Source: a virus
IMG/VR virus record: IMGVR_UViG_3300040801_002149
Location: 1 to 37,473 of that record
Reading direction: 5' to 3' (one strand)
Length of the DNA stretch: 37,473 nucleotides
The position numbers and the translations under genes are program-made. Below the pieces are notes generated by a model that saw only the letters and a program-made list of their open reading frames with translations, ran no database searches and had not been told where the DNA came from. Positions 1 through 37,473 of the stretch are shown here, piece by piece; the stretch's first letter is position 1; each line of letters begins with the position of its first letter.

Positions 1-641
1 CTTCCAATTAGTTTCACTTTAAGTCCTGTTCCTGCTGTTGAACTACCAACTTGGTCTATATCAATCGTGATAACAGCCCCATCAGCTAAAGAAGCATCTG
101 AAATAACTGGAGCTGTCGCTGCTGCTGTACTTGTTTTCGTACTTGCATCAATACTAATCACTGTTGATAATATACTCGTTATCCCTTCATTAATGTCCAC
201 TTGAATTGAAGAACCTGCAGGAGCTGTAGTTACTGTAGCTCTTACAGCAGATAATGTCATTGCGAAAGGCATTTGAAATTCTACAACGCCCGTAGCTGTT
301 GCTAAATCAGTTGTTTCATCAGAACAGGCTATAGTGATGTATTCAGCAATTACATCAGTATTACTACTTACTTCAGTATCAAAATCCGATATTTGTGAAG
401 CTGGGATACTTATATCCCCCTGTTCAAAATGAATATCAGTATCGGCAATATGAGAATCAATTTGAGGATGAGTATTCACCCCAATATTAGATAGTGCAGT
501 ATGATCACTAGTACCTCCTCCACCACTATTAAGTTCTAGTGCTTCAATTTCTTGTTGCTGAATGACATCTATAGTATTTGAAATAGCTAAGTATGGACTC
601 AGATAAGATTTACTAACATATTTTCGTTTTAAACCACTCAT
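1..641 (-). CDS. Tail fibre / receptor-binding-type structural protein (3' end cut by window edge)
   Basis: The frame opens at the ATG at 641-639 and stays open to the left edge, so at least 213 residues are visible and the C-terminus is missing. The N-terminus is basic (MSGLKRKYV). It is followed by a helical stretch, a Gly run and a block DHTALSNIGVNTHPQID (about residues 50-66), which resembles the DH-x-AL-x-x-I/L-G-x-x-x-H-x-Q short repeat common in phage tail fibres. The rest is beta-rich and Ala/Thr-rich, with SIQVDIN and VGSSTAGTGLKVKLIG segments of a type common in phage tail and capsid-surface proteins. It starts 3 bp after the stop of the 88-residue gene and closes the visible virion operon. 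Role as a fibre or adhesion protein is inferred from these motifs and position. Confidence 0.75.
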   Translation of the reverse strand, partial: MSGLKRKYVSKSYLSPYLAISNTIDVIQQQEIEALELNSGGGGTSDHTALSNIGVNTHPQIDSHIADTDIHFEQGDISIPASQISDFDTEVSSNTDVIAEYITIACSDETTDLATATGVVEFQMPFAMTLSAVRATVTTAPAGSSIQVDINEGITSILSTVISIDASTKTSTAAATAPVISDASLADGAVITIDIDQVGSSTAGTGLKVKLIG

Positions 642-644
642 TCT

Positions 645-911
645 TTAAATATTTACCCAGTAATTGGTATTTAATAAATTGTTTATGTGTTGCATAATGT
701 CTTTTGCTTCCTCTATAGTAAAAAAATTATCATCCCCAGTTACTTCTACATCAAAATAACTTTCAATAATTTCAATATATGCTGTCAGTAGTGCATCCTC
801 AACCTTACGTAAGTTAACTAATTTAACCCCCATTAATTCTTGGTTAGCAGTACTATTTACTTTCTGAGAGTATTTATCTTTTATTGCTAATATATAATCA
901 CTTGTAGTCAT
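645..911 (-). CDS. Small virion-module protein, unknown
   Basis: An 88-residue acidic, mostly helical protein that I do not recognise by family. Its ATG overlaps the TAA of the collagen-like gene by one base (TAATG arrangement), and its stop lies 3 bp before the next fibre gene, so it is translated as part of the same tail/fibre operon. It contains no cysteine pair, signal peptide or membrane segment. The position between two fibre-type genes suggests a structural adaptor or chaperone for fibre assembly, but that is inference from context only. Confidence 0.7.
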   Translation of the reverse strand: MTTSDYILAIKDKYSQKVNSTANQELMGVKLVNLRKVEDALLTAYIEIIESYFDVEVTGDDNFFTIEEAKDIMQHINNLLNTNYWVNI

Positions 912-2311
912 TATGCAGTATATTTAGTTGTCCGGATTGTATATGATACAAGCCATTGTAAATTAATACCTGATACACCAGTAACACTTAAAGTTGCTAC
1001 AGTTCCTGTTGGTGGAGAAGCAAATGCAGCAGTAACATTACCCGTACCTAAACCAGCAGAAGTAGCACCATTAGTACCTTTATAATCTGAATCAATTAAA
1101 GTTATAGTAGGGAACACAGACCCACCATTAGATACATGAAAAATAAATTCTTTCTTAATTCTACCAGTAATACTGTTATCTCCTAAATTAGGTACTATAT
1201 AACCAGAGCTTGTATCTAAATTAAAACTAGCGGTTACTTCTATAATACCTGAATAATAATCAGTTGTACTTATATCAAATAAATTGATTGTTTGAGTAGC
1301 TGTTCCTATAGTGTCCCGACGATAAATGTTATTAATTAGCGTAGGTATATTACCGTCAGAATAAGCTGCTTCAGTATGTGTACCCTCAATTGCACTGGCT
1401 CCATCCGCTCCGGTTGCACCTTTTAAGTTTCCTATAACCGCCCAATCATCAGCTGCCACACCTCTCTGAAATAGAAAGTATTGTCCGCTTGATGTGGATA
1501 TAGTTAAGTCAAATTCTCTGGCTTCCCTGCCAACTACGCCTTCAAACTCAGTATCTTGTATAATAGCTCCAAAGTTACCAATAGCACATAGTGTACCACC
1601 AGCAACACCATTAGCCCCGTTTGTGACATCAAAAGAACCTAAATTAATAGTTTCTCCTACATCACCCCAAACAGTATAAGTATCAGTTGTCCCTGCAGCA
1701 CCTGTACCAGATGTTAGACTCACATGGTCTACATCCTGCCCATCAATACCATTTGTACCATTATACACTTGAAATACTGTATCAGGTTGGTCATTATACT
1801 CTACAGTATAAGTATCTGTACTACCTGGACTACCATCGCCTGAAGTCCTACTAAAGGAAGTAATCTCGGTACCACTAGGTCCCTGTGCGCCTGTAGCTCC
1901 TGTCGCACCTTGTATTCCTTGAATACCTTGTGGACCAGTATCACCATCTGCGCCATTCGTAACTGTGTAATCTTGCGTACTAGAATCAGTATAGGTAATC
2001 CTATATGTGTCTACTAAGCCCACACTACCTACTAATGAAATATCTGTAATACCAATACCTGCACCACCTCTAAAGGTCCATAAACCAGTAAAATCCCCTG
2101 CTGTAGGTGGATCTAATACTTCGTTAGTAACCAATAGTGCATAGTAAGTTTTACTAGCATCAAACTGATCATTTGTTTCTGGGTATAAAAACCCCGTTCC
2201 TGTATCACTATCAGCATATGCTACATAGATATTTTTGTAAGGAGTTAAGGTTGGTATATCATGTGTACCTACAGTAGAATTCGTATATGTATCACCTATT
2301 GTAATTATCAT
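911..2311 (-). CDS. Collagen-like tail/fibre protein
   Basis: A 466-residue structural protein. The N-terminal 100 residues are beta-rich. A G-x-y collagen-like tract follows at about residues 120-148 (GADGDTGPQGIQGIQGATGA and on), and shorter G-x-y pieces recur at NGTNGIDGQD, NGANGVAGG and GATGADGAS. Between them sits a repeated unit ending in TDTYTV (STDTYTVEY, TTDTYTVWG; also DTYRITYTD), each followed by a short beta segment and an NG-rich collagen piece. Collagen-like tracts trimerise in phage fibres, so a trimeric fibre or appendage is likely. Start and stop touch both neighbours. The family is clear as a fibre type; the exact position in the virion is not. Confidence 0.8.
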   Translation of the reverse strand: MIITIGDTYTNSTVGTHDIPTLTPYKNIYVAYADSDTGTGFLYPETNDQFDASKTYYALLVTNEVLDPPTAGDFTGLWTFRGGAGIGITDISLVGSVGLVDTYRITYTDSSTQDYTVTNGADGDTGPQGIQGIQGATGATGAQGPSGTEITSFSRTSGDGSPGSTDTYTVEYNDQPDTVFQVYNGTNGIDGQDVDHVSLTSGTGAAGTTDTYTVWGDVGETINLGSFDVTNGANGVAGGTLCAIGNFGAIIQDTEFEGVVGREAREFDLTISTSSGQYFLFQRGVAADDWAVIGNLKGATGADGASAIEGTHTEAAYSDGNIPTLINNIYRRDTIGTATQTINLFDISTTDYYSGIIEVTASFNLDTSSGYIVPNLGDNSITGRIKKEFIFHVSNGGSVFPTITLIDSDYKGTNGATSAGLGTGNVTAAFASPPTGTVATLSVTGVSGINLQWLVSYTIRTTKYTA

Positions 2312-2312
2312 C

Positions 2313-2921
2313 TTAGTATATACTTTGTAATACAGTTAACATGTTAAGTATTTCTTCTCTCTTGGCTGTAATAGCTGATGCCTCCATTCCTTTTAAGTAG
2401 GAATAATTAAATAGTGCAGATAAAATATCAGGATTTTTATAACAATCACGGAAGTCATCTTTACATTCATACTGAATAGGTAACTCACGTAAATCGTTAA
2501 AAATTAAGGTACGAACTTGTCCATCAATGAGTAGAGAATACTCAACAGTAGTCTCTGTACCTAATCCTCTATCAACAATATATGTTATATCATAAATTCC
2601 ATCCGGAAGTTCGTCGGTAGCTTCTCCAATAGCAGTACCACTATCTTTAATTAATGCTGGAGTAATTGCAAATACTAGATCTGCAGTTGTAGCAAAAGCC
2701 CCAAATTCATCATATAAGTCTATAGCATCATAAGATGTAGTAGCACCATTTGGTAATGTAATATCAATATCTAACTCTATAGTATGAGTTGTACCATTTA
2801 AATCTGTAACTGCAATATTAGTAACACCGTCCCAACCATCAGTATCTACTCCAGTAGTATCTGTAAACTGGATAGTTGTATTATCATTGGACTGTGTGTA
2901 AGTTAAACTTAAATCTAGCAT
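2313..2921 (-). CDS. Conserved-type virion structural protein, beta-rich
   Basis: A 202-residue protein. The N-terminal 130 residues are Thr/Asp-rich beta strands (LDLSLTYTQSNDNTTIQF), and the C-terminal 60 residues switch to a helical section with two cysteines (CKDDFRDC). Two-part architecture, beta domain plus helical tail, fits a head- or tail-surface protein. It lies one base after the collagen-like gene's start and directly after a strong intrinsic terminator, so it probably depends on read-through or its own promoter. I do not recognise a named family; assignment as structural rests on composition and the flanking fibre and decoration genes. Confidence 0.7.
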   Translation of the reverse strand: MLDLSLTYTQSNDNTTIQFTDTTGVDTDGWDGVTNIAVTDLNGTTHTIELDIDITLPNGATTSYDAIDLYDEFGAFATTADLVFAITPALIKDSGTAIGEATDELPDGIYDITYIVDRGLGTETTVEYSLLIDGQVRTLIFNDLRELPIQYECKDDFRDCYKNPDILSALFNYSYLKGMEASAITAKREEILNMLTVLQSIY

Positions 2922-2937
2922 AATAAAATAAAATAAA

Positions 2938-2954
2938 GGGGGTAAAATACCCCC
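2938..2954 (-). terminator. Intrinsic terminator behind the 114-residue decoration-type gene
   Basis: A perfect 7-bp hairpin (GGGGGTA, loop AAA, TACCCCC). Read on the minus strand it is followed by TTTATTTTATTTT. It lies 7 bp after the stop of the 2961-3305 gene and before the start of the 2313-2921 gene. On the plus strand no T-tract follows, so it acts leftward. Confidence 0.8.
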
Positions 2955-2960
2955 ATATTT

Positions 2961-3305
2961 TTAAACAAAATATTCTACATACGTAGTAATATCCCCAGCA
3001 CTAAAAGTACCAGTTGTAACAATATTTAAAGCACCTGTTGAGGTAACTTTAAGTCCATCTGCATTTGTTAGTGCATGTGCATCTACTCCAGTAAAGTCCG
3101 CTAAAGCAATAGCGGCTGTCAATGACTGAGAGCCCACTTTAAAAGTAACATTTGTACCGCCAGCTAATGCCACACCTTCTACAGTTGTGATTGATTTAAT
3201 AATCGCACCTGCAGGAATAAAATCTTCGGCTGAAGTATATGTGCCTGCAGTTGTCGGAGTAAAAGTAGCTTTCGCCAACCTTATTCCTTTAAATTCATTT
3301 GCCAT
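2961..3305 (-). CDS. Small Ala/Thr/Gly-rich decoration or head-fibre-type protein
   Basis: A 114-residue protein made almost entirely of short beta strands, with no cysteine and very few charged residues after the basic N-terminus (MANEFKGIRLAKATF). The composition (Thr, Ala, Gly, Val) and size match small capsid decoration or head-fibre proteins, which are made in high copy. A strong terminator directly behind it is consistent with an abundant separate transcript. It starts 25 bp after the 334-residue virion gene. No specific family is recognised; the role is inferred. Confidence 0.7.
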   Translation of the reverse strand: MANEFKGIRLAKATFTPTTAGTYTSAEDFIPAGAIIKSITTVEGVALAGGTNVTFKVGSQSLTAAIALADFTGVDAHALTNADGLKVTSTGALNIVTTGTFSAGDITTYVEYFV

Positions 3306-3329
3306 AATTTATTTTTTATAAGTTAATAA

Positions 3330-4334
3330 TTAAACCGTTACGTTAGAGAACGATTGTGGTAATGAAGCCATCCAAGGATTTAAAATACCCAAAAGAGTAG
3401 TAGTTTGTCCTGCCCCGACTGGTAAATAAATCTCAGTACGTAAAGGAGTAGTAGCTTCATATTGACTATTAGCTTGAGTATATGATTTACTATGTATAAT
3501 CAAAATTTGATCATATGTTTCATCTTTAACAGTTCTCAAATCTGGTTTAATAACCGGGAAGTGAGTCCTATTAGTAATACCCTTATAAGATAAGGCATGT
3601 TTTTCTGCATCTCGTACCAGTTTCCAATAACCATAACCTCGTGAAGGATTAGCTGTATAAGCTACTTCAGAAGTACCAAAATTATCAGTTACAAGAAATA
3701 CTTCAAAATTAACTTGAGAGTACTCATTAATTGACTCTACTGTTTCATTATCATCAACAGCTTTAGCTGTCAAGGTTAACAAGTCTGGACCAGTAGTTGC
3801 AACTGCTGTTACACGGGCACCACTATGACCATTAATTTGTGCCTCAAAAGCATCAAACAAATCACTCAAAGAAGTGCTAGTAGCTAGCTCCCTATAAGTA
3901 TGAGTGAACTGTCCTGGGTGCTGATAAAGGTCTTTGTAAACGATACGGATACCATATTCTTCACCAACTACTGGAGTTAAACCAGCGTCAATGGTAGCTA
4001 CTGCTTGCGTAGGAGCTGCGTAGGAATTACCAACATAATCAAGTACATTCTTGCCCTCAATAGGATCAGAAAATTCAATTACCCTAGCACCTGTAATACT
4101 TGTACCAGCCTCATTAACATAACTAAATGTTTTATCTGTACCGAAAGCAATATAAATAGTATCAGTATCTCCAACTGTACTACCAGCTGACAATACGTCT
4201 TTGTTCTTGTCAAGAACTACTATCTCGCCTTCAGCAATATAAGTACCTGAAGTAGCAGGATCATCAATTTGCACAGTAGCTGTGCTTGAAATATCACCGG
4301 CAACAAATACTTTATTTACTCTTGTATAAGCCAT
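3330..4334 (-). CDS. Virion structural protein (crAss-like head/tail type)
   Basis: A 334-residue, beta-rich protein with a Thr/Asp-rich N-terminal half and a C-terminal part containing NPSRGYGYWKLVRDAEKHALSY at about residues 229-250 and a Pro/Leu-rich end. No signal peptide, membrane segment or catalytic motif is visible. It follows the tandem ring-like proteins in the operon, where crAss-like phages carry abundant virion proteins of this size. I cannot say whether it belongs to capsid surface, collar or tail. The ATG at 4334 is preceded by an A/T-rich leader without Shine-Dalgarno. Confidence 0.75.
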   Translation of the reverse strand: MAYTRVNKVFVAGDISSTATVQIDDPATSGTYIAEGEIVVLDKNKDVLSAGSTVGDTDTIYIAFGTDKTFSYVNEAGTSITGARVIEFSDPIEGKNVLDYVGNSYAAPTQAVATIDAGLTPVVGEEYGIRIVYKDLYQHPGQFTHTYRELATSTSLSDLFDAFEAQINGHSGARVTAVATTGPDLLTLTAKAVDDNETVESINEYSQVNFEVFLVTDNFGTSEVAYTANPSRGYGYWKLVRDAEKHALSYKGITNRTHFPVIKPDLRTVKDETYDQILIIHSKSYTQANSQYEATTPLRTEIYLPVGAGQTTTLLGILNPWMASLPQSFSNVTV

Positions 4335-4357
4335 TTTTTATTTATTTAAATTTAACA

Positions 4358-4480
4358 TTAATTGATCACATCAAAGAGAGATCTGCTTAGGCTTATTGAG
4401 AATTCTTCTACTTTAACGCCCCGCGTTATTTCCACGTCGAACTCCCTTATCAGTGTTTTATTCCATAGTATTGACCTCAT
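4358..4480 (-). CDS. Possible small ORF between the ring-like and 334-residue genes
   Basis: A 40-residue open frame from the ATG at 4480-4478 to the TAA at 4360-4358; an in-frame ATG at 4495 would give 45 residues. The start overlaps the end of the 4458-5192 gene by 23 bp in another frame. The peptide is well balanced (WNKTLIREFDVEITRGVKVE, then EFSISLSRSLFDVIN) and reads like a real amphipathic protein rather than noise, and it fills what would otherwise be a 123-bp gap in a tightly packed operon. The stop lies 23 bp before the next start. Function unknown; it could also be the remnant of a longer C-terminus of the upstream gene. Confidence 0.4.
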   Translation of the reverse strand: MRSILWNKTLIREFDVEITRGVKVEEFSISLSRSLFDVIN

Positions 4481-5192
4481 TAATATAGGCTTCATACCGT
4501 GGATTACCTGTATTTTCCAATGCAGACGCAACAGCTAATTTTACTATTTCACTGTGTGTATGCTTTGGTAAATCAGTATATTGTGTGGTCTGCCAACTCG
4601 CAATGTCACTATTATTATTTAAAACTAATAGAGTAGGAAACTTTAAATACACTAAATAATATGTATCTACAGTATAATTACCATCAGTTATAAATACAAC
4701 TAAGTCAGAAACAGGAGAACCTGTACCACCAATAAATAATCTTAGTGGATTAGCAGTATTATGATGTATATGATATTCACTATATGGGTCAGAATATTCC
4801 TTAACATAATTACCTGTATTAACTTCTTTCACTCCTACTCTTTTTGTGTATTCATTAAGGGTTAAATCGGTAAAAGTAATATCTACTTCTTCAGATAAGG
4901 TAAACATATAATTACTAGGAATCTCTGCTTCATAGGCATCCGGAAAGTTAGTTACTGACGCTACTGAAGGAGTAATAGCTTCTTCTACTAATAGTGTCCT
5001 TAAATCATCTATACGTTTCTGTGTTTGACCCACAGACTCACGTTTAGCGTTAACTCCGGAGTACCTGGTTTTTACAAACCTAAGAATACCATAGTTAAGC
5101 CAATAGACAATGTCCCTAGTATTAAACTCAGGGGCTTCATCTAATTGATTTAACTCACGTTGAAATGCTACTTGAAATTCTAAACCTGTCAT
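4458..5192 (-). CDS. Ring/neck-type virion protein, paralogue 2 of a tandem pair
   Basis: A 244-residue protein that is clearly paralogous to its upstream neighbour. Both begin with a helical segment, then an (L)NYWL....RFVK.R(Y/F).G block (here LNYGILRFVKTRYSG, about residues 33-47), then G.TQKR.DDLR (about 53-63), a PS/PN..Y beta segment, and end with a (L)(P/A)(K/E)HTH.EIV.L motif (PKHTHSEIVKLAVA). Such proteins lie behind the capsid gene in crAss-like phages and I assign them to the head-tail connector or tail ring stack. The ATG is four-base-coupled to the paralogue's stop. Assignment is from family position; the copy number of rings cannot be read from sequence. Confidence 0.75.
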   Translation of the reverse strand: MTGLEFQVAFQRELNQLDEAPEFNTRDIVYWLNYGILRFVKTRYSGVNAKRESVGQTQKRIDDLRTLLVEEAITPSVASVTNFPDAYEAEIPSNYMFTLSEEVDITFTDLTLNEYTKRVGVKEVNTGNYVKEYSDPYSEYHIHHNTANPLRLFIGGTGSPVSDLVVFITDGNYTVDTYYLVYLKFPTLLVLNNNSDIASWQTTQYTDLPKHTHSEIVKLAVASALENTGNPRYEAYINEVNTME

Positions 5193-6004
5193 TATTCTTG
5201 TTGACTTAATTTAAGTTCATTTGTTTGCACTCGGCTAGACTCAATATTTTCTATAAGTAAATTAGCGCATAATTCTACAATCTCTTGATGAGTGTGTTCA
5301 GCTAGGTCCGATTCAGCTGTGTACTCATCTATATCAGATGAAGCTAAATTAACTGTGGTTCCTAAAAAGCTATCCCCAGTGCTCCGTACTAATTTTCTTG
5401 GGTATTTAATATACTCTATTTTGACAATATTGACTGCTGTTGTATGTGGATCAGTAACTATATTAATATAATTATGTTCAAGTAAGAATATAGGTTGTTC
5501 AATATAAGGTAAATTGAATGGAGTGGTCAAGTTTTTGAATGCAGTCTCATGGGTTTTATCCATTGCCTCCATCCATATACCTGACACACTTTCATTATTT
5601 TCCAACACTCTGTCTACATTAACATCAATATTATACAGAAACATATATTTATTAGGATAATCCAATAAATCTACTACAGTGCCCGCAGTAGGGGCATCAT
5701 AAATAGAACTACCGTACATCTCTACTTTCCAACTGTTAGGATATATCAAACTACTTGCAGAAGTTGCTAATGGAGATTGATCATACGCAGAGCTGATTAG
5801 TTCCCGCAAATCATCTTTACGTTTTTGAGTTCCCTCAAATCCTTCTTGATAACGATTATGACCAGTAAACCGTTGTTTAACAAAACGTTCCTGGGCAACT
5901 GTTAGCCAATAATTTAATTCCTCTGGTTCAAAACTAGGTAAAGGTACTGGAGAAACTTTATCCAATTGTAACTTTACCGCTATATGCATCTGTGATACTG
6001 TCAT
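5192..6004 (-). CDS. Ring/neck-type virion protein, paralogue 1 of a tandem pair
   Basis: A 270-residue protein, longer than but alignable with the following gene: LNYWLTVAQERFVKQRFTG at about residues 29-47, EGTQKRKDDLREL at about 57-69, and AEHTHQEIVELCANLL near the C-terminus. The conserved HTH.EIV block is not a helix-turn-helix but a His-Thr-His motif. It overlaps the stop of the upstream 253-residue gene and the start of its paralogue by a few bases, so the three are translationally coupled. Role as connector or tail ring component is inferred from its place between capsid and fibre genes. Confidence 0.75.
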   Translation of the reverse strand: MTVSQMHIAVKLQLDKVSPVPLPSFEPEELNYWLTVAQERFVKQRFTGHNRYQEGFEGTQKRKDDLRELISSAYDQSPLATSASSLIYPNSWKVEMYGSSIYDAPTAGTVVDLLDYPNKYMFLYNIDVNVDRVLENNESVSGIWMEAMDKTHETAFKNLTTPFNLPYIEQPIFLLEHNYINIVTDPHTTAVNIVKIEYIKYPRKLVRSTGDSFLGTTVNLASSDIDEYTAESDLAEHTHQEIVELCANLLIENIESSRVQTNELKLSQQE

Positions 6005-6765
6005 TAATCTTTATATTTACTTTCTACAGCAGCTAGAATTGCTTTCTTAATATCTTGATTTTTCTTATCCTGAATAAATGCAACGGCTTCTTCTCTTGAA
6101 TTACCAATTACATCACTACCATATCTATACATATTTTTTGTACGCCTTAGGATATTTTTAGATAGTGCCTCTTCAATTAAGAAATGGGTATCTTTGTCTT
6201 CATTCTCTACCCACAATGACATAAATCGTTTTGGATCATCTTCAACTAGTTCAAATAATCTGTTTTCAACAACTTCATTTGCAGTATCATCTGTACGATG
6301 GCCGTATAAACGAAGTACTTTACGCATATCATTAATGGTTAGTTTATCAAATTCTTTGAAGGCTTTACGACGAACTGCGTTATATTTGTTAACTTCTTTA
6401 GCTTCATCTTCATGATTAATCAGTACATAATCCGCTGTGGCCTTTAATTCTGTTAGTGAAGATTGTACACGTTTATGGTTCTTGAGGAACTTATATTGTA
6501 ATAATCCAATACCCGATGGATCATCTGTGTCAATTACAATTTCACTATTGCCTATCCTAATTGCGAATGTATCCCAAAAGGATGAACTAGGGTGTAGGTC
6601 TTGTTTTAATTTCTTCTCAAGCATCTCACGATCAGAATCATCATCCAACCCTGTATATCGGCTACCATTACGCATAATGTAGGTAGCTATATAATCTTGG
6701 CAATTTTTATACTTATGGATGCCTGACCATGCGTGTGCTTTTTTGTGTCTTAAATAGATTTTCAT
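6004..6765 (-). CDS. crAss-like conserved protein downstream of the capsid gene, unknown
   Basis: A 253-residue, highly charged, mostly helical protein. Its N-terminus (MKIYLRHKKAHAWSGIHKYKNCQDYI) is basic; a short beta segment GNSEIVIDTDDPSGIGLLQY sits at about residues 72-91; the C-terminal half is helical with LTINDMRKVLRLYGHRTDDT at about 142-161. No catalytic motif is visible. It is the first gene after the capsid terminator and is coupled to the ring-like pair, so a head-tail joining or packaging-related structural role is plausible. I do not recognise a named family. Confidence 0.7.
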   Translation of the reverse strand: MKIYLRHKKAHAWSGIHKYKNCQDYIATYIMRNGSRYTGLDDDSDREMLEKKLKQDLHPSSSFWDTFAIRIGNSEIVIDTDDPSGIGLLQYKFLKNHKRVQSSLTELKATADYVLINHEDEAKEVNKYNAVRRKAFKEFDKLTINDMRKVLRLYGHRTDDTANEVVENRLFELVEDDPKRFMSLWVENEDKDTHFLIEEALSKNILRRTKNMYRYGSDVIGNSREEAVAFIQDKKNQDIKKAILAAVESKYKD

Positions 6766-6826
6766 TTGTTACATTAGTTTAGAATATTACATTCAGTATG
6801 CTTTCCCATAAACTAGAAAAGGAGGG

Positions 6827-6850
6827 TGTAGGTGTTAAGGTACACCTACA
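6827..6850 (-). terminator. Terminator-like hairpin behind the capsid gene
   Basis: A perfect 9-bp stem TGTAGGTGT / ACACCTACA with a 6-base loop, 14 bp after the capsid stop. On the minus strand it is followed by CCCTCCTTTTC, a moderately T-rich tail. It probably attenuates rather than fully stops transcription, separating the abundant capsid message from the genes behind it. Confidence 0.65.
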
Positions 6851-6864
6851 AAACCTTTGTTCCT

Positions 6865-8331
6865 TTAGGCTATATCCAAAATTAATTCTCCAGATGTAGT
6901 AGGATCTTTCATCATAATACCTTGCTCTGACAAGAAGTTTACAGTGTAACCATCTTTACCATTTGCACGCAAAGTGTTAATGGATTTAGCATGACCTGCT
7001 CCTGGTGCAACTGAACCAGCAACGTGCCACATAACCATTTCACGATCTTTTCTTACTACTTTCTGAATATTGGATTCACCATCACGCATACCGTAATCCA
7101 TAAAAGTCATACGATATGATTCCTGCGGTTTACCTGTTACAGGGTGAAGCTTACGATTATGTACTGTATCATCATACAATGGGAAGTGACGTAATGTAAG
7201 TTCAACACCGTTAAGCATTTTATAAGTTACAAATTGTCCACCCAAAGTCAGATTCTGGCCACTACCTGATACAAATTTAGTATCAATAAGACTGTAAGCA
7301 GAAGCTTTTTCTTTAAGTACACGGTCAAATTCTTTCATACCCATTTCCCCTGTAAGGGCTACAAACTTACGGTCACCAGTACCGAGAATATTGTAAGAAA
7401 GGTCGAATAAGAACTCTTCCATTAAATCAGCAGTAAGTTTTGTATAGTATCGACGGTTAGAAGGAGAAATTTGCTGAAGCAAACCTGCACCTTGATATAC
7501 CGGACGACCATTTGTTCCAAATACATTTACTGTTCCATCAGGATTAGCATTATATTTAGAGTAGATCAAATGACGGTCAATACTACGGAACCACTGTCGT
7601 AATGCTACCCATTCTTGATAATCTGACCACAAGAAAGTTTGTTTCTTTGTTTGAGGGTCACGAATAGCGATCACCATTACACTAGAATAAGCAGAGCCTG
7701 TAATATCATACTTAAGTCTCATAGTAGTCAAATGATTTCTCAATTTGAAAGGAGACTGATAGTTTACGATATCAGCTTCATCGCTATATTCTTCATATGC
7801 AGAGCCTTCCCGGCTTACTTGTTTGCCAGCAGTCAAAAGACTAGGAAGTACAAAGGAGTCTGATTGTCCATCAGCCATTACTACAGTATATACCCACTCT
7901 GCACCATCTTGATAAGGAGCCCCCTGTACACGTACAGTAAATTCCCGATCATCAAATGCAAGAATAGCTCCAGGTCCAAACCATTTTTCTTCCAACCACA
8001 GTTTGATTGGGGTGTTGTTTATACCAGGAGTATCTGTAGAAGAAATAGTACTACCATTCCATTCTGCTTTTTTGATTGTTACAGCTTTATCAGACTCAAT
8101 CATGACTGGCCACTCATACTCACGATTTTCAATGGTCATAGTTTTACCCATACCAGCAGTAAGAAAGTCGATTGTACTTTGTGGATCCATAGTACCAAAA
8201 ATGTACGATAGTACAGTTGATACCTCATGTGGTTTAGTTAACAGTGCGTTAGAAAGCATGTTTTCATCTACCAAATCTGAGAACCACTTGGTTTTATAAA
8301 GCTGCAAACTATTTAATACATTATTTTCCAT
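6865..8331 (-). CDS. Major capsid protein (crAss-like, HK97-fold)
   Basis: A 488-residue protein of the size and composition of crAss-like major capsid proteins. It opens with a helical N-arm (MENNVLNSLQLYKTKWFSDL), has LTKPHEVSTVLSYIFG early, an extended beta-rich middle (YEWPVMIESD, EKWFGPGAILAFDD), and a characteristic C-terminal half with SPSNRRYYTKL, the GTGDRKFVALTG spine segment and FMDYGMRDGESNIQKV. A TTG two codons upstream could start the frame, but the ATG at 8331 is the natural start. It lies directly after the scaffold-like acidic protein and is followed by a terminator-like hairpin. It should build the icosahedral head. Identification rests on recognition of the family pattern plus gene order. 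Confidence 0.85.
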   Translation of the reverse strand: MENNVLNSLQLYKTKWFSDLVDENMLSNALLTKPHEVSTVLSYIFGTMDPQSTIDFLTAGMGKTMTIENREYEWPVMIESDKAVTIKKAEWNGSTISSTDTPGINNTPIKLWLEEKWFGPGAILAFDDREFTVRVQGAPYQDGAEWVYTVVMADGQSDSFVLPSLLTAGKQVSREGSAYEEYSDEADIVNYQSPFKLRNHLTTMRLKYDITGSAYSSVMVIAIRDPQTKKQTFLWSDYQEWVALRQWFRSIDRHLIYSKYNANPDGTVNVFGTNGRPVYQGAGLLQQISPSNRRYYTKLTADLMEEFLFDLSYNILGTGDRKFVALTGEMGMKEFDRVLKEKASAYSLIDTKFVSGSGQNLTLGGQFVTYKMLNGVELTLRHFPLYDDTVHNRKLHPVTGKPQESYRMTFMDYGMRDGESNIQKVVRKDREMVMWHVAGSVAPGAGHAKSINTLRANGKDGYTVNFLSEQGIMMKDPTTSGELILDIA

Positions 8332-8362
8332 TTGCAATCTTTCAATTTAATTTATAAATTAA

Positions 8363-9562
8363 TTAAGGTTTTCTAAGCAGCTTAGTTGCTGAACTTAAAA
8401 TTGATAAGTCAGAAGACTTAGATCTACCTGCAGATCCGTCAGAACCTTTTACTCTACGCCCTTTTTGACTAAGCTTTTGTTTCAAGGTTTGTGCAGCTTT
8501 AGTAGCTGCTTTCTTCTCTACAGTCTTAAACGCTGCGTCCCCCTTCATTGTTAGGTAGGCAGATTCTAAGAAGTTCTTTGTAAAATTTTGTTGATAATCT
8601 TTTTGATATTGTGTCATACCATCGTTACCAACTTTAAGAACATAGTTGATTAATTTCTTTTTATCATCATCCGTAATCTTAATCCCACGAACGTCAGATA
8701 GACTACGTATATCAGACTGTACGGTACTAATAAACTCTTGTTGCCTTTTTTCAGAATCTTTTGCTAGCTTATCTTGGTCTGCTAATAGCTTTTGCTCTTG
8801 TTTCTCATTATATTCTTTGATTAACTCCACAGCGTCAGAAGCTTCTTCTTCCAATACACCAGCATCTTCGTACCGTTGTAGCATCTTATCTATCCTAGTA
8901 TCACTATATCCTTGATTAGTAAGATGTTCTTTTATAACCTGTTTTTGGGTAATTTCATCAGTTAGGTCAACTGTATCCGGATTAATACCAGATTTAGTTA
9001 CTTCATAGTACTCTCGTAAATCTCCGCCATTTTTAACGAATTCATCAAGCTTTTGTATGTCTTCGCTTGCATATGCTGGCTGAGAATTTTCCTCTACTAC
9101 CTTTTGCATATAGTCGACTAAGTCTTCAACTGACTTAAATTTTTCATCCTCACCAGGTTCCCATCCTAGTTTATCAAATAATTGTTCTTGAAAGTAGGCA
9201 GTAATATCTGCTTCGTACTGGCCAAGGTCAGATGTATCAACAGTAGGCTCACCATTCAATTGCCCATCATCTCCTGATGCATCATCGGAATTTCCAGAAT
9301 CATCGTCGTCATTGTCACCATCAGCATCATCAGCATTATCATCTTGCCCATCTATATCGTCATCATCAGAATCTCCTGTAATAACAGAAGGGTCTACTGC
9401 ATCATCATCGGGGTCTATAATAGTTGTACCATCATCCCCAAGATCATCACTATCAAGCTCCGGATCGCCTGAAAGATTAGCTCCACTACCTACATTTACG
9501 GTAGGGCTTAAACTTCCTGCCATAGCCTCAAAACCTTCAAATATATTATCTTGTGTACTCAT
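8363..9562 (-). CDS. Probable scaffold protein, acidic N-terminus
   Basis: A 399-residue protein between portal and capsid, the usual place of a scaffold. Residues about 35-105 are an extreme Asp/Asn/Gly tract (DSDDDDIDGQDDNADDADGD and on); the middle and C-terminal parts are helical and charged (EEEASDAVELIKEYNEKQEQ), and the last 40 residues are strongly basic (KAATKAAQTLKQKLSQKGRR). An acidic, coiled-coil body with a basic C-terminal end that docks on the capsid shell is typical of scaffolds. The ATG is 3 bp after the portal stop. Homology to a named family is not evident; the role is inferred from position and composition. Confidence 0.7.
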   Translation of the reverse strand: MSTQDNIFEGFEAMAGSLSPTVNVGSGANLSGDPELDSDDLGDDGTTIIDPDDDAVDPSVITGDSDDDDIDGQDDNADDADGDNDDDDSGNSDDASGDDGQLNGEPTVDTSDLGQYEADITAYFQEQLFDKLGWEPGEDEKFKSVEDLVDYMQKVVEENSQPAYASEDIQKLDEFVKNGGDLREYYEVTKSGINPDTVDLTDEITQKQVIKEHLTNQGYSDTRIDKMLQRYEDAGVLEEEASDAVELIKEYNEKQEQKLLADQDKLAKDSEKRQQEFISTVQSDIRSLSDVRGIKITDDDKKKLINYVLKVGNDGMTQYQKDYQQNFTKNFLESAYLTMKGDAAFKTVEKKAATKAAQTLKQKLSQKGRRVKGSDGSAGRSKSSDLSILSSATKLLRKP

Positions 9563-9565
9563 TTA

Positions 9566-12500
9566 TTATTGTTTTGTTTTATTATTAGCAGCTTGTTGTT
9601 TTATCTGCAATTCTTTTTCTTTAAGCCTAGTATCAACCTCTTTGGATTGCACTTGCGCTTGGAGTTTCTCTCGTTCTAAAGTTTCTTTAGCAACACTATC
9701 CGCCTCTTTAGCTCCTATATTTATCTGAGCCACTTCGATTGCAGCGTTATAGTCTCTAATAGAATCTTCTTCTTTAATTCTTAATTCTTCTACTTTTAAT
9801 TCTCTCTCATTTGCAGCTATTTCTTGTTGTACAGCCAACTCTTCTTGTCTAGCTTGTGCTTCCATTTTCTGACGTTTTTGCTCTACTTCTTGTAGTTTAT
9901 TTTTAATATCTGATAAATTATTTGATGTAAGTATAGCAGCAACATCACTAAGAGTAGCCCCGTTTTGCATTGCTGGTTGTAACAATGATTTGAGCATTTC
10001 AATATTCCTATCTTCTACAGTTGGATCGTTTACAAATACATCAAAATCTGCAAACATAAAATCATCAGTAATTTCCATAAATACTCTAGTAGAGTCTGGT
10101 AAGAAATAATGTAATGATTTAAGATTAGAAGTACTCCATGCATACTTAGCAGTATCCAGAAGTTGATTTAAGAAATTCTTTTTAAGTAAATTAATTTGCC
10201 AAAATAATGGTTCAGTAATATGAGACGATTGTTGAACAGCCCTTTGTACGTTACCTACTAGCTCACTACTAGTAATACTACCTTCACGTTGTCTAGTTAC
10301 ACCAGACAATTCACCAATCATTTCTTCTATCTTATTCATTAAGTCTATGTACTGAACAATAACGTTAGACATAGTTAAATCAATAGATGAAAATTGATTG
10401 TAAGATGATGGCTTACCCCCCTCGCGTCCGGGGATGTCCCAGCCTGAATTATGTACTATAGTAAAATCTTCTAACAAAAATAAATTATCACCATCAATAG
10501 AAATACCATAGTAATCTCCAAATCCTTCTACTTCTACTTTAAAATTTGAATAGTCTTTATCTCCTCTTTTATTAGAAATAGGAGCTTGTTTTCTTTCTAC
10601 TAAAGTAGGAATTTCAATATCCCAATCTAAAATAGATAGTGACCAAGTAGGTTGGCACTGGGATATATTATCAGAATCTTGTATATATTTTTCATGATAC
10701 TTCCCATATGTATTAACCGTACATTTAAATCCTAAAGACCTAGCTATAAATGCAGCCTTTTCAACAATATGTTTACGATCTTCTGATTGAGAAAAAGTAT
10801 AAATATTATCTCTTTTACTATAGTGACCATCAGTATCGATTAAACCAGCTAATAATTTTAATCTATTTTCTCTGGACGTATAAATAAAATCTGAGGGTAT
10901 ATCTTTATTATTATGTATACCATATTCTTTTAACAATTCTAGAATTGGATTTTTAATTCCAGGTCCTTTGAAAATTCTAAAAGTTAGTACTTGTGAATCT
11001 TCTTTTTCTTTAGTACAAGAGAACTTTAAACCATTTGCTTCTGCATAACTTTCTAAATAGGAAGCTACTTCAGGATCAATATTAATTATTTCTGCTCTGC
11101 CTGTGTTACCGTCACCCAACCATAGCCCTAAAAGATAAGGGTCTAATTTTACTTCTGTATTCCAAGTTAAATCTATATTATTAGCTCTTTTAGTATACCT
11201 TAAATTAGCTTTATAGGGTTTAGCTTCTTCCTCTTCTATAAGTTCTTCAGCAGTCCTTAAACCTACCTTCCAAAAGTCAGTATAATATTGTTTTTCAAAA
11301 TAGTAATTTTTATGTGCGCTATTAACAACTTGATCAATAGCCCCACTACGATGTTTAAGTCTGTACATCATATCTCTGCCAGCATGAGTACTATGTACTA
11401 CCCTAGAAGACCCATCTGGACCCATTACCAAGTCATCTATTTGTATATCTTCTATACTCTTTAAAGTGCCATCAAACATTATTACTTTAGTACCTGGAGC
11501 AAAACATTCATGAGGATTGATAAAGTTCACACCCATTGCTGATAACATATGTAACCAACGATTAGTATCAACACCCATAGATTTAGGAATTTGAGTAATG
11601 TCCATTGTAATAACCTTGCCCTTATCCCTAGCTAAAGCCAACTCCAATCTATACCAAATAATTATGTACATGTACTGCAGTGACTTCATAATGTTAACCA
11701 ACGATCTACCTTTATATGGTATACCACAATAAGGTAATTTTTGAGAATTAGGATTGTCAATAGATACAGATTGGTATTCTACTGGCTGGACACCTACATA
11801 TAGGTCAGTCCCAATTCTATAACCTTCCCAAATCTCTACTACCCAATCCCACGTAATTTCTTCACTAGCATCTGGTTTATATGTTTCATCTACAACTTCT
11901 TCCTGTATTTCACCGCTCTCGTCTACATAGACTAAAAACCCCACTTTTTTATACGACCGCCATACACCATGGTAAACATTGAGCAACCCGTAACCGTACT
12001 CCTCACCTAAAAAACTATCGCTTGGTATTCTATCCCTGTACATGATAGACTTAGTGTTTACTTCACTACCAGTACTACTATCTTTATAAGATACCCCACC
12101 TTGAACCATTTCAAGCAATCTATCTAAATCAGATTCATCCATTAGGTCATAAAATCTATCATAAATCGCAGAAGCAGTCATTGGCATTCTTCTAACAAAC
12201 CAGTCACCATCTTCTATAAAGTCAACATCGGGGTCATTATCATATTCACAATACTTGGGGTCAACTCTTTCTGCTAACGGCATTCCATTTCTGATACCAT
12301 TGTAGATAATAGATTCCCCATTAATTAAATAATCTTTCCAAGCTTTAAGGAAAACATCTGGTAAGTTAAGTTTATATTTCAAGTAATTAAGTGAATGAAA
12401 AGCCAACTTTTCTGCAGGATTTTGATATTTAGCACGTATCTTCTGCAGCTCCTCATCTAATTGTTGTAGCTGGTCGTCCGTTAAATCCTCTTGCCCTGTC

Positions 12501-12904
12501 TGTAGAACATCGGCCATAAATTGTTGAATAGTCTGTTTAATTTCATCCTCTACCATTGAAACAGACTCATCGTTGGTCTGAATCACGCTATATGAATATG
12601 GACGTTTGGATTCTTCACCTATTAGTAAGTTAATTTTAGGTCGAATAATATTCATATTCTGGGGGGTAGCGGGAAAACTATCTTCAACTTTAAATGGGTC
12701 AGTTACATAACGTAAGTCATTTTCATCAAATATCCCTTCAAATAAATCTTGTTCTATACGTATACGTTCTCGCCTAGACCTGCCATCTGAAGCTGCCCTC
12801 GACTTTCTTGAAATAATTGCATCTAAAGATTGTTTCCCCCAATCTTCAGTTTTATCTCTCATTGATAGTTTCTGGGGAGGGAAACTTTTAGCATCTAAAT
12901 TCAT
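9566..12904 (-). CDS. Portal protein precursor containing a LAGLIDADG intein
   Basis: A 1112-residue frame that holds a portal of 759 residues split by a 353-residue intein. The N-extein (1-466) has a basic start, a helical wing region and KAWKDYLINGESIIYNGIRNG-type portal segments; the C-extein (820-1112) contains TSSELVGNVQRAVQQSSHIT and a long Gln/Glu/Lys coiled coil at the C-terminus (about 1015-1105), the crown/barrel region. The intein begins at Cys467 and ends at His818-Asn819, followed by Ser820, so splicing would join PHE to SGWDIPG. Portal forms the DNA gate at the head vertex. The gene lies 3 bp from the terminase stop. Portal identity is by size, order and context; intein identity by clear motifs. 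Confidence 0.88.
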   Translation of the reverse strand: MNLDAKSFPPQKLSMRDKTEDWGKQSLDAIISRKSRAASDGRSRRERIRIEQDLFEGIFDENDLRYVTDPFKVEDSFPATPQNMNIIRPKINLLIGEESKRPYSYSVIQTNDESVSMVEDEIKQTIQQFMADVLQTGQEDLTDDQLQQLDEELQKIRAKYQNPAEKLAFHSLNYLKYKLNLPDVFLKAWKDYLINGESIIYNGIRNGMPLAERVDPKYCEYDNDPDVDFIEDGDWFVRRMPMTASAIYDRFYDLMDESDLDRLLEMVQGGVSYKDSSTGSEVNTKSIMYRDRIPSDSFLGEEYGYGLLNVYHGVWRSYKKVGFLVYVDESGEIQEEVVDETYKPDASEEITWDWVVEIWEGYRIGTDLYVGVQPVEYQSVSIDNPNSQKLPYCGIPYKGRSLVNIMKSLQYMYIIIWYRLELALARDKGKVITMDITQIPKSMGVDTNRWLHMLSAMGVNFINPHECFAPGTKVIMFDGTLKSIEDIQIDDLVMGPDGSSRVVHSTHAGRDMMYRLKHRSGAIDQVVNSAHKNYYFEKQYYTDFWKVGLRTAEELIEEEEAKPYKANLRYTKRANNIDLTWNTEVKLDPYLLGLWLGDGNTGRAEIINIDPEVASYLESYAEANGLKFSCTKEKEDSQVLTFRIFKGPGIKNPILELLKEYGIHNNKDIPSDFIYTSRENRLKLLAGLIDTDGHYSKRDNIYTFSQSEDRKHIVEKAAFIARSLGFKCTVNTYGKYHEKYIQDSDNISQCQPTWSLSILDWDIEIPTLVERKQAPISNKRGDKDYSNFKVEVEGFGDYYGISIDGDNLFLLEDFTIVHNSGWDIPGREGGKPSSYNQFSSIDLTMSNVIVQYIDLMNKIEEMIGELSGVTRQREGSITSSELVGNVQRAVQQSSHITEPLFWQINLLKKNFLNQLLDTAKYAWSTSNLKSLHYFLPDSTRVFMEITDDFMFADFDVFVNDPTVEDRNIEMLKSLLQPAMQNGATLSDVAAILTSNNLSDIKNKLQEVEQKRQKMEAQARQEELAVQQEIAANERELKVEELRIKEEDSIRDYNAAIEVAQINIGAKEADSVAKETLEREKLQAQVQSKEVDTRLKEKELQIKQQAANNKTKQ
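10448..11506 (-). mobile_element. Intein with LAGLIDADG homing endonuclease, inserted in the portal gene
   Basis: It encodes residues 467-819 of the portal precursor. Block A is CFAPGTKVIMFDG at 467-479 with the nucleophile Cys first. Block B is QVVNSAHKNYYF at 525-536: the His is kept, but the usual Thr three residues before it is Asn. Two dodecapeptide motifs, LLGLWLGDG (591-599) and LLAGLIDTDG (684-693), keep both metal-binding Asp residues, so the endonuclease looks intact. Blocks F and G are FGDYYGISIDGDNLFLLEDF and TIVHN, then +1 Ser. All class 1 splicing residues are present, and the reading frame is uninterrupted. It should self-excise from the protein and could home into intein-free portal alleles. 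Confidence 0.93.
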
Positions 12905-12907
12905 ATA

Positions 12908-14926
12908 TTAAAATAAATTAGTTCCTTTATTAAAGTCCACTATACCGTCAAATAATAGTGCTCTTTTGTTATCTTCTTTTGCTTTCTTTACGTGTAAATT
13001 ATATGTTTCTTTTCTATATAAAAGAGTTAACCCAAATGCTATTACACGGTCAAAGTTGCCATCTGGATTATAACTAATTAATTCCTCAAGTAAAGGCTCA
13101 GAGTATATTTTTGTTAAGTTCTTTTTTCCTGGAGCATACTCTTCATTAAGCCAATCACGGATTTCAATTTCCATATATTGCTTAATAGCTTGATTCATAT
13201 GAATACCCTTTTTACGCTGTACCTTACTATCTTTAATGATATCACTGATAATTTCAGGTTGGTCAGCTAATAGGTATTCTGCATGTTTATTAGTAAAATG
13301 TATAAAAAGTCCTTTTTTCTCATTTTCATATAAAAGCGTTGCTCTATAGTAGATCAGTAACTTTCTTACATTCTCATAATACTCTTCTGCTGTTTCTGGT
13401 CTTCCAGTATATTCAGCAACTGGCAAGTCGTAATAAGACTCAAAATTCTGAAATCTCTTATAAATAAAAGTAGCGCCTAATGAACCGCTAGTAGATTGGT
13501 CTTGGTCATACGGATCATTACCCGCTATATATAATCCATAGGGAGGATTCTCTACTGGATGTTCCCAAATAACTATTTGTCCTCTAGCATCATCTCCTGG
13601 ACCGAGTCTATATTTAGTAATATCTCTTGGGTGTTTAGATTGTTCCCATACTACTTTTCCTGACCCATCAAAATATAAATCCCCTACCTGCTTAAATTCT
13701 TTAACAGCCTTTGTATTCTTAATATAGGCTAAGTGTTTAATTAGTTCTTGTTTGGGGAAAATATTTGAGCTAATGTTAAGTGTTGCCTCAATTGGTATAA
13801 TACAATGTTCAGCTATATGCCTATCAATGGCATTCCTATCACTAGCACCTTCTATAACCTTTTTTCTCTCACTTAATAAAAACTTTTTAGCTACTTCAAC
13901 ATTAGTATTACCGTCCTTATCCATAAAGGGTTGACCCTCATAGCTACCGTCCATGTTGGAGTATGCTGGCACAAAAAATCCGCACTTATTATCTATTGCG
14001 GCATCTGGGTCCCAAATATTATCAAATGCTAAACAATTATACGCATCTGGCTCATTGAACAAGTTACTTAGCCCTTCAAAATCCGAGTCAGGACTGCCAC
14101 CAGTACCAAATGCTATCATTGTCCCATGTACATTACTACCTTGTTCTACCGATGGTCTAGCTACTTGCCAAGCCGTCTTCAGGTTAGGGAATTTACCCGC
14201 TTCCTCAAATATGATTAACCTAGCACTTTTACCCCTTGATTTATTAGCATCGTTTTTTAGAGTAATACCCATTATCTCAGACTTGTACCCCATCTCTACT
14301 TCTACACCATTTAACTGTGTAGTAAAGGAGGCACGCTTGTGCATCTTGGTATCTACTTTTTGTCTGCGCTTAGCCCATGCAGTGTGTTCATCAATAAAAT
14401 CTAGTGCATCCCATGCTTTGGTTAAAATACCTTCTTTAGTTAAAAACTCTGCTTCAGCTGCTAAAGCTAAATTTTTTGCATTAGGTATTAAGTAAAAATT
14501 ACGACATAACATGGATGCAATCTTAAATGAGTATCCTTTCCGTCTTGCTTTTAAAGCTATTAAATGTTTTCCCTGTCGTTCAGCTTCTTCTACTGCTTGA
14601 AAGAAAAAAGCATCATAATCGTAGAATCTAGGAAAGTCCATATCTTTTACAGCTTTTTTAATACGCTTGCCCTGCCTAGTATACTCTATTTCTTTAACAA
14701 GTAGAATGATAAAATAATTTAAATAAAAATAATTATAGCCAGAAATATAATCACCATCTTCAGCTGTAAAACCATATAAGCATCTATCAGACTCTCTGTC
14801 CCAATATTCCCTATAAGAAGTTGTACCCCTGGGTGCATTAATATAATAGCCATACTTTTGAAAATGTATGGCAGGCTGCCTAAATTTATCAGTATTTAAA
14901 AACTTTTTATTAAAATCTACAACCAT
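12908..14926 (-). CDS. terL: Terminase large subunit
   Basis: A 672-residue packaging motor. The ATPase part has a Walker A-like KARRKGYSF at about 126-134 (a deviant P-loop with basic residues, as in many phage terminases), a Walker B LIIFEEAGKF at 237-246 with the catalytic Glu pair, and the coupling motif AFGTGGSPDSDFEGL at 272-286. The nuclease part starts near 460: YIAGNDPYDQD places Asp471 as the first metal ligand, and LLYENEKKG at about 531-539 supplies an acidic residue. It cuts and pumps DNA through the portal encoded directly behind it. Its ATG overlaps the stop of the 187-residue gene upstream. Length and motifs fit crAss-like terminases; no intein is present here. Confidence 0.9.
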   Translation of the reverse strand: MVVDFNKKFLNTDKFRQPAIHFQKYGYYINAPRGTTSYREYWDRESDRCLYGFTAEDGDYISGYNYFYLNYFIILLVKEIEYTRQGKRIKKAVKDMDFPRFYDYDAFFFQAVEEAERQGKHLIALKARRKGYSFKIASMLCRNFYLIPNAKNLALAAEAEFLTKEGILTKAWDALDFIDEHTAWAKRRQKVDTKMHKRASFTTQLNGVEVEMGYKSEIMGITLKNDANKSRGKSARLIIFEEAGKFPNLKTAWQVARPSVEQGSNVHGTMIAFGTGGSPDSDFEGLSNLFNEPDAYNCLAFDNIWDPDAAIDNKCGFFVPAYSNMDGSYEGQPFMDKDGNTNVEVAKKFLLSERKKVIEGASDRNAIDRHIAEHCIIPIEATLNISSNIFPKQELIKHLAYIKNTKAVKEFKQVGDLYFDGSGKVVWEQSKHPRDITKYRLGPGDDARGQIVIWEHPVENPPYGLYIAGNDPYDQDQSTSGSLGATFIYKRFQNFESYYDLPVAEYTGRPETAEEYYENVRKLLIYYRATLLYENEKKGLFIHFTNKHAEYLLADQPEIISDIIKDSKVQRKKGIHMNQAIKQYMEIEIRDWLNEEYAPGKKNLTKIYSEPLLEELISYNPDGNFDRVIAFGLTLLYRKETYNLHVKKAKEDNKRALLFDGIVDFNKGTNLF

Positions 14927-15489
14927 TAATAAATCTCTTTATCAGGTAATTCATAAGCACCAATTTCTCCACCACCTCGAATAGTTGAGGCTTCTAATTG
15001 TTCTTTCTGTACTTGCTTTTCTAAATTAGATAATGACTTAACTACATCCCCCAATGCTTTTAAATTAGCTACTAAATCTTTAGCAGTATAAATAGGTCTA
15101 CCCCTATCATCTAAAGCACTAAAGTTAGTATTTCTAAAATAAACAGCGAGTTGTTCAGCAGCTACTTTAGCAGATTCTACTAGTCTAGAATTTGTAGTCT
15201 GCTGAAGTTCCTCATACTGTTTAATAGCTTCCTTAATTAATTCACTAGGTTCCCATTCATCATCTGCACTGAAAATATCTTTCCTAATTTTTTCTTCCCT
15301 TTCTTGTGGTAGGTAGTCTCTATAAGGAGATTTGTAATCACACAAAAAAACTACGTAAGTTAATTCCTTAGTAGCTATTTCTTTGGTCTTACTTTTATCA
15401 CTGTCCCAAATCTTTTTAAATACTGGAATGGCTAGATTACTTGGATCTAACACTACCTTACCATTATCTATATCAAATAATTTTGCCAT
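14926..15489 (-). CDS. Small protein upstream of terminase, unknown (possible terminase partner)
   Basis: A 187-residue, charged, largely helical protein. A predicted coiled-coil-like stretch covers about residues 90-175 (EAIKQYEELQQTTNSRLVES, later LKALGDVVKSLSNLEKQVQK). No cysteine cluster, signal peptide or membrane segment is visible. The stop codon overlaps the terminase start, so the two are coupled. The place directly before the large terminase, plus helix-rich composition, is where a small terminase is often found, but no DNA-binding helix-turn-helix is evident and I would not name it so. It follows the HU-like gene after 2 bp. Confidence 0.65.
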   Translation of the reverse strand: MAKLFDIDNGKVVLDPSNLAIPVFKKIWDSDKSKTKEIATKELTYVVFLCDYKSPYRDYLPQEREEKIRKDIFSADDEWEPSELIKEAIKQYEELQQTTNSRLVESAKVAAEQLAVYFRNTNFSALDDRGRPIYTAKDLVANLKALGDVVKSLSNLEKQVQKEQLEASTIRGGGEIGAYELPDKEIY

Positions 15490-15491
15490 AT

Positions 15492-15827
15492 CTAATTAAA
15501 CGTTATGGTTTTGGTCTTGTTGCGTAAATAGTAACAATTGTACAAAAACAAAGGTTTAATAGGTAAAACCGGATAATTACCTATCTTTAGTACTGCAGCT
15601 AATCTTAAGCTGTTACCTATAGTAAATTTCTTACCTTCTTTTAATTGTCTATATGCTGAGTTCTTAGGTACAAAGGTCCCAAAGTGATGCACTAATATAG
15701 GCTGCATCTTACCATTTCTAATAGTCTCTCTTATAAATGACAAAGAGTGGCGACGAACTTCATCTACCACTCTCTTGTCTATACCTAATTCATCAGCTAT
15801 CTGATTTACTAGTCTTCGATGAATCAT
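15492..15827 (-). CDS. HU/IHF-like DNA-binding protein
   Basis: A 111-residue member of the bacterial HU/IHF superfamily: the helical dimerisation part MIHRRLVNQIADELGIDKRV opens the protein, and the FGTFVPKNSA strand at about 49-58 matches the conserved G-x-F-x-x(-R) segment before the DNA-embracing arm. The arm region LKEGKKFTIGNSLRL follows, shortened compared with classical HU. An IHF-like subunit next to the packaging genes is a hallmark of crAss-like genomes. It may bend phage DNA for packaging or regulation. It overlaps the peptidase gene's stop (15827). Confidence 0.8.
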   Translation of the reverse strand: MIHRRLVNQIADELGIDKRVVDEVRRHSLSFIRETIRNGKMQPILVHHFGTFVPKNSAYRQLKEGKKFTIGNSLRLAAVLKIGNYPVLPIKPLFLYNCYYLRNKTKTITFN

Positions 15828-16393
15828 TAAAATTCAATATCTTTATAGTATTTATTTAAATCTACATCTAGTGGGTTTACAGCATATTCTTTCGGAAATG
15901 TTTTTGGTCGTACTGTATTAGCCCAATTTGCTACAGCTTCCGTACAATATAATCTACGGTCAGCTTTATCACCCTTTGGTCCGATCCATTTACCAGTAGT
16001 TACATACACCATCTGATGTATCAAACCAAAGTAATCATACCTAGTTGGGTCCATAACATCAGCTAAAGCTGCCTTAGTTACTAGTTCCTTCTCTTTCTTT
16101 GTATAAACTTTCTTAGGTGACCTTACCTTAATCCTGTCCATATAGTTTCCATATGCGTCCCTAAGTTCCCTAACTACAATTCCTTCTTTCTGTGCCTCTG
16201 CAACATACTTATTACCCCAGATATCTATAACCATAGCTGCATGACTCCATAGCTCTCTTTCAGGTAAATCTTTACGTTTGCGATACCCATTCATAAATTT
16301 TCTAATTATACGTGATAACCAAGCAGCATTACGTACTAATATGATGTCACCGACTTGAATTGCATCATATTGTTCTTTTGTCATTGTCTTCAT
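15827..16393 (-). CDS. Permuted NlpC/P60 (YiiX/YaeF-type) peptidase/amidase
   Basis: A 188-residue enzyme with the circularly permuted papain-like order: GDIILVRNAAWLSRIIRKFM near the start, the catalytic His in ELWSHAAMVIDIWG (about residues 48-61), then YVAEAQKEGIVVREL, and the likely catalytic Cys in RRLYCTEAVANWAN (about 148-161). These are the motifs of the YiiX/YebB-like permuted NlpC/P60 family. In a phage it could cut peptidoglycan cross-links during entry or lysis, or hydrolyse lipids or amides as in other family members; no signal peptide is seen. It begins inside the end of the winged-helix gene (29-bp overlap) and is coupled to the HU-like gene. Confidence 0.8.
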   Translation of the reverse strand: MKTMTKEQYDAIQVGDIILVRNAAWLSRIIRKFMNGYRKRKDLPERELWSHAAMVIDIWGNKYVAEAQKEGIVVRELRDAYGNYMDRIKVRSPKKVYTKKEKELVTKAALADVMDPTRYDYFGLIHQMVYVTTGKWIGPKGDKADRRLYCTEAVANWANTVRPKTFPKEYAVNPLDVDLNKYYKDIEF

Positions 16394-16763
16394 TATTTAT
16401 TGGTTCTATTATAAAATTAATCACCATGCTACCATCTTCCGCAAAAGAGGGTATCAAATTTCTGTTTACTTCCCAAGTATCATCAGGACTAGTTTCTACT
16501 AGAATTCTTTTATTTTTTAGTGCAGTAATGTAAGTACTTAAATTAGATTTATTAAGACGTGTCTCCCTCATAATAGCCCGCCTATGTTCCGTTGAGGTAA
16601 TGTTCTTAATGTCTGTCTGTACTTTTGGCACCCAATTTAAATCCATTTCTAGTAAAGTAGCAAATATCTGGCACTCCCTATCTGAGAGTTCAAATATACT
16701 ATTCAGTATCCTAACATACTCTTTGAGCTTATATCTACTCTTTACTTTCCTTTTGAACGTCAT
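16365..16763 (-). CDS. Winged-helix-like DNA-binding protein
   Basis: A 132-residue protein starting at the ATG at 16763; a TTG eight codons further upstream is an unlikely start. The order is a basic N-terminus (MTFKRKVKSRYKLKEYV), a helical section SDRECQIFATLLEMDL, then REHR/RETRLNKSNLSTYITALK at about 88-107 that looks like the recognition helix of a winged helix-turn-helix, followed by NKRILVETSPDDTWEVN (wing) and an acidic end. It is likely a transcriptional regulator of the structural module or early-late switch; this is inferred. It overlaps both neighbours by about 29 bp. Confidence 0.65.
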   Translation of the reverse strand: MTFKRKVKSRYKLKEYVRILNSIFELSDRECQIFATLLEMDLNWVPKVQTDIKNITSTEHRRAIMRETRLNKSNLSTYITALKNKRILVETSPDDTWEVNRNLIPSFAEDGSMVINFIIEPINNEDNDKRTI

Positions 16764-17100
16764 TATTCGCTTCCTCTTCTTGTACAATAATATCTTCAGG
16801 AGCTGTTTCTTTAAAATGTAACTTCATTGAATTTTTACATTTTTCGCATGCAATAGTTAAATGAGCTTTCTCTACTGTATATAAAGCAGGTAATTGTATA
16901 CCACCTTTAACACTTTTCTGCACCCGTTGTTCATGTCCACAAGCTCCGCAAGTAACTGTTAAATCTCCATATTCAAAAATTTTACCAGTGTCAGTGTCAT
17001 CTTTTTTTCTAGTAGGTTCTATATCTTCATTAGAACTCATTTCTGGTTCCCCAATATATTCCTTCTCCTGCTCAACTACTTGTTCTTTTTGTTCTTCCAC
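16735..17100 (-). CDS. Acidic zinc-ribbon protein
   Basis: A 121-residue protein if it starts at the GTG at 17100; an ATG at 17040 would give 101 residues and remove a very acidic N-tail. A four-cysteine zinc ribbon lies at about residues 50-88: CGACGHEQ then, 30 residues on, CEKCKNS. The C-terminal 30 residues are acidic (APEDIIVQEEEANNDVQKES). Zinc ribbons with acidic tails occur in transcription-associated phage proteins, but the exact target cannot be read. It overlaps the 43-residue gene upstream and the winged-helix gene downstream. Confidence 0.65.
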   Translation of the reverse strand: MEEQKEQVVEQEKEYIGEPEMSSNEDIEPTRKKDDTDTGKIFEYGDLTVTCGACGHEQRVQKSVKGGIQLPALYTVEKAHLTIACEKCKNSMKLHFKETAPEDIIVQEEEANNDVQKESKE

Positions 17101-17207
17101 AATATTTTATTTATAATTTTACGTATTTTTTGTTGTCTAGCTAGCCTGGCTTGCTCTTTGTGTATGAGCATATCTAACCAGGCCAATCTATAATTATCTA
17201 ATTCCAT
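17076..17207 (-). CDS. Small basic protein (43 residues), unknown
   Basis: An open frame from the ATG at 17207-17205 to a TAG at 17078-17076. The ATG overlaps the upstream gene's TAA by one base (TAATG), the same coupling used throughout this operon, and the peptide is a clean amphipathic, Arg/Lys-rich helix (MELDNYRLAWLDMLIHKEQA, then RLARQQKIRKIINKILW). It overlaps the start of the zinc-ribbon gene by 25 bp in a different frame. Without it there would be a 100-bp hole in an otherwise gap-free operon. Function unknown; a nucleic-acid-binding peptide is possible. Confidence 0.55.
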   Translation of the reverse strand: MELDNYRLAWLDMLIHKEQARLARQQKIRKIINKILWKNKKNK

Positions 17208-17524
17208 TACATAAAGTATCTACCAAATGGATTATAAGTACGTTTTTCAAGGGCTTCTAACTTAGCTTCTAATTCCCTAATCTTTAAATCCCGAAAGTCT
17301 ATATCTTCAGAATCATCAAGGAATTCAATATAAGTTCCTATATGCCCCTCTACAAAACTTGGTTTCAATACTAGTAGTTCTTGATACTCAACTATCTTAC
17401 CATTCTTACCAATATCAGATACTTTCTTTTGTAGTTGGTAACGATTATTTTCTAGATTAAATTCCAAAACATCACCTGTTTTAAATTTACCAAAATCCTC
17501 AATAATCTCAATCTTACTTTTCAT
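17207..17524 (-). CDS. Small protein with SH3-like beta section and coiled coil, unknown
   Basis: A 105-residue protein. The first 70 residues are alternating strands (EDFGKFKTGDVLEFNLENNR, YQLQKKV) in which the FKTGDVLEF pattern resembles an SH3/KOW-like barrel opening; a heptad-like helix DLKIRELEAKLEALEKR follows at about 80-97. It may be a small oligomer. It overlaps the 140-residue gene upstream by 11 bp and is coupled to the 43-residue gene downstream. No family name can be assigned. Confidence 0.6.
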   Translation of the reverse strand: MKSKIEIIEDFGKFKTGDVLEFNLENNRYQLQKKVSDIGKNGKIVEYQELLVLKPSFVEGHIGTYIEFLDDSEDIDFRDLKIRELEAKLEALEKRTYNPFGRYFM

Positions 17525-17936
17525 TCTTATTTTCTTTTTTATTTACAAACCAATATTCAATATATTCACGATTATACATTTGATAATAGTTCTCAAATTT
17601 TTTCTGTATATCTGTAAGTAAATTCTGCAATTTTTTAATGCCTTCTAAATATGTCATGTTATCATATGGAGCATTAACTGAAAAAATTTGACTCAAATCT
17701 TCTATTTCATTAAATTCATAGTTACAAACTTCCTTAATATTTTTAATGGAAGGAATTACTTTGGTTGGTACCTGCCCATTAAGAACTGCTCGCAAATAAT
17801 TGGACTCATGTTCAGATAACTTCTGAGACCATTCTTCATCAATAATTTGACTGTCTATGTACCAATCAATCAAATAGTCGTCAATCTTTAAATTTTCTAT
17901 GGTCATCCTAGGTATTTGGGGAATTTGTTTCTTCAT
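17514..17936 (-). CDS. Hypothetical protein, helical and charged
   Basis: A 140-residue, mostly helical acidic protein (IDDYLIDWYIDSQIIDEEWSQKL at about 16-38; LEGIKKLQNLLTDIQKKFEN at about 98-117) with many aromatic residues and a Lys/Asn/Glu end. No motif points to a function. It begins inside the end of the 117-residue gene (29-bp overlap) and ends over the start of the next, in the compact small-gene cluster between the fibre genes and the winged-helix protein. Confidence 0.65.
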   Translation of the reverse strand: MKKQIPQIPRMTIENLKIDDYLIDWYIDSQIIDEEWSQKLSEHESNYLRAVLNGQVPTKVIPSIKNIKEVCNYEFNEIEDLSQIFSVNAPYDNMTYLEGIKKLQNLLTDIQKKFENYYQMYNREYIEYWFVNKKENKNEK

Positions 17937-18261
17937 TATTCATAGTATAAATTGAATCTGTTTTTTCTAGTAGTTCAATAAAAAACTGCCAGGGTCTTGT
18001 ATTCTTACTTTCAAAATCTAGTAACCAATCTTCTTTAAATGATTCTATATCCCACCAAATTTTATGTTTATTAAAAGTAATCATCGTCCTGTCTTCTGGC
18101 TTATAAAACATAAACAAAGTACCATTCACTAGTGGTATAATTACTTCATCATCTTTTAAACCTTTATGGAAGTTATTCCATGCAGCATTTACTCGTTTCT
18201 TTACCTTTTCAATTAATACAGTTTCTAGTGGTTTATTAGAATCCCAGGTTTTATACATCAT
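17908..18261 (-). CDS. Hypothetical protein, Trp-rich
   Basis: A 117-residue protein with six tryptophans, four of them in the second half (KIWWDIESFKEDWLLDFESK, then RPWQFFIELLEK). The N-terminal half has a helix VLIEKVKKRVNAAWNNFHKG and a beta hairpin VIIPLVNGTLFMFYK. The start ATG overlaps the stop of the zinc-ribbon membrane gene (ATGA). I do not recognise the family. Compact alpha/beta fold and acidic charge suggest a soluble protein. Confidence 0.65.
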   Translation of the reverse strand: MMYKTWDSNKPLETVLIEKVKKRVNAAWNNFHKGLKDDEVIIPLVNGTLFMFYKPEDRTMITFNKHKIWWDIESFKEDWLLDFESKNTRPWQFFIELLEKTDSIYTMNNEETNSPNT

Positions 18262-18452
18262 TGTAATCTAGTTTTATACCCGCATTTTTTACATTCTACT
18301 CTAATTACTGGTCTACCAATAGTAGACTTATATATATACTTTGTTAGTGTAGTCTTACAATAGGGACAATTCCTATGTTTGCTAACAACTACTGCTGCCC
18401 CAACAAATATTGTCACTAAAGTCCCAATTAAAGCTAATACTTCTATACTCAT
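18258..18452 (-). CDS. Membrane-anchored zinc-ribbon protein
   Basis: A 64-residue protein: one membrane segment at about residues 4-24 (EVLALIGTLVTIFVGAAVVV), then HRNCPYCKTTL and, 20 residues on, VECKKCGYKTRLQ, a four-cysteine zinc ribbon. The architecture places a small zinc-binding head on the cytoplasmic face of the inner membrane. The stop TGA overlaps the next gene's ATG. The function is unknown; small membrane-linked zinc ribbons are common in phage accessory regions. Confidence 0.65.
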   Translation of the reverse strand: MSIEVLALIGTLVTIFVGAAVVVSKHRNCPYCKTTLTKYIYKSTIGRPVIRVECKKCGYKTRLQ

Positions 18453-18454
18453 AA

Positions 18455-18622
18455 TTAATTTGCTAATATTAAATACTTACGGCTTATAAACCATAAGTCA
18501 GGTTCTTTTGGCATAGACTGTATGGTTTTAATATATTTCTCTTCTTGCCCTAGAGCAACAATTGCTGACATTAACTCCCTACCATTAGAATCCTTCACTG
18601 TTAAGTCACGATAATTATACAT
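18455..18622 (-). CDS. Small hypothetical protein (55 residues)
   Basis: An open frame from the ATG at 18622-18620 to the TAA at 18457-18455, two bases before the start of the membrane zinc-ribbon gene. The sequence is well formed (MYNYRDLTVKDSNGRELMSA, then IVALGQEEKYIKTIQSMPKE) and is alpha/beta in character. It follows a strong intrinsic terminator by 24 bp, so it may be the first gene of the small-gene operon. No family recognised. Confidence 0.6.
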   Translation of the reverse strand: MYNYRDLTVKDSNGRELMSAIVALGQEEKYIKTIQSMPKEPDLWFISRKYLILAN

Positions 18623-18644
18623 ACGTGAAAGCTATTAAAAGGTT

Positions 18645-18675
18645 ACAAAAAAGCCCAACTATTTAGCTGGGCTAT
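18645..18675 (-). terminator. Intrinsic terminator behind the fibre genes
   Basis: Hairpin AGCCCA / TGGGCT (18652-18657 with 18668-18673) plus inner pairs; on the minus strand it is followed directly by TTTTTT (A-run at 18647-18652). It sits 5 bp after the stop of the 50-residue gene and isolates the fibre transcript from the small-gene cluster. Confidence 0.85.
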
Positions 18676-18678
18676 ATA

Positions 18679-18831
18679 TTAATTTATTGTAATTCCGTAC
18701 TTCTCTGCTAAGATTGCATACTCATTCTCTAATTGAGCTTCTAATCTTTCCTTTACCCCAGGTTTTAAATCTTCATTAATTAACCTGTCAGTAATGGTGC
18801 GTATTTTAGTTTGGTGATGCTTTATACTCAT
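18679..18831 (-). CDS. Small helical protein behind the large fibre gene
   Basis: A 50-residue protein if it starts at the ATG at 18831, one base after the fibre gene's stop; the longer frame from a TTG at 18888 would overlap the fibre gene by 56 bp and begins with a hydrophobic stretch that is just the fibre's other frame. The peptide is a charged helical hairpin (MSIKHHQTKIRTITDRLINE, later KERLEAQLENEYAILAEKYG). It is the last gene before the terminator. A fibre assembly factor is possible from the position only. Confidence 0.6.
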   Translation of the reverse strand: MSIKHHQTKIRTITDRLINEDLKPGVKERLEAQLENEYAILAEKYGITIN

Positions 18832-18832
18832 A

Positions 18833-21307
18833 TTATACATATTTAGTAATAATTGTACCTTCAATTGTATAAGTTGTACTATCAGCAAAATCTCCAGATA
18901 GTCTAGTAACTCTGACTCCTAATCCTTGATCAGTAGTGCTTTCCCAATTAGAGCCTATTACCTCTAACAGACAAATCTCTTTGGTACCCCCAGTAGTCAA
19001 TATACCAGTAGTTTTACAGGTTATACTTGTATCTTTCCCACCAAATACAGTAAATATAATATTAGCAGCAGAATTATTACCCAAGGCACCGGGGCTAGTA
19101 CCTGTTATACTAAAAGTTGCTGCTACTAGTTTATCTGACTCAAATATATTCCATTGACCCGATACGGCAGTCCATGACGCACCATAAATCCCATCAGCAT
19201 CATCAATTCCAAGACTGGATGACTGTTCTATCGTATAATCAAATTTATCATCTACATATTTTTTATTAGCGACTTGATAATTAGTAGTGGGAGCTGAGGA
19301 AGGAGTAAGTGGAAAATTTGAAAACGTAGTAGAAGCTGTATTACTAATATTGCCTAATATAGATAAATTAGTAGTAGTTAAAGTATTGGTAGCAGAAGTA
19401 AAAGTTAATTGTGGGTCTGCACCAAAACTACCTCCATTATTAAATTGTATCTCAGTGTTTAAACCAGCAGGGGTTGCGGTTGCTGAAGGTGTGGCCCAAG
19501 TACCATCACCGCGCCAGAAAGTAGAGGAAGAGGCAGAAGTACCTGAGTTAAGATTAGATACAGGTAAATTACCCGTTACATCGGTACTTAAATTAACTTG
19601 ATTCCTTGTAATTGTTTGACCGGATATAGTGATATAGTCAGGAGTTCCTGCTAAAGTAACGTTAGTACTATTATCAGTACCAGCTGCGTCTACCCCTAAA
19701 GTAGTTCTAGCAGCAGCTGCAGATGTATCATTTATTAATGATGCCCCAAAAGTACTAATAGTTGTATTGTCAGGAACTGTTAGAGTCTTTACCCCACTAA
19801 GAGAAGTTAATTCAGAATCCATTAATGCCCCAGCAGCTGTAACATTAGCAGTATCAGTAACATCAGCAAATGATTCAATACTATTCAATTTAGTTAGCAT
19901 AGCGCTAGTAAAGCTAGCTGTAGTATTATCCAATACACTGCTATGCGCCTGTACACTACTACCAATATCACTACTCTGTAATGCACTATCTGCTAATCCC
20001 AAACTCGCTTGTACCCCAGCATCCAACTTTAAAACATCAATACTGCCAGCAATAAGAGTAGCAGTAATGGATGGTGTTGCATCTGTATAAGTAAAATTAA
20101 CCTCGCTTGAGTCTGTAAGAATAGTACCCACAGCATCTTGGGCCTGTTCATCAGTATATGAACCACCCCCAACAATAGCATTATCTACATACTCTTTGTC
20201 AACTAAAGACCTATCTGTATAACTACCACTATAATCAGCCCCATAGTATAAACCTGCAGAGCCTAAAAACACCTGTCGTGATACTGCTGAAAGATTTGTC
20301 TCAAATGTTATATACCCTAAGTCAGTTGCAAGGTTAATTGTAGAGTAGTCTGTACTACTATCCCTATTGAATAATTCAAGTCTATTAGCCCCCAGATTCA
20401 GCCCTAAATTAATACCTGAATAATTACTGCTACTGTTACCAGCATAGAAAGACATGAGTTCTGGTGATTGGCTAGCAGTACCCCCAATCCTAAATGTACC
20501 TACACCAGGAGAAGAAGGAAAGCCTATTGTAGTACTAGAAGTAACTGTAGTGGGTAAAAACCCAGTAACAGCATGTGTATGACTACTGGCTGTAACACTA
20601 TTAGTAGTTGTCCCAGTCAAAGAACCAGGAGTACCCATTGCAACAGTAGTACCTGTTAATGTTAACCCATCCCCAACAGTATCAATTGTTTCGGATGGTA
20701 AATCATTGCTATCAATAAACAGTACGTTACCAGCTGTAGTATTATCCTTAACTAATATAGGGGTGCCTATAGGTATTGCGCTAGTTGTACTAGTTTCAAT
20801 TAACCCACTATTAACGCGTAACCCTGAACCAACTAAAGCTGAGGGATTAACTGCTAAACCAGTAGCATCTAATGATAAGTATGAAGTAGGTTTTAAGTCA
20901 ATACTAATGTCAGGAGTAGTACTCCCCCCACTATCCGTAATACCATTACCCACTGAAAGAGAACTAACTGCATTAGCCCAACTAGCTGTAGTACCATCAG
21001 TGGTTAAGTACTTCCCACTATTACCGGCTTGACTGGGTAAATCAGCACTGCCACCCCCAGAAGTTACAGCAACCCAATTTGATGAGTTAGCCCAATTAAC
21101 GTCAGCTGTATCAGCCCCTGCATAGCGGTACAATACACCGTCACTAGCCAAAGCAACTAAGTGCCCTAAATCACGCTTAGGTGTAGGAATATTAGCCCTA
21201 GCAGTACTGTCAGCTACATACGTATAACCACCCTTAACATTATCTGTGTTAACTATAGGGTAGTCCGAATTATTATGTTCCAGTATACCTGGATATAAAA
21301 CTGCCAT
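18833..21307 (-). CDS. Large tail fibre protein
   Basis: An 824-residue, Ser/Thr/Ala/Gly-rich protein with hallmark phage fibre features: [20 protein letters not shown] near residue 97, [11 protein letters not shown] near 600 (the frequent F-x-R-G-D-G-T-W/x-x-x-P motif), repeated [10 protein letters not shown]- and [10 protein letters not shown]-type segments that recur in fibre shafts, and a [20 protein letters not shown] block. The C-terminal 130 residues form a separate beta domain ([20 protein letters not shown]) likely to be the tip. No intramolecular chaperone domain is evident. It is co-transcribed with the 380-residue fibre/base protein upstream. Host recognition is the likely role. 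Confidence 0.85.
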
Positions 21308-21317
21308 ATTTATTATT

Positions 21318-22460
21318 TTATGAAATTACTAATTCTACACCTACACCAAAAGCACCTGGATCAACATTCTTATAAACCCTATAAGGCTCAGTATGACCAT
21401 ATGCGTTAGTGTAATTAAACGTGCCTAAATCTTCAAAATTACTCAATATTGATAATACCCCACCTTGCCTAACATCTGTTAAAACACCGTGCACTGCTGC
21501 ATAAGCAATGTACGTATAATTAGTAGGGTCATTATTAAATGATGTAGCAACTACAGTACGTGCCTTCCCAGACCGTAACGCAGTGTACTGTAAATTATCA
21601 ATCAAAGACTGTATTTGCCCAGTAGTAGCACTAGATGAGTAATTATTACTTACAGCCCCAAAATAATGCCTAAATAGCCAACTAACACTAACAGACCTAT
21701 TTGGTATACTAGCTGAGTCCCCATCTAAACCAGATATAACCCAATTATAGGTAGATTGGCTAGTAGGGGTAATTATAGTGCCAGGAGTAACTGCTTGTGA
21801 AACCCCAGTAACTGAAGTATTAAACCCTTCCCCAGCTAAATACATAGACTGTGGGGGGTTACCCTCACTGTCATTACTAACAGCCCAAGTAGCTGCCCCA
21901 ATAGTAACTGCCTGCCCTACTTCATAAGTAGTAGCAGAAGGTGCCCTAACAACTGCTAAACTATTAAACCTAGGTGGTATGTATGCTTGAAGTATATTTG
22001 CAACTATATCCCTAACATCAGTACCTACTGGGTATGAGTCCCCAGTGGTTACCCCACCAACAGTAATATTAGCATTTATTTCATTTTCAATAGCGACATC
22101 CCCAGTACCAGCCAATATATCAATAATAGTACTTGAAGGACTATCAGTAATAGTAACACCTGTCCCAGTAAAATTAATAACATCACGCCGTGGTAACTCT
22201 ACCCCATCATCAGCAACAGTAATAAAACCACCACCCAATTGTGATAAAGTATAACCATAGGGATTATCACTATCTATAAAAGTTAACTGACCTGTAGCTT
22301 CAATAGAACCACTCTGTACCTTAAGTATATCTACACCATCTAACTGGTATACAAAAGTATCATGCCTAAGCCCATGGTGCCCAACATGTCCCCGTGTAAT
22401 ATACCTACTATACAAGTAGTTCTTTGACACTTCAAAGTCTGAACTACGTAGATTTCCCAT
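21318..22460 (-). CDS. Tail fibre or baseplate-attachment protein
   Basis: A 380-residue protein, first of the leftward arm. The N-terminal 60 residues ([20 protein letters not shown], then [11 protein letters not shown]) look like a virion-attachment region; the middle is a Thr/Gly/Val beta section with [17 protein letters not shown] and [20 protein letters not shown], and the C-terminal third has an Ig-like stretch followed by [20 protein letters not shown]. It resembles tail proteins that link fibre to tail. It begins 28 bp from a 16-bp palindrome in the divergent centre, and its stop is 10 bp before the large fibre gene. Confidence 0.75.
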
Positions 22461-22487
22461 AAATTCTTATTTATATTATAATATATA

Positions 22488-22503
22488 TTAATACATGTAT
22501 TAA
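22488..22503. promoter_or_regulatory. 16-bp perfect palindrome upstream of the leftward operon
   Basis: TTAATACATGTATTAA lies 28 bp in front of the first leftward ATG. On the minus strand a TATAAT (22480-22475) lies between it and the gene. It is a candidate operator or part of a leftward promoter. No Bacteroidota-type TAnnTTTG element was recognised with confidence, so promoter identity is uncertain. Confidence 0.4.
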
Positions 22504-22559
22504 CAATAACTTAACTGATACATATAAGAAAAGATAATAACACCATCCCCTCCCATGTG

Positions 22560-22795
22560 TAGTGAACCCCAAAAAGCATCTTAGCCCAGTCACCAATTGA
22601 CTGTAAGTATTCTACCTGGTCCAATAGTCCGCCGTTACTTAATTTGCACTGTGGCTAGGGAACTAAAGTTTGTTACTCTTATAGTAACTGACCAGTTTGA
22701 ACCTACCTTAAGGATTCAATAGTCTAGCTATCGTATATTCCATACTACGGTAAACTAAAACTAAGGTTGCGTTATTTAGTACTTTTTTTTAATAT
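22560..22795 (+). ncRNA. Candidate structured RNA ending in a T-tract, divergent region
   Basis: No credible gene. Perfect helices: CAGTCA-CCAAT-TGACTG (22587-22603); CTGGTC (22616-22621) with GACCAG (22690-22695), which encloses GTTACT-CTTAT-AGTAAC (22672-22688); ACTAAA with TTTAGT (22754-22780), followed by eight T at 22783-22790. The last hairpin plus T-tract is terminator-like on the plus strand. This could be a small non-coding RNA or a leader with an attenuator for the rightward genes. Strand is inferred from the T-tract. Confidence 0.45.
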
Positions 22796-23012
22796 TTTTT
22801 GTAAAACCCATATAAATACCCCCTATACCTTTATATATACAACTATCCCCCCCCCCTGTTAATACTATTAACATATATATAAACTAACACTATATATGTG
22901 GAAACGGTTATCACCCAAGAATCAACACCCCCTACTATGAGGCGGCGTCGAAGTCCCCGTACTGAAATTGTAGGGATTTCAATGTCATTTGTCTAACTTA
23001 AATTATACAGCT
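22796..23012 (+). promoter_or_regulatory. Gene-free leader with C10 run and alternative hairpins
   Basis: It holds ten consecutive C (22847-22856), hairpin GTTAAT-ACT-ATTAAC (22858-22872), a 9-bp stem ACATATATA / TATATATGT (22871-22879 with 22891-22899) that overlaps the former by two bases, and TGAAAT / ATTTCA (22963-22981). The rightward transcript should start here or just upstream. No promoter consensus is certain. Confidence 0.4.
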
Positions 23013-23168
23013 ATGTGTCGTCAACGTACTAAAGTAGTCAATGGAACAGCCTTTACTATTTGTGAGAAATGTCATAATAGTAATTGGTTTCCTACTAGGT
23101 TTATGGTCAATTACCATACAGTTAGTAGGTTAGTTTTCAAATCGCAGTATAAAGCATTAGCAGGGTAG
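23013..23168 (+). CDS. Small Cys-containing protein (51 residues)
   Basis: An open frame from ATG 23013 to TAG 23166-23168. The peptide contains C2 and a CEKCHNSNWF block at about residues 17-26, a single CxxC that could contribute to a small zinc site or a redox pair. It is basic overall. It would be the first rightward gene, behind the structured leader. No family is recognised and the frame is short, but the amino-acid composition is coherent and the gap would otherwise be 780 bp. Confidence 0.5.
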   Translation: MCRQRTKVVNGTAFTICEKCHNSNWFPTRFMVNYHTVSRLVFKSQYKALAG

Positions 23169-23208
23169 CCACCTTGCTATTTGCTAATTGTAAGCTACTT
23201 ATATAGCT
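23165..23208 (+). promoter_or_regulatory. Leader hairpins before the 81-residue gene
   Basis: GTAGC (23165-23169) can pair with GCTAC (23194-23198), and AGCTA-CTTATA-TAGCT forms a perfect hairpin at 23193-23208; the two are mutually exclusive. The element lies 31 bp before the ATG at 23240. It may be a small attenuator or translational control element. Confidence 0.3.
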
Positions 23209-23239
23209 AAGCACATACATATAACTAAATATCATCATC

Positions 23240-23485
23240 ATGGCAAAAGCATTAGTATTGTATGATGTACTACGTCATACAGCGTTACAACAACAAGGTA
23301 TTAATGTACTACCTGTTAGGTTAGTTCACATCACTGCAACTATTGTTCAAATAAAAGACACATTATTTGACAGTATTAACAACAGTGATGAGTATGTATT
23401 AATACTTGAAGAAATAACCAACAAACGTACAATACAACTCGATGAAAGGTTCAGTTTATTAAATGAATTAGTAATTGATTTGTAA
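23240..23485 (+). CDS. Hypothetical protein (81 residues)
   Basis: A small alpha/beta protein (MAKALVLYDVLRHTALQQQG, then INVLPVRLVHITATIVQI) with an acidic C-terminus. No motif, membrane segment or cysteine. The ATG is preceded by ATCATCATC, the best copy of the start-site motif seen in this arm. It is the second rightward gene and precedes the structured leader of the next gene. Function unknown; likely an early protein. Confidence 0.65.
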   Translation: MAKALVLYDVLRHTALQQQGINVLPVRLVHITATIVQIKDTLFDSINNSDEYVLILEEITNKRTIQLDERFSLLNELVIDL

Positions 23486-23490
23486 GGTTT

Positions 23491-23573
23491 AACAACTGGT
23501 AGGGGCACGTTCTTTATTTTCATTTGATAGTAGGTTAACGGTTTATACCAGCTTAATAATCCTATCAGTTGTT
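23491..23573 (+). promoter_or_regulatory. Structured 5' leader with 13-bp closing helix
   Basis: AACAACTGGTAGG (23491-23503) pairs with CCTATCAGTTGTT (23561-23573) over 13 bp with one G-U pair. The 57-base interior holds a GGT-TTAT-ACC hairpin flanked by TTAA/TTAA, and a competing GATAG/CTATC pairing that would open the outer helix. It lies 66 bp before the ATG at 23640. A regulatory RNA switch is plausible. Confidence 0.5.
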
Positions 23574-23639
23574 TTTAACTTCTATTATTTCCCACAATAC
23601 AATATACTCAAAAAATTAACTTATTTAAAGACATTTATC

Positions 23640-24161
23640 ATGGCAATAGAATTAAAAGATTATCAAGTAACTATAGTTGGCGGTGATGCCATCAAAACAG
23701 TTGCACAAACCGGGAGTGGGCCAACTGAACGTCATTATTTTCAAGCACGCCTAAGTCCTAAAAAAGCTGCAGGTCAATTAGGGGGTTTATCCAATCCTTA
23801 TCCATTAAACATATGGGACCACATGCACAGTGAATTATTCCAAGGCATTACTGAAGTACTAGCAGATGAAGCTAATTACCTGGAAATAAAACAAGCTGAT
23901 CAATCAGTTAACAAAGTGATTAAATCAGCCACTATCAAGGCTATTATCATCCGCGAAAAAGTACCACAATACTATCGCTTCAGGTACAACAAAACAACTA
24001 AAAAATGGGAACAATTATTTAATGCCCAAAAAGAACCAATAATCAGCAACGAAATTCGTTATCTTGTTGATGAAGAAAGTTCATTAACCGAAGACGGTTT
24101 TGAATTAGCACGTCAAAATGAAATTGACAATATCAACAAAAACATGAAATGGGTTGTTTAA
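23640..24161 (+). CDS. Unknown early protein, possible single-strand DNA-binding type
   Basis: A 173-residue alpha/beta protein (IELKDYQVTIVGGDAIKTVA; PYPLNIWDHMHSELFQGITE; KVPQYYRFRYNKTTKKWEQL). The frame stops at TAA 24159-24161, but the same frame then continues NDNKVDEEES before a second TAA at 24192-24194. That is a typical acidic C-terminal tail of phage single-strand DNA-binding proteins, so the tail may be lost by a nonsense mutation or reached by read-through. The body has strand-rich, aromatic segments compatible with an OB fold, but no family match can be claimed. It is followed by a strong terminator, so it may be an abundant transcript. Confidence 0.65.
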   Translation: MAIELKDYQVTIVGGDAIKTVAQTGSGPTERHYFQARLSPKKAAGQLGGLSNPYPLNIWDHMHSELFQGITEVLADEANYLEIKQADQSVNKVIKSATIKAIIIREKVPQYYRFRYNKTTKKWEQLFNAQKEPIISNEIRYLVDEESSLTEDGFELARQNEIDNINKNMKWVV

Positions 24162-24220
24162 AATGACAACAAAGTTGATGAAGAAGAAAGTTAATCGTTG
24201 TATAGTTTAGTTAGTTAAGT

Positions 24221-24266
24221 TAGGGGTCATTACGCACAGTATAGTGCGTAATTGCCCCTTTCTTTA
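24221..24266 (+). terminator. Strong intrinsic terminator
   Basis: Stem ATTACGCAC / GTGCGTAAT (9 bp, loop AGTATA), extended past a 2-by-2 internal loop by GGGG / CCCC, then TTTCTTT. It ends the transcript of the 23640-24161 gene. Confidence 0.9.
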
Positions 24267-24319
24267 AATGTATAACGTTAATTTTTTAACCTTTTTATAT
24301 TAATCTTGAAACATACAAT

Positions 24320-24451
24320 ATGGCAGGTTTAGCAATTGTATTAGCATTTTTTATTATTATGGCTATAAAATGGCCTGGTAATAATGTGGACTTTAAATCC
24401 ATACGTGAAGATAATGAGCGTTTAGCTGAAATTGATAAGGAACAAATATAA
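24320..24451 (+). CDS. Small single-span membrane protein (43 residues)
   Basis: An open frame from ATG 24320 to TAA 24449-24451. The first 17 residues form a membrane segment (MAGLAIVLAFFIIMAIKWPG) followed by a short charged tail (EDNERLAEIDKEQI). It lies behind the terminator and so needs its own promoter. Small single-span proteins of this kind in phages are often holin-like or inhibitors of membrane complexes, but no function can be assigned. Confidence 0.5.
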   Translation: MAGLAIVLAFFIIMAIKWPGNNVDFKSIREDNERLAEIDKEQI

Positions 24452-24590
24452 GTATTCAAAAATCTTATTCAATTATGCATAGGTTTTCTTAACACTATCC
24501 AATATTGAATGAAATTTTTAATATAATAACCAACAAATCAAATAAACAGCTTTGAAACTATTCTACGTAATAGGTATAAGTAATACTCAA

Positions 24591-24712
24591 ACAGTTAGCT
24601 ACTGTATGTTTAGGAGATTGGTGATAAATAAACGGCTTGCGGTATGAACTGACCGCATAGTAAACAGTTCAAAATTACACACAAGGTTAATCGCGGTTTG
24701 TTTATACCGTTT
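24591..24712 (+). promoter_or_regulatory. Structured 5' leader with H-type pseudoknot
   Basis: Hairpin ACAGT-TAGCT-ACTGT (24591-24605). Then AAACGG (24630-24635) with CCGTTT (24707-24712) closes a domain that contains stem 1 TGCGGT / ACCGCA (24638-24643 with 24652-24657) and stem 2 GAACTG / CAGTTC (24646-24651 with 24665-24670). Stem 2 uses the loop of stem 1, with a 2-base and a 7-base connecting loop: a textbook H-type pseudoknot geometry. It ends 21 bp before the ATG at 24734. Confidence 0.55.
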
Positions 24713-24733
24713 GTTAGCCACTTTTATAGAGCG

Positions 24734-25018
24734 ATGGATATATTAAGCGATAAAATAGTAAAGACACGAAAAAAGCATAATTGCAGTGCGTGTGGGAGGG
24801 TATTTGATAAAGGAACTATGATGCGAACCCAAGTAAACACATACGATGGAATTGGAACATGGAGAGAATGCCCAACTTGTAATGTATTACTAAGTAAATA
24901 CCGTTCGCATTTTGAAGATGACTATGACCATAGGTGTTACGGTGACTGTGTAAGTGAAGTATTGGAGCGAGGGCAAACACCCGAAGAGCTACTAAGTGCG
25001 TTGGCTAATTGTGGCTAA
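24734..25018 (+). CDS. Phage zinc-finger protein
   Basis: A 94-residue protein from the ATG at 24734; a TTG at 24698 would lengthen it into the structured leader and is rejected. KTRKKHNCSACGRVFDKGTM at about residues 9-28 and ECPTCNVLL at about 45-53 give a four-cysteine zinc site, a common pattern of small phage zinc proteins in which a (K/R)K-x-H-x-C-x-x-C start is followed by a G-x-x-W-x-C-x-x-C. The C-terminal part has two further cysteines and a helix (CVSEVLERGQTPEELLSALA). Role unknown, probably nucleic-acid or protein binding in early infection. Its expression may be controlled by the pseudoknot leader. Confidence 0.75.
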   Translation: MDILSDKIVKTRKKHNCSACGRVFDKGTMMRTQVNTYDGIGTWRECPTCNVLLSKYRSHFEDDYDHRCYGDCVSEVLERGQTPEELLSALANCG

Positions 25019-25048
25019 CTAGGGAATATGGGTAATAAAACAAAACTT

Positions 25049-25090
25049 AATGATGTTTACCTATTTATCATTCCAGCTTTAGCAAGTTGG
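25049..25090 (+). promoter_or_regulatory. Two hairpins in front of the tRNA-like element
   Basis: AATGAT / ATCATT (25049-25054 with 25067-25072) and CCAGCTT-TAGC-AAGTTGG (25073-25090, one G-U pair) lie back to back after the stop of the zinc-finger gene. No T-tract follows, so they are not typical terminators; they may be part of one folded RNA with the tRNA-like element behind. Confidence 0.4.
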
Positions 25091-25107
25091 TGTTGATTAT
25101 TTTAAAT

Positions 25108-25165
25108 AGCTATAATGGTTGTCTCTGAAATAATAGGAGATTAAGGTTCGATTCCTTTAATAGCT
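25108..25165 (+). other. tRNA-like element without D arm (relic or mimic)
   Basis: AGCTAT (25108-25113) pairs with ATAGCT (25160-25165) like an acceptor stem. TCTCT / GGAGA encloses a 9-base loop where an anticodon arm would be. The T-arm is clear: TTAAGG-TTCGATT-CCTTTAA with the canonical GGTTCGATTCC core. Only about 7 bases replace the D arm, and the anticodon-like loop lacks a normal 7-base U33 layout, so it is not a functional standard tRNA. It lies in the leader of the 56-residue gene. Confidence 0.45.
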
Positions 25166-25206
25166 TCTAATGTGAAATATAATCTTAACCATTAATATTC
25201 GTAAAT

Positions 25207-25377
25207 ATGCAAAAATCAATTGAGCGTTTTAAAACATTATCAACAAAACGTACTGGTTCTTTACAAGGTGAAGAATTAAGATTTAATCCTTTACAGTACA
25301 ACCGTAAAAAAGGCTTGACTAAAGCTGAAAGAGTTGAAAGACAGATACGTGTTAAACTTATACACTCTATACTCTAA
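25207..25377 (+). CDS. Small basic protein (56 residues)
   Basis: An open frame from ATG 25207 to TAA 25375-25377, and the last A is shared with the ATG of the next gene (TAATG), a strong sign that it is real. The peptide is very basic (MQKSIERFKTLSTKRTGSLQ, later NRKKGLTKAERVERQIRVKL) with a helical C-terminal half. It may bind nucleic acid. No family recognised. Confidence 0.6.
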   Translation: MQKSIERFKTLSTKRTGSLQGEELRFNPLQYNRKKGLTKAERVERQIRVKLIHSIL

Positions 25378-25571
25378 TGATCTCACCTATATTTAATCGG
25401 CTACAGTTTAGTGATATGCATGAAAATATTCGTATATCATATAAACTACATGAATTTGGCTTTGGACTAGAGTGGTTAGCTACTCAAACTAGTCAACAGG
25501 CTAATTTATTAGAAACATATGCTAGATTATTTTGGCTAAGGGAATTAGAAAGGAGTGTATGCCCAAACTAA
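25377..25571 (+). CDS. Hypothetical protein (64 residues)
   Basis: A small helical protein (MISPIFNRLQFSDMHENIRI; WLATQTSQQANLLETYARLF) translated by coupling from the 56-residue gene. It has one Cys and several Trp/Phe. A short amphipathic design suggests a protein-binding role, but nothing can be assigned. It precedes the 51-residue gene by 6 bp. Confidence 0.6.
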   Translation: MISPIFNRLQFSDMHENIRISYKLHEFGFGLEWLATQTSQQANLLETYARLFWLRELERSVCPN

Positions 25572-25577
25572 ATTATT

Positions 25578-25733
25578 ATGCTAAAAATTAAACTTGTTAG
25601 GCATTTAAATGGTAAATATGAGTTTATACGTACAAGGGTTGAGACTGATGGCACTGAAACAGTGTTATCATATTCTTTAGGTTCACCACCACCAAGTGGT
25701 ATAGTTTTTAAAAATATTAAAGTTTGTAGGTAA
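25578..25733 (+). CDS. Hypothetical protein (51 residues)
   Basis: An open frame from ATG 25578 to TAA 25731-25733, in a tight series (6 bp after the previous stop, 2 bp before the next ATG). The sequence is beta-rich and basic (MLKIKLVRHLNGKYEFIRTR; SYSLGSPPPSGIVFKNIKVC). No motif recognised. The spacing supports it being a gene. Confidence 0.55.
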   Translation: MLKIKLVRHLNGKYEFIRTRVETDGTETVLSYSLGSPPPSGIVFKNIKVCR

Positions 25734-25735
25734 AA

Positions 25736-25834
25736 ATGAATATTTCGGAGAAACACATCGGTAAAATTTTAACGGCTATTGTATTAGGTATTATGGTTGT
25801 TATATTAACATTTGTATTATTATGCAATCCGTAA
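25736..25834 (+). CDS. Tiny membrane peptide (32 residues)
   Basis: An open frame from ATG 25736 to TAA 25832-25834, overlapping the next ATG (25822) by 13 bp. After a short polar start (MNISEKHIGK) it is a single hydrophobic span (ILTAIVLGIMVVILTFVLLC). It could be a small holin-like or regulator peptide paired with the membrane protein encoded next. Short length keeps confidence low, although spacing and composition fit a gene. Confidence 0.45.
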   Translation: MNISEKHIGKILTAIVLGIMVVILTFVLLCNP

Positions 25835-26157
25835 AAGATATTATGTTAGCAGAAGATGCTATATTTTTTAGCATTGCTTTAATACTCATGTTATTTATCT
25901 TAATACGTTATAGATATAATGTTATTAAAGATAAGCAAGTAACTAAAAGGCGTAGAATGAAAGAAATTCAACTACGAGTCTCACACCTACAACTAGGTGA
26001 CTTCATGTATGATCGTCATAATGCAGGTACTATTGTGTATGAATATCCACATACAACACCTCAACATCGTAAATTTATAATTAAGGATTTACTAGGTCAT
26101 GAAAAATGTGTTAAATTACATAATGATGACTTTGTAATTGTTTCTTATAATAAATAA
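25822..26157 (+). CDS. Single-span membrane protein with cytoplasmic beta domain
   Basis: A 111-residue protein: one membrane segment at about residues 13-29 (AIFFSIALILMLFILIRYRY), a very basic linker (KDKQVTKRRRMKEIQLRVSH) and a C-terminal strand-rich domain (LGDFMYDRHNAGTIVYEYPH, KLHNDDFVIVSYNK) that would lie in the cytoplasm by the positive-inside rule. It is co-transcribed with four very small genes. Function unknown. Confidence 0.65.
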   Translation: MQSVKDIMLAEDAIFFSIALILMLFILIRYRYNVIKDKQVTKRRRMKEIQLRVSHLQLGDFMYDRHNAGTIVYEYPHTTPQHRKFIIKDLLGHEKCVKLHNDDFVIVSYNK

Positions 26158-26163
26158 TTACTT

Positions 26164-26376
26164 ATGACAGAATTTATTTTATTAAGTCGTAAACAAAAAC
26201 CTCGTGTAAATATTTCTACAAATGCTGATTTAACTGTAGTAACTAATATACTTAGTGAACTAAAAGAATCAAGTAAAGTATTTCCTGGGTTGTACAATAT
26301 TATGTTATCAAAAATTGCTATTAAAAAGAAATTTAAGCAAAAAGGGTACAATATACAGATAACAAAATTAAGATAA
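26164..26376 (+). CDS. Small basic protein (70 residues)
   Basis: A helical, Lys/Arg-rich protein (MTEFILLSRKQKPRVNISTN; IMLSKIAIKKKFKQKGYNIQ) 6 bp behind the membrane protein gene. The opposite strand is also open here, but the plus-strand frame fits the operon direction and spacing. No family recognised; nucleic-acid binding is possible given the charge. Confidence 0.55.
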   Translation: MTEFILLSRKQKPRVNISTNADLTVVTNILSELKESSKVFPGLYNIMLSKIAIKKKFKQKGYNIQITKLR

Positions 26377-26395
26377 ATGTTTACGATGATGGTAT

Positions 26396-26432
26396 ATAAG
26401 TAGTGAAAAGCTTATGCTTAGTAGCTACTTAT
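26396..26432 (+). promoter_or_regulatory. Leader stem-loop before the 124-residue gene
   Basis: ATAAGTAG (26396-26403) pairs perfectly with CTACTTAT (26425-26432), and AAGC-TTAT-GCTT forms an inner hairpin (26408-26419). It lies 22 bp upstream of the ATG at 26455. No T-tract follows, so a 5' leader element is more likely than a terminator. Confidence 0.45.
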
Positions 26433-26454
26433 TAACTTTTAAACTATTATCAAA

Positions 26455-26829
26455 ATGGTAACACTTAGTGAATTTAAAAAATCAAGGGGCATTAATGAAG
26501 ATGTATCACAAACTATTGACCAAGCTTTATTCTTAGAATTTTTAAGATTTCATAACTTAACTTCAGACTTTATGTCTGAGTTTTATGCTTATAATTTATT
26601 CAAAGGTAAACCAATTAGTTTTTTGTTTAAATTTGTAAGTAGTAAAGATTTTATTGCAAATGCTTTTGAGTGGCGCGATACAAAACAAGGTTGTGATTTT
26701 TGGGCTGATAAATCCCCTCGTTGGTTTAAGTATTACATGGATGAAATGTATTTATGTTGCCCAGAATGTTTAACTAGTTATACTCTTTTATCACATCTTG
26801 AATGTCCAATTTGTAATCAAAACAAATAA
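26455..26829 (+). CDS. Zinc-ribbon protein (C-terminal), unknown
   Basis: A 124-residue protein. The N-terminal 85 residues are helical and aromatic (EFLRFHNLTSDFMSEFYAYN; KFVSSKDFIANAFEWRDTKQ). The C-terminus carries CCPEC at about 100-104 and CPIC at about 118-121, a compact four-cysteine zinc ribbon. It has its own structured leader with a TATCAAA start motif. It may be an early transcription or protein-interaction factor; this is inferred. Confidence 0.65.
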   Translation: MVTLSEFKKSRGINEDVSQTIDQALFLEFLRFHNLTSDFMSEFYAYNLFKGKPISFLFKFVSSKDFIANAFEWRDTKQGCDFWADKSPRWFKYYMDEMYLCCPECLTSYTLLSHLECPICNQNK

Positions 26830-26831
26830 TC

Positions 26832-27140
26832 ATGGCTAAAAATAATAAACGTCCAGCACGTCGTAAACTAAATTCTGGAAAGAATGAACGGAAATATTTT
26901 TTCTATCAAGCTACATTACCATCAAAAGTAGCTGATGCATTTTCATTACCACATAATTATCCATTTATAGAATGCTATGGCACTAAACCACCTAATCATG
27001 TTAGGTGTGAGGTTGTTATTGCAAAATCACCTAGTAGTGCTCGTGCTCAGATGGATAGTAAAGTGAGGAAACGGATACAACAACAATTGGGGTTGCATTC
27101 CTCAGTACCTGTTAAGTTATTTCATAATGTAAATCCGTAA
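26832..27140 (+). CDS. Basic hypothetical protein (102 residues)
   Basis: A protein with a highly basic N-terminus (MAKNNKRPARRKLNSGKNER) followed by an alpha/beta core (YFFYQATLPSKVADAF, HVRCEVVIAKSPSSARAQMD) and a helix KVRKRIQQQLG. It is 2 bp behind the zinc-ribbon gene. The basic tail suggests nucleic-acid or ribosome contact. No family recognised. Confidence 0.6.
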   Translation: MAKNNKRPARRKLNSGKNERKYFFYQATLPSKVADAFSLPHNYPFIECYGTKPPNHVRCEVVIAKSPSSARAQMDSKVRKRIQQQLGLHSSVPVKLFHNVNP

Positions 27141-27158
27141 GCTTATGTTAAATAACTC

Positions 27159-27234
27159 AATGAATAGTAGTATTTTATAGGCTCCATAGAGAAATAAAGT
27201 ATAAGTTAAGTTTGTCCTTAACCTACTATTCATT
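27159..27234 (+). promoter_or_regulatory. Three-way-junction 5' leader (riboswitch-like)
   Basis: The closing helix AATGAATAGTAG / CTACTATTCATT is a perfect 12 bp (27159-27170 with 27223-27234). Inside, GTTAAG-TTTGTC-CTTAAC (27205-27222) stacks directly on it, and TTTAT / ATAAA (27174-27178 with 27194-27198) plus CTC-CATA-GAG (27182-27191) forms the other arm. It ends 16 bp before the ATG at 27251. The architecture is that of a three-way-junction riboswitch or cis-regulatory RNA, but no known class is recognised. Confidence 0.6.
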
Positions 27235-27250
27235 ACTAAATTTACACAAT

Positions 27251-27799
27251 ATGGAAGAAAAAAGATATTATGCAATAACAAATAAGGAAGTGTTTATTAA
27301 GCATTGTGATATACTTATTCAAAAGTATGTATTTGAGCATGGAAAAAAAGAAATGATAAGAATAATATCGTGCCCACTTTGTAAATATCATACAAAAGAC
27401 ACTGCAGTATATTCTCTTAGGTGTGGTAATTGCCCATTTAACATTTTATCTGGATATTTTGGATGTTTCGATCATAAATCGTTTGAACAAGTTCTTCAAT
27501 TGAATTATGACTTTCCAAGACATATCTTTTGGTTAGTAGCTAGAGAATATGCAATAAACACAATGTCTAAGAAGAGATTTTGTAAACCATTATCATTACA
27601 AGCTTCAAACTGGAGATGGTTAAATGAGCTAGATAAAATAGTCATGAGTCACTTTAGTAACATGACAAATGAAAATTTTCTTAAGACTGGGTATATATAC
27701 CCCAATGAACCTAGAAATAGTTATATGGAAAGAAGACACAATATTACTAGGTACATTTACTGTCAACTTATGGGGTTTGATTCATACAAACAATCATAG
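27251..27799 (+). CDS. Hypothetical protein with four-cysteine zinc site
   Basis: A 182-residue protein from the ATG at 27251; a TTG at 27212 would place the N-terminus inside the structured leader and is rejected. CPLCKYHT at about 45-52 and CGNCPFN at about 66-72 form a zinc ribbon, and GCFDHKS follows. The C-terminal half is helical, with Trp- and Tyr-rich segments (QASNWRWLNELDKIVMSHFS). The three-way-junction leader lies directly before it, so this is the gene to test for RNA-based control. Function unknown. Confidence 0.65.
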   Translation: MEEKRYYAITNKEVFIKHCDILIQKYVFEHGKKEMIRIISCPLCKYHTKDTAVYSLRCGNCPFNILSGYFGCFDHKSFEQVLQLNYDFPRHIFWLVAREYAINTMSKKRFCKPLSLQASNWRWLNELDKIVMSHFSNMTNENFLKTGYIYPNEPRNSYMERRHNITRYIYCQLMGFDSYKQS

Positions 27800-27823
27800 T
27801 GTTAAACTTATACATCATCAAAT

Positions 27824-28420
27824 ATGTTTAAATCTATCAAAGAATGGTGGCAACGTATAAAATTACGTCGTGCCAAACGTAAACAATTAGGAGAAAGGTA
27901 TCGTATTGGTACTATTATTAAAGCACAACCTGTTATCTTTACAGGAGGAAAGTCTATCTTTTCTAATCATAAAACTCGTCAACGTGCTGTAACTATTCTA
28001 GGGAAAAAAAGACTTCAAGATAGTGAAGACCCTACTAAAGCTTCTATCATGATACACAGAGGTTATTGGAAAGAAGTTAGTAAAAATGACTTATCAGAGT
28101 TTTATATTGTAGATGCTGATTCTGCAGAAATTTACATGTTGGCTCCTCATAGTTATATAGCAAATTTCCAGGAAGGAATGGTTTTGGAATTTTATATCAC
28201 AAACAAAGGTTATGCTAGTATTTTACCACAAACAAGACTTAAAATTAAAGTATCTGGGTATAAAAGAGAAAAAAAAGCTTTAGAAGAAATTATCGAAAAT
28301 CATTTCAGTAATTTTGAAGACTTAAAACAGTATGACCAACCGTTGGTTTTTACTAAAAAAAGTTATAATAAATCAACATCTAAAGTTCCCGGTTATAAGT
28401 TGATAATTCCCAAAAAATAA
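27824..28420 (+). CDS. Hypothetical protein (198 residues), basic
   Basis: A basic alpha/beta protein. The N-terminus is a strongly positive helix (MFKSIKEWWQRIKLRRAKRK) that could bind membrane surface or nucleic acid; the rest alternates strands and helices (EFYIVDADSAEIYMLAPHSY; MVLEFYITNKGYASILPQTR) and ends in a basic tail. The ATG is preceded by ACATCATCAAAT. No family recognised. Confidence 0.65.
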   Translation: MFKSIKEWWQRIKLRRAKRKQLGERYRIGTIIKAQPVIFTGGKSIFSNHKTRQRAVTILGKKRLQDSEDPTKASIMIHRGYWKEVSKNDLSEFYIVDADSAEIYMLAPHSYIANFQEGMVLEFYITNKGYASILPQTRLKIKVSGYKREKKALEEIIENHFSNFEDLKQYDQPLVFTKKSYNKSTSKVPGYKLIIPKK

Positions 28421-28459
28421 TATTTCCCATTAATATTATGATTTATAGTGGTTTTACTA

Positions 28460-28475
28460 GTATTTAATTAAATAC
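28460..28475. promoter_or_regulatory. 16-bp perfect palindrome before the 611-residue gene
   Basis: GTATTTAATTAAATAC lies 10 bp before the ATG at 28485. It overlaps the ATCATCA start motif region and may be an operator or promoter element. Its AT-only core makes chance more likely than for the helices elsewhere. Confidence 0.35.
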
Positions 28476-28484
28476 ATCATCAAA

Positions 28485-30320
28485 ATGTCTGAAAATACAA
28501 GTAAACAAACTATTGGTGCTGCAACAGCACAAGTCCCTTCGGGAATCAACACCGTATCAGATATTAAAGATGCTCTCAATCTACTAGATGAGTTAAAGAA
28601 TAAAAATACCCACGTACAAGGGAGTTTATTCAGTGACAAATCTACTAAAATTGATGGCTTCTTTAATTATGATGAAAAAAAGATATTATTATATAGTATC
28701 TTTGAACAAATGATTAATGATGCTGCTAAAAGCTTTGGTGTCTCTCCGCACAGCTTAATTTTCGATAAACCGGAAATACAGCCCATTAGTCAAGTAGTGG
28801 ATAAAAATGGTAATGTTGTTCGTGATTCTTTAAAAGAGCATACAATTGTTACTGCCGATGAAGTATCCACTCCTGATTTTACACAAGGTAACATTACTAA
28901 ACCTTCTAATACAGAAGAGGGTAAAACTATTACTTTACCTAGGACTAAAGAAGCACAGCAAAAGCAACAAACTATTGAAGCTAAAGAAAAAGCTATGAAA
29001 TTTGATGGCGAAGCTTTAACTAATTCTATTAAGAATATCAATGATTTGATTGTTACTATCTATGATTCTTTAGATAATGGTACTGCTGACGATGTAGCTG
29101 TTGTACGTCGTGTAGCAATTGCTTTACTTAGTAAAGTAGTTAATGATAAACCTTATCTTGAAGGTAATGGTACAATTACTAGTGTAGAAGATGCCGAAAA
29201 ATGGTATAATGGTATAGCTGAAGCAAGAACTAAATCTAACCAACAAAAGTTAGAATTAACTAGCCTAAATGGTGAAGAAGTTAAGCAAATAACTGATTTA
29301 GTTTCTAAAGGAGAAATTGATGAAGCTAAGCAATTAGTTCGTTATTTAATCAAAACTGCAGGTGTAGACCATAAATCTGCTAATGCAACTTTGGAAAAGA
29401 TTCTTGCAGAGCACACACCAAAAGTTAGTACTGAAATAGATACCAGTTTTCAATTTCCAGCTTCTGATATTGAGTTAATTAATAAAAGTTTTAAATCAGG
29501 AGGAGCACAAGATGCCATTAAAACTGCTAAGTATTGTGCTAAAAAACTTAATTTTGATAATACTATAGTCATTCGTCGACGTGTTTTGGATATTATCAAA
29601 GAAGCAAATCCTAAAGTAAAGACTTCAGCTACTAAAGAAGATATTACAGCAATTAAAGCTCAAATATCTGAATTAGTTAAAACTAAAGGAATTGAAGAAA
29701 CTGAAAAATTTGCTGAAGAAGCACTGACAAAAGCAGGTTGGGCAGCGAAAAATATTAAAAATTATTTATCGCATGTATTTGCTAAGCTGGTATCTTCTAA
29801 TGAAAAGGAAGAAAATATTACCAGTGAAAAAGAAATAGCTGAAAATGTAGCAATTTCGCAAATTACTTCAATGACTGAATATCAACTTAAAGAACATACC
29901 GTAAAGTTACTAAGAGAAAACTTGCTTAATGAAGCGATTTCTGATGTAACTGTTTATGGTAGAAAAAAAGGTTGGGATGACAACGATACTCAGCTTTTCA
30001 TTGAAGAATGTAAAAGTAAAGTATTTCCTTCAGACTCAGAAACGAAAAATTGGAATGAGAAAAAAGTACGTGATTGGAACGTGCTTTGGGAGAATCAGTT
30101 AAAATTGAAAAAGTCGGAAGCGCTTACTAAACAACTAAGTAATCCCAAAACAAGCCAAACAAAAATGAAACGTGCTTTAGGAGAATTACTTAAAGTTGAA
30201 AAAGACCAAGATAAGGTTTTTAACGTAGTGTGGAAACACTATGAGAAAAAATCTGATTGGAATGAGAAAAAAGTACGTGATTGGATTAAACAAGTTCAAT
30301 CAAACGTTAAAACTGCGTAA
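28485..30320 (+). CDS. Large helical, Lys/Glu-rich protein, unknown
   Basis: A 611-residue protein, the largest of the right arm. It is almost wholly helical and charged: an N-terminal low-complexity part, then repeats of helical pairs (EVKQITDLVSKGEIDEAKQL, ISELVKTKGIEETEKFAEEA, EHTVKLLRENLLNEAISDVT) that look like TPR- or recX-like helical hairpins. Near the end, WNEKKVRDW occurs twice (residues about 523-531 and 592-600), encoded by an identical 30-base repeat. No enzyme motif, membrane segment or cysteine cluster is seen. A strong terminator follows, so it should be an abundant monocistronic product, possibly a host-protein or nucleic-acid scaffold. The function is unknown. Confidence 0.75.
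   Translation: MSENTSKQTIGAATAQVPSGINTVSDIKDALNLLDELKNKNTHVQGSLFSDKSTKIDGFFNYDEKKILLYSIFEQMINDAAKSFGVSPHSLIFDKPEIQPISQVVDKNGNVVRDSLKEHTIVTADEVSTPDFTQGNITKPSNTEEGKTITLPRTKEAQQKQQTIEAKEKAMKFDGEALTNSIKNINDLIVTIYDSLDNGTADDVAVVRRVAIALLSKVVNDKPYLEGNGTITSVEDAEKWYNGIAEARTKSNQQKLELTSLNGEEVKQITDLVSKGEIDEAKQLVRYLIKTAGVDHKSANATLEKILAEHTPKVSTEIDTSFQFPASDIELINKSFKSGGAQDAIKTAKYCAKKLNFDNTIVIRRRVLDIIKEANPKVKTSATKEDITAIKAQISELVKTKGIEETEKFAEEALTKAGWAAKNIKNYLSHVFAKLVSSNEKEENITSEKEIAENVAISQITSMTEYQLKEHTVKLLRENLLNEAISDVTVYGRKKGWDDNDTQLFIEECKSKVFPSDSETKNWNEKKVRDWNVLWENQLKLKKSEALTKQLSNPKTSQTKMKRALGELLKVEKDQDKVFNVVWKHYEKKSDWNEKKVRDWIKQVQSNVKTA
30049..30078 (+). repeat. Direct repeat copy 1 (30 bp) inside the 611-residue gene
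   Basis: Identical to 30256-30285, 207 bp apart and in the same reading frame, encoding WNEKKVRDW. The perfect DNA identity indicates a recent duplication or strong exchange between the copies. Confidence 0.85.
30256..30285 (+). repeat. Direct repeat copy 2 (30 bp) inside the 611-residue gene
   Basis: Second copy of the 30049-30078 repeat, near the C-terminus of the same protein. Recombination between the two would delete 207 bp (69 codons) in frame. Confidence 0.85.
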
Positions 30321-30326
30321 ACAAAT

Positions 30327-30349
30327 GGGGGTAATATTGCCCCCTTTTT
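30327..30349 (+). terminator. Intrinsic terminator behind the 611-residue gene
   Basis: GGGGG / CCCCC stem (30327-30331 with 30340-30344), loop TAATATTG, followed by TTTTT, 7 bp after the stop codon. Confidence 0.9.
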
Positions 30350-30444
30350 ACAAAACAATAAAGTTAATATGAAAATTATTATGTATTTAATAAGTTGCGT
30401 ATCCTTCTTGTTATAATATATATAATTTAACCTTACTATATTTC

Positions 30445-30482
30445 TTATTCTTTCGAGAATGACCAACGGTAGTAGGCTACTA
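30445..30482 (+). promoter_or_regulatory. Leader with UUCG hairpin and second inverted repeat
   Basis: TTATTCT-TTCG-AGAATGA (30445-30462, with one G-U pair) carries the extra-stable UUCG tetraloop. TAGTA-GGC-TACTA (30470-30482) follows. The element lies 43 bp before the ATG at 30526, in the 205-bp gap after the terminator where the next promoter must also be. Confidence 0.45.
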
Positions 30483-30525
30483 GGTATAGTATAACATATT
30501 AACTTTACTTTAAAACATTACCATC

Positions 30526-31065
30526 ATGTCAAAATTATCACAACAAGTTAAAAATGAATTTGATGCATTAGATAGGATACTACTATATTCTAGGCATCTT
30601 ATTAAGCTTAAAGCTGCTAAGTTAAATCTTAGAATAGCTCAGTTTATAATGAATCGAACTACTAGTATTATTATTACTAACCGGGGATATTTAAAAAATA
30701 TTCTTACAGAAGTAGATATTAAGATTAAAGACATTGAACTTAAAATGGCTTTGCTTATTCGTCCCTACTTTTTACAGGCCAATTTAAAAGTACCAGAGAA
30801 TTTTCATGTAACAGAAGAAGAAATTTCAAAAGGTTATGTGGAAATTCACGAAACTCTCAATAATTTACTAATAGAATATATTTTATTTTTAAGAACAATT
30901 GATTTGGGGGATGAAATCATCTTTAAAAGAGGAGAAATACGTGAAAAAGCAAGTATTAAATCTCTACTTAAAGATATTCCAGAAGAAGATAGTAAAGTAG
31001 GTGTTGAAGGTAGATTACTTAAACACTTATACGCTAGCTTTAAGGATTTAAAAACAACTATTTAA
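30526..31065 (+). CDS. Helical hypothetical protein (179 residues)
   Basis: An all-helical protein (QQVKNEFDALDRILLYSRHL; SIIITNRGYLKNILTEVDIK; YVEIHETLNNLLIEYILFLR). It has no cysteine, signal peptide or membrane segment. It heads a three-gene unit with the 120-residue protein and the ANL-like protein. The leader carries stable hairpins. No family recognised; a helical partner or regulator of the following genes is conceivable. Confidence 0.65.
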   Translation: MSKLSQQVKNEFDALDRILLYSRHLIKLKAAKLNLRIAQFIMNRTTSIIITNRGYLKNILTEVDIKIKDIELKMALLIRPYFLQANLKVPENFHVTEEEISKGYVEIHETLNNLLIEYILFLRTIDLGDEIIFKRGEIREKASIKSLLKDIPEEDSKVGVEGRLLKHLYASFKDLKTTI

Positions 31066-31097
31066 CAAGACTCAAAGTTTAATTAATACATAGCGCT

Positions 31098-31460
31098 ATG
31101 GAAAATAATAAATTAAATCAGTTTAAAGCACTGATTGAGAGTCTTTTGATTAATAGGCAAAACACATTTCGTAACAGTCATAATTTCGTTGAATTGGTTA
31201 TTCAATCAAGATTTATGGCTTTGTATAGTGAATTATGCTTTCATTTAGATAATTACTATAACAAGGATAATGTTACAATTGAAATTTTAGGAGAATTCGA
31301 TGAAATTGAGATTAGCTTGAAGTATCATTCTTATGCAGATCATGCTCGTCAAATAGTAATCGAAATACCCAGAACTGCTACTTATATTCGTATAAATAGA
31401 GTTGTTGATGGATTACGTGCTAAAATTACTGAAGAACCTATTAAATCAAAATTCGTATGA
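31098..31460 (+). CDS. Hypothetical protein (120 residues) coupled to the ANL-like gene
   Basis: A small alpha/beta protein: an N-terminal helical half (NQFKALIESLLINRQNTFRN, FMALYSELCFHLDNYYNKDN) and a C-terminal beta section (VTIEILGEFDEIEISLKYHS, QIVIEIPRTATYIRINRVVD). The stop TGA overlaps the ATG of the ANL-like gene (ATGA), so translation of both is coupled, a hint that the two products work together. No family recognised; it does not look like an acyl-carrier protein, since no D-S-L motif is present. Confidence 0.65.
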   Translation: MENNKLNQFKALIESLLINRQNTFRNSHNFVELVIQSRFMALYSELCFHLDNYYNKDNVTIEILGEFDEIEISLKYHSYADHARQIVIEIPRTATYIRINRVVDGLRAKITEEPIKSKFV

Positions 31461-32857
31461 TCAATCATTTGGCTTATATGCTTAATAACAAGTTATTTGA
31501 GAATAGTACAGTATCAAACAATATTAGGAAATTACAAAGTGTTTTAATGGAATATGATACTGAAACAAATCTCAATAACAAAGTACTATTACTTGGAAAA
31601 GACCCACAATCTTTTACAGCTAGTTTCTTAGCTTTATTAGAAATGGGTTTTGAAGTACATTTAGTACATCCTGATACCAATCGAACAGAATTGCAACGCA
31701 TATTAATTATTGAAGATATCTCTATTGGGATAGTTGATTCTAATCTCCCAATCATGGACGATACACAATTTATGCGTACAATGTTAGGTTTAGGTATCTA
31801 TATGCAAGATAGTACTGTATTTCACTCAGAATTGGATTTAAGGCCCTTTACAGAACGTTTAAGACGTAAAGACATAAGTTACTATGTAGTACACCACGTA
31901 GGGGTAGAAAATCCAGCAGAGAGCTCTAAAATAGCTTATAGAGACATAACCAATATTATCAATGGACTAAGAGAGTCTCAATTAGCAAATACTAAATCTT
32001 GGTTAGTAGGAGTGGATATATACAAATTTCCTGTATTATTTATTTTCTATCCAATTTTAGAAGGTAAGAAAGTTGATTTTTTTGATGCTCACGCTTCATC
32101 TACTAACTTAGTGGTTAAAATTAAAAAAAATCCATTAAGTCAAATTTGGATTGATGCAAAGAGTTTCATGAGTATGTGGGATAAATACTTTTCTAGTTTT
32201 TCTTCAAAGATTGTACAAAATTTATTAGGATACAAAATTACAAAGTTTTTTATTAAGCTTTGGTTAAAAACTAGGTTGGACACAATTCTAGGGGAACCTG
32301 AAGAAGTTATTATTTTAGCTTCTTCTATTCCTCTTTGGATTGAAAAACTACTTATAGAAATTAACTTCCCCATTACCATTACTTATGGTGCTACTGAATT
32401 TGGAAGTATAGTAACCTATAGTCATCCTATTGAAAGAATAGAGGGGACCGTAGGTAAAATATTACCAGATGGATTACAACTTGACAAAGATGTATTAATA
32501 CCCTATAAGGGACAAGTTAAATTTTTAGGTAGAACTAATAATTTAATTAATCCTAATAGTCATCTAACATTAGATATGTTAGAAAATATACTATCTGAAT
32601 TAAGTATTGTTAAAGAGGCACTTGCAGTAAAAAATGGAAATAAAATTCGTATTTTTGTATTACCATCTATTGATCATTTAGTACTGTACAGAATGAGTTT
32701 AAAACAATTTAAACAATTTCTGATACATTTACTAAATTACATGAAAAAGGAGTATTATTTAGATAATATAGTTATAGATAATATTATTATCTACACACAA
32801 TCATTTAGTAAAACACCTAATTCTACCATCAAAAGATGGATGTATAAATGGAAGTAA
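31457..32857 (+). CDS. Degenerate acyl-CoA synthetase-like (ANL superfamily) protein
   Basis: A 466-residue protein. NNKVLLLGKDPQSFTASFLA LLEMGFEVHLVHP at about 41-72 follows the ANL N-terminal pattern. IILASSIPLWIEKLLIEINF at about 285-304 matches the S/G-G-A-P-L-x-x-E region, and YGATE (310-314) is the A5 motif, followed by EGTVGKILPDG (329-339). LGRTNNLINPNS at 357-368 is A8-like, and KTPNSTIKRW (452-461) is the A10 segment. Two key parts are altered: the Ser/Thr/Gly P-loop is replaced by VVHHVGVENPAESSK (144-158), and the A10 catalytic Lys is Thr. Typical relatives have 550-650 residues. It may be a pseudo-enzyme or a lipid/CoA-binding effector, or an altered adenylase. The structured-RNA region starts directly behind it. 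Confidence 0.7.
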   Translation: MINHLAYMLNNKLFENSTVSNNIRKLQSVLMEYDTETNLNNKVLLLGKDPQSFTASFLALLEMGFEVHLVHPDTNRTELQRILIIEDISIGIVDSNLPIMDDTQFMRTMLGLGIYMQDSTVFHSELDLRPFTERLRRKDISYYVVHHVGVENPAESSKIAYRDITNIINGLRESQLANTKSWLVGVDIYKFPVLFIFYPILEGKKVDFFDAHASSTNLVVKIKKNPLSQIWIDAKSFMSMWDKYFSSFSSKIVQNLLGYKITKFFIKLWLKTRLDTILGEPEEVIILASSIPLWIEKLLIEINFPITITYGATEFGSIVTYSHPIERIEGTVGKILPDGLQLDKDVLIPYKGQVKFLGRTNNLINPNSHLTLDMLENILSELSIVKEALAVKNGNKIRIFVLPSIDHLVLYRMSLKQFKQFLIHLLNYMKKEYYLDNIVIDNIIIYTQSFSKTPNSTIKRWMYKWK

Positions 32858-32910
32858 AGAACTCTCCAATATAATAACATATTGATTATTAGTAATTCGT
32901 AAAATTTAAA

Positions 32911-33664
32911 TTAGGAAAGCTGTCCTCAATGAAGGAGGAATTAGTTGTACTAAGCTAATAATTGCCGCCTAATTGGAGGCGGGTAAGTATACATGAAAGG
33001 GTACACAAACTAGTATTTGCTTGTCACATGACAACTTATAATAGCCCTAGTGTTGACAAAGCACTTGGTTATATGGGTGTTAGTAGGTCGTCAGGAGGTA
33101 GGGTCAACCTAGTCCACAGAATGTATATGTTAATGAAAATATCCAAACGGTAGGCTCGTTGATTAATGTCAACAGTTATGACTAAGAAGTACTAGTTGCT
33201 ATTCTTAGCAAGCAGTTTCAATACTGAAGGAATTCAGTTAAAATCCTACGCTAAAGACTTCTTAGGACGGTAGCCAGCACTTCAACATTTTAGTTATGTG
33301 GTACTTCACATTAGTAAGAAACGCTGTCGTCTAATGTTTTAGTTAATTGTGAACACGGTTTGTCGTTTTTCAAATTTTTCAGATATACGATTCAGAAGTG
33401 CTTGGGGTGAAATCCAAGACAAGTAGCAATATAACTAACAAAATTCCTCTAGTAAAAGTACTTACTACCAGCAAGAAGAATGGCTGGAGTTTCAGATAAT
33501 GAGCAACGGGAAATTACTCAAAGGCTGAGACAATTATTAGGGTCAAATCTAATAAACAAAGAAAGTCCAAACTTAGTATACCGGACGTTATTGTGGGTAA
33601 CTATACATGTGAAGGCGACTAAGAGTTAGCATGTAGAAAGGTGTTCGTTAGGGATTACACCTTT
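32911..33664 (+). ncRNA. Candidate large structured non-coding RNA, domain A
   Basis: No credible gene; GC is higher than in the neighbouring genes. Helices in order: TCCTC/GAGGA (32923-32939), ATTAG/CTAAT (32940-32959), CCGCCT/AGGCGG (32965-32982), TTGTC-ACAT-GACAA (33021-33034), CTAG(T)GTTGAC/GTCAACCTAG (33047-33057 with 33103-33112), CTAAGAAGT/ACTTCTTAG (33182-33190 with 33257-33265) enclosing TTGCTA-TTCT-TAGCAA and ACTGAA-GGAA-TTCAGT, ACATTAG/CTAATGT (33308-33337), CTTGG/CCAAG (33401-33418), CCAGC/GCTGG (33468-33487), TTATTAG/CTAATAA (33534-33555), TACATG/CATGTA (33604-33635), AAAGGTGT/ACACCTTT (33637-33664). Large ornate phage RNAs such as GOLLD and ROOL are known; whether this is one cannot be told by eye. 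Confidence 0.65.
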
Positions 33665-33710
33665 TAGTTAAAATAAAAAAAGACCTTATACCAAGTTAGT
33701 AATTTTCTTA

Positions 33711-34060
33711 AATTACATTGTATTGTAGCCACTCAATACACCATTTTCATAAATGTACAAGGATAAGTAAGGTTAATTACCTAGAGGTGCTGAAAATATG
33801 TCTCCAAAGCATATTTAAAAACTTATCTATATTATGCACTTACACAAGTAAATACTTGTTAATCACAATTTTGAACTAATGTAGAATGGGATTTAAGTAT
33901 GGATACTTAAGTCTGCGTACGACATTTTTAAATCGGCGAGTTATCCAAGGTAGTGCAAAGGAACCTAATTGACTTATATTGGCAACATATATAAGTTCTT
34001 TCTATACTCTGCGGACGTAGATACGGTAAATTAGGTGTCATTAAGTTGACTTCGTAGGTT
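33711..34060 (+). ncRNA. Candidate structured non-coding RNA, domain B
   Basis: Helices: TGTATTG/CAATACA (33719-33740); a three-way junction closed by GATAAGT/ACTTATC (33762-33768 with 33821-33827) and holding AGGT/ACCT (33770-33782) and AAATATG/CATATTT (33794-33816); ACAAGT-AAAT-ACTTGT (33844-33859); ATTTAAGTA-TGGA-TACTTAAGT (33891-33912); CTGCGTACG with CGGACGTAG (33913-33921 with 34012-34020, one mismatch, one G-U) enclosing ACTTATAT/ATATAAGT (33972-33996); and GTAGG-TTGGAAT-CCTAT (34053-34069), which resembles a tRNA T-arm. It may be a continuation of domain A or a second RNA. The rest up to 34206 shows nothing firm. Confidence 0.55.
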
Positions 34061-34206
34061 GGAATCCTATACTCATCATCAACAGGATTTAAAATGTGAA
34101 GTTGTGTACAATTACAAGGAATTTACAAATATTTCTAAATTTGACTTAGTTGAAGGTAAACCTTGATCCCATATTTTTCCTTTATTTTATACTTAACATT
34201 AATTTT

Positions 34207-34650
34207 ATGGAAGTAAAGTATACATTGTGTGGACGCACAGTAGGAAAGTATAAAGCCAATGGAAAAGATGTGGACAATTACCTAGGTGGTCGTAAACTTA
34301 TCTATAAGAAATCATGGTATAGTCATCAAGTACCAAAAAAGGATTGTAAATTTTTACATTCATTGTTTAAAAGGATACATCCAAAACTTGGACATTGGCT
34401 TGAAGAGCCTTACTATATGTCTGAATATGTAGTATTTTATAATCCATATAAATCTGTTATAGATAGTAGTATTAGGTCGAAAGCCTATGGTAAGAAAAAC
34501 ACACCTTTTAGTAATGTATGGTTAATAGTTGCAGGCAATCCTGAAAATATTGCTCAAATTATTTCCAAAAGTATCATTATGGATCCTAAAACAACAAAAA
34601 TGTTAAACCAAGAAAGTGAATCATTTATAATTGATGAAGCACCTTTTTAA
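34207..34650 (+). CDS. Hypothetical protein (147 residues)
   Basis: A soluble alpha/beta protein from the ATG at 34207; a TTG at 34150 would add a hydrophobic stretch derived from the leader and is rejected. It is basic, with aromatic clusters (KLIYKKSWYSHQVPKKDCKF; YMSEYVVFYNPYKSVIDSSI) and a conserved-looking VWLIVAGNPENIAQIISKSI strand-loop-helix at about 106-125. No family recognised. It is the first gene after the candidate large RNA. Confidence 0.65.
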   Translation: MEVKYTLCGRTVGKYKANGKDVDNYLGGRKLIYKKSWYSHQVPKKDCKFLHSLFKRIHPKLGHWLEEPYYMSEYVVFYNPYKSVIDSSIRSKAYGKKNTPFSNVWLIVAGNPENIAQIISKSIIMDPKTTKMLNQESESFIIDEAPF

Positions 34651-34671
34651 TAATTATCAAAATTATTTATC

Positions 34672-35115
34672 ATGGCGAAAAGTAAAGTATTAATTGATGC
34701 ACGGGAATTAACAGTAATGAGTAATATTTTTACTATTACTACTAACCCCCTACACCAAGAGTCTAAAGAATTAGAACTCAAAGGGTTAAACTATTATGCA
34801 GTTGAAAAAGGTACCATTATGAGTATCTCTGCACATAAACTGGAAAGTGATAAAGTTATCACTATTAAAACAAAAGAACACGTAGGTGATCTTGATATTC
34901 CAGTTTCAAACCAAAAGTTCAAAAATGAAGACAGTATCTTCCTTAATGAGCGTGAAGCTTTGGAATTTGCTGCAAAGAAAAATCGTGAAGTATTAAAATT
35001 AGCAGAAAGCTACAAAGAAACAGTAGATAAAGCTGTTGCTTCTCTTTCTGATCATGTTGATAAGGATACAGAACTTTTGGCTGAAATTGCAAAAGAAGCA
35101 GTTGAAACTGAATAA
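34672..35115 (+). CDS. Hypothetical protein (147 residues), beta domain plus coiled coil
   Basis: Residues 1-80 are strand-rich (SKVLIDARELTVMSNIFTIT; VITIKTKEHVGDLDIPVSNQ); residues 92-147 are a charged helix (REALEFAAKKNREVLKLAES, LSDHVDKDTELLAEIAKEAV). The ATG is preceded by TTTATC. The protein is acidic. No family recognised; a small oligomer is likely from the helical end. Confidence 0.65.
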   Translation: MAKSKVLIDARELTVMSNIFTITTNPLHQESKELELKGLNYYAVEKGTIMSISAHKLESDKVITIKTKEHVGDLDIPVSNQKFKNEDSIFLNEREALEFAAKKNREVLKLAESYKETVDKAVASLSDHVDKDTELLAEIAKEAVETE

Positions 35116-35185
35116 ATAGTCAACTTAATTTTAAAACATTGAGGGTGAAATTCCCCCACATTTAATTTATCAAAAAATTAATAAC

Positions 35186-35746
35186 ATGAAAAAATTTATT
35201 GTAACCATTTTAGTTATGGTTGGGCTTTTGATGCAATCATTCGCTCCTTCATCAGATTCAATTAAGAATCAAGAAGAAAAAACCATAAAGATACAATTAG
35301 ATAACAATCTAAAATTGTATCAAGATGCTAAAACGGCTACAATGGAGGAAGCATTAAATAGAGTTTCTAATGGCTATACTACAGATGTAGAGAGCCGTGC
35401 AATACTTTACCAAAAACTTTCTTCATTAGTCGAAATGCATTTAACAGAAGATAAAACTTTCAATCTTAATTATATCCTAAATATCATGGATATAAAGACC
35501 CAAGTTTTAATCAACATGTTAAAAGAAAATATTGTAAAGCAAAAAAAGTATTATACTGCTTTATGGGGATTACTAGGCATTGTTATAGGATTCCTTATAC
35601 TAGCTATAGTACGTAACTGGGGAGGACAATGGATATTTGTCCTTTTCAGTATTAGCTTATTAACAATTAACATTGTACTGTTACCTTATCTTATAGGTAA
35701 CATAGAATTGCAAATAATAAAAGAATTACTTAATCTTAGTGGATAG
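35186..35746 (+). CDS. Membrane protein with signal peptide and two C-terminal spans
   Basis: A 186-residue protein: a signal sequence or N-terminal anchor (MKKFIVTILVMVGLLMQSFA) with a plausible cut after SFA, an extracytoplasmic or periplasmic charged helical region (about 23-120), and two membrane spans near the end (LWGLLGIVIGFLILAIV at about 128-144; IFVLFSISLLTINIVLLPYL). Both phage envelope effectors and lysis proteins can look like this, but no spanin or holin family motif is evident. It lies in a unit with the metallophosphoesterase and another membrane protein. Confidence 0.65.
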   Translation: MKKFIVTILVMVGLLMQSFAPSSDSIKNQEEKTIKIQLDNNLKLYQDAKTATMEEALNRVSNGYTTDVESRAILYQKLSSLVEMHLTEDKTFNLNYILNIMDIKTQVLINMLKENIVKQKKYYTALWGLLGIVIGFLILAIVRNWGGQWIFVLFSISLLTINIVLLPYLIGNIELQIIKELLNLSG

Positions 35747-35763
35747 TTATCAAAACTTAAAAC

Positions 35764-37011
35764 ATGGAATACACAGAACCTCATTTTCAGATGAATAGTG
35801 ACCAAAGATCTGGTCGTGCAGCTGGAAATGTTAAAACAAAAAAGCAAGAAGATGCTCTTCAAGAGTTTCTTAAAGAATGTGGAGTAGATCTACGAATATG
35901 GATGGTTAAAGATTATCGAATTCGTAAATCTAGTTGGGATGTTCATATGAAATTATCTAAATATGAAATTGATAAGGAATCGGGTAAATCACAAAAAGTA
36001 GGGGATAATCCTGAAAAATTTACCAATCGTGGATTTTATATTTCAGCTAATTTAATTAGAATATCACCCGCTATTGATCATGATACATTCATTGCTAATT
36101 TAAAGGCAGATATTGGTAAAGGTCCAAGGGTACGTAAGTATAAATATCCTAAATTAGAAGGTGAAAAGAATCTTTTCATGCCTAATATTTGGGATTTACA
36201 CTTAGGACGTTTAGCTTGGTACTTAGAATCAGCTAAAAATTATGACGTTAAAATTGCCAAAAGCTTATTCTTTGAATCTTTAAACAGATTAATTGGAGAA
36301 GCAACATTACGCCCTATTGAACGGGTACTTTATGTAGTTGGACAAGATTTGTTTAACTATGATAAAGCATATCCATTTCCGCAAACAACAAACGGAACTC
36401 CTCAAGAAAGTGATGTAAGGTGGCAAAAAATGTTCATGATTGGCCGAGACTTAATGTTTCAAAGTATTGAAATTTTAAGTAAAATTGCCCCTGTTGATGT
36501 TCTAGTAATAGCAGGTAATCATGACACTCAAACTGCATTTTACTTAGGAGAAGTTCTAGCAGCTCGTTATGCTAATAATCCTAATATTACTATAGATAAT
36601 ACTCCTCGAAGTAGAAAGTACTATTACTATGGTAAAAATGCAATTGGAGTTGCACATGGTCGATATGAAAGACCTGAAAGATTACTAGGTATGATTCAAG
36701 CGGATCAACCTAAATTTTCAACTTATGACTATAAGTATTTTTATCTTGGTGATAAGCATCATGAGGAAAAATGGCTTGAGGGTATCTATCCGCTAGATCC
36801 TAAGAAATATCATAGAGGTGATAAAATGAAAGGTGCTTTTGTATTTGGGAGAGAAGATTACAGAGGCATATCTTTAGATTATTTACCTAGTTTATCACAA
36901 GTTGATAAATATGAATTTCAAGAAGGATTTGTGGGTACTATTAAAGCTGCTCGTGGTATTATACATAATAAAGATAGGGGTAGAGAAGTTGAAATAACTT
37001 TTAATACTTAA
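35764..37011 (+). CDS. Metallophosphoesterase (SbcD/MRE11-like calcineurin fold)
   Basis: A 415-residue protein with metal-site motifs in order: D-x-H in NIWDLHLGR (Asp144, His146), GQD at 193-195 in place of GD, GNHDTQT at 251-257, AHGR at 297-300, and GDKHHEE at 329-335 in place of GH-x-H. The N-terminal 130 residues form an extra, basic domain (IWMVKDYRIRKSSWDVHMKL). The set of ligands looks sufficient for a two-metal phosphoesterase, most like DNA exonuclease/repair SbcD-like enzymes; a nucleotide or RNA phosphoesterase is also possible. No SbcC-like ATPase is encoded next to it in the window. It is followed closely by a membrane protein gene. Confidence 0.8.
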   Translation: MEYTEPHFQMNSDQRSGRAAGNVKTKKQEDALQEFLKECGVDLRIWMVKDYRIRKSSWDVHMKLSKYEIDKESGKSQKVGDNPEKFTNRGFYISANLIRISPAIDHDTFIANLKADIGKGPRVRKYKYPKLEGEKNLFMPNIWDLHLGRLAWYLESAKNYDVKIAKSLFFESLNRLIGEATLRPIERVLYVVGQDLFNYDKAYPFPQTTNGTPQESDVRWQKMFMIGRDLMFQSIEILSKIAPVDVLVIAGNHDTQTAFYLGEVLAARYANNPNITIDNTPRSRKYYYYGKNAIGVAHGRYERPERLLGMIQADQPKFSTYDYKYFYLGDKHHEEKWLEGIYPLDPKKYHRGDKMKGAFVFGREDYRGISLDYLPSLSQVDKYEFQEGFVGTIKAARGIIHNKDRGREVEITFNT

Positions 37012-37021
37012 TCAAAAAAGT

Positions 37022-37402
37022 ATGAATAAAAAAAATAAGCCATTTCTAATTATATTAGGAGTTTTATTATGTTTAATGATGACTTTTTTATTTTTGAACA
37101 AGTTAATATTAATCCCTACTCTTACCTTAATTGGACTGGCATTTGTACAAAATACTAGCTTTAGTATGGTAAGCAGATCTCGTAACAGGGATAATATGAA
37201 TTATCATGCTATTGCTAGTTTACTAAGTAATACCTTATGGTTTCTTACTATGAGAGAGTTGTTTAAACAAGAACTTGATATTTTTTTATTTGCACCTTAT
37301 GCACTAGGTACAATTAGTGGTAGTGTATTTGGGGCTAAAGTATCAATGAAAGTTGAAAAGTGGTTAAATGCTACTGCAGATGGTCATCTTAATAGCAAAT
37401 AA
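37022..37402 (+). CDS. Multi-span membrane protein
   Basis: A 126-residue protein with about three to four membrane spans: FLIILGVLLCLMMTFLFL (8-25), LILIPTLTLIGLAFVQ (28-43), and a re-entrant or short span around FLFAPYALGTISGSVFG. A polar block SRSRNRDNMNYHAIASLLSN lies between, with Arg-rich positive charges on the likely cytoplasmic side. Similar small membrane proteins with an SR(A/S)RN start to their polar loop are, to my knowledge, common in large phages, but without an assigned function. It starts 10 bp after the phosphoesterase. Confidence 0.65.
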   Translation: MNKKNKPFLIILGVLLCLMMTFLFLNKLILIPTLTLIGLAFVQNTSFSMVSRSRNRDNMNYHAIASLLSNTLWFLTMRELFKQELDIFLFAPYALGTISGSVFGAKVSMKVEKWLNATADGHLNSK

Positions 37403-37431
37403 ATAGTCAAAATCACTAAAATCAAGTTAGT

Positions 37432-37473
37432 ATGACTGAAAATAAAGAAAAAACTAGTGCTGGTACAGTACTA
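37432..37473 (+). CDS. Start of a further gene, cut by window edge
   Basis: ATG at 37432 with the leader motif TCAAAATCACTAAAATCAAG in front. Only 14 residues (MTENKEKTSAGTVL) are visible. The N-terminus is polar and charged, similar in style to the 611-residue protein's start. Too short for a function. Confidence 0.5.
   Translation, partial: MTENKEKTSAGTVL

Follow-up and report, generated by a model that had tools for sequence, protein, structure and literature searches.

Gaps between the early genes of a crAss-like phage may hold the 3' end of one gene followed by the start signal of the next

Folded elements lie in most gaps between the early genes of a crAss-like phage, and an earlier note on this DNA had taken them for separate structured leaders, each controlling the gene that follows it, perhaps through a common RNA-binding protein or RNase. 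The question raised by this locus is whether such elements belong to the gene ahead of them or to the gene behind them, and where gene-by-gene control of the early arm would lie. The stretch that we analyzed (the window) comprises the 37,473 bases of a virus record from a crAss-like phage, and its nearest named relatives are in Suoliviridae/Uncouvirinae. Matches of its terminase, portal, and major head protein to crAss-like families (phrog_6681, phrog_6547, and phrog_11589), together with the divergent early and late arms, place it in the Crassvirales as a Suoliviridae-like phage. The terminase is 60.6% identical to that of cr118_1 (Suoliviridae, Uncouvirinae), and cr118_1 is collinear with the late arm of the window. 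The left arm is structural (late) and the right arm is early; the early-arm elements described below lie on the + strand.

The closest early-arm relative that we found is IMG/VR contig 3300033004_000001 (G005), which is syntenic with the window. Common to both are an AMP-binding-like gene (pairwise E 4e-18), the gene two positions ahead of it (a weak match, E 0.008), and a noncoding block behind that gene; the gene calls for G005 and for contig G002 are mechanical ORFs. Searches of IMG/VR and the named phages with 23640-24161, 31457-32857, and 35764-37011 as queries found no close relative of the early arm, nor did a search with the G005 homologue, and a comparable early arm is not covered in G007 and G001. 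A gut gene of 460-491 aa was rejected as an orthologue of 31457-32857, as the alignment and pairwise comparison were unsupportive, and a profile comparison of this gene with 28485-30320 gave no support. A similarity between 27203-27220 and positions 25243-25260 of cr114_1 was discarded as probable chance.

The two arms of the window differ in the space left between genes. Gaps of at least 30 nt number 13 among the 23 early genes versus 4 among the 25 late genes, and noncoding sequence makes up 20% of the early arm versus 2.5% of the late arm (37% versus 5.6% in cr118_1, and 24% versus 10.5% in cr114_1). The gene-by-gene layout that the earlier note had seen in the early arm, with spaced units and structures in most gaps, is borne out and recurs in related phages. 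On the other hand, the folding itself is alike in the two arms. When the window, cr118_1, and cr114_1 were taken together, per-gap z did not differ between 34 early and 22 late gaps (p = 0.63), which is the outcome that the earlier note had named as refuting its reading, although both arms still beat shuffles. Long stems beating all 20 shuffles were found in 35 of 98 early gaps (4.7 expected) and in 10 of 36 late gaps (1.7 expected), with 6 of 98 in coding controls. Terminator-like stems are also present in the few gaps of the left arm (2938-2954, 6827-6850, and 18652-18673), contrary to the claim that this arm shows none of the pattern. The contrast between the arms is mostly one of gap number and not of folding quality. 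The left stretch 17101-17206 folds at z -4.2 to -4.9 and is probably within a small ORF (17076-17207).

Whole gaps were folded in the coding-strand sense, and their z-scores were taken from 150 dinucleotide shuffles. Among the seven genes for which structured leaders had been claimed, significant structure was found before five. Whole-gap folding beat the shuffles before 24734 (z -3.1), 26455 (z -4.0), 27251 (z -3.2), and 30526 (z -4.8), and before 23640 only a sub-element did so (23486-23580, z -3.5; whole gap, z -1.6). The gaps before 23240 (23169-23239, z -1.0) and before 25207 (z -0.4) are without significant structure, and for these two genes the claim did not hold. The gap before 24734 contains two elements (24452-24530, z about -5, and 24625-24725, z -3.1), that before 27251 contains an element at 27155-27235 (z about -4), and that before 30526 contains a terminator (30327-30344) and an element at 30359-30507; the z values of sub-elements are somewhat flattering, since their borders were picked after the fold was seen. 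The best-folding gap is 24162-24319 before ORF 24320 (z -7.2), with a terminator-like hairpin inside. This gap had been left out of the earlier note, as had the start element adjoining the ATG.

In terms of position, structure tends to lie away from the gene starts. Between -40 and +20 around early starts, we found no structure above shuffles (mean z +0.12, n=231), the same as around late starts (mean z +0.16), and several stems start 4-23 nt past the preceding stop codon and run into T-rich sequence. Both observations argue against 5' leaders acting on the downstream gene. At 23491-23573, a stem of 14 bp (2 G-U) closes 55 nt (z -3.5), starts 5 nt past the stop of 23240-23485, and is T-rich on its 3' side. 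Gene 23640-24161 has a strong intrinsic-terminator-like hairpin at 24217-24264 (z about -7; GGGGTCATTACGCAC..GTGCGTAATTGCCCC then TTTCTTT), and a terminator-like stem, AAAAATcTTATTCAAT..ATTGAATgAAATTTTT, is located at 24456-24525 (z about -5), directly 3' of ORF 24320-24451. The perfect 12 bp stem at 27159-27234 (z about -4) closes 52 nt with two inner hairpins and starts 18 nt past the stop of 26832-27140. Gene 28485-30320 has an intrinsic terminator at 30327-30349 (GGGGGTAATATTGCCCCC TTTTT), which, like 24456-24525, is close behind a stop codon. Both this element and 24217-24264 show the GC-rich stem, short loop, T run, and location after a gene that define intrinsic terminators. In G005, 7 of the 11 listed elements start 4-23 nt 3' of a stop.

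Two other stems are closer to the downstream start. At 24635-24712, 11 bp close 50 nt, ending about 23 nt upstream of ATG 24734, and at 30359-30507, a perfect 13 bp stem (z -4.8) closes 123 nt with three inner hairpins, with the TATTAAC box of gene 30526 lying within its 3' arm. When gaps were cut into 60-nt slices, the 3' and 5' sides showed no significant difference in structure (p = 0.39). This result and the two start-proximal stems weaken the reading of the stems as gene ends, and their lean toward the upstream stop codon is a tendency only.

The strand on which the stems pair was addressed by a stem search in which a G-U pair and an A-C mismatch scored the same. Among significant early stems, there were 53 G-U pairs versus 29 A-C mismatches (p = 0.011; 17 versus 6 in the window and G005, p = 0.035), and late stems showed the same bias (16 versus 5). 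Non-significant stems had 46 versus 55. An excess of G-U over A-C is the pattern expected from selection for pairing in the sense transcript. The T fraction 3' of significant early stems was 0.50 versus 0.34 in the background.

Of the 28 early gaps in the window and G005, 12 contained a stem with a score of at least 22 and a loop of at least 30 nt, versus about 1 expected. The loops were 50-62 nt in 9 of these 12 (21% expected; p = 8e-5, for a range picked after inspection). The two phages have a shape in common, a stem of 10-14 bp around an interior of mostly 50-62 nt, but no common sequence, and the large-loop interiors in these gaps held no sequence motif above shuffles and matched no Rfam family. 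A common shape without sequence argues against a sequence-specific protein, a riboswitch, or a known ribozyme, and favours termination or RNase III-type cutting. A common RNA-binding protein that reads sequence would find no primary sequence common to the elements. The neighbouring genes support matching the site behind the large early gene between the two phages. In the window, this site is occupied by the classic terminator 30327-30349, and in G005 by a 10 bp stem that closes a branched loop of 35 nt and runs into TTTTTT. As terminators, the large-loop stems are uncertain candidates: a real T run (at least 5 T in 8 nt) follows 7 of the 19 early stems with loops of at least 30 nt (mean T 0.49 versus 0.34), and 27159-27234 has none. 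Intrinsic terminators known so far have short loops, which also counts against this role.

The start element has the layout TATTAAC..TTATCAAA-ATG; early arms are enriched in it, and late arms rarely contain it. TATTAAC was found before 26 of 124 gap-preceded early genes versus 2.2 in shuffles (late, 1 of 57), with TTAAC peaking at -25 to -22, and TTATCAAA was found before 22 of the 124 versus 1.0 in shuffles (late, 0 of 57). When a model was trained without the window, 4 of the 23 early starts in the window exceeded the shuffle cut-off, where 0.35 would be expected, and none of the 25 late starts did. The best early copy in the window is TATTAACTTTTAAACTATTATCAAA-ATG at 26430-26457. Further copies are TATTAACTTTACTTTAAAACATTACCATC-ATG at 30497-30528, a variant, ATTTAATTAAATACATCATCAAA-ATG, at 28456-28487 before ATG 28485 (above the 1% threshold), and a partial match, ATTAAC..TTATC, at 23616-23639 before ATG 23640. 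Parts of the element are paired in the folds of 26377-26454 and 30353-30525; in the former, a two-tier stem (26385-26451, z about -4) overlaps the element before ATG 26455.

When 2.9 million viral contigs were scanned blind with TTAACNNNTAAANATTATCAAAATG, 7 were hit, each at the ATG of an ORF (109-487 aa). Full crAss-like terminases are present in 3 of the 7 contigs, and two belong to other phages. Two of the scan-hit contigs have a 487 aa gene with an N-terminal composition that, by eye, is like that of the gut 460-491 aa gene. Bacterial and archaeal genomes (257 billion bases) contained two hits of the element, both in Bacteroidota, one of which starts a 127 aa ORF. The case for a common start element is weakened by G005, where TATTAAC is barely enriched and the heptamer that recurs, at -17 to -20, is instead CCACTAA, as if the start signal were lineage-specific.

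We found no Rfam family in the window at the gathering threshold, and a loose search of 22400-31100 yielded nothing beyond a weak tRNA and two hits at chance level. Known ribozymes were not found in the window, loose thresholds included, and it lacks the ultraconserved 48-nt gut element. In the unstructured gap before 25207, a tRNA-like element at 25091-25166 has a T arm (GGTTCGATTCC) and part of the acceptor pairing but lacks a normal D arm; it scores 23.3 bits against an Rfam cut-off of 29, ARAGORN calls no gene there, and relaxed ARAGORN gave noise only. This piece fits the RNA-gene pattern found in related phages. Across seven gut phages, a tRNA, tmRNA, RAGATH RNA, or Hatchet ribozyme is present in 30 of the 67 early gaps that span at least 100 nt, with a ribozyme or RAGATH RNA in 18 of the 67, and the T-loop word GTTCGA closely precedes 13 of the 124 early genes versus 0.5 expected.

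Our preferred reading, which we hold with about even confidence, is that an early gap is composed mainly of the 3' end of the preceding gene and then the start signal of the next gene. The early arm would be a chain of separately spaced units. The 3' part of a gap would be either a compact intrinsic terminator (24217-24264 and 30327-30349) or a longer stem with a large, often branched loop (23491-23573, 24456-24525, and 27159-27234, and probably also 24635-24712 and 30359-30507), and these stems may stop transcription, leave a stable 3' end, or both. The start part would be the short AT-rich element, whose spacing to the ATG is fixed (TATTAAC near -25 and TTATCAAA near -9), and this element may set expression for each gene. 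It could be either a promoter with a very short leader or a translation start signal, the latter in a Bacteroidota-type mRNA without Shine-Dalgarno sites. If the element is a promoter, the stems would lie outside the downstream mRNA altogether. Gene-by-gene control is more likely to reside in the start element than in the stems.

We considered that long early RNAs could instead be cut between genes, with the stems acting as shape-only RNase III-type sites. Sense-strand stems of 10-14 bp that separate early genes, show a G-U bias, and have no common sequence are consistent with such cutting, and the self-cleaving ribozymes that fill the same kind of gap in gut relatives, where Hatchet ribozymes and RAGATH RNAs take up the 18 gaps counted above, could serve the same job. 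However, no known ribozyme was found in the window, cutting needs no T-rich tails, and the two compact terminators indicate that at least some gaps end transcripts. We consider processing a possible but doubtful account of the gaps. Alternatively, no system may span the arm, and the gaps may contain just AT-rich spacer with a tRNA remnant and terminators here and there. The equal per-gap folding of the late arm, the two stems that are plain terminators, and the tRNAs, tmRNA, and other RNA genes in the gaps of relatives would agree with such ordinary content, but the excess of large-loop stems, the narrow range of their loop sizes, and a start element far above chance make it unlikely.

The model of 5' leaders that regulate each early gene via a common RNA-binding protein seems very improbable to us. 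Most early genes are preceded by structures, and the partial pairing of the start element in two folds would permit occlusion for genes 26455 and 30526. On the other hand, the elements are without a common sequence, the start regions are unstructured, two of the seven named leaders lack structure, and late-arm gaps hold similar structure. The structures are partly real and RNA-like, but an own structured leader for each early gene is not the best description of this arm.

The preferred reading of gene ends followed by start signals can be compared with known systems. Like intrinsic terminators, the window stems are located directly after genes and several are then T-rich, and 24217-24264 and 30327-30349 fit well; the other elements differ in their interiors, which are 30-123 nt, mostly 50-62, and branched, and in T runs that are often weak. 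In phage T7, the early RNA is cut by RNase III at stems between the early genes. The window stems are likewise between early genes, on the coding strand, and without a strict sequence consensus, whereas several gaps hold terminator-like T runs that T7 sites do not need. The Hatchet ribozymes and RAGATH RNAs of gut Suoliviridae occupy the same niche, the gaps between early genes of related phages, but the window elements match neither of them, nor another Rfam family, whether the threshold is the gathering one or a loose one.

The virion RNA polymerase of phage N4 uses hairpin promoters, which are small and sequence-specific. The window stems differ in their 10-14 bp, large loops, and absence of a common sequence, and the part that is common is the AT-rich start element. 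The crAss-like phages also inject a virion RNA polymerase, which transcribes the early genes, and the expression of crAss001 passes through early, middle, and late phases (PMC10136315, PMC8375218). A two-part module may join a lineage-specific start site for the phage's own virion RNA polymerase or sigma factor, giving near-leaderless mRNAs, to a shape-only ending or cutting element (a 10-14 bp stem with an interior of about 50-62 nt and no conserved sequence). This specific form is rather unlikely. Such a module is undescribed in the literature that we searched, which included few subscription papers, and in the same literature, we found no description of promoters or inter-gene RNA elements of crAss-like phages, or of a recognition sequence of the injected RNA polymerase.

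Phages of the crAss-like group are highly abundant in the human gut. The common stem shape in two phages without detectable nucleotide similarity at these sites suggests selection on RNA shape, and the inter-gene stems are possible terminators or processing sites with unusually large loops. The start element, which keeps a fixed spacing to early ATGs in several genera, provides a concrete candidate for the recognition sequence of the polymerase.

We observed that about 1.35 kb of the early arm of the window, at 32858-34206, is without a credible ORF. Related crAss-like phages carry a noncoding stretch of 1.5-2.2 kb at a comparable position. This block showed 70-88% identity among cr113_1, cr60_1, and cr53_1; the copies in cr114_1 and cr115_1 shared 78.5%. 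The local folding in the early-arm noncoding block was weak, with a mean z of about -1, and the block of the related phages showed no Rfam family. When we looked for sequence homology between the window block and the noncoding blocks of its relatives, none was found.

A 48-nt noncoding element, CTCAATAACTTCCCAAGACATTGAGGGCACCAGTTTCTTATA, occurs in about ten crAss-like phages, one of which is a Steigviridae member. It lies on the minus strand in two sequences of relatives (L016:25752-25804 and L014:12768-12815), with a second conserved piece downstream. The copies of cr114_1, cr118_1, and cr53_1 are 100% identical, and nearly all of the element is likewise identical in cr60_1 and cr109_1. It had no match in Rfam and is absent from the window.

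The window itself encodes a portal gene (9566-12904, minus strand), inside which lies an intein with homing endonuclease domains. A strong hairpin of the late arm (17101-17206, minus strand; z -4.2 to -4.9) is probably located within a small ORF at 17076-17207. On the plus strand, the region 31457-32857 encodes a divergent protein resembling AMP-binding (ANL) enzymes, and this likeness is clearer in its homologue from G005 (E 2.7e-7), the contig with the closest early arm found. In G005 (L026 and L027), we counted 13 copies of CCACTAA on the early strand and one on the other, against 2.6 expected in shuffles. Five early starts of G005 carry this motif at -9 to -20 (0.15 expected), and it is a possible start signal specific to this contig. 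The terminase genes of G009, G012, and G013, contigs carrying the AT-rich start element (TATTAAC near -25), contain 4, 8, and 18 in-frame TAG codons, respectively, and resemble the TAG-recoded late genes of crAss-like phages.

The early-gene gaps of gut Suoliviridae hold Hatchet ribozymes, RAGATH-7, -9, -14, and -20 RNAs, and permuted tmRNA (early arms L016, L018, L019, L020, L021, and L022). In cr10_1 (L020), T-loop hairpins such as AATGTTAGGGGTTCGACTCCCCTAACATT are located directly 5' of early genes, upstream of 24121 and 30112, without a full tRNA. In crAss001, a 0.9 kb noncoding gap adjoins an early gene encoding a TROVE-domain (Ro-like) protein and contains a match to tRNA that extends across 144 nt (L028:36454-36597, minus strand), as if a tRNA had a large insert. 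This extended match could conceivably serve the TROVE protein as a Y-RNA-like partner.

Follow-up and report, generated by a model that had tools for sequence, protein, structure and literature searches.

GOLLD is a large phage RNA that often lies near tRNA islands, with "many members exceeding 800 nucleotides" (PMC12286853). GOLLD and ROOL form RNA-only cages, and ROOL is multimer-forming in cryo-EM (PMC12286853). The candidate RNA considered here resembles ROOL as a large structured phage RNA and GOLLD as a large, elaborate phage-encoded RNA, and the Suoliviridae operons compared below carry tRNAs and tmRNA. It differs from GOLLD in lacking an Rfam match, in its length of 1.1-2.5 kb and in its gene context, and from ROOL in lacking an Rfam match, in being larger and in lying in another context. 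There is also a likeness to Y RNA and YrlA, the partners of Ro60 (TROVE), because a TROVE/Ro60-like gene adjoins a 0.9 kb CDS-free stretch in crAss001 (Steigviridae); Y RNAs, however, are about 100 nt long, and in the other groups tested the gene adjoining the stretch showed no TROVE domain.

Few human gut viruses are more abundant than the crAss-like phages, and the majority of their genes are without a known function. The window, that is, the whole stretch of DNA analysed, is an entire IMG/VR virus record of 37,473 bases, and its phage is crAss-like as judged from its proteins. The major capsid protein (MCP) shares about 65% identity with its counterparts in cr118_1 and cr114_1 (Suoliviridae, Uncouvirinae) and 77-78% with those of environmental IMG/VR contigs, including the relatives G001 and G008, and its portal and terminase match phage families of crAss-like kind. 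The locus and its neighbours comprise the following features.

30526 to 31065, plus strand: conserved gene of 179 aa, family A1 (phmmer/hmmsearch matches in G003, G004 and G005)
31098 to 31460, plus strand: conserved gene of 120 aa, family A2 (family-profile hmmsearch, with the window protein included in the profile)
31457 to 32857, plus strand: gene of 466 aa assigned to the ANL (AMP-binding) superfamily, directly upstream of the stretch (Pfam/NCBIfam)
32858 to 34206, plus strand: CDS-free stretch, candidate large structured RNA (no credible ORF in any frame; position conserved in relatives)
32964 to 32982, plus strand: GC-rich hairpin GCCGCC/GGCGG near the 5′ end (in the MFE structure)
33401 to 33418, plus strand: hairpin CTTGG-GGTGAAAT-CCAAG (sequence inspection)
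33890 to 33913, plus strand: 11-nt inverted repeat GATTTAAGTAT/ATACTTAAGTC, 10/11 complementary
33972 to 33996, plus strand: hairpin ACTTATAT-TGGCAAC-ATATATAAGT with a GCAA loop (sequence inspection)
34054 to 34070, plus strand: T-loop-like hairpin GTAGG-TTGGAAT-CCTAT (best match to model R2 in the region)
34207 to 34650, plus strand: conserved gene directly downstream, family A4 (phmmer in G003, 1e-6; hmmsearch in G004 and G005)

Coding capacity and folding of the stretch

The stretch runs from the stop of the 466-aa gene (32857) to the ATG at 34207 and is 1349 nt long, or 1292 nt should the alternative TTG at 34150 be the start of the following gene. The earlier note had seen no credible gene in it, and this holds: stops number 32-38 per frame in all six frames against a shuffle mean of 35.5, the longest ORF starting with ATG, GTG or TTG is 63 aa, and reading through TAA, TAG or TGA opens nothing longer than 117 codons. 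An alternative genetic code was therefore rejected, as no stop reassignment opens the stretch. The note's remark that the genome has almost no gaps was overstated, since with genes taken as ORFs of at least 90 aa two more stretches are uncovered, 22461-23639, which lies where the two operons diverge, and 25019-25821. The GC content of the candidate stretch is 0.34-0.36 against about 0.29 around it, as expected for a structured RNA. Searches for tRNA and tmRNA gave no match in the stretch. Its DNA matched nothing convincingly among 50,697 phage records, an exact-pattern search in IMG/VR and the records of 33 kin gave no convincing similarity either, and no alignable homologue was found in DNA searches or in the gaps of the relatives.

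At least fifteen helices had been counted in the stretch by the earlier note. Hairpins with stems of at least 7 Watson-Crick pairs are indeed in excess, with 10 against 4.6 ± 2.0 in dinucleotide shuffles, and the MFE z-score of the region is -3.8 (100 shuffles) or -2.8 (18 shuffles). However, the minus strand reaches -4.25, coding controls from the same genome give -8.96 in one case and -1.5 and -0.1 in others, and 200-nt folding windows across the stretch are unremarkable. Thermodynamic stability was thus rejected as proof of an RNA, the controls being equally stable, and helix content by itself does not establish an RNA here because the minus strand and one coding control fold still lower. 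T-loop-like hairpins number one in the stretch against 0.16 in shuffles. The hairpin at 33401-33418 is similar, in a comparison by eye, to a GGTGARATTCC hairpin found in G003 and G004.

Conserved place behind ANL genes

A scan for the major capsid protein yielded the long records G001-G009, in each of which the CDS-free stretches were listed. The order of a 179-aa gene, a gene of 115-127 aa, the ANL gene, the gap and the A4 gene is common to the window, G003, G004 and G005, and the CDS-free stretch between ANL and A4 measures 1509 b in G003, 1656 b in G004 and 1487 b in G005. Direct matches of the ANL gene in the window are weak (Pfam AMP-binding, 0.0025; NCBIfam menE-like, 5e-5), while its homologue in G004 matches Pfam AMP-binding at 1e-12; the ANL assignment is solid in G004 and passes to the window gene by this homology. 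The earlier note was right that an ANL-like gene precedes the stretch and, as examination of the sequence confirmed, that no terminator or promoter clearly separates the two. With phmmer, the A2 protein of the window by itself found no match in the relatives.

In G001 and G008, an ANL-family gene (35% identical between the two; Pfam AMP-binding, 2e-5 and 1.3e-5) is followed at once by 1129 and 1198 b without CDS, and homology searches found the A4 gene absent from both. Five relatives (G001, G003, G004, G005 and G008) therefore have an ANL gene directly 5′ of a CDS-free stretch of 1.1-1.7 kb, and the window falls in this ANL group, since its own ANL gene lies on the same strand right before a stretch within that range. 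The enzymes are divergent, menE/acyl-CoA-ligase-like members of the superfamily of 466-549 aa in the window and these five records. As single queries in IMG/VR, the 466-aa protein, the 147-aa protein and the exonuclease of the window found no relatives, and no counterpart of the window ANL protein was found in GTDB genomes. G002 has a CDS-free stretch of 1312 b at a similar location, with no ANL gene recognised beside it; 2.2 kb downstream of it comes a homologue of the A8 family, whose place in G003-G005 is 3′ of the gap. This stretch (45389-46700, L110; 1.31 kb) has a GC content of 0.416, well above its kin. Strong terminator-like hairpins end the stretch at its 3′ side in G001 and G002. The stretches of G001 and G008 share a 5′ hairpin around ACTGAYTAGCG (positions 45/47), followed in both by the T-arm-like AAAGAGTTNNAATCCC (709/615), and both contain GGTGTAAA further on (859/945).

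Within the ANL group only G004 and G005 form a close pair, and direct alignment of four ANL-group gaps gave nothing meaningful beyond them. The core of their gaps is 97% identical over 1.24 kb, whereas their ANL genes are 80% identical. Because this identity sets in at about position 416 of the G004 stretch, that position may be taken as an approximate 5′ boundary; the segment just upstream of the core is poorly alignable. Since the downstream genes are also well conserved in parts, a recombination effect may contribute to the conservation of the gap. The two-sequence consensus structure turns the 35 substitutions into six double compensatory pairs and three one-sided changes, with none broken. 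When the substitution pattern was moved along the sequence and the structure re-optimised each time (40 shifts), double changes averaged 0.8 with a maximum of 3 (n=40), against the 6 observed, and the alifold energy was -250.0 ± 6.7 against -271.2 for the actual pair. The exact structure is uncertain because the number of compensatory changes varies with the structure chosen: the single-sequence MFE structures of G004 and G005 give 1 or 5 double changes and 7-8 broken pairs.

The CDS-free stretch of Suoliviridae

A gap of 1.85-1.92 kb downstream of the sigma factor occurs in cr114_1 and cr118_1. A second set of loci was anchored on this factor and comprised 12 annotated Suoliviridae genomes from five subfamilies (cr114, cr118, cr6, cr1, cr10, cr130, cr7, cr56, cr50, cr53, cr131 and Bohxovirus) together with loci from an IMG/VR scan. 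With small variations, the gene order is sigma, about 120 aa, gp094, about 150 aa, CDS-free stretch, p185 and p180b; gp094 and p150 were not recognised in the divergent loci L144-L153. In 67 loci of Suoliviridae and kin the stretch immediately precedes p185 and usually measures 1.7-2.5 kb. All 67 have both the sigma and the p185 gene, and none contains a plus-strand ORF above 104 aa within the 1700 nt ahead of p185; the longest such ORF per locus has a median of 56 aa. Minus-strand ORFs across these loci are also mostly short (median, 66 aa), so the antisense ORFs of 160-168 aa annotated in the stretch of two Oafivirinae, L076 (9379-9861, minus strand) and L194 (9357-9863, minus strand), are probably spurious. 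In all checkable relatives of both groups, a gene-free stretch of 1.1-2.5 kb is kept in place.

An alignment of 57 sequences of this set shows conserved blocks distributed over its full length, and RNAalifold windows give many helices with changes on both sides, again along the length. All eight pairs (8/8) of a stem-CGCAA-stem hairpin covary, one pair of the GATCC/GGATG helix in the 5′ domain has 13 double changes, and a T-loop hairpin is paired in 100% of cells, with 19 double changes against 5.5 when shuffled. The covariance model of this T-loop hairpin (model R2) matches the G006 copy, which was outside the training set, at E = 0.0014. The operons around the stretch carry tRNAs, a permuted tmRNA, RAGATH RNAs and Hatchet ribozymes in several genomes; RAGATH-7, -7-assoc, -9 and -22, Hatchet ribozymes and permuted tmRNA are seen in L002, L072, L073, L076 and L132, variable between genomes. 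gp094 has no known domain or fold match by Pfam and PDB comparison: its AlphaFold model (pLDDT 75.8) bears a weak local KH-like resemblance that is not significant, and its identification as a TROVE/Ro60 protein was rejected for want of a Pfam match or a significant PDB match of the model.

The Suoliviridae stretch is like that of the window in being non-coding, probably structured and at a fixed place on the plus strand of the operon, and T-loop hairpins may be a further likeness, but it is about 2 kb long and has other neighbour genes. The flanking proteins of the two groups are unrelated by HMM-HMM comparison, and searches of the window for sigma, gp094, p150, p185 and p180b (hmmsearch, hhalign) were negative or marginal. 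The 179-aa gene of the window, first assumed from matching gene sizes to be the Suoliviridae sigma factor, was rejected as such by BLAST and HMM comparison. A nucleotide profile of the whole Suoliviridae RNA (nhmmer) has no match in the window. Model R1 (5′ domain, GATCC/GGATG helix) matches G007, cr114_1 and cr118_1 and has no match in the window or in the gaps of G001-G005 and G008. Model R2 (T-loop hairpin, then UAUUCGUGCA) finds only its hairpin part, at 34055-34069, with E = 0.37 per 1.35 kb, which is not significant. Homology of the two RNAs is unproven, because the profile and both covariance models miss the window's copy, and the case for an RNA in the window therefore rests on its conserved position. 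By inspection, the hairpin at 33972-33996 resembles the covarying CGCAA hairpin of Suoliviridae. T-loops are common in large RNAs, so this GCAA resemblance and that of the T-loop hairpins are only leads.

Interpretation and alternatives

The stretch in the window probably specifies a crAss-like phage RNA that is non-coding, structured and large (about 1.3 kb). This reading, which the earlier note had drawn from helices that are no proof of it, is the best one because the position of the gap is conserved, the gap of G004/G005 is more conserved than the ANL gene, and compensatory changes are found in that pair and in Suoliviridae. The RNA would have the orientation of the flanking genes and follow the ANL-family gene immediately. 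At this position relatives hold non-coding structured sequence, which is 1.1-1.7 kb long in the ANL group and mostly 1.7-2.5 kb in the Suoliviridae group. It would be transcribed as a discrete and stable RNA, made with early or middle genes, and the window's copy may have the same role as the RNA of the relatives.

The compensatory changes require base pairing within a single strand, and the stretch always lies between same-strand genes. Both points speak against a cis-acting DNA element or spacer (a replication origin, or a site of recombination or packaging) that holds its position but makes no functional RNA, and such an element is unlikely even though the gap sequence becomes unrecognisable from one lineage to another at an unchanged position, and the minus strand folds as strongly as the plus strand in the window. 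If the stretch were instead a long regulatory leader of the downstream gene (A4 or p185), or a 3′ UTR of the ANL gene, and not a trans-acting RNA, its place just ahead of a conserved gene in both groups and the lack of a clear promoter or terminator in the window would be accounted for. Yet the downstream genes differ between groups, the terminator-like hairpins of G001 and G002 stand at the 3′ end of the stretch, and known leaders are far shorter than 1.1-2.5 kb, which makes a leader or UTR improbable.

Degenerate protein genes or pseudogenes would fit in length, since one or two lost genes could fill the stretch, but they are very unlikely: stops occur at random density in all frames, the relatives have no protein-coding stretch at the equivalent place, and between G004 and G005 the stretch has changed less than the ANL gene. 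A known class that Rfam misses through divergence would suit the size class and the T-loop-like hairpins, which many large RNAs have. The earlier note had named GOLLD and ROOL as models and RNase P and introns for checking, but cmscan of 32800-34250 against 4227 Rfam families found no match up to E = 10, hence none to GOLLD, ROOL, OLE, RNase P or group I/II introns. The search works, because group I introns were detected by it elsewhere in the relatives; moreover, no Rfam family covers the Suoliviridae RNA, and L140 gave only chance miRNA-like matches. A missed known class is thus extremely unlikely, and the new class that the note had offered beside GOLLD and ROOL is the better half of its guess. 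The candidate would accordingly be a new class among large structured phage RNAs, and a search of the literature (open papers, with subscription papers and preprints mostly outside its scope) found no report of such an RNA in crAss-like phages.

As to the function of such a large structured RNA, analogy suggests that it may work like GOLLD and ROOL while being a member of neither. Because of this analogy, a stable and abundant scaffold-type RNA, forming an RNA-only or RNA-protein particle during infection, is the role considered most likely, and it is put forward tentatively. The adjacent ANL or gp094 protein is perhaps a partner of the RNA, a guess from neighbourhood. It is a more speculative and rather doubtful idea that a single giant RNA, inherited from a common ancestor, is present in all crAss-like phages of both groups. 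Such an RNA would be of rRNA size (up to 2.5 kb), bear T-loop hairpins like those of tRNA, have diverged in sequence and not in place, and form a phage RNP with lineage-specific partners encoded next door (the ANL enzyme, gp094 and possibly the Ro60-like protein of crAss001). If the large-RNA reading is true, an RNA of 1.1-2.5 kb would be among the largest known non-coding RNA classes outside the ribosome, larger than GOLLD, with a fixed place in two large crAss-like groups. Conservation of the Suoliviridae RNA is sufficient to build a curated covariance model.

Two further elements were seen in these genomes. The portal gene of the window (9566-12904, minus strand, 1112 aa) matches the portal family over residues 1-466, and matches of residues 476-735 to stretches of terminase, helicase and primase families suggest an intein within it; its G007 counterpart is 1222 aa. 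In crAss001 (L196), a tRNA-like element lies within the 0.9 kb CDS-free stretch (45965-46869) beside the TROVE/Ro60-like gp96. It scores 46.6 bits over 144 nt, carries some 70 additional nt and is a candidate for an RNA of the Y-RNA/YrlA type.
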